This document shows positions 1-64,000 of a stretch of 64,000 nucleotides of DNA, one piece after another. The DNA is taken from assembly GCA_037783415.1 (NCBI GenBank), contig JAZGTN010000009.1, positions 62,001 to 126,000 on the forward strand, read 5' to 3'. This DNA comes from Leptasterias polaris. Taxonomy: Eukaryota; Echinodermata; Asteroidea; Forcipulatida; Asteriidae. The notes beneath the pieces were generated by a model that was not told the DNA's origin, searched no databases, and saw only the letters and a program-made list of their open reading frames with translations. Within the stretch, counting starts at the first letter, position 1. Each line of letters begins with the position of its first letter. Both the position numbers and the translations under genes were made by a program.

Positions 1-689
1 GGACCATTTCAGCAAAAAGGCCTTCCCGCACAGTCATCTACACTGCCCGGAAAGGCTGGAATGGGCAAAACTTTATGACGTCATTTCTTCTATTTCGAGT
101 GGTGTCCTCGGTCAATGATTCCTGACAATTAGGTCAATGACGTCATTAATACGTCATCGGAGGCCCCGATAGAGTTATTTCTGCGCAATCCGAGATTCTT
201 TGCAAGGTGCCACCTGGCAACCGAAGATGGGACGTCGGGGGCACTCGAGGGCGATATTAGAAAAACCTACCCCTCATGCAACCGGCTCTGAGGACCAAGG
301 GTGAAGGGCAAAAGGTCAGAGATCTCGGAAGTCATTTCCAAAGAGCTTGACCTTCCAATTCCATCTTAGGGCAAGAGGTCATTTCACGGCTATCAGGGAC
401 AGCCCTTACTCAAAACGCTAGTTTCAGATTGTCAGGAATTGCTCTTTGTCGCCAGGGACAGTACAAAGTTCCCCCCCCCCCCAACCCCCAAAAATTGTCT
501 CGCATGAAAGTGGGTGATGACCAAATCAATAATCGTTGAAAGTAGTGGCACATAAACACCCATAAAAGAAAATTGGGGTCACACAATTCTACATGACATG
601 AAAACGCCATTACTTTGTACCACAAGCCGGAAGGCGGTGACCTTGCCCGTCTCACACGGGGAGCGGACGAGGTGGACAAAGGACAAGTA
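1..689. repeat. Dispersed repeat block, no gene
   Basis: The first 400 bases match blocks near 13.8-14.1, 14.76-15.1 and 57.25-57.6 kb (shared phrases around GGACCATTTCAGCAAAAAGG and GCCCGGAAAGG). A poly-C run lies near 470-482. Short ORFs here are low-complexity and cross the repeat, so no gene is called. Confidence 0.7.
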
Positions 690-3120
690 ATTATTATTAT
701 TATTATTATTATTTTATTTGCCATAACAGTACAAAACAAAATACAAGACAATATACCCCGAGATGGGCAAGGGACAACAAAAGCAAATACATACTATGAT
801 CCGTAGATCTGTTGCCCCACATCTGGGGTACACAATGAAATAAATATAGATTTAAACATATAATATAGTACACGCAATAATAAAAGCAGATAATAATACA
901 AAACCAATAATAAATAAATAATAAATAACTAATTTATAAAACGAAAATAAATGAGTAAAATAACAGTAAAAGTAAAGATAAACAAATAAAGAAGTATGTA
1001 TATAAATAAATAAATAAATAAACTTGTAAATAAATAAATAAATAAACTTGTTAATAAATAAAAACGATTTAAATAAAAACGATTTAAAATATTGCACAAG
1101 TGAATGGGCTATAGCAGGCTATTAAAAGGGTGGACTAAACCCCAAACAAGTCCCAACACTAGAGCCACACTCCCCTCCCCGGAGAATTATAATACATGTA
1201 TAAATAAATAAAAATGAGAACAAATAAAATAGTACAAAATTTACAAGTAAGAAAGAGTAATACAAAAATACGGACAGAAAGCCCTGCCCACACTGAGAAA
1301 AATAATAAAAACTATTCAAGTTGATTCATGAGATTGGCAGACAGAATATCTAAGTGATTTGAGGAAGCTGTGGAAGGGCAATAGCAGTAGGGAATTACGA
1401 ATGTTTTCTGGTAAACTAGACCAAAGTCTGGGGAAAAGATGAGGAGCAGACAAATGCAAAGCATCGGTTCTAGCATACAGGTGTTTGAAGGTGAGAACGT
1501 CAGGATATCTATGGTTGACAGAAATGATGCCAGCCACATCACAATGAATAAGGTTAAACTTACACTTAATGATAAAATACAAAACAGAAAAATTACGACG
1601 AATTGACAGAGACACGACGAATTGACAGAGACGACCAATTAAGGGACTTAAGTCTATCGGGGTAAGACATCTCACCCATCCTCTGCCCAAGAATAAATCG
1701 AGTAGCACGTTTTTGTACCCGTTCAAGGGCCTGAGTCTGGAGAGATGTATGAGGGAGCCATGCTGGCATACCATATTCTAAAATAGGGAGAACTAGAGAT
1801 TTATAAAGACAGAACTTGGCTGAAACAGAAGAATTGAAAGCAATGGTCTTAATGAGGCCCAATGTTCTATTGGCACTTGAAACAACATTCTTGATATGGT
1901 TAGTCCAAGAGAGCTGAGCATTCAGAGTGACTCCAAGGTATTTGACAGAGGTTGTGGGTTGCAAGGGAAAACCTGAAAGAGTGTAAACAGGGGGGTTGAG
2001 AGAGTGTTTACGGGAAATATGCATGATTTTGGACTTTGTAGGGTTGAACGTCATACCATTGGAGACACTCCAAGTGCCTGGAGGGAGCTTACATCTAAAC
2101 AGGAACGGATTGGACGATAAATTAATACATCATCAGCGAAAAGAACACAATTAGAACTGAGGTTGTAAGATATATCATTGATGAATAAATTGAATAACAG
2201 GGGCCCAAGAACACTACCTTGAGGAACACCAGAGCTAACTACGGACCATGAGGAGTTCATACCTACAAATGTGACTCTTTGTTGACGATCAACCAGAAAA
2301 TCTTTAATCCAACTCCAGAGAGAGCCACGGATGTTAAAATTACTAGCAAGTTTACGTACAAGTATATGATGGGGCATACGGTCAAAAGCTTTACTCATAT
2401 CCAAGAAAACTGCATCAATCCTTGGGGGACTACGCTTATCTAAAGTGGTAGCCCATGAATGATACACATTCATAAGTTGGGTGACACAGGATTTGTGAGG
2501 AACAAAACCATGCTGCTTATCAGACAATAAACAATTAGAATTTAAATGATCTTTAACAACATTAGATAACAGTCTCTCCATGATCTTGCTAACGAGAGAA
2601 GTGAGAGCAATAGGCCTATAGTTACTAAGAAGGGAACGGTCACCAGTTTTAAACACGGGGGTAATATTGGCAAGCTTCCAACCACGGGGAAGGCGTCCAC
2701 AGGCAATGGAATCATTGAAGATCCTACAGAGAACTGGAGAGATAGTAGAAACTGTGTTACGCAAGAATTTAGCACTGATTCCATCTGGCCCAGGAGCCTT
2801 CCCCAGAGGTAAAGAAGATAAGGTACGCTGAATATCATCAACTGAGAAGTTAACACTAGACAGAGCTGGAATGGGAAAATCACATGTGGGAGGGTCTTGA
2901 CAAACAGGGACATCAGCAGAAAAAACTGAAGCAAAATAAGTATTAAAAGCACAAGCTATTTCATGAGGTTTGACTAGTGTTTGGGCATTATGTTTAAAAG
3001 ACAATGGGGTAGGTGATCGTTTCCTGCTACGAACAAAGGACCAAAAACGTTTTTTGTTGTCCTTGGATGAAAACATGTTATTAACAAAGTGTTTATAAGC
3101 CTTGACCGATTCGATGATCA
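690..3120 (-). mobile_element. 5'-truncated CR1/Jockey-superfamily LINE
   Basis: The element reads on the minus strand. Its 3' end is an AATAAA-like stretch followed by ATT repeats (690-713 as read on plus), with an AT-rich 3' UTR holding TAAA repeats to about 1310. The coding part is a reverse transcriptase that begins abruptly at about 3120 inside the polymerase ORF. The endonuclease and any ORF1 are missing, which fits 5' truncation during target-primed reverse transcription. Family placement rests on the RT motif order; the exact clade is uncertain. Confidence 0.85.
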
Positions 3121-3121
3121 C
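1316..3121 (-). pseudogene. LINE reverse transcriptase, broken ORF
   Basis: The frame 3121-2051 holds the RT palm in order: YRPIALTSLVSKIMERLL, GFVPHKS, DMSKAFDRMPHH, GVPQGSVLGPLLFNLFIND and the catalytic FADD box. The reading then shifts frame near 2054 (to MTFNPTKSK, ISRKHS, KYLGV). It shifts again near 1630, where a 19-bp direct duplication (1595-1613 and 1614-1632) breaks the frame before a typical LINE C-terminus (HLYARTDALH, LPENIRNS). At least two frameshifts plus the missing 5' part make it inactive. It once copied LINE RNA into DNA at a nicked target. Confidence 0.85.
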
Positions 3122-3229
3122 ATTAAATGCCTCTTTGGCATTCCATACATGCGCATCTTGTATGCGCCTGCGCGCTATCCATCAAATGTATTGCCATTGT
3201 TCGACAGCACAATATCATTCGCAATCACC

Positions 3230-3463
3230 ATGCAGTCAAGTAAGGACCTCCCCAAGGTGACTTTACCACTTCCAAAGTGCATATCGGGTCACCCGAATTC
3301 TTCCGTCGTCCAGCGACGGTTTTACATAATGAAATGTAATCATGTTTTATGCCACTTCTGTGTGAGGCAATACATTATGCCACATGCTCCATTGCTTCGT
3401 TACCCGGACATGGTGGCTTCTCGTCATGGGAAATACAAGTGCCACAAGTGTGGCATTTTTTGA
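3230..3463 (+). CDS. Small RING-like zinc-binding protein (77 aa)
   Basis: The start is placed at the ATG at 3230 because the opposing paralogue (4362-4565) begins with the same MQS sequence. Putative metal ligands are C17, H21, C36, H38, C41, C44, C71 and C74, giving C-x3-H, C-x-H-x2-C-x2-C and a final C-x2-C. This is the cross-brace order of RING fingers, with the first C-x2-C replaced by C-x3-H. The protein ends CHKCGIF. RING domains usually recruit E2 enzymes for ubiquitin transfer, but activity here is only inferred and no other domain is present. An AATAAA lies far downstream (4139-4144). The family is not recognised. It could belong to an unrecognised mobile element. Confidence 0.55.
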   Translation: MQSSKDLPKVTLPLPKCISGHPNSSVVQRRFYIMKCNHVLCHFCVRQYIMPHAPLLRYPDMVASRHGKYKCHKCGIF

Positions 3464-4361
3464 GCCCTAAGTTTGATATCTGGTGTTCCAACTGCTTCTC
3501 TGTGTTTCTAAAAGTTTCTTTTTTTTAAAGTTGATATAAAAATAATTCGCCTTGATTGGCACCAATAAGCTGTATAATGGTGATTGCAATGAATAACAAG
3601 TTTTTTGTTTTTTTTATTATTCTCCCCACCTTCTTCTTTCCAAAACCTTTGATGTAGCCTTTTAACTAAGGGTTTACCCTAAGGATACATGTATTGTAGC
3701 TTTTATACTAAGGATTTCCCCGACGGGTTTTCTTTTATCTAGCTTTTTTACAAAAAGCGTTTTTCCTAAAAGTACAGTTTTCATGTTGTCTTTTACTCAG
3801 GGTTTGTCCTGATAATACTAGCCTTTTTACACAGGATTTGCCCTGATATTATAGCCTTTTTACTCACAGTTTGCCCTGATTTAGCCATTTTACTCAGGGT
3901 GTGCCCTTATGACATAGCCTCTTTTATAAAAAATTTGCCCTGATAACGTATTCTTTTCACAGAGGGTTTGCCCTCTAATTCCAAGATTTTTGGCATCCTA
4001 CTTTTACTGAAATTGTTTGCATGCAAAGTACTATTTTTTTAAATGAATGGGCCACATGTTGTTTTGCTTTTACTTGGCACATAGTGTGTAAACTTTTTCC
4101 CCATTTGTATACCTGCTAATATTTTTTACCAAATCTGTAATAAAATCATGCTCCTGTTGCAGTTAATAGTGTACAATCCTTTTCTTGTCAAGTGTGTTTT
4201 CTTGCTGGTCTGGGAAAAGGGTATGGGATGGAGTAGGGTAAACTCTGTCTTTCTATTTAAAATGTAATCATCATATTTACAGTCCATTGGTGCCAATCAC
4301 GGCAAATTACCCTTAATCAATTTTACAAGAAAGGAAACTTGAAGAAACAACAAAAAAGGAA
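3464..4361. other. Spacer between convergent RING-like ORFs
   Basis: The spacer contains degenerate TTTTTACTCAGGGTTTGCCCTGA-type motif units (about 3650-3990) and T-rich tracts. Its two ends are inverted homologues: a GATTGGCACCAAT phrase at about 3555-3567 has a reverse-complement counterpart (ATTGGTGCCAATC) near 4287-4299. The inverted duplication therefore extends beyond the two ORFs into their 3' UTRs. No ORF is supported. Confidence 0.6.
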
Positions 4362-4565
4362 TCAAAAAATGCCACACAGGTGGCACTTATATGGCCCATT
4401 TTTAGTTGAAATCATTGCTGGATACCGAATACTGGGTAAATGGGGCATGACGTAATGCCTCACGCAATGATGACACAAGAAATGTCTACATTTCATTCGA
4501 TAGAATTTTCGGAAGATGGAAGGATTCAAGTGACCCGATATGCACACCTTTTTATTGGACTGCAT
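4362..4565 (-). CDS. Small RING-like zinc-binding protein, inverted paralogue (67 aa)
   Basis: The protein starts MQSNKKVCISGH and ends CHLCGIF. It keeps all eight putative metal ligands of the 3230-3463 protein while many surrounding residues differ (for example FYRMKCRHFLCHHC against FYIMKCNHVLCHFC). It lacks about ten residues of the N-terminal linker. Retained Cys/His among diverged neighbours suggests the fold was selected after duplication. It is transcribed towards its paralogue and away from the membrane-protein ORF at 4766, leaving about 200 bp that could be a shared promoter region. An upstream in-frame ATG at 4661 would add 32 residues without similarity to the paralogue and is less likely. 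Confidence 0.55.
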   Translation of the reverse strand: MQSNKKVCISGHLNPSIFRKFYRMKCRHFLCHHCVRHYVMPHLPSIRYPAMISTKNGPYKCHLCGIF

Positions 4566-4765
4566 GATGGTAAGGTTTATCGCGAATACCAAATTATCAA
4601 TATAATGTGCTGTTGTCGCAAAGCATGATGGGAAGGGAAATAGGTCAACTCGTACGCGCACGCCAACTCGTACACCATGGGAAGCTTAAGGAATACATTC
4701 GGACACGGTCTGAGACCGCTCTCATTTATGCGTGTCTGGGAAAGTTGTTGGTTAAAATGTAAAAC

Positions 4766-5137
4766 ATGATAGGGGCGTGTCCACTTCTCTATTGGCTTCA
4801 CTTATGTATTGCTCTGGTTGTAACACTTGTCCTATCGATCGTGATCTGGTGCATCCAATTACTAAAAAGACAAATGTTTACACTTCAGCAACACTTCGAT
4901 TCACAGGCAGATCGCTTTCGAGTTGTTGTTCCAGGCCCTCCACCCATCCCACTTGGACCTAGGCAACGCCCTCATCCTGACGTGTTAGAGCAGTTGGACC
5001 CGAATCACCTTCAAGTTGATGAAGTTCCAGGCCCTCCACCCATCCCTCGTGGGCTCAGGCCAATAAGACGACCTAACTTTGTACAGCTGCAGCGGAACCG
5101 AATGGAAGAATTCAACTTGTACGACGAAGAGCTGTGA
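4766..5137 (+). CDS. Single-pass membrane protein with duplicated proline-rich motif (123 aa)
   Basis: Residues about 7-33 form one hydrophobic membrane segment (CPLLYWLHLCIALVVTLVLS is its first part), followed by basic LLKRQ. This predicts an N-out, C-in single-pass protein without a cleavable signal. The hydrophilic tail carries VPGPPPIP twice, about 32 residues apart, of the kind bound by SH3 or WW domains, and ends in acidic NLYDEEL. The DNA of the two proline motifs is also nearly identical, pointing to a small internal duplication. The ORF is divergent from the minus-strand RING-like ORF. No family is recognised; a structural or adaptor protein of a mobile element is one possibility. 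Confidence 0.45.
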   Translation: MIGACPLLYWLHLCIALVVTLVLSIVIWCIQLLKRQMFTLQQHFDSQADRFRVVVPGPPPIPLGPRQRPHPDVLEQLDPNHLQVDEVPGPPPIPRGLRPIRRPNFVQLQRNRMEEFNLYDEEL

Positions 5138-5734
5138 TTATTCAAGTTACTCTCCACAGATAGCATGTCCAGCCATAGCCTTCATGACCAGCAGTTGACA
5201 AAACTGACAGTGTGAAAAATAGTAAGTCAATGTAAATTAAAGCGTCAACACCGAATTTCTGCACTGAATTACTATAAAGGGTTTGCCGTAATAATAACTT
5301 TGACATACCTTTTTACTAAGGGTTGGCCTTAATAATAACTTTGACATAGCCTCATCACTAAGGGATTGCCCTTATTCTAACTTTGACATTGCCTTTTTAC
5401 TATGGGTTTGCCTAATAACGTTGCCATATATAGCCTTTTTACTTTGGGTTTGCACTAATAGTGACTTTGACATAGCCTTTTTACTAAGGATTTGCTTGGT
5501 AATCTTTTCATTTCATTCAGGGCGTGCCGCGGGCTTACCTTTGATGTTGCATTTTTACTAGGGGTTTATTTTATGTAGCCGTTTTACTAATTGCTTTCCT
5601 TTACAGAAGGTAGCCCCAAAGGTGGGAACACATTTAAGTTGCACGAATGTTCTAGTTAATTATATTATTATTAATAATATCAATACTTTGAAAGCGTTGA
5701 TTGCTAATTACCCGCACTTGTTCACATTTTGTAG
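5138..5734. repeat. Degenerate 44-bp-motif tract in front of YR tyrosine exon (copy 1)
   Basis: At least seven loose units of the form CTTTTTACTAAGGGTTTGCC with TTTGACATAGC spacers fill 5270-5590. The last 180 bp match the intron sequence before the equivalent exon of copy 2 (about 47,430-47,645), for example CAGGGCGTGCCGCGGGCTTACC. Confidence 0.7.
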
Positions 5735-5863
5735 TTCAGTGGCTAGAACCCTAGGGCACGGTGTGAAAACTGCCACCACCTACTACGACAACGCAAGTCC
5801 AACTAAGTCAGCAATACTCGTTTACCAGTCCATCATGGATCTGGAAACAGCCACATCAAGAAG
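5735..5863 (+). CDS. YR catalytic-tyrosine exon, copy 1
   Basis: The exon is 129 nt with phase-2 boundaries, acceptor TTTTGTAG and donor GTGAGT. It encodes SVARTLGHGVKTATTYYD, the last YR catalytic block: His (of LGH) and, nine residues on, the second Tyr as nucleophile. The tail then reads SPTKSAILVYQSIMDLETA. It differs from copy 2 at a few positions (GHG against GHS, VYQ against VHQ), without stops. Without its upstream exons it cannot make an active enzyme alone. Confidence 0.8.
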
Positions 5864-6752
5864 GTGAGTTTTGATGCCAGATTCAATCAAGTTGCACATA
5901 CATGTTTCAATTAGTGATAACGTAATATTTTTATCGGTCAACACGAACAAGTGATTTTTAAAACACCTTTGATAATGAAGCAATTGTTTTCCTTTTTTGA
6001 TCATCCCCTAGGGCCCACAAAGGGTATATAATATTGCCAATTGAACACAAATCTTCCAATATTATTTTGTGTTCATTAATAATTGTTAAATTCAGCCTGA
6101 CTGTTTGATAAAGCCCACTGTTGTTTACATTTTGGTATGCCCTAAGTTTAACCCTAACCTAAGAGTTTACTTTGATCTAGTTTCTTACTAAGGGTTAGTT
6201 CCTTTGATTTAGCTTGTTTACCTTGGGAGCAAGAGAGGTTTGCAGTTACTATCAGTGGGGGAAAGGGGATTTCTCGAAAGAGGGTTTTTTCTAGGGTATT
6301 TTCCTATGAGTTTCCTTTGGTCTGGCCAGTTTACTAAGAGTTTGCCCTAAGGGTAGATTTTGAACGATTTACCCTAAGTATACCTTTTGATGTAGCCTTT
6401 TCGCTATTGGTTTTCCCCGAGTTTTCATTTTTTGTGCAGCCTTTGTATTGCTGGCTTTTCTCTGGTTACCTTTGCTGTAGCTGTATATTTGTTTTGTCCG
6501 AGTATAGGGTTGACAGTTTTCCCTATTAAGTGTTCCTTTGACGTGCAGCCTTTGTATTGCCGGCTTTTCTTAGGGTTACCTCTGATGTAGATTCCTGTGC
6601 TCCATTAATATTTTAAAGAATTTATTAGTAACTTTGTCGAGTGTAGGGTTGACAGATTTACTAAAATTTAATCGGACTAGGTAACAAAATTAAGTTTTCA
6701 CTGATCTATTATAACTGTTGTTCTTCTGTTGTCTACTTTTTTTTCGAAATAG
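5864..6752 (+). other. Intron after tyrosine exon, copy 1
   Basis: The intron holds degenerate 44-bp-motif units and phrases that recur before every A cassette (CCTTTTCGCTATTGGTTTTCCCCGAG, TTTGTCGAGTGTAGGGTTGACAG). No additional exon with the family splice signals is seen. Confidence 0.6.
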
Positions 6753-6905
6753 TAGCAAACCTCAAAGTGGTAAGAAGCAACATGAAGAAGACATCTTGAA
6801 TAATGAAGAAGGAACCGTCGTTGAAGCTCCGTCATCGAAGTTACTGAATTCCTCTCCTTCATCAACAGACGAGAGTCCCATCACTCCATTGCCATCTTAC
6901 AAAAG
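6753..6905 (+). CDS. A-family cassette exon, copy 1 no. 1
   Basis: The exon is 153 nt (51 codons), phase 2 at both ends, acceptor TTCGAAATAG, donor GTTTGT. It encodes SSKPQSGKKQHEEDILNNEE, then an acidic/Ser-rich stretch ending TPLPSYKR. It is predicted disordered, with SP/TP sites. Confidence 0.75.
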
Positions 6906-7492
6906 GTTTGTGCAATTCTTGTGTTTGGAGTCTTGACAAATACGACAAAAAGGGTATGCAATGAATCTAGCCTTCCTTCTAAGGGTTAGTTCTAAAGTTG
7001 TTTGTTTTTTTATTTAGCTTTTTTTTAACATGTGTCATCTTTAGGGGCGACGGAGGTTTGCAAGTGTTATCAGTGGGGGCAGGGCGATTTCCCGGAAGAG
7101 GGTGCATTTCTCTAGGATGCCTTCTTATAATTATGAGTTTCGTTTGGTCTTGCCATTTTGCTGAGTGTTTGCCCTAAGGGTACATTTTGATGAAGCCTTT
7201 TAACCAGTGGTTTACCCTGAGTATAACTATGGATGTATCCTTGTTACTATTGGTTTTCCCTAAGTGTTGCTTTTACCTGCAGCCTTTGTTTCGCCGGCTT
7301 TTCTTAGAGTTACCTTTGATGTAGCTGTATATTCTTATGGTCCATTATATTTTAAAGAATTTATTAGTAACTTTGTCGAGTGTAGGGTTGACAGATTTAC
7401 TAAAATTTAATCGGACTGGGTAACAAAATTAAGTTTTCACTGATCTATTATAACTGTTGTTCTTCTGTTGTCTACTTTTTTTTCCGAAATAG

Positions 7493-7645
7493 TAGCAAAC
7501 TTAAAAGTGGTAAGAAGCAACATGAAGAAGACATCTTGAATAATGAAGAAGGAACCGTCGTTGAAGCTCCGTCATCGAAGTTACTGAATTCCTCTCCTTC
7601 ATCAACAGACGAGAGTCCCATCACTCCATTGCCATCTTACAAAAG
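7493..7645 (+). CDS. A-family cassette exon, copy 1 no. 2
   Basis: The exon is 153 nt, phase 2-2. It starts SSKLKSGKKQHEED (Pro-Gln replaced by Leu-Lys relative to no. 1) and ends LPSYKR. An inserted C in the pyrimidine tract before the acceptor does not affect the exon. Confidence 0.75.
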
Positions 7646-8224
7646 GTTTGTGCAATTCTTGTGTTTGGAGTCTTGACAAACACGACAAAAAGGGCATGCA
7701 ATGAATCTAGCCTTCCTTCTAAGGGTTAGTTCTAAAGTTGTTTGGTTTTTTTTTGGCTTGTTTAAACATGTTACATCTTTAGGGGCGACGGAGGTTTGCA
7801 GCTGTTATCAGTGGGGGCAGGGTGATTTCTTGGTAGAGGGTGCATTTCTCTAGGGTGTCTTCCTATAATTATGAGTTTCGTTTGGTCTTGTCATTTTGCT
7901 GAGGGTTTGCCCTAAGGGTACATTTTGATGAAGCCTTTTAACCAGTGGTTTACCCTGAGTATAACTATGGATGTATCCTTGTTACTATTGGTTTTCCCTA
8001 AGTGTTCCTTTGACGTGCAGCCTTTGTATTGCCGGCTTTTCTTAGGGTTACCTCTGATGTAGATTCCTGTGCTCCATTAATATTTTAAAGAATTTATTAG
8101 TAACTTTGTCGAGTGTAGGGTTGACAGATTTACTAAAATTTAATCGGACTAGGTAACAAAATTAAGTTTTCACTGATCTATTATAACTGTTGTTCTTCTG
8201 TTGTCTACTTTTTTTTCGAAATAG

Positions 8225-8377
8225 TAGCAAACCTCAAAGTGGTAAGAAGCAACATGAAGAAGACATCTTGAATAATGAAGAAGGAACCGTCGTTGAAGCT
8301 CCGTCATCGAAGTTACTGAATTCCTCTCCTTCATCAACAGACGAGAGTCCCATCACTCCATTGCCATCTTACAAAAG
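8225..8377 (+). CDS. A-family cassette exon, copy 1 no. 3
   Basis: The exon is 153 nt, phase 2-2, apparently identical in coding sequence to the exon at 6753 and placed 1472 bp downstream by the local duplication. Confidence 0.75.
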
Positions 8378-8964
8378 GTTTGTGCAATTCTTGTGTTTGG
8401 AGTCTTGACAAATACGACAAAAAGGGTATGCAATGAATCTAGCCTTCCTTCTAAGGGTTAGTTCTAAAGTTGTTTGTTTTTTTATTTAGCTTTTTTTAAA
8501 CATGTGTCATCTTTAGGGGCGACGGAGGTTTGCAAGTGTTATCAGTGGGGGCAGGGCGATTTCCCGGAAGAGGGTGCATTTCTCTAGGATGCCTTCTTAT
8601 AATTATGAGTTTCGTTTGGTCTTGCCATTTTGCTGAGGGTTTGCCCTAAGGGTACATTTTGATGAAGCCTTTTAACCAGTGGTTTACCCTGAGTATAACT
8701 ATGGATGTATCCTTGTTACTATTGGTTTTCCCTAAGTGTTGCTTTTACCTGCAGCCTTTTTTTCGCCGGCTTTTCTTAGAGTTACCTTTGATGTAGCTGT
8801 ATATTCTTATGGTCCATTATATTTTAAAGAATTTATTAGTAACTTTGTCGAGTGTAGGGTTGACAGATTTACTAAAATTTAATCGGACTGGGTAACAAAA
8901 TTAAGTTTTCACTGATCTATTATAACTGTTGTTCTTCTGTTGTCTACTTTTTTTTCCGAAATAG

Positions 8965-9117
8965 TAGCAAACTTAAAAGTGGTAAGAAGCAACATGAAGA
9001 AGACATCTTGAATAATGAAGAAGGAACCGTCGTTGAAGCTCCGTCATCGAAGTTACTGAATTCCTCTCCTTCATCAACAGACGAGAGTCCCATCACTCCA
9101 TTGCCATCTTACAAAAG
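8965..9117 (+). CDS. A-family cassette exon, copy 1 no. 4
   Basis: The exon is 153 nt, phase 2-2, and the duplicate of the exon at 7493 (SSKLKSGKK start, LPSYKR end, GTTTGT donor). Confidence 0.75.
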
Positions 9118-9702
9118 GTTTGTGCAATTCTTGTGTTTGGAGTCTTGACAAACACGACAAAAAGGGCATGCAATGAATCTAGCCTTCCTTCTAAGGGTTA
9201 GTTCTAAAGTTGTTTGTTTTTTATTTGGCTTGTTTAAACATGTTACATCTTTAGGGGCGACGGAGGTTTGCAGCTGTTATCAGTGGGGGCAGGGTGATTT
9301 CTCGGTAGAGGGTGCATTTCTCTAGGGTGTCTTCCTATAATTATGAGTTTCGTTTGGTCTTGTCATTTTGCTGAGGGTTTGCCCTAAGGGTACATTTTGA
9401 TGAAGCCTTTTAACCAGTGGTTTACCCTGAGTATAACTATGGATGTATCCTTGTTACTATTGGTTTTCCCTAAGTGTTCCTTTTACCTGCAGCCTTTGTA
9501 TTGCCGGCTTTTCTTAGGGTTACCTTTGATGTAGCTGTATATTCTTGTGGTCCATTAATATTTTAAAGAATTTATTAGTAACTTTGTCGAGTGTAGGGTT
9601 GACAGATTTACTAAAATTTAATCGGGCTGGGTAACAAAATAAAGTTTTCATTGATCTATTATAACTGTTGTTCTTCTGTTGTCTACTTTTTTTTCGAAAT
9701 AG

Positions 9703-9856
9703 AAGCAAACCTCAAAGTGGTAAGAAGCAACATGAAGAAGAAATCATGAATAATGAAGAAGGAACCGTCGCTGAAGCTCCATCATCGAAGTTACTATATT
9801 CCTCTTCTTCATCAACAGACGAGGGCTTGCATAGAATCAGCCCTTTGCGACTTTAA
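9703..9856 (+). CDS. Terminal A-family exon with stop codon, copy 1
   Basis: The exon opens like other A cassettes (RSKPQSGKKQHEEEIMNNEE) after an AG acceptor. At the usual SSSTDE it diverges to GLHRISPLRL and a TAA at 9854-9856, with no GTTTGT donor. The same structure closes copy 2 (52392-52545), so this is the probable C-terminus of the gene product. The 3' UTR end is not identifiable. Confidence 0.7.
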
Positions 9857-10070
9857 ACTTCGATATGTCCGCTCCAAGACGTAGCCGTTTTACTATGGAT
9901 TTACCCTATGGGAGCATTTTGATGTTGCCTATTTTTTAAGGGTTTGTCCTCAGGATACCTTTGATGTAGCCTTTTTCCTGACGGTTTTTAAGTGTAGCCT
10001 TTTCACTAATTGCTATCCTTAAAAGTACCTTTAGGGTTTGCCCATGGGCGACGATATTGACTTTTAAATA
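9857..10070. other. 3' flank of copy 1 terminal exon
   Basis: This is probable 3' UTR or flank with 44-bp-motif remnants (ACTATGGATTTACCCTATGG). It matches the flank of the copy 2 terminal exon (52546-52720) closely. No gene is seen. Confidence 0.5.
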
Positions 10071-11830
10071 CCAAGGTGTATAATGTGATTAAACGGGTTT
10101 TGAGAGTTGGTTAAAAATCTGTAACTGTTTGTAACTGTAAGGATATGAAACTGATTATGGAAATAGAATTAGACGCAAGTATATAGAGTTGGTAGCTTTT
10201 GGTTTCAATTTAGATCACATAAGTATTTGTATAACCAAAAAAATCACCTTAACAAGTCTGAAGTAATCATGTTGCCGATTGTCTTGTCAAATTTGATAAT
10301 CTTGGGATGTGATTATACGGAGTTTTGATAGCTTGCTTACAATCTGACGAAATCTCTCTTCTTTTGCATATTTGTGCAATGTTTTGGACCATTGTAAATG
10401 TATAAATGATGAAGAAGTTGTAATTCCTGTAACTGTATGGATATGGAACTGTGGATATAAAATCTGTGCGCAAACATATAGATTTGATAGCTTTTGGTTT
10501 CAATTTAGATCATCCTAGTTCTTTAGATTTGACGATCACATTAGTACTTTATAACCCAAACAAATCACCTTGAATGTTCTGAAGTGCCGATTGTCTTAAC
10601 TAATTTGATAATCTTGTGATGAGATTATACGGGTTTTTGATTGTTGATTCACATTATGTTGCAATCTTTCCTTCTTTCATACTTGTGCATTATTTTTGCA
10701 CCACTGCAAATGATAAATTAGCTATTAAATTAGTTAATTAAATATGTTTTATTTCCTGTAACTGTATGGAGATGGAACTGTAATTATGGAAAGAGAATCT
10801 GGCGCAAATATATAGATTTGATAGCTTTTGGTTTTAATTTCGATCACATTAGTACTTTTATATCCAGATATTTAGATTTGATAGTTTCTGGTTTTAATCT
10901 AGATCACATTAGTATTTTTATTACCAAACAAATCACTTTACAAGTTCTGAAGTAATAATGATGCAGGTTATTTTTTTCATTTTTGGTAATCTTGTAATGT
11001 GATTGAACGGGTTTTTGATTGTTGGTTCACAGTCTGTTGCAGTCTTTCTCTGTCATACTTGTGCATTATTTTGCACCACTGCAAAAATTTGTAATTAATG
11101 ACGAAGTTTTAATTCCTGCAACTGTGTGAATATGGAACTGTATTCAGGAAAGAGAATCTGGCGAAAATTATAGATTTGATAGTTTTTGGTAGTACTTTTA
11201 TGACCACATATATATCTATAATAATTAGTTCACAGCTCTTGGTTTTAATCGTGATCACAATTTGTGCTCTTGTAACAAAACAAATCACGTTAAAAGTTCT
11301 GAAGTCACAATGATGCCGATTATCTTGTCAAATTGTGTTAATGTTGTGATGTGATTACGGGCTGATATACGGGTTTTTATTGTTGATTCACGGTCTGTTG
11401 CCGTCTTTTTCTGTCTAACTTGTGCATTGTTTTGCACCACTGCAAATGTGTAATCAATGGTTTTAGTTTAATGTGTAATGAATGGTTCGAATGGTTTTAA
11501 ATTAAAAATCCTGTAACTGTATGGATAAGGAAAGAGAATGAAGAAGTAATCATTTTTGTAACTGTATGTATATGGAACTGTATTATTTTACGGAAATAGA
11601 ATCTGGCGCAAATCTATAGACTTTATAGCTTTTGGTTTTAATTTCGATCACATTAGTACTTTTACAACAAGATATTTAGTTTTGATAGCTTTTAGTTTCA
11701 ATCTAGATCACATTACTACTTTTACATTCAAACAAATTACGTTAAAAGTTCTAAAGTAATAATGATGCCGATTTATATGTTGCCAAAATTTGGTAATCTT
11801 GTAATATTATGATTATACGAGTTTTTGATC
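10071..11830. repeat. AT-rich irregular tandem repeat downstream of copy 1
   Basis: Units of roughly 300-450 bp share phrases such as CTGTAACTGTATGGATATGG, GATTTGATAGCTTTTGGTTT and AAATCACGTTAAAAGTTCTG, with GATTATACGGGTTTTTGAT. The same family fills 52,730-55,560 after copy 2. No coding sequence is supported. Confidence 0.7.
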
Positions 11831-12600
11831 AGTGTTGCAGTGATTTTTCCTTTATACATGTATTGTTCTAGTATTTTTTCAATTAAACTGCTTGTTTCAA
11901 TAAAAAAAAAAGGGTTTTTAAATCACTATTCGCATGTGTTTACATTTTTGTTCTTTCTCTGGGTTCAAATGTATCAAAAAGGCCTATTCTTAGTAAAAAA
12001 AAAAGGGCTACATGGAGGAAACGCTTAGGGCATTAGCTCTTTACCCTTAACAATATTGATCGTTTAAAACTCCTTCAAATAATTATTTTTATGTAGGTTG
12101 TTTTTTACATATGGTTTGCTCTTGGGGGTCCATTTTAGACGTAGTCTTTGAACCAATAGGTTCCCCGTGTCTGTCCTTGATGTATCCTTTTGACTCAGGG
12201 TTTGCCCTTACGATACATGCTATGTAGACATTTTATGAAGCCTTTTAACAAGGGCTAGCCCCAAGGTTTCAATTGATCTAGCTTTTTCACTAAGGATTGT
12301 ACTAAGGGGAAAGGGAGGCTCGTAGCCATTATCCTTAGGGGAAAGGAAGCATTGGGGCACATCATTAAACGGCGCTCTTAACAATATTAACCGACTCCTA
12401 TTAATCGACTCCTTCTCCGATATAGCCTTTTGACTCAAGGTTTGCTCTAAGGATACCCTTAATAGCTCTTTTAACAAGGGTATCTTTTAATGTAGCCTTG
12501 TGATGAGGGATTGCCATAATGGTTCCTCGTGCGATTTATCGCAAGAGGGCGCCCTCTGATATCGCAGAACGCTAGTTTCTTCTTAGGGGATGCCCTTTAC
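11831..12600. other. Spacer with 44-bp-motif remnants
   Basis: The spacer matches 55,540-56,320 (for example ACATGGAGGAAACGCTTAGG and GTGCGATTTATCGCAAGAGG). Short ORFs contain repeat-derived phrases and are not credible genes. Confidence 0.55.
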
Positions 12601-13000
12601 ATTCTGGTTCTCTAACCCTAGCCCTAACCCTAGCCCTTTTCCCTAACTAATAGCCCTATCCTTAACCTTAACCCTAACCCTAACCCTAACCCTAACCCTA
12701 ACCCTAACCCCTAACCCTAACCTCTAACCCTAACCCCTAGCCCTAACCCAAACCCAAACCCAAACCCTAACCCTAACCCTAACCCTAACCCCTAACCCTA
12801 GCCCTTTCCCTAACCCTAGCCCTAACCCTAGCCCTTTTCCCTAGCTAATAGTCCTAACCTTAGCCCTAACCATAGCCTTAACCCTAACTAGTCTTTAGCC
12901 CTAACGCTAGCCCATTTTTCTAGCTTTTAACCCTAACATATCCTTTCTGTAGCTTATAGCCGTAACCTTAACTTTAACCCTAACCATAACCCTTGGGAAG
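12601..13000. repeat. Interstitial telomere-like CCCTAA repeats, first tract
   Basis: Runs of CCCTAA (with CCCTAG, CCCAAA and CCCCTAA variants) span about 12,605-12,990. The purest run, at about 12,670-12,720, reads CCCTAA on plus. Unique and repeat sequence continues on both sides, so this is not a chromosome end in this assembly. Confidence 0.9.
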
Positions 13001-15790
13001 TTTTCTAGCCTTAATCAATCAGGGCATAGTCTTTGGGTAGCTCTGAACACAAGAGGGCGCCCTTTACTTTCTTTATATATAAATATTTTGGCTCAGGGAC
13101 AGCCCTTACTCGGATAGCTAGTTCGTTTTCCTCAGGGATTGCCCTGATGAGCGCTCTAAACTAGTTTACCCTGACGGATTCCCTATCATCCATTATGGAA
13201 TCCTAGGGGAGTTTTCTAGTCTTAATCAGTCACGGCATAGTCTTTGGGTAGCTCTGAACAGAGGGCGGCGTCCTTTACTTTCTTTATATTATATATTTTT
13301 GGGCTCAGGGACAGCCCTCTGAGAAGGCCAGTCTAGTCTTGTCAGGGATTGCCCTGAGCGCTCTAGTTTACGCTGACGTATTTGTCTATTAATTGACCGT
13401 TCACCCTGACGGATTCTCGGGCGAGGCCGCCGTCGGTCGACCGCCAGAGTGCAGGTCCGACAGGGGCAGGGCGAGACAGTGGAGATTTGTAGCCAATTTC
13501 GGTCAGGGTGAGGACTTTAATCTTTCGGCTCAGGGACAGCCCCGTGGTAATAACTTTGACATAGCCTCTTTACTAAGGGCTAGCCCTAATAATAACTCTG
13601 ACATAGCCGTTTTAATAAGGGTTTGCCCCAATAATAACTTTGACATAGCCTTTTTACTTTGGGTTTGCCCTGAAAACAAGAGGGCGCCCTTTATTTCTTT
13701 AAACGTTAATAACTCCGCCCCCCGATGTCCGATCGAGCTGAAATTTCTGGAGGGAGGTCCTCTGGTCTGCTCACCCCGCCCTTGCTTTTAACAACTTTGA
13801 CCTCCGAATTTGAACTTTTGGACCATTTCAGCCAAAAGGCCTTCCCGCACCCATAGCCATCTACACTGCCCGGAAAGGCCGGAATGGGCAAAACTTGATG
13901 ACGCCACTACTACGTCATCGGAGGCCTCGGAAGAGTTATTTCTGCGCAATCTGAGAGTCTTCAAAGGGTTCCGCCTGCAAAACGAAGATGGGTTGTCGGG
14001 GAAATTAGGGGGCAAAAATAGAAAATCCTAGCACTCGGGCAACTGACCCAGTCCGCCGGGGATGAAGGTAACGAGGTCAGGGATCTCAGAGGTTATTTCC
14101 AAAGAGCTTGACCTTCGAATTCCATCTTAGGGTCAGAGGTCATTTTATGGCTCAGAGTTTGCCCTGATATAGCCTTTTTACTCAGGGTTTGTCCCGATGA
14201 AAATAATAGCCTTTTTTACAAAAATTTTGCCCAGATAACTTATTCTTTACTGAGGGTTTTCCCTCTAATATTGCCTTTTTACCCAGGGTTTGCCCTGATG
14301 ACAGCCTTTTTACAAAAGGTTTGCCCTGATAACATAGCCCTTTTTACTAAGAGTTTGCCCTGATAATTGATATTATAGCGTTTTTACTCAGAGTTTGGCC
14401 CTGATAACAGGCTATCTACTCAGAGTTTGCCCTGATATAGCCTTTTTACACAGGGTTCGTCCTGATGAAATAGCCTTTTTATTAAAATTTCGCCCTGATA
14501 ACTTATTCTTTACTGAGGGTTTGCCCTCTAATATTGCCTTATTACTCAGGGTCGGCCCCGATAATAACTTTGACATAGCCTTTTTACTAAGGGTTTGCCC
14601 TGAACACAAGGGGGCGCCTTTTACTTCTTTAAACGTTAATAACTCCGCCCCCCCCCCCCCCCCCCCCCGATGTCCGATCGAGCTGAAATTTCTGGAGGGA
14701 GGTCCTCTGGTCCGCCCACCCCGCCCTGACATTTAACAACTTTGACCTCGGAATTTGAACTTTTGGACCATTTCAGCAAAAAAGGCCTTCCCGCACCCTA
14801 AGCAATCTGCACTGCCCGGAAAGGCCGGAATGGGCAAAACTTGATGACGCCACTTCTACGTCATCGGAGGCCTCGGAAGAGTTATTTCTGCGCAATCTGA
14901 GAGTCTTTGAAGGGTTCCGCCTGCAAAACGTAGATGGGTTGTCGGGGAAATTAGGGGGCAAAAATAGAAAATCCTAGCCCTCGGGCAACTGACCCAGTCC
15001 GCCGGGGATGAAGGTCGCGAGGTCAGGGATCTCAGAGGTTATTTTCAAAGAGCTTGACCTTCGAATTCCATCTTAGGGTCAGAGGTCATTTTATGGCTCA
15101 GAGTTTGCCCTGATATAGCCTTTTTACACAGAGTTTGCCCTGATGACAGCCTTTTTACTAAAGGTTTGCCCTGATAACATAGCCCTTTTTACTAAGAGTT
15201 TGCCCTGATATTATAGCGTTTTTACTCAGAGTTTGGCACTTATGACAGGCTATCTACTCAGAGTTTGCCCTGATATAGCTTTTTACACAGGGTTTGTCCT
15301 GATGAAAATAGTATTTTTTATCAAAATATTGCCCTGATAACTTATTCTTTACTGAGGGTCTGCCCTCTAATAATGCCTTTTTACTCATGGTTTGCCCTGA
15401 TGACAGCCTTTTTACTAAAGATTTGCCCTGATTTAAACATATCCTTTTTTACTAAGAGTTTTCCCTGATATTATAGCCTTTTAACTCACAGTTTGCCCTG
15501 ATGACATAGCCTTTTTTGACTAAAATTGTGCCCTGATAACGTATCCCTTTTTACTGAGGGTTTGCCCTTCAAACATAGCCATTTTTACCGTTTACCCTGA
15601 AGGATTTTACAATGACGGATTTTTGGCCAAGGCCGCTGTTGGTTGAATGCCAGAGTGCCGGTCACAAAAGGGCAAAGAGAGGCAGGGAAGTTTTCTAGCG
15701 TGATCAGTCAGGGCAGAGTATAATCATTTGGCTCAGGAACAGCCCTTACTTGGAAAGCCAATATAGTTTCGTCAGGGATTGCCCTGAGCA
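13001..15790. repeat. Repeat blocks, including two copies of a 929-bp unit
   Basis: A block containing AACTCCGCCCCCCGATGTCC, GCTGAAATTTCTGGAGGG and GGACCATTTCAGC recurs 929 bp apart (13,702 and 14,631). The segments between are filled with CTTTTTACTCAGAGTTTGCCCTGATA-like motif units. CAGGGACAGCCCTTACT blocks occur at about 13,090, 13,305 and 15,735. A long poly-C lies near 14,650. The same families occur at 1-470 and 56.7-57.95 kb. No gene is supported. Confidence 0.75.
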
Positions 15791-15950
15791 AATAAATAAT
15801 TATTTAGATAACCAAATAACCCAATAACCAAAACCAAATAAGCAAATAACAAATATATAAAATTATTAAATTTCTAAAACAACTAACCTAATAAATAGGT
15901 AAATAAAGTAATATATATAAATAATCCGTCCGAAAATTCGTCTGATATTT
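15791..15950. other. AT-rich AAATAACC-like tract
   Basis: Low-complexity AT-rich sequence (AAATAACCAAATAACCC-like) borders the satellite array. Nothing else is seen. Confidence 0.5.
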
Positions 15951-18900
15951 TGAGTGTTAGGATGTGGATTAGTTCGTAATTTTTCTACAAGTATAAATCA
16001 TGTTATTTCTGAAGTGGATTGTGTCTGCATCTTAGACTCCTCTCACACAGTCCTGATATTGTGCTGGACTAGTCTTGAACAAAATGGGTTGATCGACTAA
16101 TGATTTTATTGTTTTTGACTGTTTTTCTATGTTTTGTGATTTACGGTTGAAATTTTATACATGCTTTATGGGAATGTTTGGAATTTAGAAATTGATGTAA
16201 CTTGACAACTGAACAAGCCAGCGCCTTAAAATTTTGCCTGATTATTTGTCATTATGCATTCTCTGCAATGTATTAATGGCAAATCTGTGTGGTGCCTCCA
16301 TCTTGTTTTTCCATGTACCATTGTTTTAGAGAAATTACATGTAATCTTGTGTACATGTCAATGGTCGGACCAAAGTCGCATAGAATAAGTCACGTTATTT
16401 TTGGAGTCGATTGTTTCTGCATCTTAAACTCCTCTCACACATTTCTGATGTTTTGCTGGGATAGTCCTGAAAAAATTGGCTTGATCGAGTAATGATTTTT
16501 ATTGTTTTTGACTGTTTTTCTATTTTTTGTGATTTACGGTTGAAATTTTATACATGCTTTATGGGAATTTTTGGAATTTAGAAATTGATGTAACTTGACA
16601 ACTGAACAAGCCAGCGCCTTGAAATTTAGCCTGATTATTTGTCATTATGCACTCACTGCAATGTATTAATGGCACATTTGTGTGGTGCCTCCCTCTTGTT
16701 TTTTCATGTACCATTTTTTTAGAGAAATTACATGTAATCTTGTGTACATGTCAATGGTGCGAGCAAAGTAGCATAGATTAAATCATGTTATTTCTGAAGT
16801 CGATTGTGTCTGCATCTTAGACTCCTCTCACACAGTCCTGATATTGTGCTGGACTAGTCTTGAACAAAATGGGTTGATCGACTAATGATTTTATTGTTTT
16901 TGACTGTTTTTCTCTGTTTTGTGATTTACGGTTGAAATTTTATACATGCTTTATGGGAATGTTTGGAATTTAGAAATTGATGTAACTTGACAACTGAATA
17001 AGCCAGCGCCTTAAACTTTTGCCTGATTATTTGTCATTATGCACTCTCTGCAATGTATTAATGGCAAATCTGTGTGGTGCCTCCATCTTGTTTTTCCATG
17101 TACCATTGTTTTAGAGAAATTACATGTAATCTTGTGTACATGTCAATGGTGCGAGCAAAGTAGCATAGATTAAATCATGTAATTTCTGAAGTCGATTGTG
17201 TCTGCATCTTAGACTCCTCTCACACAGTCCTGATATTGTGCTGGACAAAATAGGTTGATCGACTAATAATGATTTTATTGTTTTTGACTGTTTTTCTATT
17301 TTTTGTGATTTACGGTTGTTATTTTATACATGCTTTATGGGAATTTTGAGAATTTATAAATTGTTGTAACTTGGCAACTGAACAAGCAAGCGCCTTGACA
17401 TTTAGCCTGATTATTTGTCATTATGCACTCTCTGCAATGCATTAATGGCAAATTTGTGTGGTGCCTCCATCTTGTTTTTTCATGTACCCTTTTTGGGGAG
17501 AAATTACATGTAATCTTGTGTCATGTACATGTCAATGGTGCGAGCAAAGTAGCATAGATTAAATCATGTTATTTCTGAAGTCGATTGTGTCTGCATCTTA
17601 GACTCCTCTCACACAGTCCTGATATTGTGCTGGACTAGTCTTGAACAAAATGGGTTGATCGACTAATGATTTTATTGTTTTTGACTGTTTTTCTATGTTT
17701 TGTGATTTACGGTTGAAATTTTATACATGCTTTATGGGAATGTTTGGAATTTAGAAATTGATGTAACTTGACAACTGAACAAGCCAGCGCCTTAAAATTT
17801 TGCCTGATTATTTGTCATTATGCATTCTCTGCAATGTATTAATGGCAAATCTGTGTGGTGCCTCCATCTTGTTTTTCCATGTACCATTGTTTTAGAGAAA
17901 TTACATGTAATCTTGTGTACATGTCAATGCTGGTCGGACCAAAGTCGCATAGAATAAGTCACGTTATTTTTGGAGTCGATTGTTTCTGCATCTTAAACTC
18001 CTCTCACACATTTCTGATGTTTTGCTGGGATAGTCCTGAAAAAATTGGCTTGATCGAGTAATGATTTTTATTGTTTTTGACTGTTTTTCTATTTTTTGTG
18101 ATTTACGGTTGAAATTTTATACATGCTTTATGGGAATTTTTGGAATTTAGAAATTGATGTAACTTGACAACTGAACAAGCCAGCGCCTTGAAATTTAGCC
18201 TGATTATTTGTCATTATGCACTCTCTGCAATGTATTAATGGCACATTTGTGTGGTGCCTCCCTCTTGTTTTTTCATGTACCATTTTTTTAGAGAAATTAC
18301 ATGTAATCTTGTGTACATGTCAATGGTGCGAGCAAAGTAGCATAGATTAAATCATGTTATTTCTGAAGTCGATTGTGTCTGCATCTTAGACTCCTCTCAC
18401 ACAGTCCTGATATTGTGCTGGACTAGTCTTGAACAAAATGGCTTGATCGACTAATGATTTTATTGTTTTTGACTGTTTTTCTCTGTTTTGTGATTTACGG
18501 TTGAAATTTTATACATGCTTTATGGGAATGTTTGGAATATAGAAATTGATGTAACTTGACAACTGAATAAGCCAGCGCCTTAAACTTTTGCCTGATTATT
18601 TGTCATTATGCACTCTCTGCAATGTATTAATGGAAAATCTGTGTGGTACCTCCATCTTGTTTTTCCATGTACCATTGTTTTAGAGAAATTACATGTAATC
18701 TTGTGTACATGTCAATGGTGCGAGCAAAGTAGCATAGATTAAATCATGTAATTTCTGAAGTCGATTGTGTCTGCATCTTAGACTCCTCTCACACAGTCCT
18801 GATATTGTGCTGGACAAAATAGGTTGATCGACTAATAATGATTTTATTGTTTTTGACTGTTTTTCTATTTTTTGTGATTTACGGTTGAAATTTTATACAT

Positions 18901-19590
18901 GCTTTATGGGAATTTTGAGAATTTATAAATTGTTGTAACTTGGCAACTGAACAAGCAAGCGCCTTGACATTTAGCCTGATTATTTGTCATTATGCACTCT
19001 CTGCAATGCATTAATGGCAAATTTGTGTGGTGCCTCCATCTTGTTTTTTCATGTACCCTTTTTGGGGAGAAATTACATGTAATCTTGTGTATTGTCAATG
19101 GTCGGAACAAAGTCGCATAAAATAAGTCACGTTATTTCTGGAGTCGATTGTTTCTGCATCTTAAACTCCTCTCACACATTTCTGATGTTATGCTGGACTA
19201 GTCCTGAAAAATTGGGCTTGATCGATTAATGATTTTTATTGTTTTTGACTGTTTTTCTATTTTTTGTGATTTACGGTTGAAATTTTGTACACGCATTATG
19301 GGATTGTTTTGAATTTTAAAATTTATGCAACTTGAGAACTGAACAGGCCATTGCTATGTAAATTTGCATGATTATTTGTCATTATGCACTCTCTGCAATT
19401 TAATGAACAATTTGTGTGGTGCCTCCATTTTGTTTTCTCATGTACCCTTTTTGGGGAGAAATTACATGTAATCTTGTCTATAGTCAATGGTCGGAACAAA
19501 GTCGCATAGAATAAATCACGTTATTTTTGGAGTCGATTGTTTCTGCATCTTAGACTCCTCTCACACACTTCTGATGTTCTGCTAGACTAG
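15951..19590. repeat. Satellite of about 391 bp with a 4-monomer higher-order repeat
   Basis: The marker ACTCCTCTCACACA recurs at about 16,036, 16,428, 16,821, 17,213, 17,602, 17,997, 18,390, 18,782, 19,165 and 19,554, spaced 383-395 bp. Monomer variants repeat every fourth unit: the GGTCGGACCAAAGTCGCATA variant at about 16,363 returns about 1566 bp later. Short ORFs inside are repeat reading frames. Confidence 0.9.
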
Positions 19591-20189
19591 TCCTGAAAAA
19601 AAGATGACCAATAGAATAATCCCCATACTTAAGATGGTGCCCAGCAGCAACCAACATATCAGAACACAATGTTCTCCACTCATCATCTTTGGTTAATTGC
19701 TGCAAAGGAGAATAAAATTGTGACCCGCTCTGCCCCCAAAAAGGTTAATTTTCACTAAATATAAAGTGCTGTACACACATTAATGTAAAAAAAAAATTAG
19801 AGTAAAACAAATTACAAAAAGATAGCGCCCTCAAGAGTATTCCAAACAGCCGTAGGTTGTCCATGTTGGGTGGACCACACGTCTTAAAACATCCGTGACC
19901 TTGAAGTCCTCTAAGGAAAGTCTTCAAAATATTTCACTATTTCCTTCATCTGACATAGCTTATTACGAAGGGTTTACCCTAATAATGACTTTGACATAGC
20001 CGTTTTCTATTGGTTTGCCCTAAGACATAGCCTTTTACTAAAAGTTTGCTCCAATGATAGCCTTTTTACTAAAGTTTGCCCTAATGTCGTAGCCTTTTCA
20101 CTGAAGGTTTGCCCTAATAATAACTTTTACATATCCTTTCTACCACGGGCTTGCCAAATAATAAGTGGAAATTTGTAGTTTTTGGTCAG
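19591..20189. other. Spacer with 44-bp-motif units upstream of copy 2
   Basis: Unclassified sequence to about 19,940 is followed by several loose CTTTTTACTAAAGTTTGCCCTAA units. No ORF of note. Confidence 0.5.
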
Positions 20190-20345
20190 CAGTGGCGGCG
20201 CTACGGGGGGGGGGGGGGGCAGGAGGGGGGAAAATGCCACCCAGTTATTTGTTTTGCCCCCCCCCCCCCCCCAGTTTGCCCCCCCTCCCAGTTTTTTCCC
20301 CGATGGCGGAAATTGAGTTTAATCCGAATTATTGCACCCAATTTG
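20190..20345 (+). mobile_element. Single hAT-type end fragment
   Basis: CAGTGGCGGCGCTACGGGGG at 20190, followed by poly-G/poly-C and ATTGAGTTTAATCC to about 20,345, is homologous to the inverted right end of the hAT element at 22940-23764. It has no matching second end here and so is probably a truncated relic. Confidence 0.65.
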
Positions 20346-20709
20346 CACACATAGCTTTTTTAAAGGATTAGTCCTAATAATAACTTGGACATAGCCCTTT
20401 TTCACGACATAAATTATATAATTCCCGAACCCTTTTTTTAAAAATCCCGCCCGTAATTTTTAAATGAAAGTTAATTGTAGATTTCCCGGCTCGTATAAAT
20501 GTTTTCATGGAAGTTGATTGTAGAATTACCACCAGCCAAATTATGGATAAAAAGAAGAAAAAAACAAAACAAAAACAAATAAAAAAACATTGCCCATATC
20601 CCTCTGGATTCGATTGCAACGATCTTGAATTAGCACTAAAACGAACAACTAATGTGTGACCTTACATCTTTGACATCACCACCGGTTTTGAGTGGACTAC
20701 TTTGTTTGA
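20346..20709. other. Upstream flank of copy 2 leader segment
   Basis: The stretch 20,570-20,709 matches 58,800-58,935 upstream of copy 3 (CCCATATCCCTCTGGATTCG, TTTGACATCACCACCGG). It could contain the promoter or 5' UTR of the family, but no core promoter motif is convincing. Confidence 0.4.
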
Positions 20710-20878
20710 TGCAAAAGTAGCTCCGCCAGGGCGGATGCATATTTTGCACCCTCACGGAAAACATTTAACTTGGCATGTGTTGTATGTGGAGTCAGCAGTA
20801 GCGTGGGTGCCCTCACGCGACACACTACTGTTCGGAAAGTTTGTCAGGGTGATTTTCGAAAGAAGCCTTCTTTCCAGG
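20710..20878 (+). CDS. Putative leader exon with C-x2-C segment, copy 2
   Basis: An open frame from 20710 has no in-frame ATG and reads CVVCGVSSSVGALTRHTTVR, then KVCQGDFRKKPSFQG. It stops at a strong splice donor (CCAGG/GTAAGT). Degenerate or interrupted copies at 22,790-22,918 and 58,975-59,266 keep C-x2-C-G-V-S-S-S-V and VRKVCQ-x-DFRK despite substitutions, which suggests selection on this frame. The spaced Cys/His are zinc-finger-like but match no family I can name. At the GTAAGT donor the frame leaves in phase 1, while the following micro-exon needs phase 2, so the joining is unresolved. Confidence 0.35.
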
Positions 20879-21253
20879 GTAAGTCATTTGTTTGTATGAT
20901 TGAACAAATTATGCTTTTCATTTGGATCTGTTATTTTAACGGAGGATTAAAAGTAATCGTGACTTGAAATTGTTCTAGTTTGCTGTTTCTTACATTTCTA
21001 ACCGAAAAAAAACCCACGCAGATGGCACGACGACTGTTATCGCTTTTCTTTTACAGTGTGCCCTAATGGTTTACGTCGTCGTGTATCAAGGGTTTGCTTT
21101 AAGGATACATGTTGATTTTAGCATTTTCACCATGGGTTTCGCCCTAAGTTCACCAGTACGGTTTTTACGGATGTGGCCTCTTTACTAAATTTGTTTTTCC
21201 CTCTGATGCCTCGTTAATTCATTAAAACTGTTGTTTTTATTTTATTTGGAAAG

Positions 21254-21280
21254 TGCAACTCAACCGTCATTTGACAAGCG
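21254..21280 (+). CDS. 27-nt micro-exon, copy 2
   Basis: AG/TGCAACTCAACCG... ends at CAAGCG/GTTTGT, phase 2-2, and encodes SATQPSFDKR across the junctions. The acceptor follows TTTTTATTTTATTTGG. An intact counterpart lies in copy 3 (59650-59676) with one residue changed (PSF to PPF). The DKR end matches the cassette families. Confidence 0.6.
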
Positions 21281-22640
21281 GTTTGTACCAGTAGTAGGCA
21301 TTTCAATGACGTCACAAATTTGTTCGGCCAACTTGCGTTGAAAGGCACTCCACATAGTAAACAATATATTATTAAAAAACCTGATAAACAACATAATATT
21401 TAAAACCCTGATATTTTTACTGGATTATGTTCTCTTAAACCTGTGAAAGTTTCATCGAAATACAAGACGAATTAACAAAGTTACGGTGTGAGAAAGAGCG
21501 AACAAATGCAAAAATGTTGGGTTTTCACGGGCCGCGCGAACGGCACAGGTTTTTGCCAAGCGCAGCTCCGTGTCCGCGCAGTTTCATGACCGGGAGAACG
21601 GGTCACGAAGGTCGTACCTTTGTGAAATAACATAGTATGAGAGTGGGGGGGGGGGGGGGGGGGGTAATGGGCTATATTTTGAGGGGTCGAACAAAACAAT
21701 CTGCCAAGAATTACGAAAATTACAACAAAAGGAACAAAAACAACTTTTCAGAGGCATTTTTGATCGTATGAATCTCTTTATTTTCGCCCGTTTGGGTTTT
21801 ATTTGTTAAAATTCATTTCAGTTTTATCTTATCTTTTTGGCAATTTTAAGAAAAAAAGTCATGCTCCCATCCCGTTTTAAAATGGTATATTCCGCGCGGA
21901 CGGCACAAATTCTATCATCCGGGAACTTTACACTGATTTTATGGTCTTGTTCCCTGTGTTACTTTGCGCTAATAGAAAACGCAGAGTTCGGGGAACTGAC
22001 TACATACGGCGGTTGGTTGCGCAAAATGTCAATGTGCGATGGTGGCCGCTTGAAAGTTCGTCAAACGCCGCAAAATCAAGTATTTTTTCTCCCCAAAAGT
22101 GGAGTATTTCTTTACTTTTCTTCCAAAAAACGTGCAACTTGTTTCCAGAACAAGTGGATTTTGTGTTATTCCAAATTATTTGGAAAATATTGTTCGAGGT
22201 AATTGTGGAATGTGGGGCTGCAATCGGGGAAAAAACAAAACCATCATAAACGTCGTGAGGTGCATGCTGTGGAACTTGTTGTTTTTGTAAACTCCATGAG
22301 TTCATAGGCGACAGTTTTAAGCAAATATTGTCAAATTTCTCATATATTTATGACAGATAAATGCAGATAAATCGACACAATTTATATAAAAAAGTTAGGG
22401 GAATTACTTTTACATAGTTTATTCATTGAATTTTTTTTAATTTTTTTAATATAATTTATTTTCTCTCTCTTTTTCCCCTATTTATTAATTTTTCAGTTTC
22501 CATGACAAGAACGGAACATCCAATTTTCTTCAAACAAAGTTAAAAATACTTCACATGCAGAAACCTTTCCAATCATAACTCTTTTTGATTATGTAGAGAT
22601 CACTGGAATTTTCACCTGAAACCCGTACCAGTAGAGTAAA
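21281..22640. other. Copy-2-specific insertion of unknown nature
   Basis: In copy 3 the micro-exon intron runs directly to the next cassette; here about 1.3 kb of unrelated sequence begins near 21,296. It has a G-run at 21,647-21,664, TGACGTCA near 21,308 and overlapping short ORFs in several frames around 21.84-22.3 kb without recognisable domains. No terminal repeats were identified. Confidence 0.45.
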
Positions 22641-22769
22641 ATGGCTTTTGTAAAAAATATATGGCAATGTCGAATAGTTTGCCCTAAGAGTTTATTAATT
22701 AGAGTTTCCTGTAATGTAGTCTTTTCACTACGTTTTAGCCCTAATTCCTTTGATCTGGCGGTTTTGAGC

Positions 22770-22918
22770 GGATGCATACTTCGCACCCTCACGTAAACAT
22801 TTAACTTGACATGTCTTGTATGTGGAGTCAGCAGTAGTGTGGCTGCTCTCACACTGCACACCAATGTTCGGAAAGTTTGTCAGAGTGATTTTCGAAAGAA
22901 GCCTTCTTTCAAGGGTTA
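22770..22918 (+). pseudogene. Degenerate second copy of leader segment
   Basis: The frame reads CLVCGVSSSVAALTLHTNVR then KVCQSDFRKKPSFKG and meets TAG. The strong GGTAAGT donor of the 20.88 kb copy is changed to GGTTAGC. It is probably a duplicated leader exon that lost its splice site. Confidence 0.45.
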
Positions 22919-22939
22919 GCCGAAGGGTTGACACACATT

Positions 22940-23764
22940 CAGCGGCGGCACCAGACCTGTTAATCTGGGGGGGCAAGAGGGGGGCAAACTTAAATTTAGG
23001 GGGGGGGGGGCAAACAAAAATCTATAATGAAATTTTGTACTGCAGAAAAGCATTGACGGACTTACACCAGCGTTATTCTTGACTGGGGGTATCTGGGACA
23101 TTTACGTCAATATTAACTTCAATCCTGGGGTGTTTGTGTTTGGGTTCAGGATTCTCATCGCTAGATTCAGAATCAGATCTGTGCCTATCATCATGGGATG
23201 GAGGTTGTTTGGATTTCTTGCAAAACTTTCTAATATCCATTTTAACTAACTGTTTTACCAACGTGTTTAAGCGCAACAACTAGCAGTAAGCATAATACAG
23301 CACCCCTCAATCCACGTGAACATCAAGTTTATGTCGTGTGTACTGTATTTATAAGCCTACAACCACTACAGAAATAAGATTTTGCACTGTGTGAATTTGA
23401 CGTGTTGTGCAAACTGCGTGTACAATGGCTGCATGCGGTTTTGGGCAGACAATGCATTTCTATTTATAGCAAGTTTCCAAACTTGTACAGATAAATAAAT
23501 CCACATTTTATTAACATTGCCGGTGATGGAAAGTGTATTGGGCTTTTTTGATGGTGCCAGCTCATTATGAGGGATGAAATTGAGTTTATTATTTACAGCG
23601 CAAACAACATTGTAACAAATTGGGTGCAATGGTTTGGATTAAACTCAATTTCCGCCATCGGGGAAAAAACTGGGGGGGGGGGGGGGCAAACTGGGGGGGC
23701 AAAAAAAATAACTGGGGGAAAATTTGCCCCCCCCCCCCCTTGCCCCCCCGTAGCGCCGCCACTG
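22940..23764 (-). mobile_element. Internally deleted hAT element with 8-bp TSD
   Basis: The ends are CAGCGGCGGCACCAG (left) and the inverse of CAGTGGCGGCGCTACG (right). They are flanked by a perfect 8-bp duplication CACACATT (22932-22939 and 23765-23772), the hallmark of hAT insertion. The 825-bp interior keeps only the start of a transposase-like ORF on the minus strand. Confidence 0.88.
23073..23240 (-). pseudogene. hAT transposase N-terminal remnant
   Basis: The ORF begins MDIRKFCKKSKQPPS, then a Ser/Asp/Glu-rich stretch, and stops at 23073 after about 55 residues. From memory, MDI-(R/K)-x-F plus a low-complexity acidic tract resembles the start of some hAT/ZMYM1-like transposases. The DDE catalytic core and dimerisation domain are absent. 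Confidence 0.5.
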
Positions 23765-23852
23765 CACACATTTACTAAAATCTAGTCGGTCTGGTTAACA
23801 AAATGGAGTTCTCATTGATTTATTAGTAATGTCGGTCTTCTTTCTTTGCTCT

Positions 23853-23889
23853 GAGAGATATTAGTTGCGAGACGCCGATTGACAAAAGG
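23853..23889 (+). pseudogene. Partial W-family cassette
   Basis: Only the 3' half of the W cassette remains (GAGACGCCGATTGACAAAAG before GTTTGTAC), preceded by a damaged acceptor region (CTTTGCTCTGAGAGATATTAG). It cannot be a normal exon. Confidence 0.55.
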
Positions 23890-23997
23890 TTTGTACAAGA
23901 AGTGTGTTCGAAGTGTTGGCAATAACTCTGAGTTGTCTGTGATGTAGCCTTTTCACTACGTTTTAGCCCTAATTCTTTTGATCTAGCCCTGTTACTA

Positions 23998-24435
23998 TTA
24001 TTATTATTATTATTTATTCGACCTCAACAGTACAAGTACAGAAAATACAGTACAATGCAATAACGGAGGGGAAAAAAACCCAAAACAGAAACGACAAAGC
24101 AACAAAACATAATGAAAAACAACATAAATAAATTAATGACAAACAAATAAATAAATCAATCAATCAATCAGTCAATAAATTAAAATAGAATTAAACCAAT
24201 AAATAAATAAATAAATAAATAAACAAACAAACAAACAAACAAAATAATATAAAATAAAATAAAATAAAATAAAATAAAATAAAATAAAATAAAATAAAAT
24301 TAAATTAAATTAAATTAAATTAAAAAATAAATAAAAATAAAAATAAAATAAAATAAAATAAATAAACAAACAAATAAATAAATAACTGAACAAATAAACA
24401 AATAAGTAAATAAATAAACAAATATATAAAAAATT
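23998..24435 (-). mobile_element. LINE 3'-end insertion with long (TAAA)n/(AAAAT)n
   Basis: ATT repeats at 23,998, then TTATTCGACCTCAACAGTAC, give a minus-strand LINE 3' terminus like the one at 690. It carries a 240-bp AAATA/AAAAT/TAAA microsatellite. It interrupts the cassette-intron phrase CTAGCCCTGTTACTAAGGCTG. Confidence 0.7.
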
Positions 24436-24541
24436 CTGACACACACTTACTAAAATCTAGTCGGTCTGGTTAACAAAATGGAGTTCTCATTGATTTATTA
24501 TACTGTCTGTCTTCTTTCTTTGCTCTGTTTTCATGTAACAG

Positions 24542-24878
24542 TTGGACAGAAACAAGTGACCGGAGAGAGATGATCAAAAGCCCTTACGAAATATGTCTGG
24601 TTTAAATTCAATTAAATGCAAAACAGAGAGATACAGGAAATCTACCATTCCACAACTTGCCCAGATGTTGTAATAGTTTTTTTATTAATGGTTTTGTTAA
24701 TTTTGTACTTTTTACTTTATTGCCCTTTAATATGTGATCTTTTATATTTTTACATGTGCTTATATTTTTACCATTGTTAAATGACCCTTTCAGCTACTGC
24801 TGCTGGTCATTTTGTTTGTATATACCAATAAAAAAAAATGAAAAGAGATATTTGTTTCCAGACACCGATTGACAACAG
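24542..24878 (+). pseudogene. W-family cassette split by a retroposon
   Basis: The 5' part (24542-24580, WTETSDRREM-like) and 3' part (about 24840-24878, ending CCGATTGACAACAG/GTTTGT) are separated by about 260 bp of foreign sequence. The intact relative is at 61220-61306. Confidence 0.75.
24581..24839 (+). mobile_element. Short retroposon inside W cassette
   Basis: The insert ends in CAATAAAAAAAAATG (poly-A-like) on the plus strand. It sits between CAAAAG (24575-24580) and GAAAAG (about 24840), a possible short target duplication. It is probably a 5'-truncated LINE tail or a processed sequence. Confidence 0.6.
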
Positions 24879-25273
24879 GTTTGTACAAGAAGTGTGTTCG
24901 AATTGTTGACAGACACAACAATTTAAATATTGCATTTTGTTTAATGTTTGCCCTAAATACACCAAGGAAGTAGACTTTTTCCTGACGGATAACCCTGAGT
25001 TTTCTGTGATGTAGTCTTTTCACTACGTTTTAGCCCTAATTCTTTTGATCTAGCCCTTTTACTAAGGCTGATCCCTAGAGTCAGGGGAGGTTCGTAGCTG
25101 CTCTCCACCAGTCGTTTTTTGGAAGAGAGTTAATCGTTTTAACTAAGGTTTGCCCAAAAGGTATTTGATGTAGCCCTTTTGACAAAATTGCTCCCTAACA
25201 GTACCTTCTTTATAACCGTTTAAATGAGGGTATGCCCTGAGGTAAATTTTGTAACATAAGTTTGCGCAAGGTA

Positions 25274-25347
25274 TGTTTGTCATCAACAAGAAACTCGTCG
25301 TCTTCCGACAGTCATTGGCCAGTTACCCCAACGCCATTTGTGTAAAG
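25274..25347 (+). pseudogene. Decayed D-family cassette
   Basis: The sequence ACATCAACAAGAAACTCG of the D exon (62230-62388) has its counterpart here as CATCAACAAGAAACTCG, with SDSHWPVTPTP retained. The 5' half is missing and GTGAAAAG has become GTGTAAAG, putting a TAA before the donor. Confidence 0.6.
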
Positions 25348-26151
25348 GTTTGTACAAGTGTTGTGTTCTAAGTCTGCACAGGCGAGAACAAAGTTCATAC
25401 AATGTACATCTTTTTAATAGTGCGACTTGTCTAGTGGTTTGCCCTAAGGATACCTTGGAAGTGGCCTTTTTACTGAGGGATAACGCTGAGATTTTCTTGC
25501 GATGAACCCTAATTTCTTTGATCTAGTCCTGTTACTAAGGCTGACCCTTAAAGGCAAGGGATGTTAGTAGCTGTTCCCCACGGGTCGTTTTTTAGAAGAT
25601 GATTAATAGTCGTTTCTACTAAGGGTTTGCTGAAAGGTACAGTTGATGTAGCCCTTTTATAAGGGTATTCCCTGACGGTACCTATGCCTATTGCCATATG
25701 GATCTCTTTGAAATGGTCTTTTTACTATGGGTATGCGCTAAGAGTTTCACTTGTTGTGGTCGTCTTACTATATTATTTCAGCCCGAAGTGTTGTCTTTAA
25801 AAGTAAGGGAGGTTGTAGCTGTTATCCGCGAGTGCGTGTCATTTTCTTGGAAGAGGGCATTCTCTGCCCCCAATGTAGCCTTTCTAGGTTGCCTGCCCCA
25901 TATGTGCCTTTGATGTTGCCGTTTATTTAAGGGTTCTATCCCGTGACCCCCTGCTTTCTAGAGTACCTTTTTGTGACCGTAGAGTAAGATATCGAGTAAA
26001 TAAAAGAATGCTTTTCTAGAAACAGAATTTACACTTTTCTGGAAAGGAAAATATTTGGCACTTGAAGTTAGCAAACTATGGTTTGTCATTAAGGCTGGAC
26101 TTAACGTATAATTACTTGATCGTGTAAATACCTTTGATGTAGCCTTTTTAT

Positions 26152-26208
26152 CCGACAGTCACTGGCCAGTTACGCAAACGTCATTTAAGAAATAGGTTTG
26201 TACAAGTG
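26152..26208 (+). pseudogene. Decayed B-family cassette
   Basis: SDSHWPVTQTSF is still readable, but the upstream acceptor and KRRPV start are missing and AAGAAAAG has become AAGAAATAG, a stop just before GTTTGT. Confidence 0.6.
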
Positions 26209-26849
26209 TTGTGCGCAATGTACAGTAGCTTTTTTGCTGAGAGATAACGCTAAGAGCTTCTTGTGATGAAGTCTTTTCACTACGTTTAAACCCTAAATTA
26301 TTTGATCTAGCCCTGTTACTAAGGCTGATCCTTAAGGGCAAGGTATGTTAGTATCTGTTCTCCTCGAGTCGTTTTTTGGAAGAGGGTTATAGAGTCGTTT
26401 TTACTAAGGGTTTGCTCAAAAAGTACATTTTGTTGTAACCCTTTCGTAAGGGTATTCCCTAACGGTACCTATGTTTAAGAAACATTTTGGTGCGGAAAAT
26501 ATTTGGCACTTTAAGTTAACATACTACGGTTTGTCATTAAGGCTGGATTTATTGTGCAGATACTTGATCTGATGTGTTTCCCTAATGCCATCTTTGATGT
26601 TGCCTCTTTACCAAGAGTTTGTCCTGTTGTTCATTTGTATACCGAAGGTCCTAAGACTGAGGACCAATGATTTAGTCTTTTTACTTAGGGTTTTACCATA
26701 GTGATTATGCGGGCTTCTTACTAAGGGTTTGTCCCGATGCAAACATCAAATCCGAGTGGAAATACAGTTTATTAGATATTGATATTAATGTTACAAAAGG
26801 AAGTTCTCATTTGTTCTTTTATTAATGGTTTTTTTTGGTATTTAAACAG

Positions 26850-26930
26850 GAAGCGACGTCCAGTGTCAACTAGTAACTCCTCGTCATCCGACAGTCTTTC
26901 GCCAGTTATGTCAACGCCAACTAAGAAAAG
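26850..26930 (+). CDS. B'-type cassette exon 1 of array
   Basis: The exon is 81 nt, phase 2-2, encoding KRRPVSTSNSSSSDSLSPV, then MSTPTKKR. The acceptor is TTTAAACAG and the donor GTTTGT. It carries the STSNSSS insert that short B exons lack. Confidence 0.75.
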
Positions 26931-27622
26931 GTTTGTACAAGTGTTGTGTTCCAAGTTTGCATAGGCGATAAAAAGTGCATACAATGTACAGTAGCCTTTT
27001 TGCTGAGAGATAACGCTAAGAGCTTCTTGTGATGAAGTCTTTTCACTACGTTTTAACCCTAAATTATTTGATCTAGCCCTGTTACTAAGGCTGATCCTTA
27101 ACGGCAAGGGATGTTAGTATCTGTTCTCCTCGAGTCGTTTTTTGGAAGAGGGTTATATAGTCGTTTTTACTAAGGGTTTGCTCAAAAGATACATTTTGAT
27201 GTAACCCTTTCATAAGGGTATTCCCTAACGGTACCTATGTTTAAGATACAATTTGGTGCGGAAAATATTTGGCACTTTAAGTTAGCATACTACGGTTTGT
27301 CATTAAGACTGGATTTATTGTGTAGATACTTGATCTGATGTGTTTCCCTAATGCCATCTTTGATGTTGCCTCTTTACCAAGAGTTTGTCCTGTTGTTCAT
27401 ATAGATGAAGTCTGTTTACAGAAGGTCCTAAGAGGACCAATGATTTAGTCTTTTTACTTAGGGTTTTACCAAAGTGATTATGCGGGCTTCTTACTAAGGG
27501 TTTGTCCCGATGCAAACATCAAATCCGAGTGGAAATACAGTTTATTAGATATTGATATTAATGTTACAAAAGGAAGTTTTCATTTGTTCTTTTATTAATG
27601 TTTTGTTTTTGTATTTAAACAG

Positions 27623-27685
27623 GAAGCGACGTCCAGTGTCATCCGACAGTCATTGGCCATTTACGCAAACGTCATTTAAGAAAAG
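27623..27685 (+). CDS. B cassette exon 2 of array
   Basis: The exon is 63 nt (21 codons), phase 2-2: KRRPVSSDSHWPFTQTSFKK with Arg completed across each junction. Polypyrimidine tract GTTTTGTTTTTGTATTTAAACAG, donor GTTTGT. Confidence 0.75.
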
Positions 27686-28164
27686 GTTTGTACAAGTGTT
27701 GTGTTCAAAGTCTGCATAGGCGAACAAAAAGTGCATACAATGTACAGTAGCCTTTTTGCTGAGAGATAACGCTAAGAGCTTCTTGTAATGAAGTCTTTTC
27801 ACTACGTTTTAACCCTAAATTATTTGATCTAGCCCTGTTACTAAGAGTTTGCCCTATGGGTAGATTTTGAATGGTTTACCCTATTAAGTATACCTTTTGA
27901 TGTAGCCTTTTCGCTATTGGTTTTCCCTGAGTTTTCAATTTTTGTGCAGCCTTTGTATTGCCGGCTTTTCTTAAGGTTACCTGTGATGTAGCTGTATATT
28001 TGTTTTGTCCTTTAATATTTCAAAAGGGAAATAATTTATTAGTAACTTTGTCGAGTGTAGGGTTGACAGATTTACTCAAGTTTACTCTGGTTGGGTAACA
28101 AAATGAAGTTTCCATTGATCTATTAAAAATGTTGTTCTTCTGTTATCTACCTTTTACGAAATAG

Positions 28165-28317
28165 CAGCAAATCACACAGTGGTAAGAAGCAACATGAACA
28201 AGACATCGTGAATAATGAAGAAGGAACCGTCGTTGAAGCTCCGTCATCGAAGTTACTGAATTCCTCTTCTTCATCAACAGACGAGAGTCCCATCACTCCA
28301 TTGCCATCGTACAAAAG
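28165..28317 (+). CDS. A cassette exon 3 of array
   Basis: The exon is 153 nt, phase 2-2, encoding SSKSHSGKKQHEQDIVNNEE and ending TPLPSYKR. The acceptor lies in CTTTTACGAAATAG. This upstream-array A subtype differs from downstream A exons by PQ to SH and E to Q. Confidence 0.75.
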
Positions 28318-28935
28318 GTTTGTGCAATTTATGTGTTTGGAGTCTTGACAGACACGACAAAAAGGGCATTCAATGAATCTAGCCTTCCTTCTAAGGGTTA
28401 GTTCTAAAGTTGTTTTTTTAATAAATTTTTTTTTTCTGTTCTCCTCGAGTCGTTTTTTGGAAGAGGGTTTATAGTCGTTTTTACTAAGGGTTTGCTCAAA
28501 AGGTACATTTTGATGTAACCCTTTCATAAGGGTATTCCCTAACGGTACCTATGTTTAAGATAAATTTTGGTGCGGAAAATATTTGGCACTTTAAGTTAAC
28601 ATACTACGGTTTGTCATTAAGGCTGGATTTATTGTGTAGATACTTGATCTGATGTGTTTCCCTAATGCCATCTTTGATGTTTCCTCTTTACCAAGAGTTT
28701 GTCCTGTTGTTCATACAGATGAAGTCTGTTTACCGAAGGTCCTAAGAGAACCAATGATTTAGTCTTTTTTCTTAGGGTTTACCATAGTGATTATGCGGGC
28801 TTCTTACTAAGGGTTTGTCCCGATGCAAACATCAAATTCGAGTGGAAATACAGTTTATTAGATATTGATATTAATGTTACAAAAGGAAGTTCTCATTTGT
28901 TCTTTTATTAATGTTTTGTTTTTGTATTTAAACAG

Positions 28936-28998
28936 GAAGCGACGTCCAGTGTCATCCGACAGTCATTGGCCATTTACGCAAACGTCATTTAAGAAAAG
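28936..28998 (+). CDS. B cassette exon 4 of array
   Basis: The exon is 63 nt, phase 2-2, same peptide as exon 2. The following intron differs in its A-run (GGCGAAAAAAAATTGC). Confidence 0.75.
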
Positions 28999-29478
28999 GT
29001 TTGTACAAGTGTTGTGTTCAAAGTCTGCATAGGCGAAAAAAAATTGCATACAATGTACAGTAGCCTTTTTGCTGAGAGATAACGCTAAGAGCTTCTTGTA
29101 ATGAAGTCTTTTCACTACGTTTTAACCCTAAATTATTTGATCTAGCCCTGTTACTAAGAGTTTGCCCTAAGGGTAGATTTTGAATGGTTTACCCTATTAA
29201 GTATACCTTTTGATGTAGCCTTTTCGCTATTGGTTTTCCCTGAGTTTTCAATTTTTGTGCAGCCTTTGTATTGCCGGCTTTTCTTAAGGTTACCTGTGAT
29301 GTAGCTGTATATTTGTTTTGTCCTTTAATATTTAAAAAGGGAAATAATTTATTAGTAACTTTGTCGAGTGTAGGGTTGACAGATTTACTCAAGTTTACTC
29401 TGGCTGGGTAACAAAATGAAGTTTCCATTGATCTATTAAAAATGTTGTTCTTCTGTTATCTACCTTTTTACGAAATAG

Positions 29479-29631
29479 CAGCAAATCACACAGTGGTAAG
29501 AAGCAACATGAACAAGACATCGTGAATAATGAAGAAGGAACCGTTGTTGAAGCTCCGTCATCGAAGTTACTGAATTCCTCTTCTTCATCAACAGACGAGA
29601 GTCCCATCACTCCATTGCCATCTTACAAAAG
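29479..29631 (+). CDS. A cassette exon 5 of array
   Basis: The exon is 153 nt, phase 2-2, SSKSHSGKK start, LPSYKR end. The intron after it is shortened, lacking the GACAGACACGACAAAAAGGG stretch found after most A exons. Confidence 0.75.
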
Positions 29632-30193
29632 GTTTGTGCAATTCATGTGTTTGGAGTCTTGACTTCCTTCTAAGGGTTAGTTCTAAAGGTTTTGGGGTTT
29701 TTTATTTATATTTTCTGTTCTCCTCGAGTCGTTTTTTGGAAGAGGGTTATATAGTCGTTTTTACTAAGGGTTTGCTCAAAAGGTACATTTTGATGTAACC
29801 CTTTCATAAGGGTATTCCCTAACGGTACCTATGTTTAACATAAATTTTGGTGCGGAAAATATTTGGCACTTTAAGTTAACATACTACGGTTTGTCATTAA
29901 GGCTAGATTTATTGTGTTGATACTTGATCTGATGTGTTTCCCTAATGCCATCTTTGATGTTGCCTCTTTACCAAGAGTTTGTCCTGTTTACCGAAGGTCC
30001 TAAGAGGAGCAATGATTTAGTCTTTTTTCTTAGGGTTTACCATAGTGATTATGCGGGCTTCTTACTAAGGGTTTGTCCCGATGCAAACATCAAATCCGAG
30101 TGGAAATACAGTTTATTATATATTGATATTAATGTTACAAAAGGAAGTTCTCATTTGTTCTTTTATTAATGTTTTGTTTTTGTATTTAAACAG

Positions 30194-30256
30194 GAAGCGA
30201 CGTCCAGTGTCATCCGACAGTCATTGGCCATTTACGCAAACGTCATTTAAGAAAAG
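30194..30256 (+). CDS. B cassette exon 6 of array
   Basis: The exon is 63 nt, phase 2-2, the standard B peptide (KRRPVSSDSHWPF...). The preceding frame is open through the acceptor only by chance. Confidence 0.75.
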
Positions 30257-30736
30257 GTTTGTACAAGTGTTGTGTTCAAAGTCTGCATAGGCGAAAAAAA
30301 AGTGCATACAATGTACAGTAGCCTTTTTGCTGAGAGATAACGCTAAGAGCTTCTTGTAATGAAGTCTTTTCACTACGTTTTAACCCTAAATTATTTGATC
30401 TAGCCCTGTTACTAAGAGTTTGCCCTAAGGGTAGATTTTGAATGGTTTACCCTATTAAGTATACCTTTTGATATAGCCTTTTCGCTATTGGTTTTCCCTG
30501 AGTTTTCAATTTTTGTGCAGCCTTTGTATTGCCGGCTTTTCTTAAGGTTACCTGTGATGTAGCTGTATATTTGTTTTGTCCTTTAATATTTCAAAAGGGA
30601 AATAATTTATTAGTAACTTTGTCGAGTGTAGGGTTGACAGATTTACTCAAGTTTACTCTGGCTGGGTAACAAAATGAAGTTTCCATTGATCTATTAAAAA
30701 TGTTGTTCTTCTGTTATCTACCTTTTTACGAAATAG

Positions 30737-30889
30737 CAGCAAATCACTTAGTGGTAAGAAGCAACATGAACAAGACATCGTGAATAATGACGAAGGAACC
30801 GTTGTTGAAGCTCCGTCATCGAAGTTACTGAATTCCTCTTCTTCATCAACAGACGAGAGTCCCATCACTCCATTGCCATCTTACAAAAG
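30737..30889 (+). CDS. A cassette exon 7 of array, variant
   Basis: The exon is 153 nt, phase 2-2, with two changes against its neighbours: SSKSLSGKK (His to Leu) and NNDEGT (Glu to Asp). It ends LPSYKR. Confidence 0.75.
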
Positions 30890-30939
30890 GTTTGTGCAAT
30901 TCCTGTGTTTGGAGTCTTGACTTCCTTCTAAGGGTTAGT

Positions 30940-31070
30940 TTTTTTGTTTTTTTTTATATTCTTAAATTACTGTTTACATCTGTACTTTTTATTATTGTAA
31001 TGCGCATCTGTACATATTTTTTATGAAACTTGCGCATAATAAATGAATAAATTATTATTATTATTATTAG
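30940..31070 (+). mobile_element. Short LINE-tail insertion in intron after exon 7
   Basis: About 130 bp ending GCGCATAATAAATGAATAAATT plus ATT repeats interrupts the phrase AAGGGTTAG/TTCTAAAGG, apparently with a TTAG duplication. The (AATAAA)(ATT)n end marks a 5'-truncated LINE 3' end on the plus strand. Confidence 0.7.
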
Positions 31071-31605
31071 TTCTAAAGGTTTTGGGTTTTTTTATTTATA
31101 TTTTCTGTTCTCCTCGAGTCGTTTTTTGGAAGAGGGTTATATAGTCGTTTTTACTAAGGGTTTGCTCAAAAGGTACATTTTGATGTAACCCTTTCATAAG
31201 GGTATTCCCTAACGGTACTTATGTTTAACATAACTTTTGGTGCGGAAAATATTTGGCACTTTAAGTTAACATACTACGGTTTGTCATTAAGGCTAGATTT
31301 ATTGTGTTGATACTTGATCTGATGTGTTTCCCTAATGCCATCTTTGATGTTGCCTCTTTACCAAGAGTTTGTCCTGTTGTTCATATAGATGAAGTCTGTT
31401 TACCGAAGGTCCTAAGAGGACCAATGATTTAGTCTTTTTTCTTAGGGTTTACCATAGTGATTATGCGGGCTTCTTACTAAGGGTTTGTCCCGATGCAAAC
31501 ATCAAATCCGAGTGGAAATACAGTTTATTATATATTGATATTAATGTTACAAAAGGAAGTTCTCATTTGTTCTTTTATTAATGTTTTGTTTTTGTATTTA
31601 AACAG

Positions 31606-31668
31606 GAAGCGACGTCCAGTGTCATCCGACAGTCATTGGCCATTTACGCAAACGTCATTTAAGAAAAG
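31606..31668 (+). CDS. B cassette exon 8 of array
   Basis: The exon is 63 nt, phase 2-2, standard B peptide. It is followed by another B exon rather than an A exon, the first B-B pair of the array. Confidence 0.75.
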
Positions 31669-32355
31669 GTTTGTACAAGTGTTGTGTTCAAAGTCTGCAT
31701 AGGCGAAAAAAAGTGCATACAATGTACAGTAGCCTTTTTGCTGAGAGATAACGCTAAGAGCTTCTTGTAATGAAGTCTTTTCACTACGTTTTAACCCTAA
31801 ATTATTTGATCTAGCCCTGTTACTAAGGCTGATCCTTAATGGCAAGGGATGTTAGTATCTGTTCTCCTGGAGTCGTTTTTTGGAAGAGGGTTATATAGTC
31901 GTTTTACTAAGGGTTTGCTCAAAAGATACATTTTGATGTAACCCTTTCATAAGGGTATTCCCTAACGGTACCTATGTTTAAGATAAATTTTGGTGCGGAA
32001 AATATTTGGCACTTTAAGTTAACATACTACGGTTTTTTAAGGCTGGATTTATTGTGTAGATACTTGATCTGATGTGTTTCCCTAATGCCATTTTTGATGT
32101 TGCCTCTTTACCAAGAGTTTGTCCTGTTGTTCATATAGATGAAGTCTGTTTACCGAAGGTCCTAAGAGGACCAATGATTTAGTCTTTTTTCTTAGGGTTT
32201 ACCATAGTGATTATGCGGGCTTCTTACTAAGGGTTTGTCCCGATGCAAACATCAAATCCGAGTGGAAATACAGTTTATTATATATTGATATTAATGTTAC
32301 AAAAGGAAGTTCTCATTTGTTCTTTTATTAATGTTTTGTTTTTGTATTTAAACAG

Positions 32356-32418
32356 GAAGCGACGTCCAGTGTCATCCGACAGTCATTGGCCATTTACGCA
32401 AACGTCATTTAAGAAAAG
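32356..32418 (+). CDS. B cassette exon 9 of array
   Basis: The exon is 63 nt, phase 2-2, identical peptide to exon 8, 750 bp downstream of it. Confidence 0.75.
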
Positions 32419-32900
32419 GTTTGTACAAGTGTTGTGTTCAAAGTCTGCATAGGCGAGAAAAAAAGTGCATACAATGTACAGTAGCCTTTTTGCTGAGAGA
32501 TAACGCTAAGAGCTTCTTGTAATGAAGTCTTTTCACTACGTTTTAACCCTAAATTATTTGATCTAGCCCTGTTACTAAGAGTTTGCCCTATAGGGTAGAT
32601 TTTGAATGGTTTACCCTATTAAGTATACCTTTTGATGTAGCCTTTTCGCTATTGGTTTTCCCCGAGTTTTCAATTTTTGTGCAGCCTTTGTATTGCCGGC
32701 TTTTCTTAAGGTTACCTGTGATGTAGCTGTATATTTGTTTTGTCCTTTAATATTTCAAAAGGGAAATAATTTATTAGTAACTTTGTCGAATGTAGGGTTG
32801 ACAGATTTACTCAAGTTTACTCTGGCTGGGTAACAAAATGAAGTTTCCATTGATCTATTAAAAATGTTGTTCTTCTGTTATCTACCTTTTTACGAAATAG

Positions 32901-33053
32901 CAGCAAATCACACAGTGGTAAGAAGCAACATGAACAAGACATCGTGAATAATGAAGAAGGAACCGTTGTTGAAGCTCCGTCATCGAAGTTACTGAATTCC
33001 TCTTCTTCATCAACAGACGAGAGTCCCATCACTCCATTGCCATCTAACAAAAG
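32901..33053 (+). CDS. A cassette exon 10 of array, PSNKR variant
   Basis: The exon is 153 nt, phase 2-2. The usual PSYKR end is PSNKR (TAC to AAC), shared with exons 13, 16 and 23. Confidence 0.75.
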
Positions 33054-33670
33054 GTTTGTGCAATTTATGTGTTTGGAGTCTTGACAGACACGACAAAAAG
33101 GGCATTCAATGAATCTAGCCTTCCTTCTTAGGGTTAGTTCTAAAGTTTTTTGGTTTTTTTATATTATATTTTCTGTTCTCCTCGAGTCGTTTTTTGGAAG
33201 AGGGTTATATAGTCGTTTTTACTAAGGGTTTGCTCAAAAGATACATTTTGATGTAACCCTTTCATAAGGGTATTCCCTAACGGTACCTATGTTTAAGAAA
33301 AATTTTGGTGCGGAAAATATTTGGCACTTTAAGTTAACATACTACGGTTTTTTAAGGCTGGATTTATTGTGTATATACTTGATCTGATGTGTTTCCCTAA
33401 TGCCATTTTTGATGTTGCCTCTTTACCAAGAGTTTGTCCTGTTGTTCATATATATGAAGTCTGTTTACCGAAGGTCCTAAGAGGACCAATGATTTAGTCT
33501 TTTTTCTTAGGGTTTACCATAGTGATTATGCGGGCTTCTTACTAAGGGTTTGTCCCGATGCAAACATCAAATCCGAGGGGAAATACAGTTTATTAGATAT
33601 TGATATTAATGTTACAAAAGGAAGTTCTCATTTGTTCTTTTATTAATGTTTTGTTTTTGTATTTAAACAG

Positions 33671-33751
33671 GAAGCGACGTCCAGTGTCAACTAGTAACTC
33701 CTCGTCATCCGACAGTCTTTCGCCAGTTATGTCAACGCCAACTAAGAAAAG
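33671..33751 (+). CDS. B' cassette exon 11 of array
   Basis: The exon is 81 nt, phase 2-2, with the STSNSSSS insert and MSTPTKKR end, same peptide as exon 1. Confidence 0.75.
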
Positions 33752-34438
33752 GTTTGTACAAGTGTTGTGTTCTAAGTTTGCATAGGCGATAAAAAGTGCA
33801 TACAATGAACAGTAGCCTTTTTGCTGAGAGATAACGCTAAGAGCTTCTTGTGATGAAGTCTTTTCACTACGTTTTAACCCTAAATTATTTGATCTAGCCC
33901 TGTTACTAAGGCTGATCCTTAATGGCAAGGGATGTTAGTATCTGTTCTCCTGGAGTCGTTTTTTGGAAGAGGGTTATATAGTCGTTTTACTAAGGGTTTG
34001 CTCAAAAGATACATTTTGATGTAACCCTTTCATAAGGGTATTCCCTAACGGTACCTATGTTTAAGATTAATTTTGGTGCGGAAAATATTTGGCACTTTAA
34101 GTTAACATACTACGGTTTTTTAAGGCTGGATTTATTGTGTAGATACTTGATCTGATGTGTTTCCCTAATGCCATTTTTGATGTTGCCTCTTTACCAAGAG
34201 TTTGTCCTGTTGTTCATATAGATGAAGTCTGTTTACCGAAGGTCCTAAGAGGACCAATGATTTAGTCTTTTTTCTTAGGGTTTACCATAGTGATTATGCG
34301 GGCTTCTTACTAAGGGTTTGTCCCGATGCAAACATCAAATCCGAGTGGAAATACAGTTTATTAGATATTGATATTAATGTTACAAAAGGAAGTTCTCATT
34401 TGTTCTTTTATTAATGTTTTGTTTTTGTATTTAAACAG

Positions 34439-34501
34439 GAAGCGACGTCCAGTGTCATCCGACAGTCATTGGCCATTTACGCAAACGTCATTTAAGAAAA
34501 G
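34439..34501 (+). CDS. B cassette exon 12 of array
   Basis: The exon is 63 nt, phase 2-2, standard B peptide. It closes the first 2082-bp A-B'-B unit. Confidence 0.75.
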
Positions 34502-34982
34502 GTTTGTACAAGTGTTGTGTTCAAAGTCTGCATAGGCGAGAAAAAAGTGCATACAATGTACAGTAGCCTTTTTGCTGAGAGATAACGCTAAGAGCTTCTT
34601 GTAATGAAGTCTTTTCACTACGTTTTAACCCTAAATTATTTGATCTAGCCCTGTTACTAAGAGTTTGCCCTATAGGGTAGATTTTGAATGGTTTACCCTA
34701 TTAAGTATACCTTTTGATGTAGCCTTTTCGCTATTGGTTTTCCCCGAGTTTTCAATTTTTGTGCAGCCTTTGTATTGCCGGCTTTTCTTAAGGTTACCTG
34801 TGATGTAGCTGTATATTTGTTTTGTCCTTTAATATTTCAAAAGGGAAATAATTTATTAGTAACTTTGTCGAGTGTAGGGTTGACAGATTTACTCAAGTTT
34901 ACTCTGGCTGGGTAACAAAATGAAGTTTCCATTGATCTATTAAAAATGTTGTTCTTCTGTTATCTACCTTTTTACGAAATAG

Positions 34983-35135
34983 CAGCAAATCACACAGTGG
35001 TAAGAAGCAACATGAACAAGACATCGTGAATAATGAAGAAGGAACCGTTGTTGAAGCTCCGTCATCGAAGTTACTGAATTCCTCTTCTTCATCAACAGAC
35101 GAGAGTCCCATCACTCCATTGCCATCTAACAAAAG
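34983..35135 (+). CDS. A cassette exon 13 of array, PSNKR variant
   Basis: The exon is 153 nt, phase 2-2, a duplicate of exon 10 placed 2082 bp downstream. Confidence 0.75.
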
Positions 35136-35752
35136 GTTTGTGCAATTTATGTGTTTGGAGTCTTGACAGACACGACAAAAAGGGCATTCAATGAATCTAG
35201 CCTTCCTTCTTAGGGTTAGTTCTAAAGTTTTTTGGTTTTTTTAAATTATATTTTCTGTTCTCCTCGAGTCGTTTTTTGGAAGAGGGTTATATAGTCGTTT
35301 TTACTAAGGGTTTGCTCAAAAGATACATTTTGATGTAACCCTTTCATAAGGGTATTCCCTAACGGTACCTATGTTTAAGAAAAATTTTGGTGCGGAAAAT
35401 ATTTGGCACTTTAAGTTAACATACTACGGTTTTTTAAGGCTGGATTTATTGTGTATATACTTGATCTGATGTGTTTCCCTAATGCCATTTTTGATGTTGC
35501 CTCTTTACCAAGAGTTTGTCCTGTTGTTCATATATATGAAGTCTGTTTACCGAAGGTCCTAAGAGGACCAATGATTTAGTCTTTTTTCTTAGGGTTTACC
35601 ATAGTGATTATGCGGGCTTCTTACTAAGGGTTTGTCCCGATGCAAACATCAAATCCGAGGGGAAATACAGTTTATTAGATATTGATATTAATGTTACAAA
35701 AGGAAGTTCTCATTTGTTCTTTTATTAATGTTTTGTTTTTGTATTTAAACAG

Positions 35753-35833
35753 GAAGCGACGTCCAGTGTCAACTAGTAACTCCTCGTCATCCGACAGTCT
35801 TTCGCCAGTTATGTCAACGCCAACTAAGAAAAG
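35753..35833 (+). CDS. B' cassette exon 14 of array
   Basis: The exon is 81 nt, phase 2-2, a duplicate of exon 11 at 2082 bp distance. Confidence 0.75.
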
Positions 35834-36520
35834 GTTTGTACAAGTGTTGTGTTCTAAGTTTGCATAGGCGATAAAAAGTGCATACAATGAACAGTAGCCT
35901 TTTTGCTGAGGGATAACGCTAAGAGCTTCTTGTGATGAAGTCTTTTCACTACGTTTTAACCCTAAATTATTTGATCTAGCCCTGTTACTAAGGCTGATCC
36001 TTAATGGCAAGGGATGTTAGTATCTGTTCTCCTGGAGTCGTTTTTTGGAAGAGGGTTATATAGTCGTTTTACTAAGGGTTTGCTCAAAAGATACATTTTG
36101 ATGTAACCCTTTCATAAGGGTATTCCCTAACGGTACCTATGTTTAAGATTAATTTTGGTGCGGAAAATATTTGGCACTTTAAGTTAACATACTACGGTTT
36201 TTTAAGGCTGGATTTATTGTGTAGATACTTGATCTGATGTGTTTCCCTAATGCCATTTTTGATGTTGCCTCTTTACCAAGAGTTTGTCCTGTTGTTCATA
36301 TAGATGAAGTCTGTTTACCGAAGGTCCTAAGAGGACCAATGATTTAGTCTTTTTTCTTAGGGTTTACCATAGTGATTATGCGGGCTTCTTACTAAGGGTT
36401 TGTCCCGATGCAAACATCAAATCCGAGTGGAAATACAGTTTATTATATATTGATATTAATGTTACAAAAGGAAGTTCTCATTTGTTCTTTTATTAATGTT
36501 TTGTTTTTGTATTTAAACAG

Positions 36521-36583
36521 GAAGCGACGTCCAGTGTCATCCGACAGTCATTGGCCATTTACGCAAACGTCATTTAAGAAAAG
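36521..36583 (+). CDS. B cassette exon 15 of array
   Basis: The exon is 63 nt, phase 2-2, a duplicate of exon 12 at 2082 bp distance. The downstream intron has lost one T (AAAGTCGCATAGG). Confidence 0.75.
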
Positions 36584-37063
36584 GTTTGTACAAGTGTTGT
36601 GTTCAAAGTCGCATAGGCGAGAAAAAAGTGCATACAATGTACAGTAGCCTTTTTGCTGAGAGATAACGCTAAGAGCTTCTTGTAATGAAGTCTTTTCACT
36701 ACGTTTTAACCCTAAATTATTTGATCTAGCCCTGTTACTAAGAGTTTGCCCTATAGGGTAGATTTTGAATGGTTTACCCTATTAAGTATACCTTTTGATG
36801 TAGCCTTTTCGCTATTGGTTTTCCCCGAGTTTTCAATTTTTGTGCAGCCCTTGTATTGCCGGCTTTTCTTAAGGTTACCTGTGATGTAGCTGTATATTTG
36901 TTTTGTCCTTTAATATTTCAAAAGGGAAATAATTTATTAGTAACTTTGTCGAGTGTAGGGTTGACAGATTTACTCAAGTTTACTCTGGCTGGGTAACAAA
37001 ATGAAGTTTCCATTGATCTATTAAAAATGTTGTTCTTCTGTTATCTACCTTTTTACGAAATAG

Positions 37064-37216
37064 CAGCAAATCACACAGTGGTAAGAAGCAACATGAACAA
37101 GACATCGTGAATAATGAAGAAGGAACCGTTGTTGAAGCTCCGTCATCGAAGTTACTGAATTCCTCTTCTTCATCAACAGACGAGAGTCCCATCACTCCAT
37201 TGCCATCTAACAAAAG
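37064..37216 (+). CDS. A cassette exon 16 of array, PSNKR variant
   Basis: The exon is 153 nt, phase 2-2, a duplicate of exon 13 at 2081 bp distance. Confidence 0.75.
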
Positions 37217-37836
37217 GTTTGTGCAATTTATGTGTTTGGAGTCTTGACAGACACGACAAAAAGGGCATTCAATGAATCTAGCCTTCTTTCTTAGGGTTAG
37301 TTCTAAAGTTTTTTGGGTTTTTTAAATTATATTTTCTGTTCTCCTCGAGTCGTTTTTTGGAAGAGGGTTATATAGTCGTTTTTACTAAGGGTTTGCTCAA
37401 AAGATACATTTTGATGTAACCCTTTCATAAGGGTATTCCCTAACGGTACCTATGTTTAAGATAAATTTTGGTGCGGAAAATATTTGGCACTTTAAGTTAA
37501 CATACTACGGTTTGTCATTAAGACTGGATTTATTGTGTAGATACTTGATCTGATGTGTTTCCCTATTGCCATCTTTGATGTTGCCTCTTTACCAAGAGTT
37601 TGTCCTGTTGTTCATATAGATGAAGTCTGTTTACCGAAGGTCCTAAGAGGACCAATGATTTAGTCTTTTTTCTTAGGGTTTACCATAGTGATTATGCGGG
37701 CTTCTTACTAAGGGTTTGTCCCGATGCAAACATCAAATCCGAGTGGAAATACAGTATATTATATATTGATATTAATGTTACAAAATGAAGTTCTCATTTG
37801 TTCTTTTATTGATGCTTTGTTTTTGTATTTAAACAG

Positions 37837-37899
37837 GAAGCGACGTCCAGTGTCATCCGACAGTCATTGGCCTTTTACTCAAACGTCATTTAAGAAAAG
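37837..37899 (+). CDS. B cassette exon 17 of array
   Basis: The exon is 63 nt, phase 2-2, the B peptide preserved through synonymous changes (CCTTTTACTCAA against CCATTTACGCAA). Confidence 0.75.
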
Positions 37900-38380
37900 G
37901 TTTGTACAAGTGTTGTGTTCAAAGTCTGCATAGGCGAGAAAAAAGTGCATACAATGTACAGTAGCCTTTTTGCTGAGAGATAACGCTAAGAGCTTCTTGT
38001 AATGAAGTCTTTTCACTACGTTTTAACCCTAAATTATTTGATCTAGCCCTGTTACTAAGAGTTTGCCCTATAGGGTAGATTTTGAATGGTTTACCCTATT
38101 AAGTATACCTTTTGATGTAGCCTTTTCGCTATTGGTTTTCCCCGAGTTTTCAATTTTTGTGCAGCCTTTGTATTGCCGGCTTTTCTTAAGGTTACCTGTG
38201 ATGTAGCTGTATATTTGTTTTGTCCTTTAATATTTCAAAAGGGAAATAATTTATTAGTAACTTTGTCGAGTGTAGGGTTGACAGATTTACTCAAGTTTAC
38301 TCTGGCTGGGTAACAAAATGAAGTTTCCATTGATCTATTAAAAATGTTGTTCTTCTGTTATCTACCTTTTTACGAAATAG

Positions 38381-38533
38381 CAGCAAATCACACAGTGGTA
38401 AGAAGCAACATGAACAAGACATCGTGAATAATGAAGAAGGAACCGTTGTTGAAGCTCCGTCATCGAAGTTACTGAATTCCTCTTCTTCATCAACAGACGA
38501 GAGTCCCATCACTCCATTGCCATCTTACAAAAG
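38381..38533 (+). CDS. A cassette exon 18 of array
   Basis: The exon is 153 nt, phase 2-2, ending PSYKR. The downstream block reads GTGTTTGAAGTTTTGA, a slight variant of the usual intron start. Confidence 0.75.
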
Positions 38534-39154
38534 GTTTGTGCAATTCATGTGTTTGAAGTTTTGACAGACACGACAAAAAGGGCATTCAATGAATCTAGCC
38601 TTCCTGCTAAGGGTTAGTTCTAAAGTTTTTTTGTTTTTTTTATATTATATTTTCTGTTCTCCTCGAGTCGTTTTTTGGAAGAGGGTTATATAGTCGTTTT
38701 TACTAAGGGTTTGCTCAAAAGGTACATTTTGATGTAACCCTTTCATAAGGGTATTCCCTAACGGTACCTATGTTTAAGATAAATTTTGGTGCGGAAAATA
38801 TTTGGCACTTTAAGTTAACATACTACGGTTTGTCATTATGGCTGGATTTATTGTGTAGATACTTGATCTGATGTGTTTCCCTAATGCCATCGTTGATGTT
38901 GCCTCTTTACCAAGAGTTTGTCCTGTTGTTCATATAGATGAAGTCTGTTTACCGAAGGTCCTAAGAGGACCAATGATTTAGTCTTTTTTCTTAGGGTTTA
39001 CCATAGTGATTATGCGGGCTTCTTACTAAGGGTTTGTCCCGATGCAAACATCAAATCCGAGTGGAAATACAGTGTATTATATATTGATATTAATGTTACA
39101 AAAGGAAGTTCTCATTTGTTCTTTTATTAATGTTTTGGTTTTGTATTTAAACAG

Positions 39155-39235
39155 GAAGCGACGTCCAGTGTCAACTAGTAACTCCTCGTCATCCAACAGT
39201 CTTTCGCCAGTTATGTCAACGCCAACTAAGAAAAG
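39155..39235 (+). CDS. B' cassette exon 19 of array, Ser-Asn-Ser variant
   Basis: The exon is 81 nt, phase 2-2, with SDSLSPV changed to SNSLSPV (GAC to AAC). Confidence 0.75.
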
Positions 39236-39915
39236 GTTTGTACAAGTGTTGTGTTCTAAGTTTGCATAGGCGATAAAAGGTGCATACAATGAACAGTAGC
39301 CTTTTTGCTGAGAGATAACGCTAAGAGCTTCTTGTGATGAAGTCTTTTCACTACGTTTTAACCCTAAATTATTTGATCTAGCCCTTTTACTAAGGCTGAT
39401 CCTTAATGGCAAGGGATGTTAGTATCTGTTCTCCTCGAGTCGTTTTTTGGAAGAGGGTTATATAGTCGTTTTTACTAAGGGTTTGCTCAAAAGATACATT
39501 TTGATGTAACCCTTTCATAAGGGTATTCCCTAACGGTACCTATGTTTAAGATAAATTTTGGTGCGGAAAATATTTGGCACTTTAAGTTAACATACTACGG
39601 TTTGTCATTAAGACTGGATTTATTGTGTAGATACTTGATCTGATGTGTTTCCTATTGCCATCTTTGATGTTGCCTCTTTACCAAGAGTTTGTCCTGTTGT
39701 TCATATAGATTAAGTCTGTTTACCGAAGGTCCTAAGAGGACCAATGATTTAGTCTTTTTTCTTAGGGTTTACCATAGTGATTATGCGGGCTTCTTACTAA
39801 GGGTTTGTCCCGATGCAAACATCAAATCCGAGTGGAAATACAGTTTATTATATATTGATATTAAGGAAGTTCTCATTTGTTCTTTTATTAATGTTTTGTT
39901 TTTGTATTTAAGCAG

Positions 39916-39978
39916 GAAGCGACGTCCAGTGTCATCCGACAGTCATTGGCCATTTACTCAAACGTCATTTAAGAAAAG
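39916..39978 (+). CDS. B cassette exon 20 of array
   Basis: The exon is 63 nt, phase 2-2, standard B peptide. The acceptor is TTTAAGCAG instead of TTTAAACAG, shared with exon 22. Confidence 0.75.
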
Positions 39979-40459
39979 GTTTGTACAAGTGTTGTGTTCA
40001 AAGTCTGCATAGGCGAGAAAAAAGTGCATAAAATGTACAGTAGCCTTTTTGCTGAGAGATAACGCTAAGAGCTTCTTGTAATGAAGTCTTTTCACTACGT
40101 TTTAACCCTAAATTATTTGATCTAGTCCTGTTACTAAGAGTTTGCCCTATAGGGTAGATTTTGAATGGTTTACCCTATTAAGTATACCTTTTGTTGTAGC
40201 CTTTTCGCTATTGGTTTTCCCCGAGTTTTCAAATTTTGTGCAGCCTTTGTATTGCCGGCTTTTCTTAAGGTTACCTGTGATGTAGCTGTATATTTGTTTT
40301 GTCCTTTAATATTTCAAAAGGGAAATAATTTATTAGTAACTTTGTCGAGTGTAGGGTTGACAGATTTACTCAAGTTTACTCTGGCTGGGTAACAAAATGA
40401 AGTTTCCATTGATCTATTAAAAATGTTGTTCTTCTGTTATCTACCTTTTTACGAAATAG

Positions 40460-40612
40460 CAGCAAATCACACAGTGGTAAGAAGCAACATGAACAAGACA
40501 TCGTGGATAATGAAGAAGGAACCGTTGTTGAAACTCCGTCATCGAAGTTACTGAATTCCTCTTCTTCATCAACAGACGAGAGTCCCAACACTCCATTGCC
40601 ATCTTACAAAAG
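40460..40612 (+). CDS. A cassette exon 21 of array, most diverged A
   Basis: The exon is 153 nt, phase 2-2, with three replacements: IVDNEEG (Asn to Asp), VVETPSS (Ala to Thr) and ESPNTPLP (Ile to Asn). Confidence 0.75.
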
Positions 40613-41219
40613 GTTTGTGCAATTCATGTGTTTGAAGTCTGTCAAAGACACGACAAAAAGGGCATTCAATGAATCTAGCCTTCCTTCTAAGGGTTAGTTC
40701 TAAAGTTTTTTGTTTTTTTAAATTATATTTTCTGTTCTCCTCGAGTCGTTTTTTGGAAGAGGGTTATATAGTCGTTTTTACTAAGGGTTTGCTCAAAAGG
40801 TACATTTTGATGTAACCCTTTCATAAGGGTATTCCCTAACGGTACCTATGTTTAAGATAAATTTTGGTGCGGAAAATATTTGGCACTTTAAGTTAACATA
40901 CTACGGTTTTTTAAGGCTGGATTTATTGTGTAGATACTTGATCTGATGTCTTTCCCTAATGCCATTTTTGATGTTGCCTCTTTACCAAGAGTTTGTCCTG
41001 TTGTTCATATATATGAAGTCTGTTTACCGAAGGTCCTAAGAGGACCAATGATTTAGTCTTTTTTCTTAGGGTTTACCATAGTGATTATGCGGGCTTCTTA
41101 CTAAGGGTTTGTCCCGATGCAAACATCAAATCCGAGTGGAAATACAGTTTATTATATATTGATATTAAGGAAGTTCTCATTTGTTCTTTTATTAATGTTT
41201 TGTTTTTGTATTTAAGCAG

Positions 41220-41282
41220 GAAGCGACGTCCAGTGTCATCCGACAGTCATTGGCCATTTACGCAAACGTCATTTAAGAAAAG
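41220..41282 (+). CDS. B cassette exon 22 of array
   Basis: The exon is 63 nt, phase 2-2, standard B peptide after the TTTAAGCAG acceptor. Confidence 0.75.
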
Positions 41283-41761
41283 GTTTGTACAAGTGTTGTG
41301 TTCAAAGTCTGCATAGGCGAGAAAAAGTGCATAAAATGTACAGTAGCCTTTTTGCTGAGAGATAACGCTAAGAGCTTCTTGTAATGAAGTCTTTTCACTA
41401 CGTTTTAACCCTAAATTATTTGATCTAGCCCTGTTACTAAGAGTTTGCCCTATAGGGTAGATTTTGAATGGTTTACCCTATTAAGTATTCCTTTTGATGT
41501 AGCCTTTTCGCTATTGGTTTTCCCCGAGTTTTCAATTTTTGTGCAGCCTTTGTATTGCCGGCTTTTCTTAAGGTTACCTGTGATGTAGCTGTATATTTGT
41601 TTTGTCCTTAATATTTCAAAAGGGAAATAATTTATTAGTAACTTTGTCGAGTGTAGGGTTGACAGATTTACTCAAGTTTACTCTGGCTGGGTAACAAAAT
41701 AAAGTTTCCATTGATCTATTAAAAATGTTGTTCTTCTGTTATCTACCTTTTTACGAAATAG

Positions 41762-41914
41762 CAGCAAATCACACAGTGGTAAGAAGCAACATGAACAAGA
41801 CATCGTGAATAATGAAGAAGGAACCGTTGTTGAAGCTCCGTCATCGAAGTTACTGAATTCCTCTTCTTCATCAACAGACGAGAGTCCCATCACTCCATTG
41901 CCATCTAACAAAAG
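41762..41914 (+). CDS. A cassette exon 23 of array, PSNKR variant
   Basis: The exon is 153 nt, phase 2-2. It is the last A exon before the constant region. Confidence 0.75.
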
Positions 41915-42520
41915 GTTTGTGCAATTCATGTGTTTGGAGTCTTGACAGACACGACAAAAAGGACATTCAATGAATCTAGCCTTCCTTCTAAGGGTTAGTT
42001 CTAAAGGTTTTTTTATTTTTTATTTATATTTTCTGTTCTCCTCGAGTCGTTTTTTGGAAGAGGGTTATATAGTCGTTTTTACTAAGGGTTTGCTCAAAAG
42101 GTACATTTTGATGTAACCCTTTCATAAGGGTATTCCCTAACGGTACCTATGTTTAAGATACATTTTGGTGCGGAAAATATTTGGCACTTTAAGTTAACAT
42201 ACTACGGTTTTTTAAGGCTGGATTTATTGTGTAGATACTTGATCTGATGTGTTTCCCTAATGCCATTTTTGATGTTGCCTCTTTACCAAGAGTTTGTCCT
42301 GGTGTTCATATATATGAAGTCTGTTTACCGAAGGTCCTAAGAGGACCAATGATTTAGTCTTTTTTCTTAGGGTTTACCATAGTGATTATGCGGGCTTCTT
42401 GCTAATGGTTTGTCCCGATGCAAACATCAAATCCGAGTGGAAATACAGTTTATTATATATTGATATTAAGGAAGTTCTCATTTGTTCTTTTATTAATGTT
42501 TTGTTTTTGTATTTAAACAG

Positions 42521-42583
42521 GAAGCGACGTCCAGTGTCATCCGACAGTCATTGGCCATTTACGCAAACGTCATTTAAGAAAAG
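42521..42583 (+). CDS. B cassette exon 24 of array
   Basis: The exon is 63 nt, phase 2-2, standard B peptide. Confidence 0.75.
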
Positions 42584-43273
42584 GTTTGTACAAGTGTTGT
42601 GTTCAAAGTCTGCATAGGCGAGAAAAAAGTGCATACAATGTACAGTAGCCTTTTTGCTGAGAGATAACGCTAAGAGCTTCTTGTGATGAAGTCTTTTCAC
42701 TACGTTTTAACCCTAAATTATTTGATCTAGCCCTGTTACTAAGGCTGATCTTTAATGGCAAGGGATGTTAGTATCTGTTCTCATCGAGTCGTTTTTTGGA
42801 AGAGGGTTATTTAGTCGTTTTTACTAAGGGTTTGCTCAAAAGATACATTTTGATGTAACCCTTTCATAAGGGTATTCCCTAACGGTACCTATGTTTAAGA
42901 TAAATTTTGGTGCGGAAAATATTTGGCACTTTAAGTTAACATACTACGGTTTGTCATTAAGGCTGGATTTATTGTGTAGATACTTGATCTGATGTGTTTC
43001 CCTAATGCCATCTTTGATGTTGCCTCTTTACCAAGAGTTTGTCCTGTTGTTCATATAGAAGTCTGTTTACCGAAGGTCCTAAGAGGACCAATGATTTAGT
43101 CTTTTTACTTAGAGTTTTACCATAGTGATTATGCGGGCTTCTTACTAAGGGTTTGTCCCGATGCAAACATCAAATCCGAGTGGAAATACAGTTTATTAGA
43201 TATTGATATTAATGTTACAAAAGGAAGTTATCATTTGTTCTTTTATTAATGTTTTGTTTTTGTATTTAAACAG

Positions 43274-43354
43274 GAAGCGACGTCCAGTGTCAACTAGTAA
43301 CTCCTCGTCATCCGACAGTCATTGGCCAGTTACGCAAACGTCATTTAAGAAAAG
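43274..43354 (+). CDS. B'' hybrid cassette exon 25 of array
   Basis: The exon is 81 nt, phase 2-2. It combines the STSNSSSSDS insert of B' with the SHWPVTQTSFKKR end of short B, which suggests it is ancestral to both forms or a recombinant. Confidence 0.75.
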
Positions 43355-43566
43355 GTTTGTACAAGTGTTGTGTTCCAGGTTTGCATAGTCGAGAAAAAAG
43401 TGCATACAATGTACGGTAGCCTATTTGCTGATAGATAACGCTAAGAGCTTCTTGTAATGAAGTCTTTTCACTACGTTTTAACCCTAAATTATTTGATCTA
43501 CTAAGGCTGATCCTTAAAAGCAAGGGATGTTAGTATCTTTTTTGCACGAGTCGTTTTGTGGAATAG

Positions 43567-43930
43567 GGTTTGCCCTAAGGGCGCATTTTGATATACCTTT
43601 TGTATCATGGGTTTGCCCTAATGGCGCATTTTGATATAGCCTTTTGTATCATGGGTTTGCCCTAAGGGCGCATTTTGATATAGCCTTTTGTATCATGGGT
43701 TTGCCCTAAGGGCGCATTTTGATATAGCCTTTTGTATCATGGGTTTGCCCTAAGGGCGCATTTTGATATAGCCTTTTGTATCATGGGTTTGCCCTAAGGG
43801 CGCATTTTGATATAGCCTTTTGTATCATGGGTTTGCCCTAAGGGCGCATTTTGATATAGCCTTTTGTATCATGGGTTTGCCCTAAGGGCGCATTTTGATA
43901 TAGCCTTTTGTATCATGGGTTTGCCCTAAG
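43567..43930. repeat. Homogeneous 44-bp minisatellite, about 8 copies
   Basis: The unit GGGTTTGCCCTAAGGGCGCA plus TTTTGATATAGCCTTTTGTATCAT is repeated almost without change in an intron. Its core is the same motif found degenerate throughout the window. It has no unique spacers, so it is not a CRISPR. Confidence 0.95.
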
Positions 43931-44313
43931 TTTGGTTGATCAAAGGAAACTATTAGCTTATGGTTGCCTTTGATCTAGTGATTTTACTAAGGGTTTTTCC
44001 TAAGGGTACATTTTATAATGGGGTTGCGGTAAGTGTACCTATGATGTAATTCTTTTACTAGGAGTTTTCCCCAAAGGATGTGACTTTTTTATGAAAGGTT
44101 TTCCCAAAGGGTCCTTTATTTAGCCTTTTACTAATGGATGTCCTTAATATTTGTGTTTCCCCTTTAGTACTGCAATACTGACACGATTCATCTGTAACTT
44201 TGTCGAGTGCATTGTTGACATACTTTTACTACAATTTAATTAGTCTGGGTATATGAAGTTTTCATTGACTTATTAATACCGTCCTTATTTATTACATATT
44301 TTGTCTGAAACAG
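43931..44313 (+). other. Intron before C cassette, copy 2
   Basis: Nearly identical to 63,608-63,990 of copy 3 (GTTTGGTTGATCAAAGGAAA onward), fixing the alignment of the two gene copies. It ends in a pyrimidine-rich tract and the CAG acceptor. Confidence 0.7.
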
Positions 44314-44439
44314 TGGAAGATCAACCACATCAAGAAACATCTCCTTATCCGACATTCAATGGCCCGAAACATCTTCGCCAACAATTAACTCGTCCTCTGG
44401 AAGTCATTGGCTCTTGAGCCAAAAACAAGTTGTGAAAAG
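44314..44439 (+). CDS. C cassette exon 26, last of upstream array
   Basis: The exon is 126 nt (42 codons), phase 2-2, encoding SGRSTTSRNISLSDIQWPE, then a Ser-rich stretch with SGSHWLLSQKQVVKR. SDIQWPETS and SGSHWL look like two relatives of the B core SDSHWP. The GTTTGTACAA donor matches the other families. A homologue starts at 63991 in copy 3. Confidence 0.7.
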
Positions 44440-45124
44440 GTTTGTACAATTGTTGTGTTCCTAGTCTGCACCGACAGAACCAAAAAGGCTTGCAATGAAT
44501 ATTGCCTATTTACTAAGGGTTTGTCCTAATGATACCTTTGGTGTTAACTTTTTACTAAAGTTTTTACCTCAAGGTATTCCTTTAATCTAGTCTTTTTACC
44601 CTATCAGGAACCGAAGGGGTGGCACAATGTGCCATTACCATTTTTCCCCCAAATAACTTTTTTAAAGCATTGGCCGATCACTGCGAATTTGTCTGACTTT
44701 TTCCAAAGGTTTCTAATATCATTTTAATAAAAACCATTTAAAAAAAAGGTTGTTGCCATGGCAACCATTTGTTTTACGTTGATTTTTTGATTTTCCGAAG
44801 ATAGTTTCTACTTTTTTTAAATTTATTTTGTTATATATTTTATTTATTTTTTAATTTTTTTTGGGGGGGTCCTGAAAAATGAGCGTGAAGATTCACAATA
44901 ATAGACCTTTCCATTGTTGATAAACTAACCGTGCTGATTGGCATGGTCGACCGAAATTACAATAAAGTTTTAATTTGTTGAAATAATCTTTTACCCAAAT
45001 GTAAATATACAGACAATTCTTTTAAAATACAAAATAATGCACCCTGTCATTGTTTTGTTTGTTCATAATTAGAGCATCAACTTGTATCCAAATTTACTGT
45101 TGTTCTTCTTTTATTACAAACCAG
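44440..45124 (+). other. Intron between cassette array and linker exon
   Basis: It starts with the conserved cassette donor block and a few 44-bp-motif units, then T-rich sequence with a poly-G run. From about 44,600 it no longer resembles the array introns. Confidence 0.6.
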
Positions 45125-45182
45125 CCACAAACCAGCAACGAAAGAGACGTTGGATAATCTTTTGGACGAGGAAGCAACAAAA
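45125..45182 (+). CDS. Linker exon between cassette array and zinc-finger exon
   Basis: The exon is 58 nt, entering in phase 2 after ACAAACCAG and leaving in phase 0 at a canonical GTAAGT. It encodes HKPATKETLDNLLDEEATK. It is the only small exon here that changes phase, so it is needed to connect phase-2 cassettes to the phase-0 start of the next exon. A second AG 11 bases downstream could serve as an alternative acceptor. Confidence 0.65.
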
Positions 45183-45490
45183 GTAAGTAAACTTTTTCTG
45201 GCATGCAAGCTGTTGCTAAGACCAAACAAAAAAACATGCAAATTGTATTTCAAACAAATCCATTTTTAAGGGTTTGATCGCTTCTCAATCCTTTAAAGTA
45301 TAATGGAATTTAAATTTAGCATTCGGATCCTTAGATTATCAATAATGATACAAATCAAGTCATTGTATTACTTAAACATTCTGCAGGGATGAATGATTTA
45401 CGTTGGGTTCCCGGCAAAAGGACGTAAGGCCTTACGACCTTCAGCTGGCCACACGACGATTTGATATTTTTTTTCTCTACTTCTATCTAG

Positions 45491-46596
45491 AACGACAGAA
45501 CCAGCCCGCCAAGTGAAAGCCCGTTTAACCACCATAAGGGTCGAATGTGCCCTTTTGGCTGCAAACACCACGGCTTATACAAAAACGTATACGCCCATAT
45601 GGCGAGGGTGCATAAATGTACCATGACAGAAGCAAAAATGAGTTGCAATCGACGAACCGTGAATGCCTGCCGGCCTTCAAAAAAAGAAGACGGCCCAGAA
45701 TTAAACTCTGCAATGGATCTCCTTGAGTCTGATGATAAGGGAAGCTCTGAAGATGATAATAACAGAAGCGACGGCACGGTGCCATCACCACCAACGTCAC
45801 CAGTAAAGAAAACAATGAAGAAAGTTCTAACGCCGTCACAAAGAGGTAAATCAAGGACCAAAACCGAATCCCGTGGGTTGAATTCCTCTTACCCCACATC
45901 CCTCTTTTCGGAATTTAAGAACTTTGTACAGGGTTACAGCATTTGCTTGAAGAACAGTGGCTATCCAAATGAAGTATGTCAAGTTGTTTCAAAGTTTATC
46001 TACTTTGCATGTCACGGGCGCAAAATCGATGACCACACCCAGATTCCATGGGAAACGCTGTATGACGCCACAATCATCCAAGATTGGCTCAGCGAATACA
46101 CAGTTCTGGGTATAGCCCCATCGACGCTCTATAACAAGTTAACTTACATCCAGAAGGCAGCCCAATTTGTGAACATCACCAAAAAGATGCCGTATCCGAT
46201 TGGCTTTGAATCATACCTGAACACAAAGATGAAATTCCTGAGGAAGCAACGGAGAGCAGAGTCCATAAAAAATGCGGATGAAAAGCGTTCTGTTGGAATA
46301 ATAAACTATAAAGAGTTTAATGAAAAAGTTCTACATAACAAAGAAGGTATTGAGAGATTCTCAAACATCGTCCAGGAGGCGAAGGTATCCGGTTCAATTC
46401 CCCCGAGGCGTTTTCTCTTTGGTATGAGACTTGCTCTCGGTTTCACAATCTTCAGCATAGCGTCGAGACCATCCGGTGTATTCACACTTACGATGGATGA
46501 TGTCATCAATCTCCATCAAGGTTGTTGGAACGACTCTCAGGAAGTGGTCATAACAAACACAGCCCACAAGACAGCAGCTTCGAGGGGAGCTTTAAG
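45491..46596 (+). CDS. C2H2 zinc finger and N-terminal/core tyrosine recombinase exon
   Basis: The exon starts in phase 0 after TTCTATCTAG (NDRTSPPSESPFNHHKGR) and leaves in phase 2 at TTTAAG/GTATGA. Domains in order: one C2H2 finger (CPFGC, then H-x4-H in YAHMARVH; C-x3-C-x11-H-x4-H); an acidic/basic linker with SPPTSP; a helical core-binding region (QGYSICLKNSGYPNEVCQVV, IQDWLSEYTV); then the first catalytic blocks. The box I Arg is in IASRPSGVF (codon 46466-46468) and the beta-hairpin Lys in NTAHKTAAS (46568-46570). YR enzymes cut and rejoin DNA through a 3'-phosphotyrosine link. The closest match in kind is animal Cryptons and genes derived from them, in which a DNA-binding domain accompanies a YR. 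An ATG at 45545 could start a shorter protein without cassettes, giving a plausible internal promoter product. Confidence 0.8.
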
Positions 46597-46795
46597 GTAT
46601 GACCAGTAAATTGAATGAATCCTACTTTTGTAAAGATACTTTTTAACCACTAAAATAAAAAAGGCCTTCCTGTATAAACCTCAATCATGCAGAGCAGGTT
46701 GTACATTAAAGAAATTGTCATCCTAAAAACGTCATTTTTAAATAGATTTACGTAATGGTGCAAAAATGTCTTTTCTTTCTGCCCCCTTACCACAG
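46597..46795 (+). other. Intron between YR exons 1 and 2
   Basis: A short intron (199 bp) without 44-bp-motif units, donor GTATGA, acceptor CCCCCTTACCACAG. It contrasts with the repeat-filled introns elsewhere. Confidence 0.65.
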
Positions 46796-47044
46796 GATCG
46801 TGCTCTCAGAAACTGGGAAGACCATCGTACGTAGGTATATTCGGTACGTTCGCAATAAGGCCCCAATAGAACCCAAAGGTGGGGAGGTGTTTTTTAACAC
46901 CGAGGGGAATCCCTTGACAAGCAGTTCGGTGGCTGACCACCTCCAAGCGTTGCAAAGGATGTCGGGTTATACTGGTATCACATGTACCAATATAAGAAGA
47001 TCAGTGACGACTCTTCTTCGGCGAGAAAACCTTGATGGTGCTAG
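46796..47044 (+). CDS. Tyrosine recombinase exon 2 (box II Arg)
   Basis: The exon is 249 nt, phase 2-2, donor GTAATT. It begins RIVLSETGKTIVRRYIRYVR, continues with a strand-rich stretch (GGEVFFNTEGNPLTS) and a helix (VADHLQALQRMSG), and ends with TCTNIRRSVTTLLRRENLDG. The last block aligns with the H-x-x-R box II of YRs: the Arg is kept (46998-47000), but the His position is Asn (N-I-R-R, 46989-47000). Asn or other residues occur at this position in some YRs, so loss of activity cannot be assumed. Confidence 0.78.
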
Positions 47045-47645
47045 GTAATTTCGTTTAAGCTTATCGAAATTAATCATTTAATATTTACTGAGGATAGAGC
47101 AGACTGTTCCCATGAAAAAAGGAGTTTGCCATAGCTTTGTTTTCGCCCCCCCCCCCCCTTTGACTGTACTGATGCAATTCCTTTGCACCGATGGCTATGC
47201 CTTCGAATTTGGCGCTTTTTGGCTATAACAACTGTTTTTTACACAAAATGCTTTAACTATTACATAAAAGCGCCCAACTCGAAGGCAATCTGTACATTGG
47301 TCTAGTGTTTCTTTTTGGGGTTTGCCTTACCTTTGAGCCTTTTTGATAAGAGTGAGCTATAAGGGTCTTCTTTGATGTAGTCTTTTTACTAAGGTTTTTT
47401 TCTTAATTAAGGGTACATTTTATGTAGTCTTATCAGGGCGTGCCGCGGGCTTACCTTTGATGTTGCCTTTTTACTAGTTTTTTTTTTTGATGTAGCCGTT
47501 TTACTAATTGCTTTCTTTTACAGAAGGTAGCCCCAAAGGTGGGAAACACTAAGTTGCACTTACTATTTAATTATATTATTATTGATACTATCAATACTTT
47601 GAAAGCGTTGATTGCTAATTACCCGCACTTGTTCACATTTTGTAG
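47045..47645 (+). other. Intron before tyrosine exon, copy 2
   Basis: It contains a poly-C run (about 47,148-47,158) and 44-bp-motif relatives. From about 47,430 it aligns with copy 1 (about 5,515-5,734), but the RING-like and membrane ORFs found upstream in copy 1 are absent here. Confidence 0.6.
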
Positions 47646-47774
47646 TTCAGTGGCTAGAACCCTAGGGCACAGTTTAAAAACTGCCACCACCTACTACGAC
47701 AACGAAAGTCCAACTAAGGCAGCAATACTCGTTCACCAGTCCATCATGGATCTGGAAACAGCCACATCAAGAAG
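47646..47774 (+). CDS. YR catalytic-tyrosine exon, copy 2
   Basis: The exon is 129 nt, phase 2-2, donor GTGAGT, encoding SVARTLGHSLKTATTYYD, then ESPTKAAILVHQSIMD. His at 47668-47670 and, nine residues on, the second of two tyrosines (47695-47697) fit the YR G-H-x9-Y spacing, so that Tyr is the predicted nucleophile. The nucleophile is encoded apart from the Arg/Lys residues, so enzyme activity depends on correct splicing of exons 46796 and 47646. Confidence 0.82.
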
Positions 47775-48395
47775 GTGAGTTTTGATGCCAAATTCAATCA
47801 AGTTGCACATACATGTTTCAATTAGTGATAACATAATATTTTTATCGGTCAATACGAGCAAGTGATTTTTAGAACACCTTTGATAATGAAGCAATTGTTT
47901 TCCTTTTTTGATCAACCCCTAGGGTCCACAAAAGTGATTATAATATAGTGATTAGCAATTGAACAAAAATCTTCCAATATTATTTTGTGTTCATTAATTT
48001 GTTAAATTCAGCCTGACAGTTTGGTAAAGCCGACTGTTGTTTAAATTTTGATATGCCCTAAGTTTAACCCTAACCTAAGAGTTTACTTTGATCTAGTTTC
48101 TTACTAAGTGTTAGTTCCTTTGATTAGCTTGTTTACTACGGATCACCGTTTGCAGTTACTATCCGTGGGGGCAAGGCAATTTATCGAAAGAAGATTTTTT
48201 TCTAGGGTGTTTTCCTATGAGTTTCCTTTGGTCTGGCCAGTTTACTAAGAGTTTGCCCTAAGGGGATAGATTTTGAATGGTTTACCCTATTAAGTATACC
48301 TTTTGATGTAGCCTTTTCGCTATTGGTTTTCCCCGAGTTTTCAATTTTTGTGCAGCCTTTGTATTGCCGGCTTTTCTTAAGGTTACCTGTGATGT

Positions 48396-48696
48396 AATAA
48401 TAATAATAATAATAACCAGTTCTTATATAGCGCATTTCACAATAACGTCTCAATGCGCTTTACATTAGTGCCCTGGTCATTGGGCCAATAACATTCTTTT
48501 TAAAATCTTTCTCAGCTCCCTGGGGAGTATACAGCCTGTGCTGCAATTATATGCGCTACTAGGCTAAATCAATCACAAGAACCATCTCTGCCCTCACAGG
48601 TACCCATTTTACCCCTGGGTGGAGAGAAGCAATTATAGTTAAGTGAGAGCTTGAGTTCGGAGTTCGGTGCTCTTATCCGCTCGGCCACGACACGCC
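48396..48696 (-). mobile_element. tRNA-derived SINE
   Basis: Read on minus, it begins GGCGTGTCGTGGCCGAGCGG (tRNA-Ser/Leu-like A box), has a degenerate B-box region, and ends GCGCTATATAAGAACTGG followed by TTATT repeats. It splits the recurrent intron phrase GATGTA/GCTGTATAT. The pattern matches marine deuterostome SINEs as I remember them. Confidence 0.82.
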
Positions 48697-48877
48697 ATAT
48701 AGCTGTATATTTGTTTTGTCCTTTAATATTTCAAAAGGGAAATAATTTATTAGTAACTTTGTCGAGTGTAGGGTTGACAGATTTACTCAAGTTTACTCTG
48801 GCTGGGTAACAAAATGAAGTTTCCGATGATCTATTAAAAATGTTGTTCTTCTGTTATCTACCTTTTTTACGAAATAG

Positions 48878-49012
48878 CAGAAAATCACACAGTGGTAAGA
48901 AGCAACATGAACAAGACAGGGTGAATAATGAAGAAGGAATCGTCGTTGAAGCTCCGTCATCTTCTTCATCAACAGACGAGAGTCCCATCACTCCATTGCC
49001 ATCTTACAAAAG
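48878..49012 (+). CDS. A cassette exon, downstream array no. 1 (short form)
   Basis: The exon is 135 nt, phase 2-2, with an in-frame 18-nt deletion (the SKLLNS segment is missing) and start SRKSHSGKKQHEQDRVNNEE. It is of the upstream-array subtype (SHSGKK, HEQD) although it lies after the YR exons. Confidence 0.72.
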
Positions 49013-49175
49013 GTTTGTGCAATTCATGTGGTTTTTTTTTTATTTAGATTTTTTAAACATGTGTCGTCTTTAGGTGCGAGGGAGGTTTGCAGCCGTTTTC
49101 AGTGGGGGCAGGGTGATTTCTCGGAAGAGGGTGCATTTCTCTGGGGTGCCTTCCTATAATTATGAGTTTCGTTTG

Positions 49176-49495
49176 GTCTTGTCATTTTGCTGAGGGTTTG
49201 CCCTAAGGGTACATTTTGATGAAGCCTTTTAACCAGTGGTTTACCCTGAGTATAACTATGGATGTATCCTTGTTACTATTGGTCTTGCCATTTTGCTGAG
49301 GGTTTGCCCTAAGGGTACAATTTGATGAAGCCTTTTAACCAGTGGTTTACCCTGAGTATAACTATGGATGTATCCTTGTTACTATTGGTCTTGCCATTTT
49401 GCTGAGGGTTTGCCCTAAGGGTACAATTTGATGAAGCCTTTTAACCAGTGGTTTACCCTGAGTATAACTATGGATGTATCCTTGTTACTATTGGT
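49176..49495 (+). repeat. 106-bp tandem repeat, three units
   Basis: TTTTGCTGAGGGTTTGCCCT recurs at 49185, 49291 and 49397. Two-unit versions occur in the later introns (about 50.28-50.49, 51.12-51.33 and 51.96-52.17 kb). The unit contains two or three 44-bp-motif relatives. Confidence 0.8.
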
Positions 49496-49696
49496 TTTCC
49501 CTAAGTGTTGCTTTTACCTGCAGCCTTTGTATTGCCGGCTTTTATTAGGGTTACCTTTGATGTAGCTGTATATTCTTGTGGTCCATTAATATTTTAAAGA
49601 ATTTATTAGTAACTTTGTTGACAGATTTACTAAAAGTTACTCAGGCTGGGTAACAAAATGAAGTTTTCATTGATCTATTATAACTGTTGTTCTTAT

Positions 49697-49845
49697 AAGA
49701 AGTAATTATAACTATAAATGTAAATAGCAGTGAACTTGCGGGTACAACCATGTGTATAATCTCATTTGGGGGGAGTGTTGGCTCTGAAAAGAGCCGGTTT
49801 GGTCTCGACGTTTCAAACAGTATACTCTGCTCGTCTTCAGGAGAA
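49697..49845 (-). mobile_element. Penelope-like fragment with 11-bp TSD
   Basis: A 149-bp insert is bounded by GTTGTTCTTAT at 49686-49696 and 49846-49856. On minus it reads CTCCTGAAGACGAGCAGAGT...GAAACGTCGAGACC. CTGAAGA, a foldable GAGCAG...CTGTTT stem and GAAAC resemble a hammerhead ribozyme core, known from Penelope-like elements. Confidence 0.6.
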
Positions 49846-49880
49846 GTTGTTCTTATGTTATCTACTTTTTTACAAAATAG

Positions 49881-50033
49881 TAGCAAACCTCAAAGTGGTA
49901 AGAAGCAACATGAAGAAGACACCGTGAATAATGAAGAAGGAACCGTCGTTGAAGCTCCGTCATCGAAGTTACTGAATTCCTCTCCTTCATCAACAGACGA
50001 GAGTCCCATCACTCCATTGCCATCTTACAAAAG
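49881..50033 (+). CDS. A cassette exon, downstream array no. 2
   Basis: The exon is 153 nt, phase 2-2, encoding SSKPQSGKKQHEEDTVNNEE and ending LPSYKR. The Penelope-like fragment ends about 36 bp before it, just upstream of its pyrimidine tract. Confidence 0.75.
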
Positions 50034-50726
50034 GTTTGTGCAATTCTTGTGTTTGGAGTCTTGACAGACACGACAAAAAGGGCATGCAATGAATCTAGCC
50101 TTCCTTCTAAGGGTTAGTTCTAAAGGTTTTTGGGTTTTTTATTTAGATTTTTTTTAAACATGTGTCACCTTTAGGTGCGAGGGAGGTTGCAGCTGTTATC
50201 AGTGGGGGCAGGGCGATTTCTCGTAAGAGGGTGCATTTCTCTAGGGTGCCTTCCTATAATTATGAGTTTCGTTTGGTCTTGCCATTTTGCTGAGGGTTTG
50301 TCCTAAGGGTACATTTTGATGAAGCCTTTTAACCAGTGGTTTACCCTGAGTATAACTATGGATGTATCCTTGTTACTATTGGTCTTGCCATTTTGCTGAG
50401 GGTTTGCCCTAAGGGTACATTTTGATGAAGCCTTTTAACCAGTGGTTTACCCTGAGTATAACTATGGATGTATCCTTGTTACTATTGGTTTTCCCTAAGT
50501 GTTGCTTTTACCTGCAGCCTTTGTATTGCCGGCTTTTCTTAGGGTTACCTTTGATGTAGCTGTATATTCTTGTGGTCCATTAATATTTTAAAGAATTTAT
50601 TAGTAACTTCGTCGAGTGTAGGGTTAACAGATTTAGTACAATTTACTCGGGCTGGGTAACAAAATGAAGTTTTCATTGATCTATTATAACTGTTGTTCTT
50701 ATGTTATCTACTTTTTTACAAAATAG

Positions 50727-50879
50727 TAGCAAACCTCAAAGAGGTAAGAAGCAACATGAAAAGGACACCGTGAATAATGAAGAAGGAATCGTCGTTGAAG
50801 CTCCGCCATCGAAATTACTGAATTCCTCTTCTTCATCAACAGACGAGAGTCCCATCACTCCATTGCCATCTTACAAAAG
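50727..50879 (+). CDS. A cassette exon, downstream array no. 3
   Basis: The exon is 153 nt, phase 2-2, encoding SSKPQRGKKQHEKDTVNNEE, then IVVEAPPSK, ending LPSYKR. The Gly-Lys-Lys context is made more basic (QRGKK, HEKD). Confidence 0.75.
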
Positions 50880-51565
50880 GTTTGTGCAATTCTTGTGTTT
50901 GGAGTCTTTACAGACACGACAAAAAGGGCATGCAATGAATCTAGCCTTCCTTCTAGTTCTAAAGGTCTTTGGTTTTTTTTTTTTTGGTTTTTTTAAACAT
51001 GTGTCACCTTTAGGGCGAGGGAGGTTTGCAGCTGTTATCAGTGGGGGCAAGGCTATTTCTCGGAAGAGGGTGCATTTCTCTGGGGTGCCTTCCTATAATT
51101 ATGAGTTTCGTTTGGTCTTGCCATTTTGCTGAGGGTTTGCCCTAAGGGTACATTTTGATGAAGCCTTTTAACCAGTGGTTTACCCTGAGTATAACTATGG
51201 ATGTATCCTTGTTACTATTGGTTTTGCCATTTTGCTGAGGGTTTGCCCTAAGGGTACATTTTGATGAAGCCTTTACACCAGTGGTTTACCCTGAGTATAA
51301 CTATGGATGTATCCTTGTTACTATTGGTTTTCCCTAAGTGTTGCTTTTACCTGCAGCCTTTGTATTGCCGGCTTTTCTTAGGGTTACCTTTGATGTAGCT
51401 GTATATTCTTGTGGTCCATTAATATTTTAAAGAATTTATTAGTAACTTCGTCGAGTGTAGGGTTAACAGATTTAGTACAATTTACTCTGGCTGGGTAACA
51501 AAATGAAGTTTTCATTGATCTATTATAACTGTTGTTCTTATGTTATCTACTTTTTTACAAAATAG

Positions 51566-51718
51566 TAGCAAACCTCAAAGAGGTAAGAAGCAACATGAAA
51601 AGGACACCGTGAATAATGAAGAAGGAATCGTCGTTGAAGCTCCGCCATCGAAATTACTGAATTCCTCTTCTTCATCAACAGACGAGAGTCCCATCACTCC
51701 ATTGCCATCTTACAAAAG
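51566..51718 (+). CDS. A cassette exon, downstream array no. 4
   Basis: The exon is 153 nt, phase 2-2, a duplicate of no. 3 with the same replacements, 839 bp downstream as part of a recent tandem duplication of exon plus intron. Confidence 0.75.
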
Positions 51719-52391
51719 GTTTGTGCAATTCTTGTGTTTGGAGTCTTTACAGACACGACAAAAAGGGCATGCAATGAATCTAGCCTTCCTTCTAGTTCTA
51801 AAGGTCTTTGGGTTTTTTATTTAGATTTTTTTAAACATGTGTCACCTTTAGGGCGAGGGAGGTTTGCAGCTGTTATCAGTGGGGGCAAGGCTATTTCTCG
51901 GAAGAGGGTGCATTTCTCTGGGGTGCCTTCCTATAATTATGAGTTTCGTTTGGTCTTGCCATTTTGCTGAGGGTTTGCCCTAAGGGTACATTTTGATGAA
52001 GCCTTTTAACCAGTGGTTTACCCTGAGTATAACTATGGATGTATCCTTGTTACTATTGGTTTTGCCATTTTGCTGAGGGTTTGCCCTAAGGGTACATTTT
52101 GATGAAGCCTTTACACCAGTGGTTTACCCTGAGTATAACTATGGATGTATCCTTGTTACTATTGGTTTTCCCTAAGTGTTGCTTTTACCTGCAGCCTTTG
52201 TATTGCCGGCTTTTCTTAGGGTTACCTTTGATGTAGCTGTATATTCTTGTGGTCCATTAATATTTTAAAGATTTTATTAGTGTAGGGTTGACAGATTTAC
52301 TAAAATTTAATCGGGCTGGGTAACAAAATGAAGTTTTCATTGATCTATTATAACTGTTGTTCTTCTGTTGTCTACTTTTTTTTCGAAATAG

Positions 52392-52545
52392 TAGCAAACC
52401 TCAAAGTGGTAAGAAGCAACATGAAGAAGAAATCATGAATAATGAAGAAGGAACCGTCGCTGAAGCTTCATCATCGGAGTTACTATATTCCTCTTCTTCA
52501 TCAACAGACGAGGGCATGCATAGAATCAGCCCTTTGCGACTTTAA
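52392..52545 (+). CDS. Terminal A-family exon with stop codon, copy 2
   Basis: It starts SSKPQSGKKQHEEEIMNNEE and diverges after SSSTDE to GMHRISPLRL and TAA (52543-52545). It matches the copy 1 terminal exon except for a few residues (LHR to MHR, APSSKLL to ASSSELL). There is no cassette donor, so the protein ends here. Confidence 0.72.
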
Positions 52546-55500
52546 ACTTCGATATGTCCGCTCCAATACGTAGCCTTTTTACTATGGATTTACCCTATGG
52601 GAGCATTTTGATGTTGCCTATTTTTTAAGGGTTTGTCCTCAGGATACCTTTGATGTAGCCTTTTTCCTGACGGTTTTTAAGTGTACTTTTGTAGCCTTTT
52701 CACTAATTGCTATCCTTAATGAATGGTTCGAATGGTTTTAATTTAAAATTCCTGTAACTGTGGATAAGGAAAGAGAATGAAGAAGTAATCATTTTTGTAA
52801 CTGTATGGATATGGAACTGTATTTACGGAAATATAATCTGGCGCAAATCTATTTTGAGTAATTACCAAACGTGTTCAGTGCCTTTAAAAGTTCTGAGGTA
52901 ATGATGCCGATTAGCTTGTCAAATAATAATGTAAAATTTTGTATAATGTGATTACACGGGTTTTTGATAGTTGGTTCAAAATCTGCTGCAGTCTTGTAAC
53001 TATATGTAACTGGATATGGAACTGAATATGGAAATACAATCTGAGAGCAAATAATATATTTGATAGCGTTTGGTTTAATTTAAGATCATCCTAGTACTTT
53101 AAATGCAGATATATAGATTTGTTAGCTTTGTGTTACAATCTAGATCACATTAGTAATTTTATACCAAACAAATCACGTTAATAATTCTGAAGTAATCATG
53201 TTGCCGATTGTCTTGTCAAACTTGATAATCTTGGGATGTGATTAAACGGATTTTTGATAGCTTGCTTACAATCTGACGTAATCTCTCTTCTTTTGCATAC
53301 TTGTGCATTATCTGAACCATTGTAAATGTATAAATGATGAAGAAGTTGTAATTCCTGTAACTGTATGGATATGGAACTGTGGATTAGATCACATTGGTAT
53401 TATTACCAAACAAATCACTTTAAAAGTTCTGAAGTAATAATGATGCAGGTTATTTTTTTCCTTTTTGGTAATCTTGTAATGTGATTGAACGGGTTTTTGA
53501 TTGTTGGTTCACAGTCTGTTGCAGTCTTTCTCTGTCATACTTGTGCATTATTTTGCACCACTGCAAAAATTTGTAATTCATGACGAAGTTTTAATTCCTG
53601 CAACTGTATTAATATGGAACTGTATTCAGAAAATAGAACCTGGCGCAAATTATAGATTTGATAGTTTTTGGTAGTACTTTTATAACCACGTATATTTATA
53701 TAATTATTTCACAGCTCTTGGTTTTAATCGTGATCACAATTTGTGCTCTTGTAACAAAACAAATCACGTTAAAAGTTCTGAAGTCACAATGAGGCCGATT
53801 ATCTTGTCAAACTTTGTTAATCTTGTGATGTGATTACGGGCTGATATACGGGTTTTGATTGTTGATTCACGGTCTGTTGTCGTCATTTTCTGTCTAACTT
53901 GTGCATTGTTTTGCACCACTTCAAATGTGTAATCAATGGTTTTAGTTTAATGTGTAATGAATGGTTCGAATGGTTTTAAATTAAAATTCCTGTAACTGTA
54001 TGGATAAGGAAAGAGAATGAAGAAGTAATCATTTTTGTAACTGTATGGATATGGAACTGTATTTACGGAAATAGAATCTGGCGCAAATCTATTTTGAGTA
54101 ATTACCAAACGTGTTCAGTGCCTTTAAACGTTCTGAGGTAATGATGCCGATTACCTTGTCAAATAATAATGTAAAATCTTGTATAATGTGATTACACGGG
54201 TTTTTGATAGTTGGTTCAAAACCTGTTGCAGTCTTGTAACTATATGTAACTGTAAGGATATGGAACTGAATATGGAAATAGAATCTGAGAGCAAATAATA
54301 TATTTGATAGCGTTTGGTTTCATTTTAGATCATCCTAGTACTTTAAATGCAGATATATAGATTTGATAGCTTTGTGTTACAATCTAGATCACATTAGTAA
54401 TTTTATACCAAACAAATCACGTTAATAATTCTGAAGTATTCATGTTGCCGATTGTATTGTCAAATTTGATAATCTTGGGATGTGATTATACGGGTTTTTG
54501 ATAGCTTGCTTACAATCTGACGTAATCTCTCTTCTTTTGCATACTTGTGCATTATTTTGGACCATTGTAAATGTATAAATGATGAAGAAGTTGTAATTCC
54601 TGTAACTGTATGGATATGGAACTGTGGATTAGATCACATTAGTATTTATATTACCAAACAAATCACTTTAAAAGTTCTGAAGTAATAATGATGCAGGTTA
54701 TTTTTTCCTTTTTGGTAATCTTGTAATGTGATTGAACGGGTTTTTGATTGTTGGTTCACAGTCTGTTGCAGTCTTTCTCTGTCATACTTGTGCATTATTT
54801 TGCACTACTGCAAAATTTTGTAATTAATGAAGAAGTTTTAATTCCTGCAACTGTATGAATATGGAACTGTATTCAGGAAATAGAATCTGGCGCAAATTAT
54901 AGATTTGATAGTTTTTGGTAGTATTTATATAACCACATTATATCTATATATTTGTTCACAGCTCTTGATTTCAATCGTGATCACAATTAAGTGCTCTTGT
55001 AACAAAACAAATCACGTTAAAAGTTCTGAAGTCACAATGATGCCGATTATCTTGTGATATATATTGGCTGATATATGGGTCTTGGCTGATATATGGGTTT
55101 TTGATTGTTGATTCACGGTCTGTTGCCGTCTTTTTCTGTCAAACGTGTGCCTTATTTTGCACCACTGCAAATGTGTAATCAATGGTTTTAATTTATTGTG
55201 TAATTAATGGTTCGAATGGTTTAAAATTAAAATTCCAGTACCTGTATGGATAAGGAAAGAGAATGAAGAAGTAATCATTTTTGTAACTGTATGGATATGG
55301 AACTGTATTTACGGACATAATAATCTGGCGCAAATCGATAGACTTGATAGCTTTTGGTTTAAATTTTTATCACATTTTTAGTACTTTTATAACAAGATAT
55401 ATAGTTTTGATAGCTTTTAGTTTCAATCTAGATCACATTACTGCTTTTATAATCAAACAAATCACGTTAAAAGTTCTAAAGTAATAATGATTCTTATTTA

Positions 55501-55560
55501 TATCTTGCAAAATTTGGTATTTTTGTATCATGATTATACGAGTTTTTGATCAGTTGTTTA
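52546..55560. repeat. AT-rich irregular tandem repeat downstream of copy 2
   Basis: After about 180 bp of probable 3' flank, the same repeat family as 10,071-11,830 extends for nearly 3 kb with more units. Several units recur at about 1.26 kb (GTAATCATTTTTGTAACTGT near 52,784 and 54,024, then about 55,270). No gene is supported. Confidence 0.7.
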
Positions 55561-56325
55561 CAATCTGTTGCAGTGCTTTTTCCTTTTTACATAAAAGTTT
55601 AATGTGTTGTTTTAGTAAACTGCTTGTTTCAATAAAAATGGTATTATATCACTATTCGCATGTGTTTACATTTTGTTTTCTTTCTCTGGGTTCAAATGTA
55701 CCAAAAGGGCTTATTCTTAGTAAAAAGGCTACATGGAGGAAACACTTAGGGCATTAGCTCTTTACCCTTAACAATATTGATCGTTTAAAACTTCAAATAT
55801 GTAGGTTGTTTTTTACATATGGTTTCCTCTTGAGGGTCCATTTTAGACGTAGTCTTTGAACCAATAGGTTCCCCGTGGCTGCCCTTGATGTAGCCTTTTG
55901 ACCCAGGGTTTGCCCTTACGATACATGCTATGTAGACATTTTATGAAGCCTTTTAACAAGGGCTCGCCCCAAGGTTTCCCCTGATCTAGCTTTTTCACTA
56001 AGGATTGTACTAAGGGGAAAGGGAGGCTTGTAGCCATTATCCTTACGAGAAAAGGAAGCAATACCAAAGGGGCACAACATTAAACGGCGCTCGTAACATC
56101 ATTAACCGACTCCTACACTCGACTCCTTCTCCGATATAGCCTTTTTACTAAAGGTTTGCTCTAAGGATACCCTTAATAGCTCTTTTAACAGGGGTCTCTT
56201 TTAAGGTAGCCTTGTGATGAGGGATTGCAATAATGGTTCCTCGTGCGATTTCTCGCAAGAGGGCGTCATCTGATATCGCGGAACGCTAGTTTCTTCTCAG
56301 GGAATGCCCTTTACATTCTGGTTCT
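55561..56325. other. Spacer matching 11.83-12.6 kb
   Basis: It shares the ACATGGAGGAAAC, ACATATGGTTTCCTCTTG and GTGCGATTTCTCGCAAGAGG phrases with the spacer after copy 1, including several 44-bp-motif units. No ORF of note. Confidence 0.6.
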
Positions 56326-56725
56326 CTAACCCTAGCCCTAACCCTAGCCCTTTTCCCTAACTAATAGTCCTATCCTTAGCCCTAATCCTAACCATAATCC
56401 TAACCCTAACCCAAACTCTAACCCAAACCCAAACCCTAACCCTAACCCTAATCCTAACCCTAACCCAAACATAGCCTTTCTGTAGCTTATAGCCCTAACC
56501 CTAGCCCTAACCCTAACCCTACCCTAACCCTAACCCTAACCCTAACCCTAAACCCTAACACTAACCCTAACCCTAGCCCATTTTTCTAGCCTTTGGCCCA
56601 AACATAGCCTTTTTGTAGCTTATAGCCCTAACCTTAGCCCTTTCCCTAACCTTAGTCCTAACTCTAGCCCTAACCCTAGCCCTTTTCCCTAGCTAATAGT
56701 CCTAACTTTAGCCCTAACCCTAACG
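56326..56725. repeat. Interstitial telomere-like CCCTAA repeats, second tract
   Basis: CCCTAA/CCCTAG/CCCAAA runs lie in the same orientation and relative place as the 12.6 kb tract. They include AGCTTATAGCCCTAACC interruptions shared with the first tract. Confidence 0.9.
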
Positions 56726-57955
56726 GTCGACCGCCAGAGTGCCGGTCCGACAAGGGCAGGGCGAGACAGTGGAGATTTGTAGCCAATTTCGGTCAGGGCG
56801 AGGACTATAATCTTTCGGCTCAGGGACAGTCCCGTGGTAATTATTATTATTATTATTATTTATTTCTTATTTCAACTGGGTGTCCCATTCAGTGGCAACC
56901 ACTGGTCTCCCATGGGTCCCAGCTTGTACCTAGATACATCACAATTTAAACAGCAAAATAGAACACAAACTATTACAATGTTATAGAAAAAAAAAAGAAA
57001 AAAAAAAAGGCATAGGAAAAATGTAGACACCAAATCTTGGAAATACCAATCTGGTTATTTAAAAGTTTAAAAGTAATAACTTTGACATAGCCTCTTTACT
57101 AAGGGTTTGCCCTGAAAACAAGATTGCGCACTTTACTTCTTTAAACGTTAATAACTCCGCCCCCCGATGTCCGATCGAGCTGAAATTTCTGGAGAGAGGT
57201 CCTCTGGTCCGCCCACCCCACCCTGATTTTAAACAAATTTGACCTCCGAATTAGAACTTTTGGACCATTTCAGCAAAAAGGCCTTCCCGCACCCATAGCG
57301 ATCCACACTGCCCGGAAAGGCTGGAATGGGCAAAACTTGATGACGTCATTACTACATCATCGGAGGCCCCGATATAGTTATTTCTGCGCAATCCGAGAGT
57401 CTTTGCAGGGTTCCACCTGGCAACCGAAGATGGGACGTCGGGGGCACTAGGGGGCGACATTAGAAAAACCTACCCCTCTTGCAACCGGCTCTGAGGACCA
57501 GGGGTGAAGGGCAAAAGGTCAGGGATCTCGGAGGTCATTTCCAAAGAGCTTGACCTTCGAATGGCATCTTAGGGCAAGAGGTCAGTTCACGGCTCAGGGA
57601 CAGCCCTTACTCAGACAGCTAGTCTGTTCTCGTCAGGGAATTACCCTGACGGTATCTCTTTGACTCGGGGACAGCCCTTACTCGGATAGCTAGTCCGTTC
57701 CCGTCAGGGATTGCCCTGACTGATTGTAACCTGACGGATTCTCGGGCGAGGCCGCCCTCGGTCGACCGCCAGAGTGCTGGTCCGAAAAGGGTAGGGCGAG
57801 GCACTGGAGATCTCTAGCCGTTTTCGTTCAGGGCGAGTACTCTATATCATTGGGCTCGGGGACAGCCCTTATTCGGATAGCTAGTCCGTTCTCGTCAGGG
57901 ATTGCCCTGAGCGCTCTAGACTAGTTTACCCTGACGGAAATCGTCTGCAGAGTGT
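56726..57955. repeat. GGACCATTTCAGC and CAGGGACAGCCC repeat blocks
   Basis: These match 13.4-14.1 kb and 1-470 (GTCGACCGCCAGAGTGC, AACTCCGCCCCCCGATGTCC, GGACCATTTCAGCAAAAAGG). CAGGGACAGCCCTTACTC and its variant recur at about 57,595, 57,669 and 57,859. No gene is supported. Confidence 0.7.
56837..57068 (-). mobile_element. LINE 3'-end insertion
   Basis: ATT repeats followed by TTTATTTCTTATTTCAACTG and a poly-A-rich interior split the phrase CCCGTGGTAA/TAACTTTGACATAGCC, which is intact at about 13,550. A GTAA-like duplication flanks it. It is a 5'-truncated minus-strand retroposon. Confidence 0.7.
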
Positions 57956-58790
57956 GTAATACCATGGGGATGTTTACCAGTGCACAAAATTAAAATCCAC
58001 CACTAAATTTGCACTGCCTAAAAAAAGGGTGTTTCACACCTAGACAGTAGACTCACAGTTCGTCTAGGTTTGAAGCTACCTAAGGCTAAACTAAATTCCT
58101 TTTGCTATAATATTAGATAACAGAGTGACACTTTCAAAGCCATGGTTGGCAAATTTAAAAAAGGAAATGTTTGTAAAAACTCTTTGCTTTTAGTCAAAAA
58201 CGACACTAATTGTAATACTGTTCTTTACTTTAACTCTATCTCTAACCCTTTCGCTGATGATAAAAAGGAAGCCTTTTTGGCAACTCAAAACCTGTAAAAA
58301 CCAATGGTCGTCATGGTCTTTAAATTAGCAAACGTTTAGCAGCAGCGCCCTCATGAGTTTTCAAAAGTGACGTGAGTTCGCATCGACGACCACACATTAC
58401 AACGTTCGGTTCCCTTACTTTCATGAACTCTTTTTAAGTAAAGATTTGCTCTGAAGTTCTGAAAAGTATTAAACGTTTTAAACTCCAACGTTACAGCCTT
58501 TTTTTCAAACGAGTTGTCCTAAAGTTGGCCTTTGATCTAGTTTTTTTCTTAGGATTAGTCCCAAGAGTTTTCTCTGATCTAACCTTTTCACTAAGGCTCT
58601 TCTAGCTCTAAAATGTTGCTTGTGTGTAGCCTTTTTACGTTATCCTTACAGGTAAAGGAGGTGTGTTGCCGAAATCGGTTAGGGCAGTGTGATAAATCGA
58701 CAGAGGGCGCCCTTTGAAATTTCAAATCTCAAAAACTCCGCCCCCGACGTCTGATCGACCTTAATTTTTAGCAGAGAGGTCTGTCGCCCG
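57956..58790. other. Upstream region of copy 3, no gene seen
   Basis: Mostly single-copy-looking sequence with a TGCACTGCCTAAAAAAAGGG stretch. From about 58,430 it holds degraded 44-bp-motif units. It may contain the 5' flank of copy 3, but I see no supported promoter. Confidence 0.4.
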
Positions 58791-58974
58791 AACACCTAAA
58801 AAGAACATTGCCCATATCCCTCTGGATTCGATTTCAACGATCTTGAATTAGCACAAAAACGAACAATATTATTAATGTGTGACCTTACATCTTTGACATC
58901 ACCACCGGTTTTGAGTGGACTACTTTTTTTGATGCAAAAGTAGCTCCGCCAGGGCGGATGCATATTTCGCACCC

Positions 58975-59266
58975 GCACTAAAAGATTTAACTTGCATGTA
59001 TTGCATGTGGAGTCAGCAGTAGCGTGGGTACCGGTGTCATAGTGAAATCTGTCCCCCGGAGATTCTGTCCCCCATATGGGAAATTAACGATGGCTGGAGG
59101 AGGAGGATTCAAAAGAGGGCGCTATCAAAAGCAGTTTGTACACAGTTCTCCATATGGGGAGACAGAATCTCCGGGGGGACAGAATCTCCGTCCACACCCT
59201 CACGCGACACACTACTGTTCGGAAAGTTTGTCAGGGTGATTTTCGAAAGAACCTTTCTTTCCAGGG
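58975..59266 (+). pseudogene. Leader segment, copy 3, split by a MITE
   Basis: CIACGVSSSVG is separated from TLTRHTTVRKVCQGDFRK by the element at 59033-59196. The donor CCAGG/GTAAGT is intact at 59267. Coding use would need the MITE to be spliced or read through. Confidence 0.45.
59033..59196. mobile_element. Small inverted-repeat (MITE-like) element
   Basis: About 165 bp with imperfect inverted ends built of GGAGATTCTGTCCCC/CATATGG units (GGAGATTCTGTCCCCCATAT at left, ATATGGGGAGACAGAATCTC at right). It is absent from the corresponding place in copy 2 (GTGGGTGCCCTCACGCGAC). Confidence 0.7.
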
Positions 59267-59649
59267 TAAGTCATTAATTGTTTGTATGATTGATCAAATT
59301 ATGCTTTTCATAATTTTTGATCTTTTATTTTGACTGAGGATTGAAAGTAATCGTGACTTGAAATGGTCCCAGTTTGCTGTTTCTTACATTTCTAACCGAA
59401 AAAAAACATGCAGATTTCACGACGACTGTTATCGCTTTTCTTTTACAGTGTGCGCTCATGGTTTACGTCGTCGTGTATCAAGGGTTTGCTTTAAGGATAC
59501 ATGTTGATTTTAGCATTTTCACCATGGGTTTCGCCCTAAGTTCACCAATGATGTACGGTTTTTACGGATGTGGCCTCTTTACTAAATGTTTTTCCCCTCT
59601 GATGCCTCGTTAATTCATTAAAACTGTTGTTTTTATTTTATTTGGAAAG

Positions 59650-59676
59650 TGCAACTCAACCGCCATTTGACAAACG
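59650..59676 (+). CDS. 27-nt micro-exon, copy 3
   Basis: SATQPPFDKR across junctions, phase 2-2, acceptor TATTTGGAAAG, donor GTTTGT. It is preserved between copies 2 and 3 despite its size. Confidence 0.6.
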
Positions 59677-59769
59677 GTTTGTACCAATAGAGTGTTTAAA
59701 GTCTTGACAGACCAGCGTGATTTATTAGTACTGTCTGTCTTCTTTCTTTGCTCTGTTTTCATGTAACAG

Positions 59770-59855
59770 TTGGAAAGAAACAAGTGACCGGAGGAGAAGG
59801 TCAACAAGAAAAAGAAGAAAATAGATATTTGTTTCGAGACGCCGATAGACAAAAG
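59770..59855 (+). pseudogene. W cassette with 1-nt deletion, copy 3
   Basis: The exon is 86 nt against 87 in the intact W exon at 61220. A one-base loss in the GGAGG(G)AGAAG region puts TAG in the phase-2 frame. Splice signals (CTCTGTTTTCATGTAACAG, GTTTGT) are intact. An alternative frame is open, so expression of a different peptide cannot be excluded. Confidence 0.65.
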
Positions 59856-60454
59856 GTTTGTACAAGAAGTGTGTTCGAATTGTTGACAGACACAACAATT
59901 ACAATTTTGCATTTTGTTTAATGTTTGCCCTAAATACACCTAGGAAGTAGCCTTTTTCCTGACGGATAACCCTGAGTTTTCTGTGATGTAGTCTTGTCAC
60001 TACGTTTTAGCCCTAATTCTTTTGATCTAGCCCTTTTACTAAGGCTGATCCCTAGAGTCAAGGGAGGTTCGTAGCTGCTCTCCACCAGTCGTTTTTTGGA
60101 AGAGAGTTAATCGTTTTAACTAAGGTTTGCCCTAAAGGTACAGTTGATGTTGCCCTTTTGACAAAAGTGCTCCCTAACAGTACCTTCTTTATAACCGTTT
60201 AAATGAGGTAAATTTTGTAACATAAGTTTGCCCAAGGTATACCTATAGTATGATGTTGTCGTTTTTCTAAGGGATTGCCCGAAAGGATTCTTCCTTTTTA
60301 TTTCGAATTTCCCCTGCAGAAGAGATGCGACTTCTGATTAGCAAAAATTTACGAGTGTAAGGTTGACCCAAACTAATTGGAATCCAATGGGCCTGGGTTG
60401 AAAAGTAAGTCATGGTGTTTTAACACTGCTGTTCTTATATTGCATTTGACACAG

Positions 60455-60559
60455 TGAAATATCGCCGCCCATGGATTATGAAAGCATCAACCCAAGGAAA
60501 GATTATAAGAGCAGCCACAGTGAAGACGGCAGAGTCACACCATCGGCCTTTGACAACAG
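60455..60559 (+). CDS. P cassette exon 1, copy 3
   Basis: The exon is 105 nt (35 codons), phase 2-2, encoding SEISPPMDYESINPRKDY, then KSSHSEDGRVTPSAFDNR. Acceptor CATTTGACACAG, donor GTTTGT. The SP/TP-rich, Arg-ending plan is shared with the other cassettes although the sequence is unrelated. Confidence 0.7.
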
Positions 60560-61219
60560 GTTTGTTCGAAGTCTTGACAGACACAAGAAAAGTAGCCATA
60601 TATTCAAACCTTTTCACTAATGGTTTGATACCTCTGATGTTAGAGTTTTACTGAGGGTTTTCTATAAGGGTACCTTTTGACGAAGTACTTGTTACTATTG
60701 GCTTGTCCATGCTACCGTCATTGTAACCTTTTCACTAAGAGTTTGCCCTGTGGCTACATTTGGATATAGCGTTTTACTAAATGATTTCTTAAAGGGGCCT
60801 TAGACTTGGCCGTTTTACTGATAATTTCCTGCGATCTAGTCTGCGTAAAAAGGGCTTTCTTTAAGGATACATTTTGATTAAGCCTTTTTTCCTAAGGGTT
60901 GACCCTAATGATACATTTGATTAGCATTTTTGAAAAGGGTTTGCCCGTAGAATGAAGTATTTTTTACTACGAGAATTCCCTAAGGGTATTTTTAAATTCG
61001 CCGTTTTATGAATGGCTTTCCTAAATGCTACCATTGGTGTAGTGGTATTATTTTTTCTGCTTTAATACTGCAATGGCGAAAGGATTCATCAATAACTTTG
61101 TCGAGTGTAGGGATGACACACACTTACAAAAATCTAATCGGTATGGTTAACAAAATGGAGTTCTCATTGATTTAGTAGTACTGTCTGTCTTCTTTCTTTG
61201 CTCTGTTTTCATGTAACAG

Positions 61220-61306
61220 TTGGAAAGAAACAAGTGACCGGAGGGAGAAGATCAAACAGAAAAAGAAGAAAAGAGATATTTGTTTCGAGACGCCGATTGA
61301 CAAAAG
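61220..61306 (+). CDS. W cassette exon 2, copy 3 (intact)
   Basis: The exon is 87 nt (29 codons), phase 2-2, encoding SWKETSDRREKIKQKKKKRD, then ICFETPIDKR. The lysine run is a strong candidate nuclear localisation signal. The excellent pyrimidine tract CTTCTTTCTTTGCTCTGTTTT precedes it. Confidence 0.7.
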
Positions 61307-61881
61307 GTTTGTACAAGAAGTGTGTTCGAATTGTTGACAGACACAACAATTTATATATTGCATTTTGTTTAATGTTTGCCCTAAATACACATAGGAAGTA
61401 GACTTTTTCCTGACGGATAACCCTGAGTTTTCTGTGATGTAGTCTTTTCACTACGTTTTAGCCCTAATTCATTTGATCTAGCCCTGTTACTAAGGCTGAT
61501 CCCTAGAGTCAGGGGAGGTTCGTAGCTGTTCTCCACGGGTAGTTTTTGGAAGAGAGTTAATCGTTTAAACTTAGGTTTGCCCAAAAGGTAAAGTTGATGT
61601 AGCCCTTTTGACAAAAGTGTTCCCTAACAGTACCTTCTTTATAATCGTTTTAATGAGGGTATGCCCTGAGGTAAAGTTTGTAAAATAACTTTGCCCTAGG
61701 ATTGCCTGAAAGGATTCTTCCTTTTTGTTTCGGGTTTCCCCTACAGAAGAGATGCGACTTCTTATTAGCAAATTTGTCGAGTGTAAGGTTGACACAAACT
61801 AACTAGAATCCAATGGGCCTGGGTTGAAAAGTAATTCATTGGTCTTTTAACACTGCTGTTCTTTTATTACATTTGACACAG

Positions 61882-62010
61882 TGAAATATCGCCGCCAATG
61901 GATGATGAAAGCATCAACCCAAGGAAAGATTATAAGAGCAGCTACAGTGAAGACGGCACAGGCAGCCTCAGTGAACGTGGCCCAGTGAAACCATCGCCCT
62001 TTGACATGAG
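61882..62010 (+). CDS. P cassette exon 2, copy 3
   Basis: The exon is 129 nt (43 codons), phase 2-2. It shares SEISPPMDDESINPRKDYKS with P exon 1, has an insertion containing GTGSLSERGPVK, and ends PSPFDMR. The W-P pair is duplicated (59770/60455 and 61220/61882). Confidence 0.7.
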
Positions 62011-62229
62011 GTTTGTTCGAAGTCTTGACATACAACAAAAGTAGTGTTACCTTTGTACTAATTGTTTGCCCTATACTCTAATTGTAGCCTTTTTACTAAG
62101 GGCTTTTCCCCCTAAGATTTAATTTGATGTAGCCTCTTTGAGATGTGTTTTCCTTCAGGATACCTTTCTAGAGCATCTCGGAGGAGTACCTTTTTATGAC
62201 CGCAGAGATTTGATTTTGTTTTGTAACAG

Positions 62230-62388
62230 AGGGAACGTGATAAAGAATCTTGACAAAAGGAGTAAAAGGCATTCTCGCACACACCCCTCCGTACACCAAG
62301 GAACGAAGAAGCGATGTATGACATCAACAAGAAACTCGTCGTCTTCCGACAGTCATTGGCCAGTTACGCCAACGCCATTTGTGAAAAG
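62230..62388 (+). CDS. D cassette exon, copy 3
   Basis: The exon is 159 nt (53 codons), phase 2-2, encoding RGNVIKNLDKRSKRHSRTH, a second basic stretch GTKKRCMTSTRN, then SSSSDSHWPVTPTPFVKR. Its second half is a B''-like cassette, so it looks like a fusion of a basic segment with a B exon. Confidence 0.7.
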
Positions 62389-63016
62389 GTTTGTACAAGT
62401 GTTGTGTTCCAAGTCTGCACAGGCGAGAAAAAAGTTCATACATAGTCTTTTTAATAGTGCGAGTTGTCTAATGGTTTGCCCTAAGGATACCTTGGAAGTG
62501 GCCTTTTTGCTGAGGGATAACACTGAGATTTTTTTCCGATGAATTTTTTTAACTACGTTTTAACCCTAATTCCTTTGATCTAGTCCTGTTACTAAGGCTG
62601 ATCCTTAAAGGCAACGGATGTTAGTAGCTGTTCTCCACGGGTCGTTTTTTAGAAGATGATTAATAGTTGTTTCTACTAAGGGTTTGCTGAAAGGTACATT
62701 TGAGGCTGTCATTAAGGCTGGATTTAGTGTGTAAATACTTGATCTGATGTGTTTCCCTAATGCCATCTTTGATGTTGCCTCTTTACCAAGAGTTTGTCCT
62801 GTTGTTCCTAATTATAGATGAAGCCAGTTTACCGAAGGTCCTAAGAGGACCAATGATCTAGTCTTTTTACTTAGGGTTTACCATAGTGATTATGCGGGCT
62901 TCTTACTAAGGGTTTGTCCCGAGTGGAAATACAGTTTATTAGATATTGATATTAATGTTACAAAAGAAAGTTCTCTTTCGTTATTTTATTAATGTTTTGT
63001 TTTTGTATTTAAACAG
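62389..63016 (+). other. Intron between D and B-like cassettes, copy 3
   Basis: It contains the same phrases as copy 2 array introns (CTTACTAAGGGTTTGTCCCG, GATATTGATATTAATGTTAC) in a single set, consistent with an unexpanded state of the array unit. Confidence 0.6.
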
Positions 63017-63094
63017 GAAGCGATGTCTATCGTCAACTAGAAACTCCTCGTCATCCGACAGTCATTGGCTGGGTACATCAACGCAAGTGAAAAG
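63017..63094 (+). CDS. B-like cassette exon, copy 3
   Basis: The exon is 78 nt (26 codons), phase 2-2, encoding KRCLSSTRNSSSSDSHWLG, then TSTQVKR. It is the single copy 3 counterpart of the B/B' family, with several replacements against copy 2 members. Confidence 0.7.
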
Positions 63095-63183
63095 GTTTGT
63101 ACCAGTGTTACGTTCCAAGTCTGCAAAGACAAAACAAAAAGAGGCAGACAATGAATAATAAATTGCCTTTTTGCTGAGGGTTT

Positions 63184-63607
63184 GCCTTTTGTATCATGGG
63201 TTTGCCCTAAGGGCGCATTTTGATATAGCCTTTTGTATCATGGGTTTGCCCTAAGGGCGCATTTTGATATAGCCTTTTGTATCATGGGTTTGCCCTAAGG
63301 GCGCATTTTGATATAGCCTTTTGTATCATGGGTTTGCCCTAAGGGCGCATTTTGATATAGCCTTTTGTATCATGGGTTTGCCCTAAGGGCGCATTTTGAT
63401 ATAGCCTTTTGTATCATGGGTGTGCCCTAAGGGCGCATTTTGATATAGCCTTTTGTATCATGGGTTTGCCCTAAGGGCGCATTTTGATATAGCCTTTTGT
63501 ATCATGGGTTTGCCCTAAGGGCGCATTTTGATATAGCCTTTTGTATCATGGGTTTGCCCTAAGGGCGCATTTTGATATAGCCTTTTGTATCATGGGTTTG
63601 CCCTAAG
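63184..63607. repeat. Homogeneous 44-bp minisatellite, about 9-10 copies
   Basis: Same unit and same flanks as the 43.57 kb array, but with more copies and one unit changed (GGGTGTGCCCTAAGGG). It is allelic in position between gene copies 2 and 3. Confidence 0.95.
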
Positions 63608-63990
63608 TTTGGTTGATCAAAGGAAACTATTAGCTTATGGTTGCCTTTGATCTAGTGATTTTACTAAGGGTTTTTCCTAAGGGTACATTTTATAATGGGG
63701 TTGCGGTAAGTGTACCTATGATGAGATTTGTGTACTAAGAGTTTTCCCCAAAGGATATTACTTTTTTATGAAAGGCTTTCCCAAAGGGTCCTTTATTTAG
63801 CCCTTTTAATGGATGTCCCTAATATTTGTGTTTCCCCTTTAGTACTTCAATACTGACATGATTAATCAGTTACTTTGTCGAGTGCATTGTTGACATACCT
63901 TTACTACAATTTAATATGTCTGGGTATAAAATGAAGTTTTCATTGACTTATTAATACGTCCTTCTTTATTACATTTTTTGTCAAAAACAG
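63608..63990 (+). other. Intron before C cassette, copy 3
   Basis: Near-identical to 43,931-44,313, ending in GTCAAAAACAG. Confidence 0.7.
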
Positions 63991-64000
63991 TGGAAGATCA
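63991..64000 (+). CDS. Start of C cassette exon, copy 3 (cut by window)
   Basis: The first ten bases TGGAAGATCA after the CAG acceptor equal the start of the C exon at 44314. The rest is beyond the window. Confidence 0.55.

Follow-up and report, generated by a model that had tools for sequence, protein, structure and literature searches.

A tandem array of symmetric cassette exons around a tyrosine-recombinase-like core in the sea star Leptasterias polaris

Organization of the locus

The window analyzed here is a 64,000-nucleotide stretch of the Leptasterias polaris genome (contig JAZGTN010000009.1, positions 62,001 to 126,000); all coordinates below refer to it, and all features described lie on its forward strand. 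Gene 1 is organized around three recombinase exons. Exon 1 (45491..46596) encodes a C2H2-like zinc finger, a linker and the core as far as its first conserved Arg and Lys, exon 2 (46796..47044) the second conserved Arg, with the His of the HxxR motif replaced, and exon 3 (47646..47774) the conserved His and Tyr, leaving in phase 2. Upstream lie a 5' cassette array (26850..43354), exon D (44314..44439, 126 nt, phase 2-2) and a 58-nt linker exon L (45125..45182) that takes the frame from phase 2 to phase 0, so that the in-frame path proposed in the initial annotation, from the linker into the tyrosine recombinase (YR) core at 45491, holds.

Downstream of the recombinase exons, from 48,878 to ~52,545, we found a 3' tail array (48878..51718) of four A-type exons (48878-49012, 135 nt; 49881-50033; 50727-50879; 51566-51718), followed by a terminal A-type exon without a donor that ends in ...RISPLRL and a stop (52392..52545). 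The gene had been described as an N-terminal array in front of a YR core; both parts are present, but the gene end has to be moved, as the A-type tail with its stop continues beyond the core. The distant paralogs C143 and C150 show no C-terminal tail. A truncated upstream copy (5733..9856) begins with recombinase exon 3, continues with four A exons and closes with the terminal one.

The 5' end of gene 1 was recognized by its likeness to the 5' part of gene 2, which occupies the end of the window (59650..64000) and comprises E0, a broken E1, E2 (with the likely start codon), E1, E2b, E3, the single exon c (63017-63094) and the first part of D; the recombinase exons of gene 2 fall beyond the window. 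The corresponding remains in gene 1 are a non-coding first-exon-like stretch with a donor near 20878 (20400..21281), the 27-nt exon E0 (~21255-21281, SATQPSFDK) and decayed 5' exons (23854..25348), among them an E1 broken by ~250 bp and a truncated E3 with an in-frame TAA. No E2 was found for gene 1 within 216 kb of C9.

The recombinase-like core

All four paralogs matched the Phage_integrase profile (PF00589), the best at 6.6e-8, and the window's own protein scored 26.7 bits, 0.4 under the curated cut-off. Tyrosine recombinases use the catalytic residues R, (K), H, R, H/W and Y. In the four paralogs R326, K360, R436, H460 and Y468/Y469 are invariant, a placement of catalytic residues that derives partly from a weak PDB alignment (E 0.26). 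The His position of HxxR is T, T, N and T, leaving the catalytic set incomplete, and because this His is absent we refer to the domain as recombinase-like.

No homologue was recovered at E<=0.01 by a protein search with residues 63-560 of the typed protein (5240 candidates) or by a search with the 4-member alignment (6432 candidates), and a viral scan for homologues gave 52 pattern matches, 0 of them confirmed. In the PDB the protein had 0 matches at E<=1, and the alignment gave 3 weak ones at E<=10. A Pfam scan of the four paralogs at E up to 1 contained no DUF3504 match, and an Rfam scan of the window returned nothing at the gathering score.

The profile matches in all four paralogs would also fit a Crypton or other YR transposon whose surroundings have degraded. 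We consider this origin very improbable, as two phase-2 introns are common to paralogs of 34-43% identity, the protein carries a C-terminal extension, and its HxxR is without the His. Cryptons are mobile, dispersed elements bounded by short direct repeats. Among the matches listed, close full-length copies occur only in contig-end duplications (their counts being lower bounds), and the further relatives are frameshifted (C136) or partial (C125, C9:15.4 Mb and C61).

The 5' cassette array

The 26 exon units proposed in the initial annotation between 26850 and 44439 were recovered with exactly the same coordinates, lengths and phases. They comprise 11 units of 63 nt, nine of 153 nt, five of 81 nt and one of 126 nt, summing to 867 codons; an AG directly upstream, a GTTTGT donor, a length divisible by three, phase-2 entry and exit and the absence of stops characterize 26 out of 26. 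Ahead of D the cassettes run in the order CBABABABBACBACBABACBABABC, that is, 16 B/C and nine A exons. The window contains 39 copies of AAAAGGTTTGT, on the + strand only, where shuffles average 0.30.

The array signals are not chance, yet they are not 26 independent facts either, because 25 of them derive from two exon kinds, A and B/C, the copies of a kind differing by 0.8-4.4%. Independent support is given by the exon types and not by the unit count. The ten intact types considered are C, B, A and D together with six of the neighbouring gene, several of them related to one another; this count excludes the broken exon copies near 23854, 24540, 25265, 26151 and 59768. In each of the ten the AG and the GTTTGT are present, the length divides by three and the phase-2 frame is open; read from the first base of the exon, all ten run into a stop, and in five the third frame is open as well. 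Adjacent homologous exons with homologous introns, as in tandem exon duplication, are apparent in self-alignment blocks of 1.5-6.2 kb at 92-98%. This is a genuine tandem exon array. All cassette donors are GTTTGT, and those of L and the core are GTAAGT, GTATGA, GTAATT and GTGAGT; judged by eye, GTTTGT looks weaker than the latter. Against Pfam, the cassette peptides gave one match, DTHCT, at E 0.11 and under its cut-off.

Length variation and sequence diversity

The 25 cassettes encode only eight peptides, and the B peptide is identical in 11 of 11 copies. Exons and introns diverge about equally within the 5' array, in a comparison that used 8 of the 9 introns following A exons (the one after A exon 30737 was omitted) and included six introns without A. 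On these grounds we rejected a sequence-diversity array: the diversification proposed earlier is not supported, and its likeness to the Dscam arrays, in which one of several sequence-diverse alternative exons is chosen per transcript, is not borne out, 25 of the 26 units being recent copies of two exon kinds. The accompanying proposal of length variability fared better: the neighbouring gene exists in three near-identical copies, whose homologous 3' arrays hold 5, 6 and 7 tail A exons at the DNA level, so that the number of exons seems to evolve more quickly than the sequence does by point changes. The sequence comparisons support variation in length and not diversification of sequence.

Alternative splicing could use the array as a generator of diversity or length, as the initial annotation proposed, a rather unlikely possibility that is compatible with our preferred reading below. 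The phases of all exons are interchangeable, and the cassette donors are uniform and seemingly weaker, as noted, than those of L and the core. With 25 cassettes giving only eight peptides, however, combinations would alter length and hardly sequence.

The array could also be a dead by-product of tandem duplication that followed the loss of the start exon, the functional transcript starting near D or L. The failure to find E2, the interrupted E1 and the stop in E3 are consistent with such decay, as is the equal divergence of exons and introns. We nevertheless regard a dead array as unlikely. Purifying selection acts on the core of gene 1 (in an analysis that excluded gapped codons and six ambiguous ones), the 25 cassettes contain no stop or frameshift, gap events in exon columns number 0 where 3.6 were expected (P 0.028), and four of the five C cassettes contain an in-frame ATG.

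Origin of the arrays by exon copying and movement

The A exons of the 5' array resemble copies of the 3' tail exon, with a mosaic junction and both empty and filled sites visible. One example is a tail-like insert of an A exon with flanking intron (32557..33172) within a 5'-array intron, for which the intron 31669-32355 presents the empty site. The single exon c of the sister gene corresponds to 16 B/C exons in gene 1. Upstream and downstream of the core, the introns of the cassette exons begin in a similar way, unlike the introns of the core itself. A single ancestral exon-intron unit has probably spread in both directions, and the cassettes appear to have been copied and moved at the DNA level, by which the protein ends could change length quickly.

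Shared intron starts might instead reflect introner-like elements inserted into one long ancestral exon. In C143 and C150 the N-terminal region adjoining the core does form one long exon, and phase-2 insertion at AGG would yield symmetric exons. This explanation is nonetheless rather improbable, since the exon ends are also alike by eye (PPFDKR, SAFDNR, SPFDMR, TPFVKR, TPIDKR) and the copies of B/C and of A clearly arose by duplication of an exon with its intron.

As a whole, the locus is best explained, with a probability of about 0.72, as a member of a small gene family with a recombinase-like core and expandable extensions of symmetric exons. The zinc finger and tyrosine-recombinase-like domain occupy three exons, surrounded by Ser/Lys-rich extensions written in symmetric phase-2 exons and, judging from composition, disordered. 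All cassettes would go back to a single exon-intron unit, and A would have crossed the core from the tail to reach the 5' array. The exon changes may be driven by recombination, ectopic or unequal, between minisatellite units of the introns; phase-2 symmetry would keep every outcome readable, so that the protein ends would shift in steps of 21, 27 or 51 residues. Full splicing of the array would place another 825 residues in front of D and the core, in alternating basic (KKRKRRP at junctions) and Ser/acidic segments, which may act as nuclear-targeting or DNA-contact spacers.

We give scarcely any credence to the idea that the recombinase-like protein is active on the locus that encodes it, with the strand-biased ACTAAGGGTTTGCCCTAA motif found throughout the introns as its recombination site, and rewrites the number and order of the flanking exons in germline or soma. 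A dyad-symmetric recombination site in the minisatellite was rejected after arm complementarity was examined in 192 distinct contexts, where one of six position pairs covaries. That pair is complementary in 70 of 192 contexts, a level reached by 0 of 3000 shuffles; the other five do not covary (reached by 2893 to 3000 of 3000 shuffles). In our view minisatellite subfamilies explain the one covarying pair. In the literature searched we found nothing joining a tyrosine recombinase with exon duplication, nor exon duplication with an intronic minisatellite, nor the subtelomere/recombinase combinations.

Under the preferred reading, exon shuffling would be at work within one gene, a coding-type exon having apparently been copied from 3' to 5' across the core. 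Breakpoint, empty site and filled site are still readable, and exon copy number differs between near-identical copies. The locus makes it possible to test how symmetric introns, together with the minisatellite inside them, allow a protein to lengthen or shorten by entire exons.

Comparison with known systems

One study (PMC3212892) describes animal Cryptons and DUF3504 genes that, like the window gene, bring a YR domain into animal genes, some with zinc fingers. It gives R-H-R-Y as the Crypton catalytic tetrad, animal Cryptons as without a C-terminal domain, and DUF3504 genes as Crypton-derived with the Tyr and second Arg lost. The window gene, in contrast, is without the His of HxxR but keeps both Arg and the Tyr. 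The label Crypton-like therefore fails twice: the second tetrad position is not His, unlike in Cryptons, and the in-frame A-exon tail with its stop departs from animal Cryptons. The gene does not agree with DUF3504 genes either, there being no profile match and the Tyr and second Arg being kept.

Large tandem cassette arrays beside constant exons also occur in arthropod Dscam1 and chelicerate sDscam, where the cassettes correspond to variable Ig domains that provide isoform diversity (PMC4835542). The cassettes of gene 1 scarcely differ from one another, have low-complexity sequence and flank a recombinase-like core on either side. Schistosome micro-exon genes likewise encode proteins made up mostly of short symmetric exons, for which duplication and shuffling have been suggested; in PMC5825161 such exons measure 6-36 bp and make up ~80% of the coding region, and the products are secreted or membrane-anchored. 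The exons described here, mostly 63-153 nt and beside a zinc finger and YR-like core, are symmetric but too long for a micro-exon gene; only E0, at 27 nt, is short.

In coding minisatellites and repeat-exon proteins, protein length evolves through repeat copy number. The window gene is alike in this copy-number evolution of length, but its repeat is a whole exon together with its intron.

The cassette array and extent of gene 1

The window covers C9:62001-126000 of a 629.7-Mb genome, the gene structure pointing to an animal. In its recombinase-like gene (gene 1), the core is preceded by the 26 exon-like units of the initial annotation, all of which were recovered at 26850-44439 with an AG acceptor, a GTTTGT donor, phase 2-2 and no stop (26/26). 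The array comprises B (11 x 63 nt), A (9 x 153 nt), C (5 x 81 nt) and D (1 x 126 nt) exons, giving 867 codons, and an ATG is present in four of the five C cassettes. Contig C68 of the same genome carries the array in an order identical to that on the window's contig (C9); across 28,005 aligned bases, the two differ by 6 mismatches and 8 gaps. This confirms the order; the C68 array is either an allele or one stretch assembled twice, and its independence is not clear. That the 5' array is spliced and translated, and which cassettes would be included, are predictions from sequence.

Recombinase exons 1, 2 and 3 lie at 45491-46596, 46796-47044 and 47646-47774 (the last exiting in phase 2), and the gene extends further than initially annotated, with an A-type tail and stop beyond the recombinase. 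The tail consists of A-type exons starting at 48878, 49881, 50727 and 51566, and a terminal A-type exon starting at 52392, which lacks a donor and closes with a stop. A single open frame runs from D through the linker, core and tail to this stop. An exon-body search of 216 kb of C9 found 39 A-type exons, with the donor at exactly 153 nt in 33 and at 135 nt in one, the other five being terminal exons without donor. In the whole genome, the tail A peptide (E<=0.001) matched at least 76 places, many of them C9/C68 equivalents of one another, and all 76 listed were stop-free. A broken A-like piece on contig C136 falls outside these 76.

Comparison with the neighbouring gene 2

Gene 2, a sister gene with recombinase exon 1 at C9:127003 and 5' exons at window positions 59650-64000, has the order E0, broken E1, E2, E1, E2b, E3, one exon c, D, linker, recombinase and tail (labels E0 to E3 and c were coined in this analysis). 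The ATG in its E2 has Kozak-like surroundings (GCCGCCCATGG), and the single exon c, similar to B/C peptides, occupies the position where gene 1 has its 5' array. Among the 39 matches listed for a B/C peptide, none lay beyond the gene 1 locus, its C68 counterpart and E3 of gene 2 copies. Gene 1 retains remnants, with E1 interrupted and a stop inside the E3 remnant; its E2 was not found in the 216 kb of C9 searched.

Copies of gene 2 differ in the number of tail A exons, with five on C68, six on contig C70 and seven on C9 (each with a terminal exon in addition), counts for which misassembly within repeats is the main caveat. The blocks flanking the tail difference (3,266 and 2,210 bp) are 100% identical between C68 and C9, and those compared between C70 and C9 are 99.3 and 100% identical. 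Two spacings in the C9 tail measure 2.0 and 2.8 kb, compared with the usual ~0.74 kb, and the differences therefore go beyond A exons.

Age and origin of the exons

Distant recombinase paralogs on contigs C143 and C150 (43 and 34% identity in alignment) both have the zinc finger and the two phase-2 core introns. When read without a further intron, both reach a stop soon after recombinase exon 3, with no A tail seen. Because these features are shared and the tail is not, the core is probably older and the expandable exons derived. The N-terminal region adjoining the core in these paralogs is one long exon, either rich in KKR and SSSDE or containing PPPSRAS repeats. The C150 paralog has its run of PPPSRAS repeats between the zinc finger and the core, a growth of the linker by repeats within one exon.

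Self-alignment resolved a B-A unit of gene 1 into a mosaic. Its outer parts, 32300-32579 and 33172-33760, align with the 5' region of both gene 1 and gene 2, and its middle part, 32557-33172, aligns with tail A units. At the left junction, the tail and both versions of the site, the filled one and the empty one (an intron between two B exons), have TTACTAAG in common, which is part of the minisatellite motif; the sequence around the right junction is rich in A/T. Both genes, and the truncated copies too, have A exons 3' of the core; the 5' part of gene 2 yielded none. Given these junctions and this distribution, A was probably copied across the core from its 3' to its 5' side and then amplified together with B and C, self-alignment giving blocks of 1.5-6.2 kb at 92-98%. 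The amplification appears not to be older than the split between genes 1 and 2, as judged from their recombinase dS of 0.097 and core intron divergences of 0.036 and 0.083.

Selection on the core and cassettes

Between the two genes, recombinase dN was 0.036, against the dS of 0.097. Changes polarised with C136, with six ambiguous codons excluded, numbered 20 synonymous and 23 nonsynonymous on the gene 1 branch (P 0.0004) and 7 and 10 on the gene 2 branch (P 0.06); the former counts indicate that the gene 1 core was maintained.

Evidence for selection on the cassettes is mixed. Divergence within the 5' array was 1.5% for A, 0.8% for B and 4.4% for C exons, and 1.3-3.1% for introns. Exons had no gap event in 297 columns (3.6 expected, P 0.028), and introns had 21 in 1745 columns. 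The 34 A exons compared, representing 12 distinct sequences, had a diversity of 0.039 versus 0.126-0.127 in the flanks and a sole gap of 18 nt, but their synonymous to nonsynonymous ratio was near neutral (6.5 to 19.5, 22.7 expected). Either homogenisation or a constraint on nucleotide sequence could account for this pattern.

Chromosomal setting

A degenerate minisatellite, ACTAAGGGTTTGCCCTAA, lies within introns and intergenic sequence at window positions 3665-63751 and on C9 from 1 to about 152000. With up to 3 mismatches, the motif occurs 125 times on the + strand of the window and 0 times on the - strand (0.09 expected). Over the 216 kb of C9, a profile derived from it gave 570 matches on the + strand and 4 on the - strand (E up to 10), with zero coverage over the last 64 kb of that stretch. 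CCCTAA telomere-type arrays, all oriented as the gene, were located on C9 at about -35.7 kb, -2 kb and +94.3 to 95.6 kb relative to the window, with further, degenerate arrays at 12.6 kb and 56.3 kb. On C70, ~5.9 kb of such arrays (C70:7501-13405) directly precede the segment carrying the gene 2 copy. Nearly all listed A places (75/76) fall in the first 139 kb of C9, the last 101 kb of C68, the first 30 kb of C70 or the first 2.4 kb of contig C28. We infer a subtelomeric, unstable domain. The remaining place (C150:1363142-1363297) holds one lone A exon with 94% identity and lies well inside its contig.

Truncated gene copies that retain the 3' end, from recombinase exon 3 through the A array to the terminal exon, were also observed at window-relative -62.0, -28.2 and +5.7 kb, a period of ~33.9 kb on C9, the first copy being cut by the contig start. 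The window further contains a tandem repeat (392 bp x 9.2 copies, 15994-19602) and minus-strand reading frames at 1593-3181 that resemble a non-LTR reverse transcriptase.

Assessment of the locus

The exon array on the recombinase-like gene is real and richer than first described. The odds given to rival explanations are not mutually exclusive. The locus is read as a length-variable tandem exon array within a recombinase-like gene, and neither as a combinatorial diversity generator nor as a Crypton.
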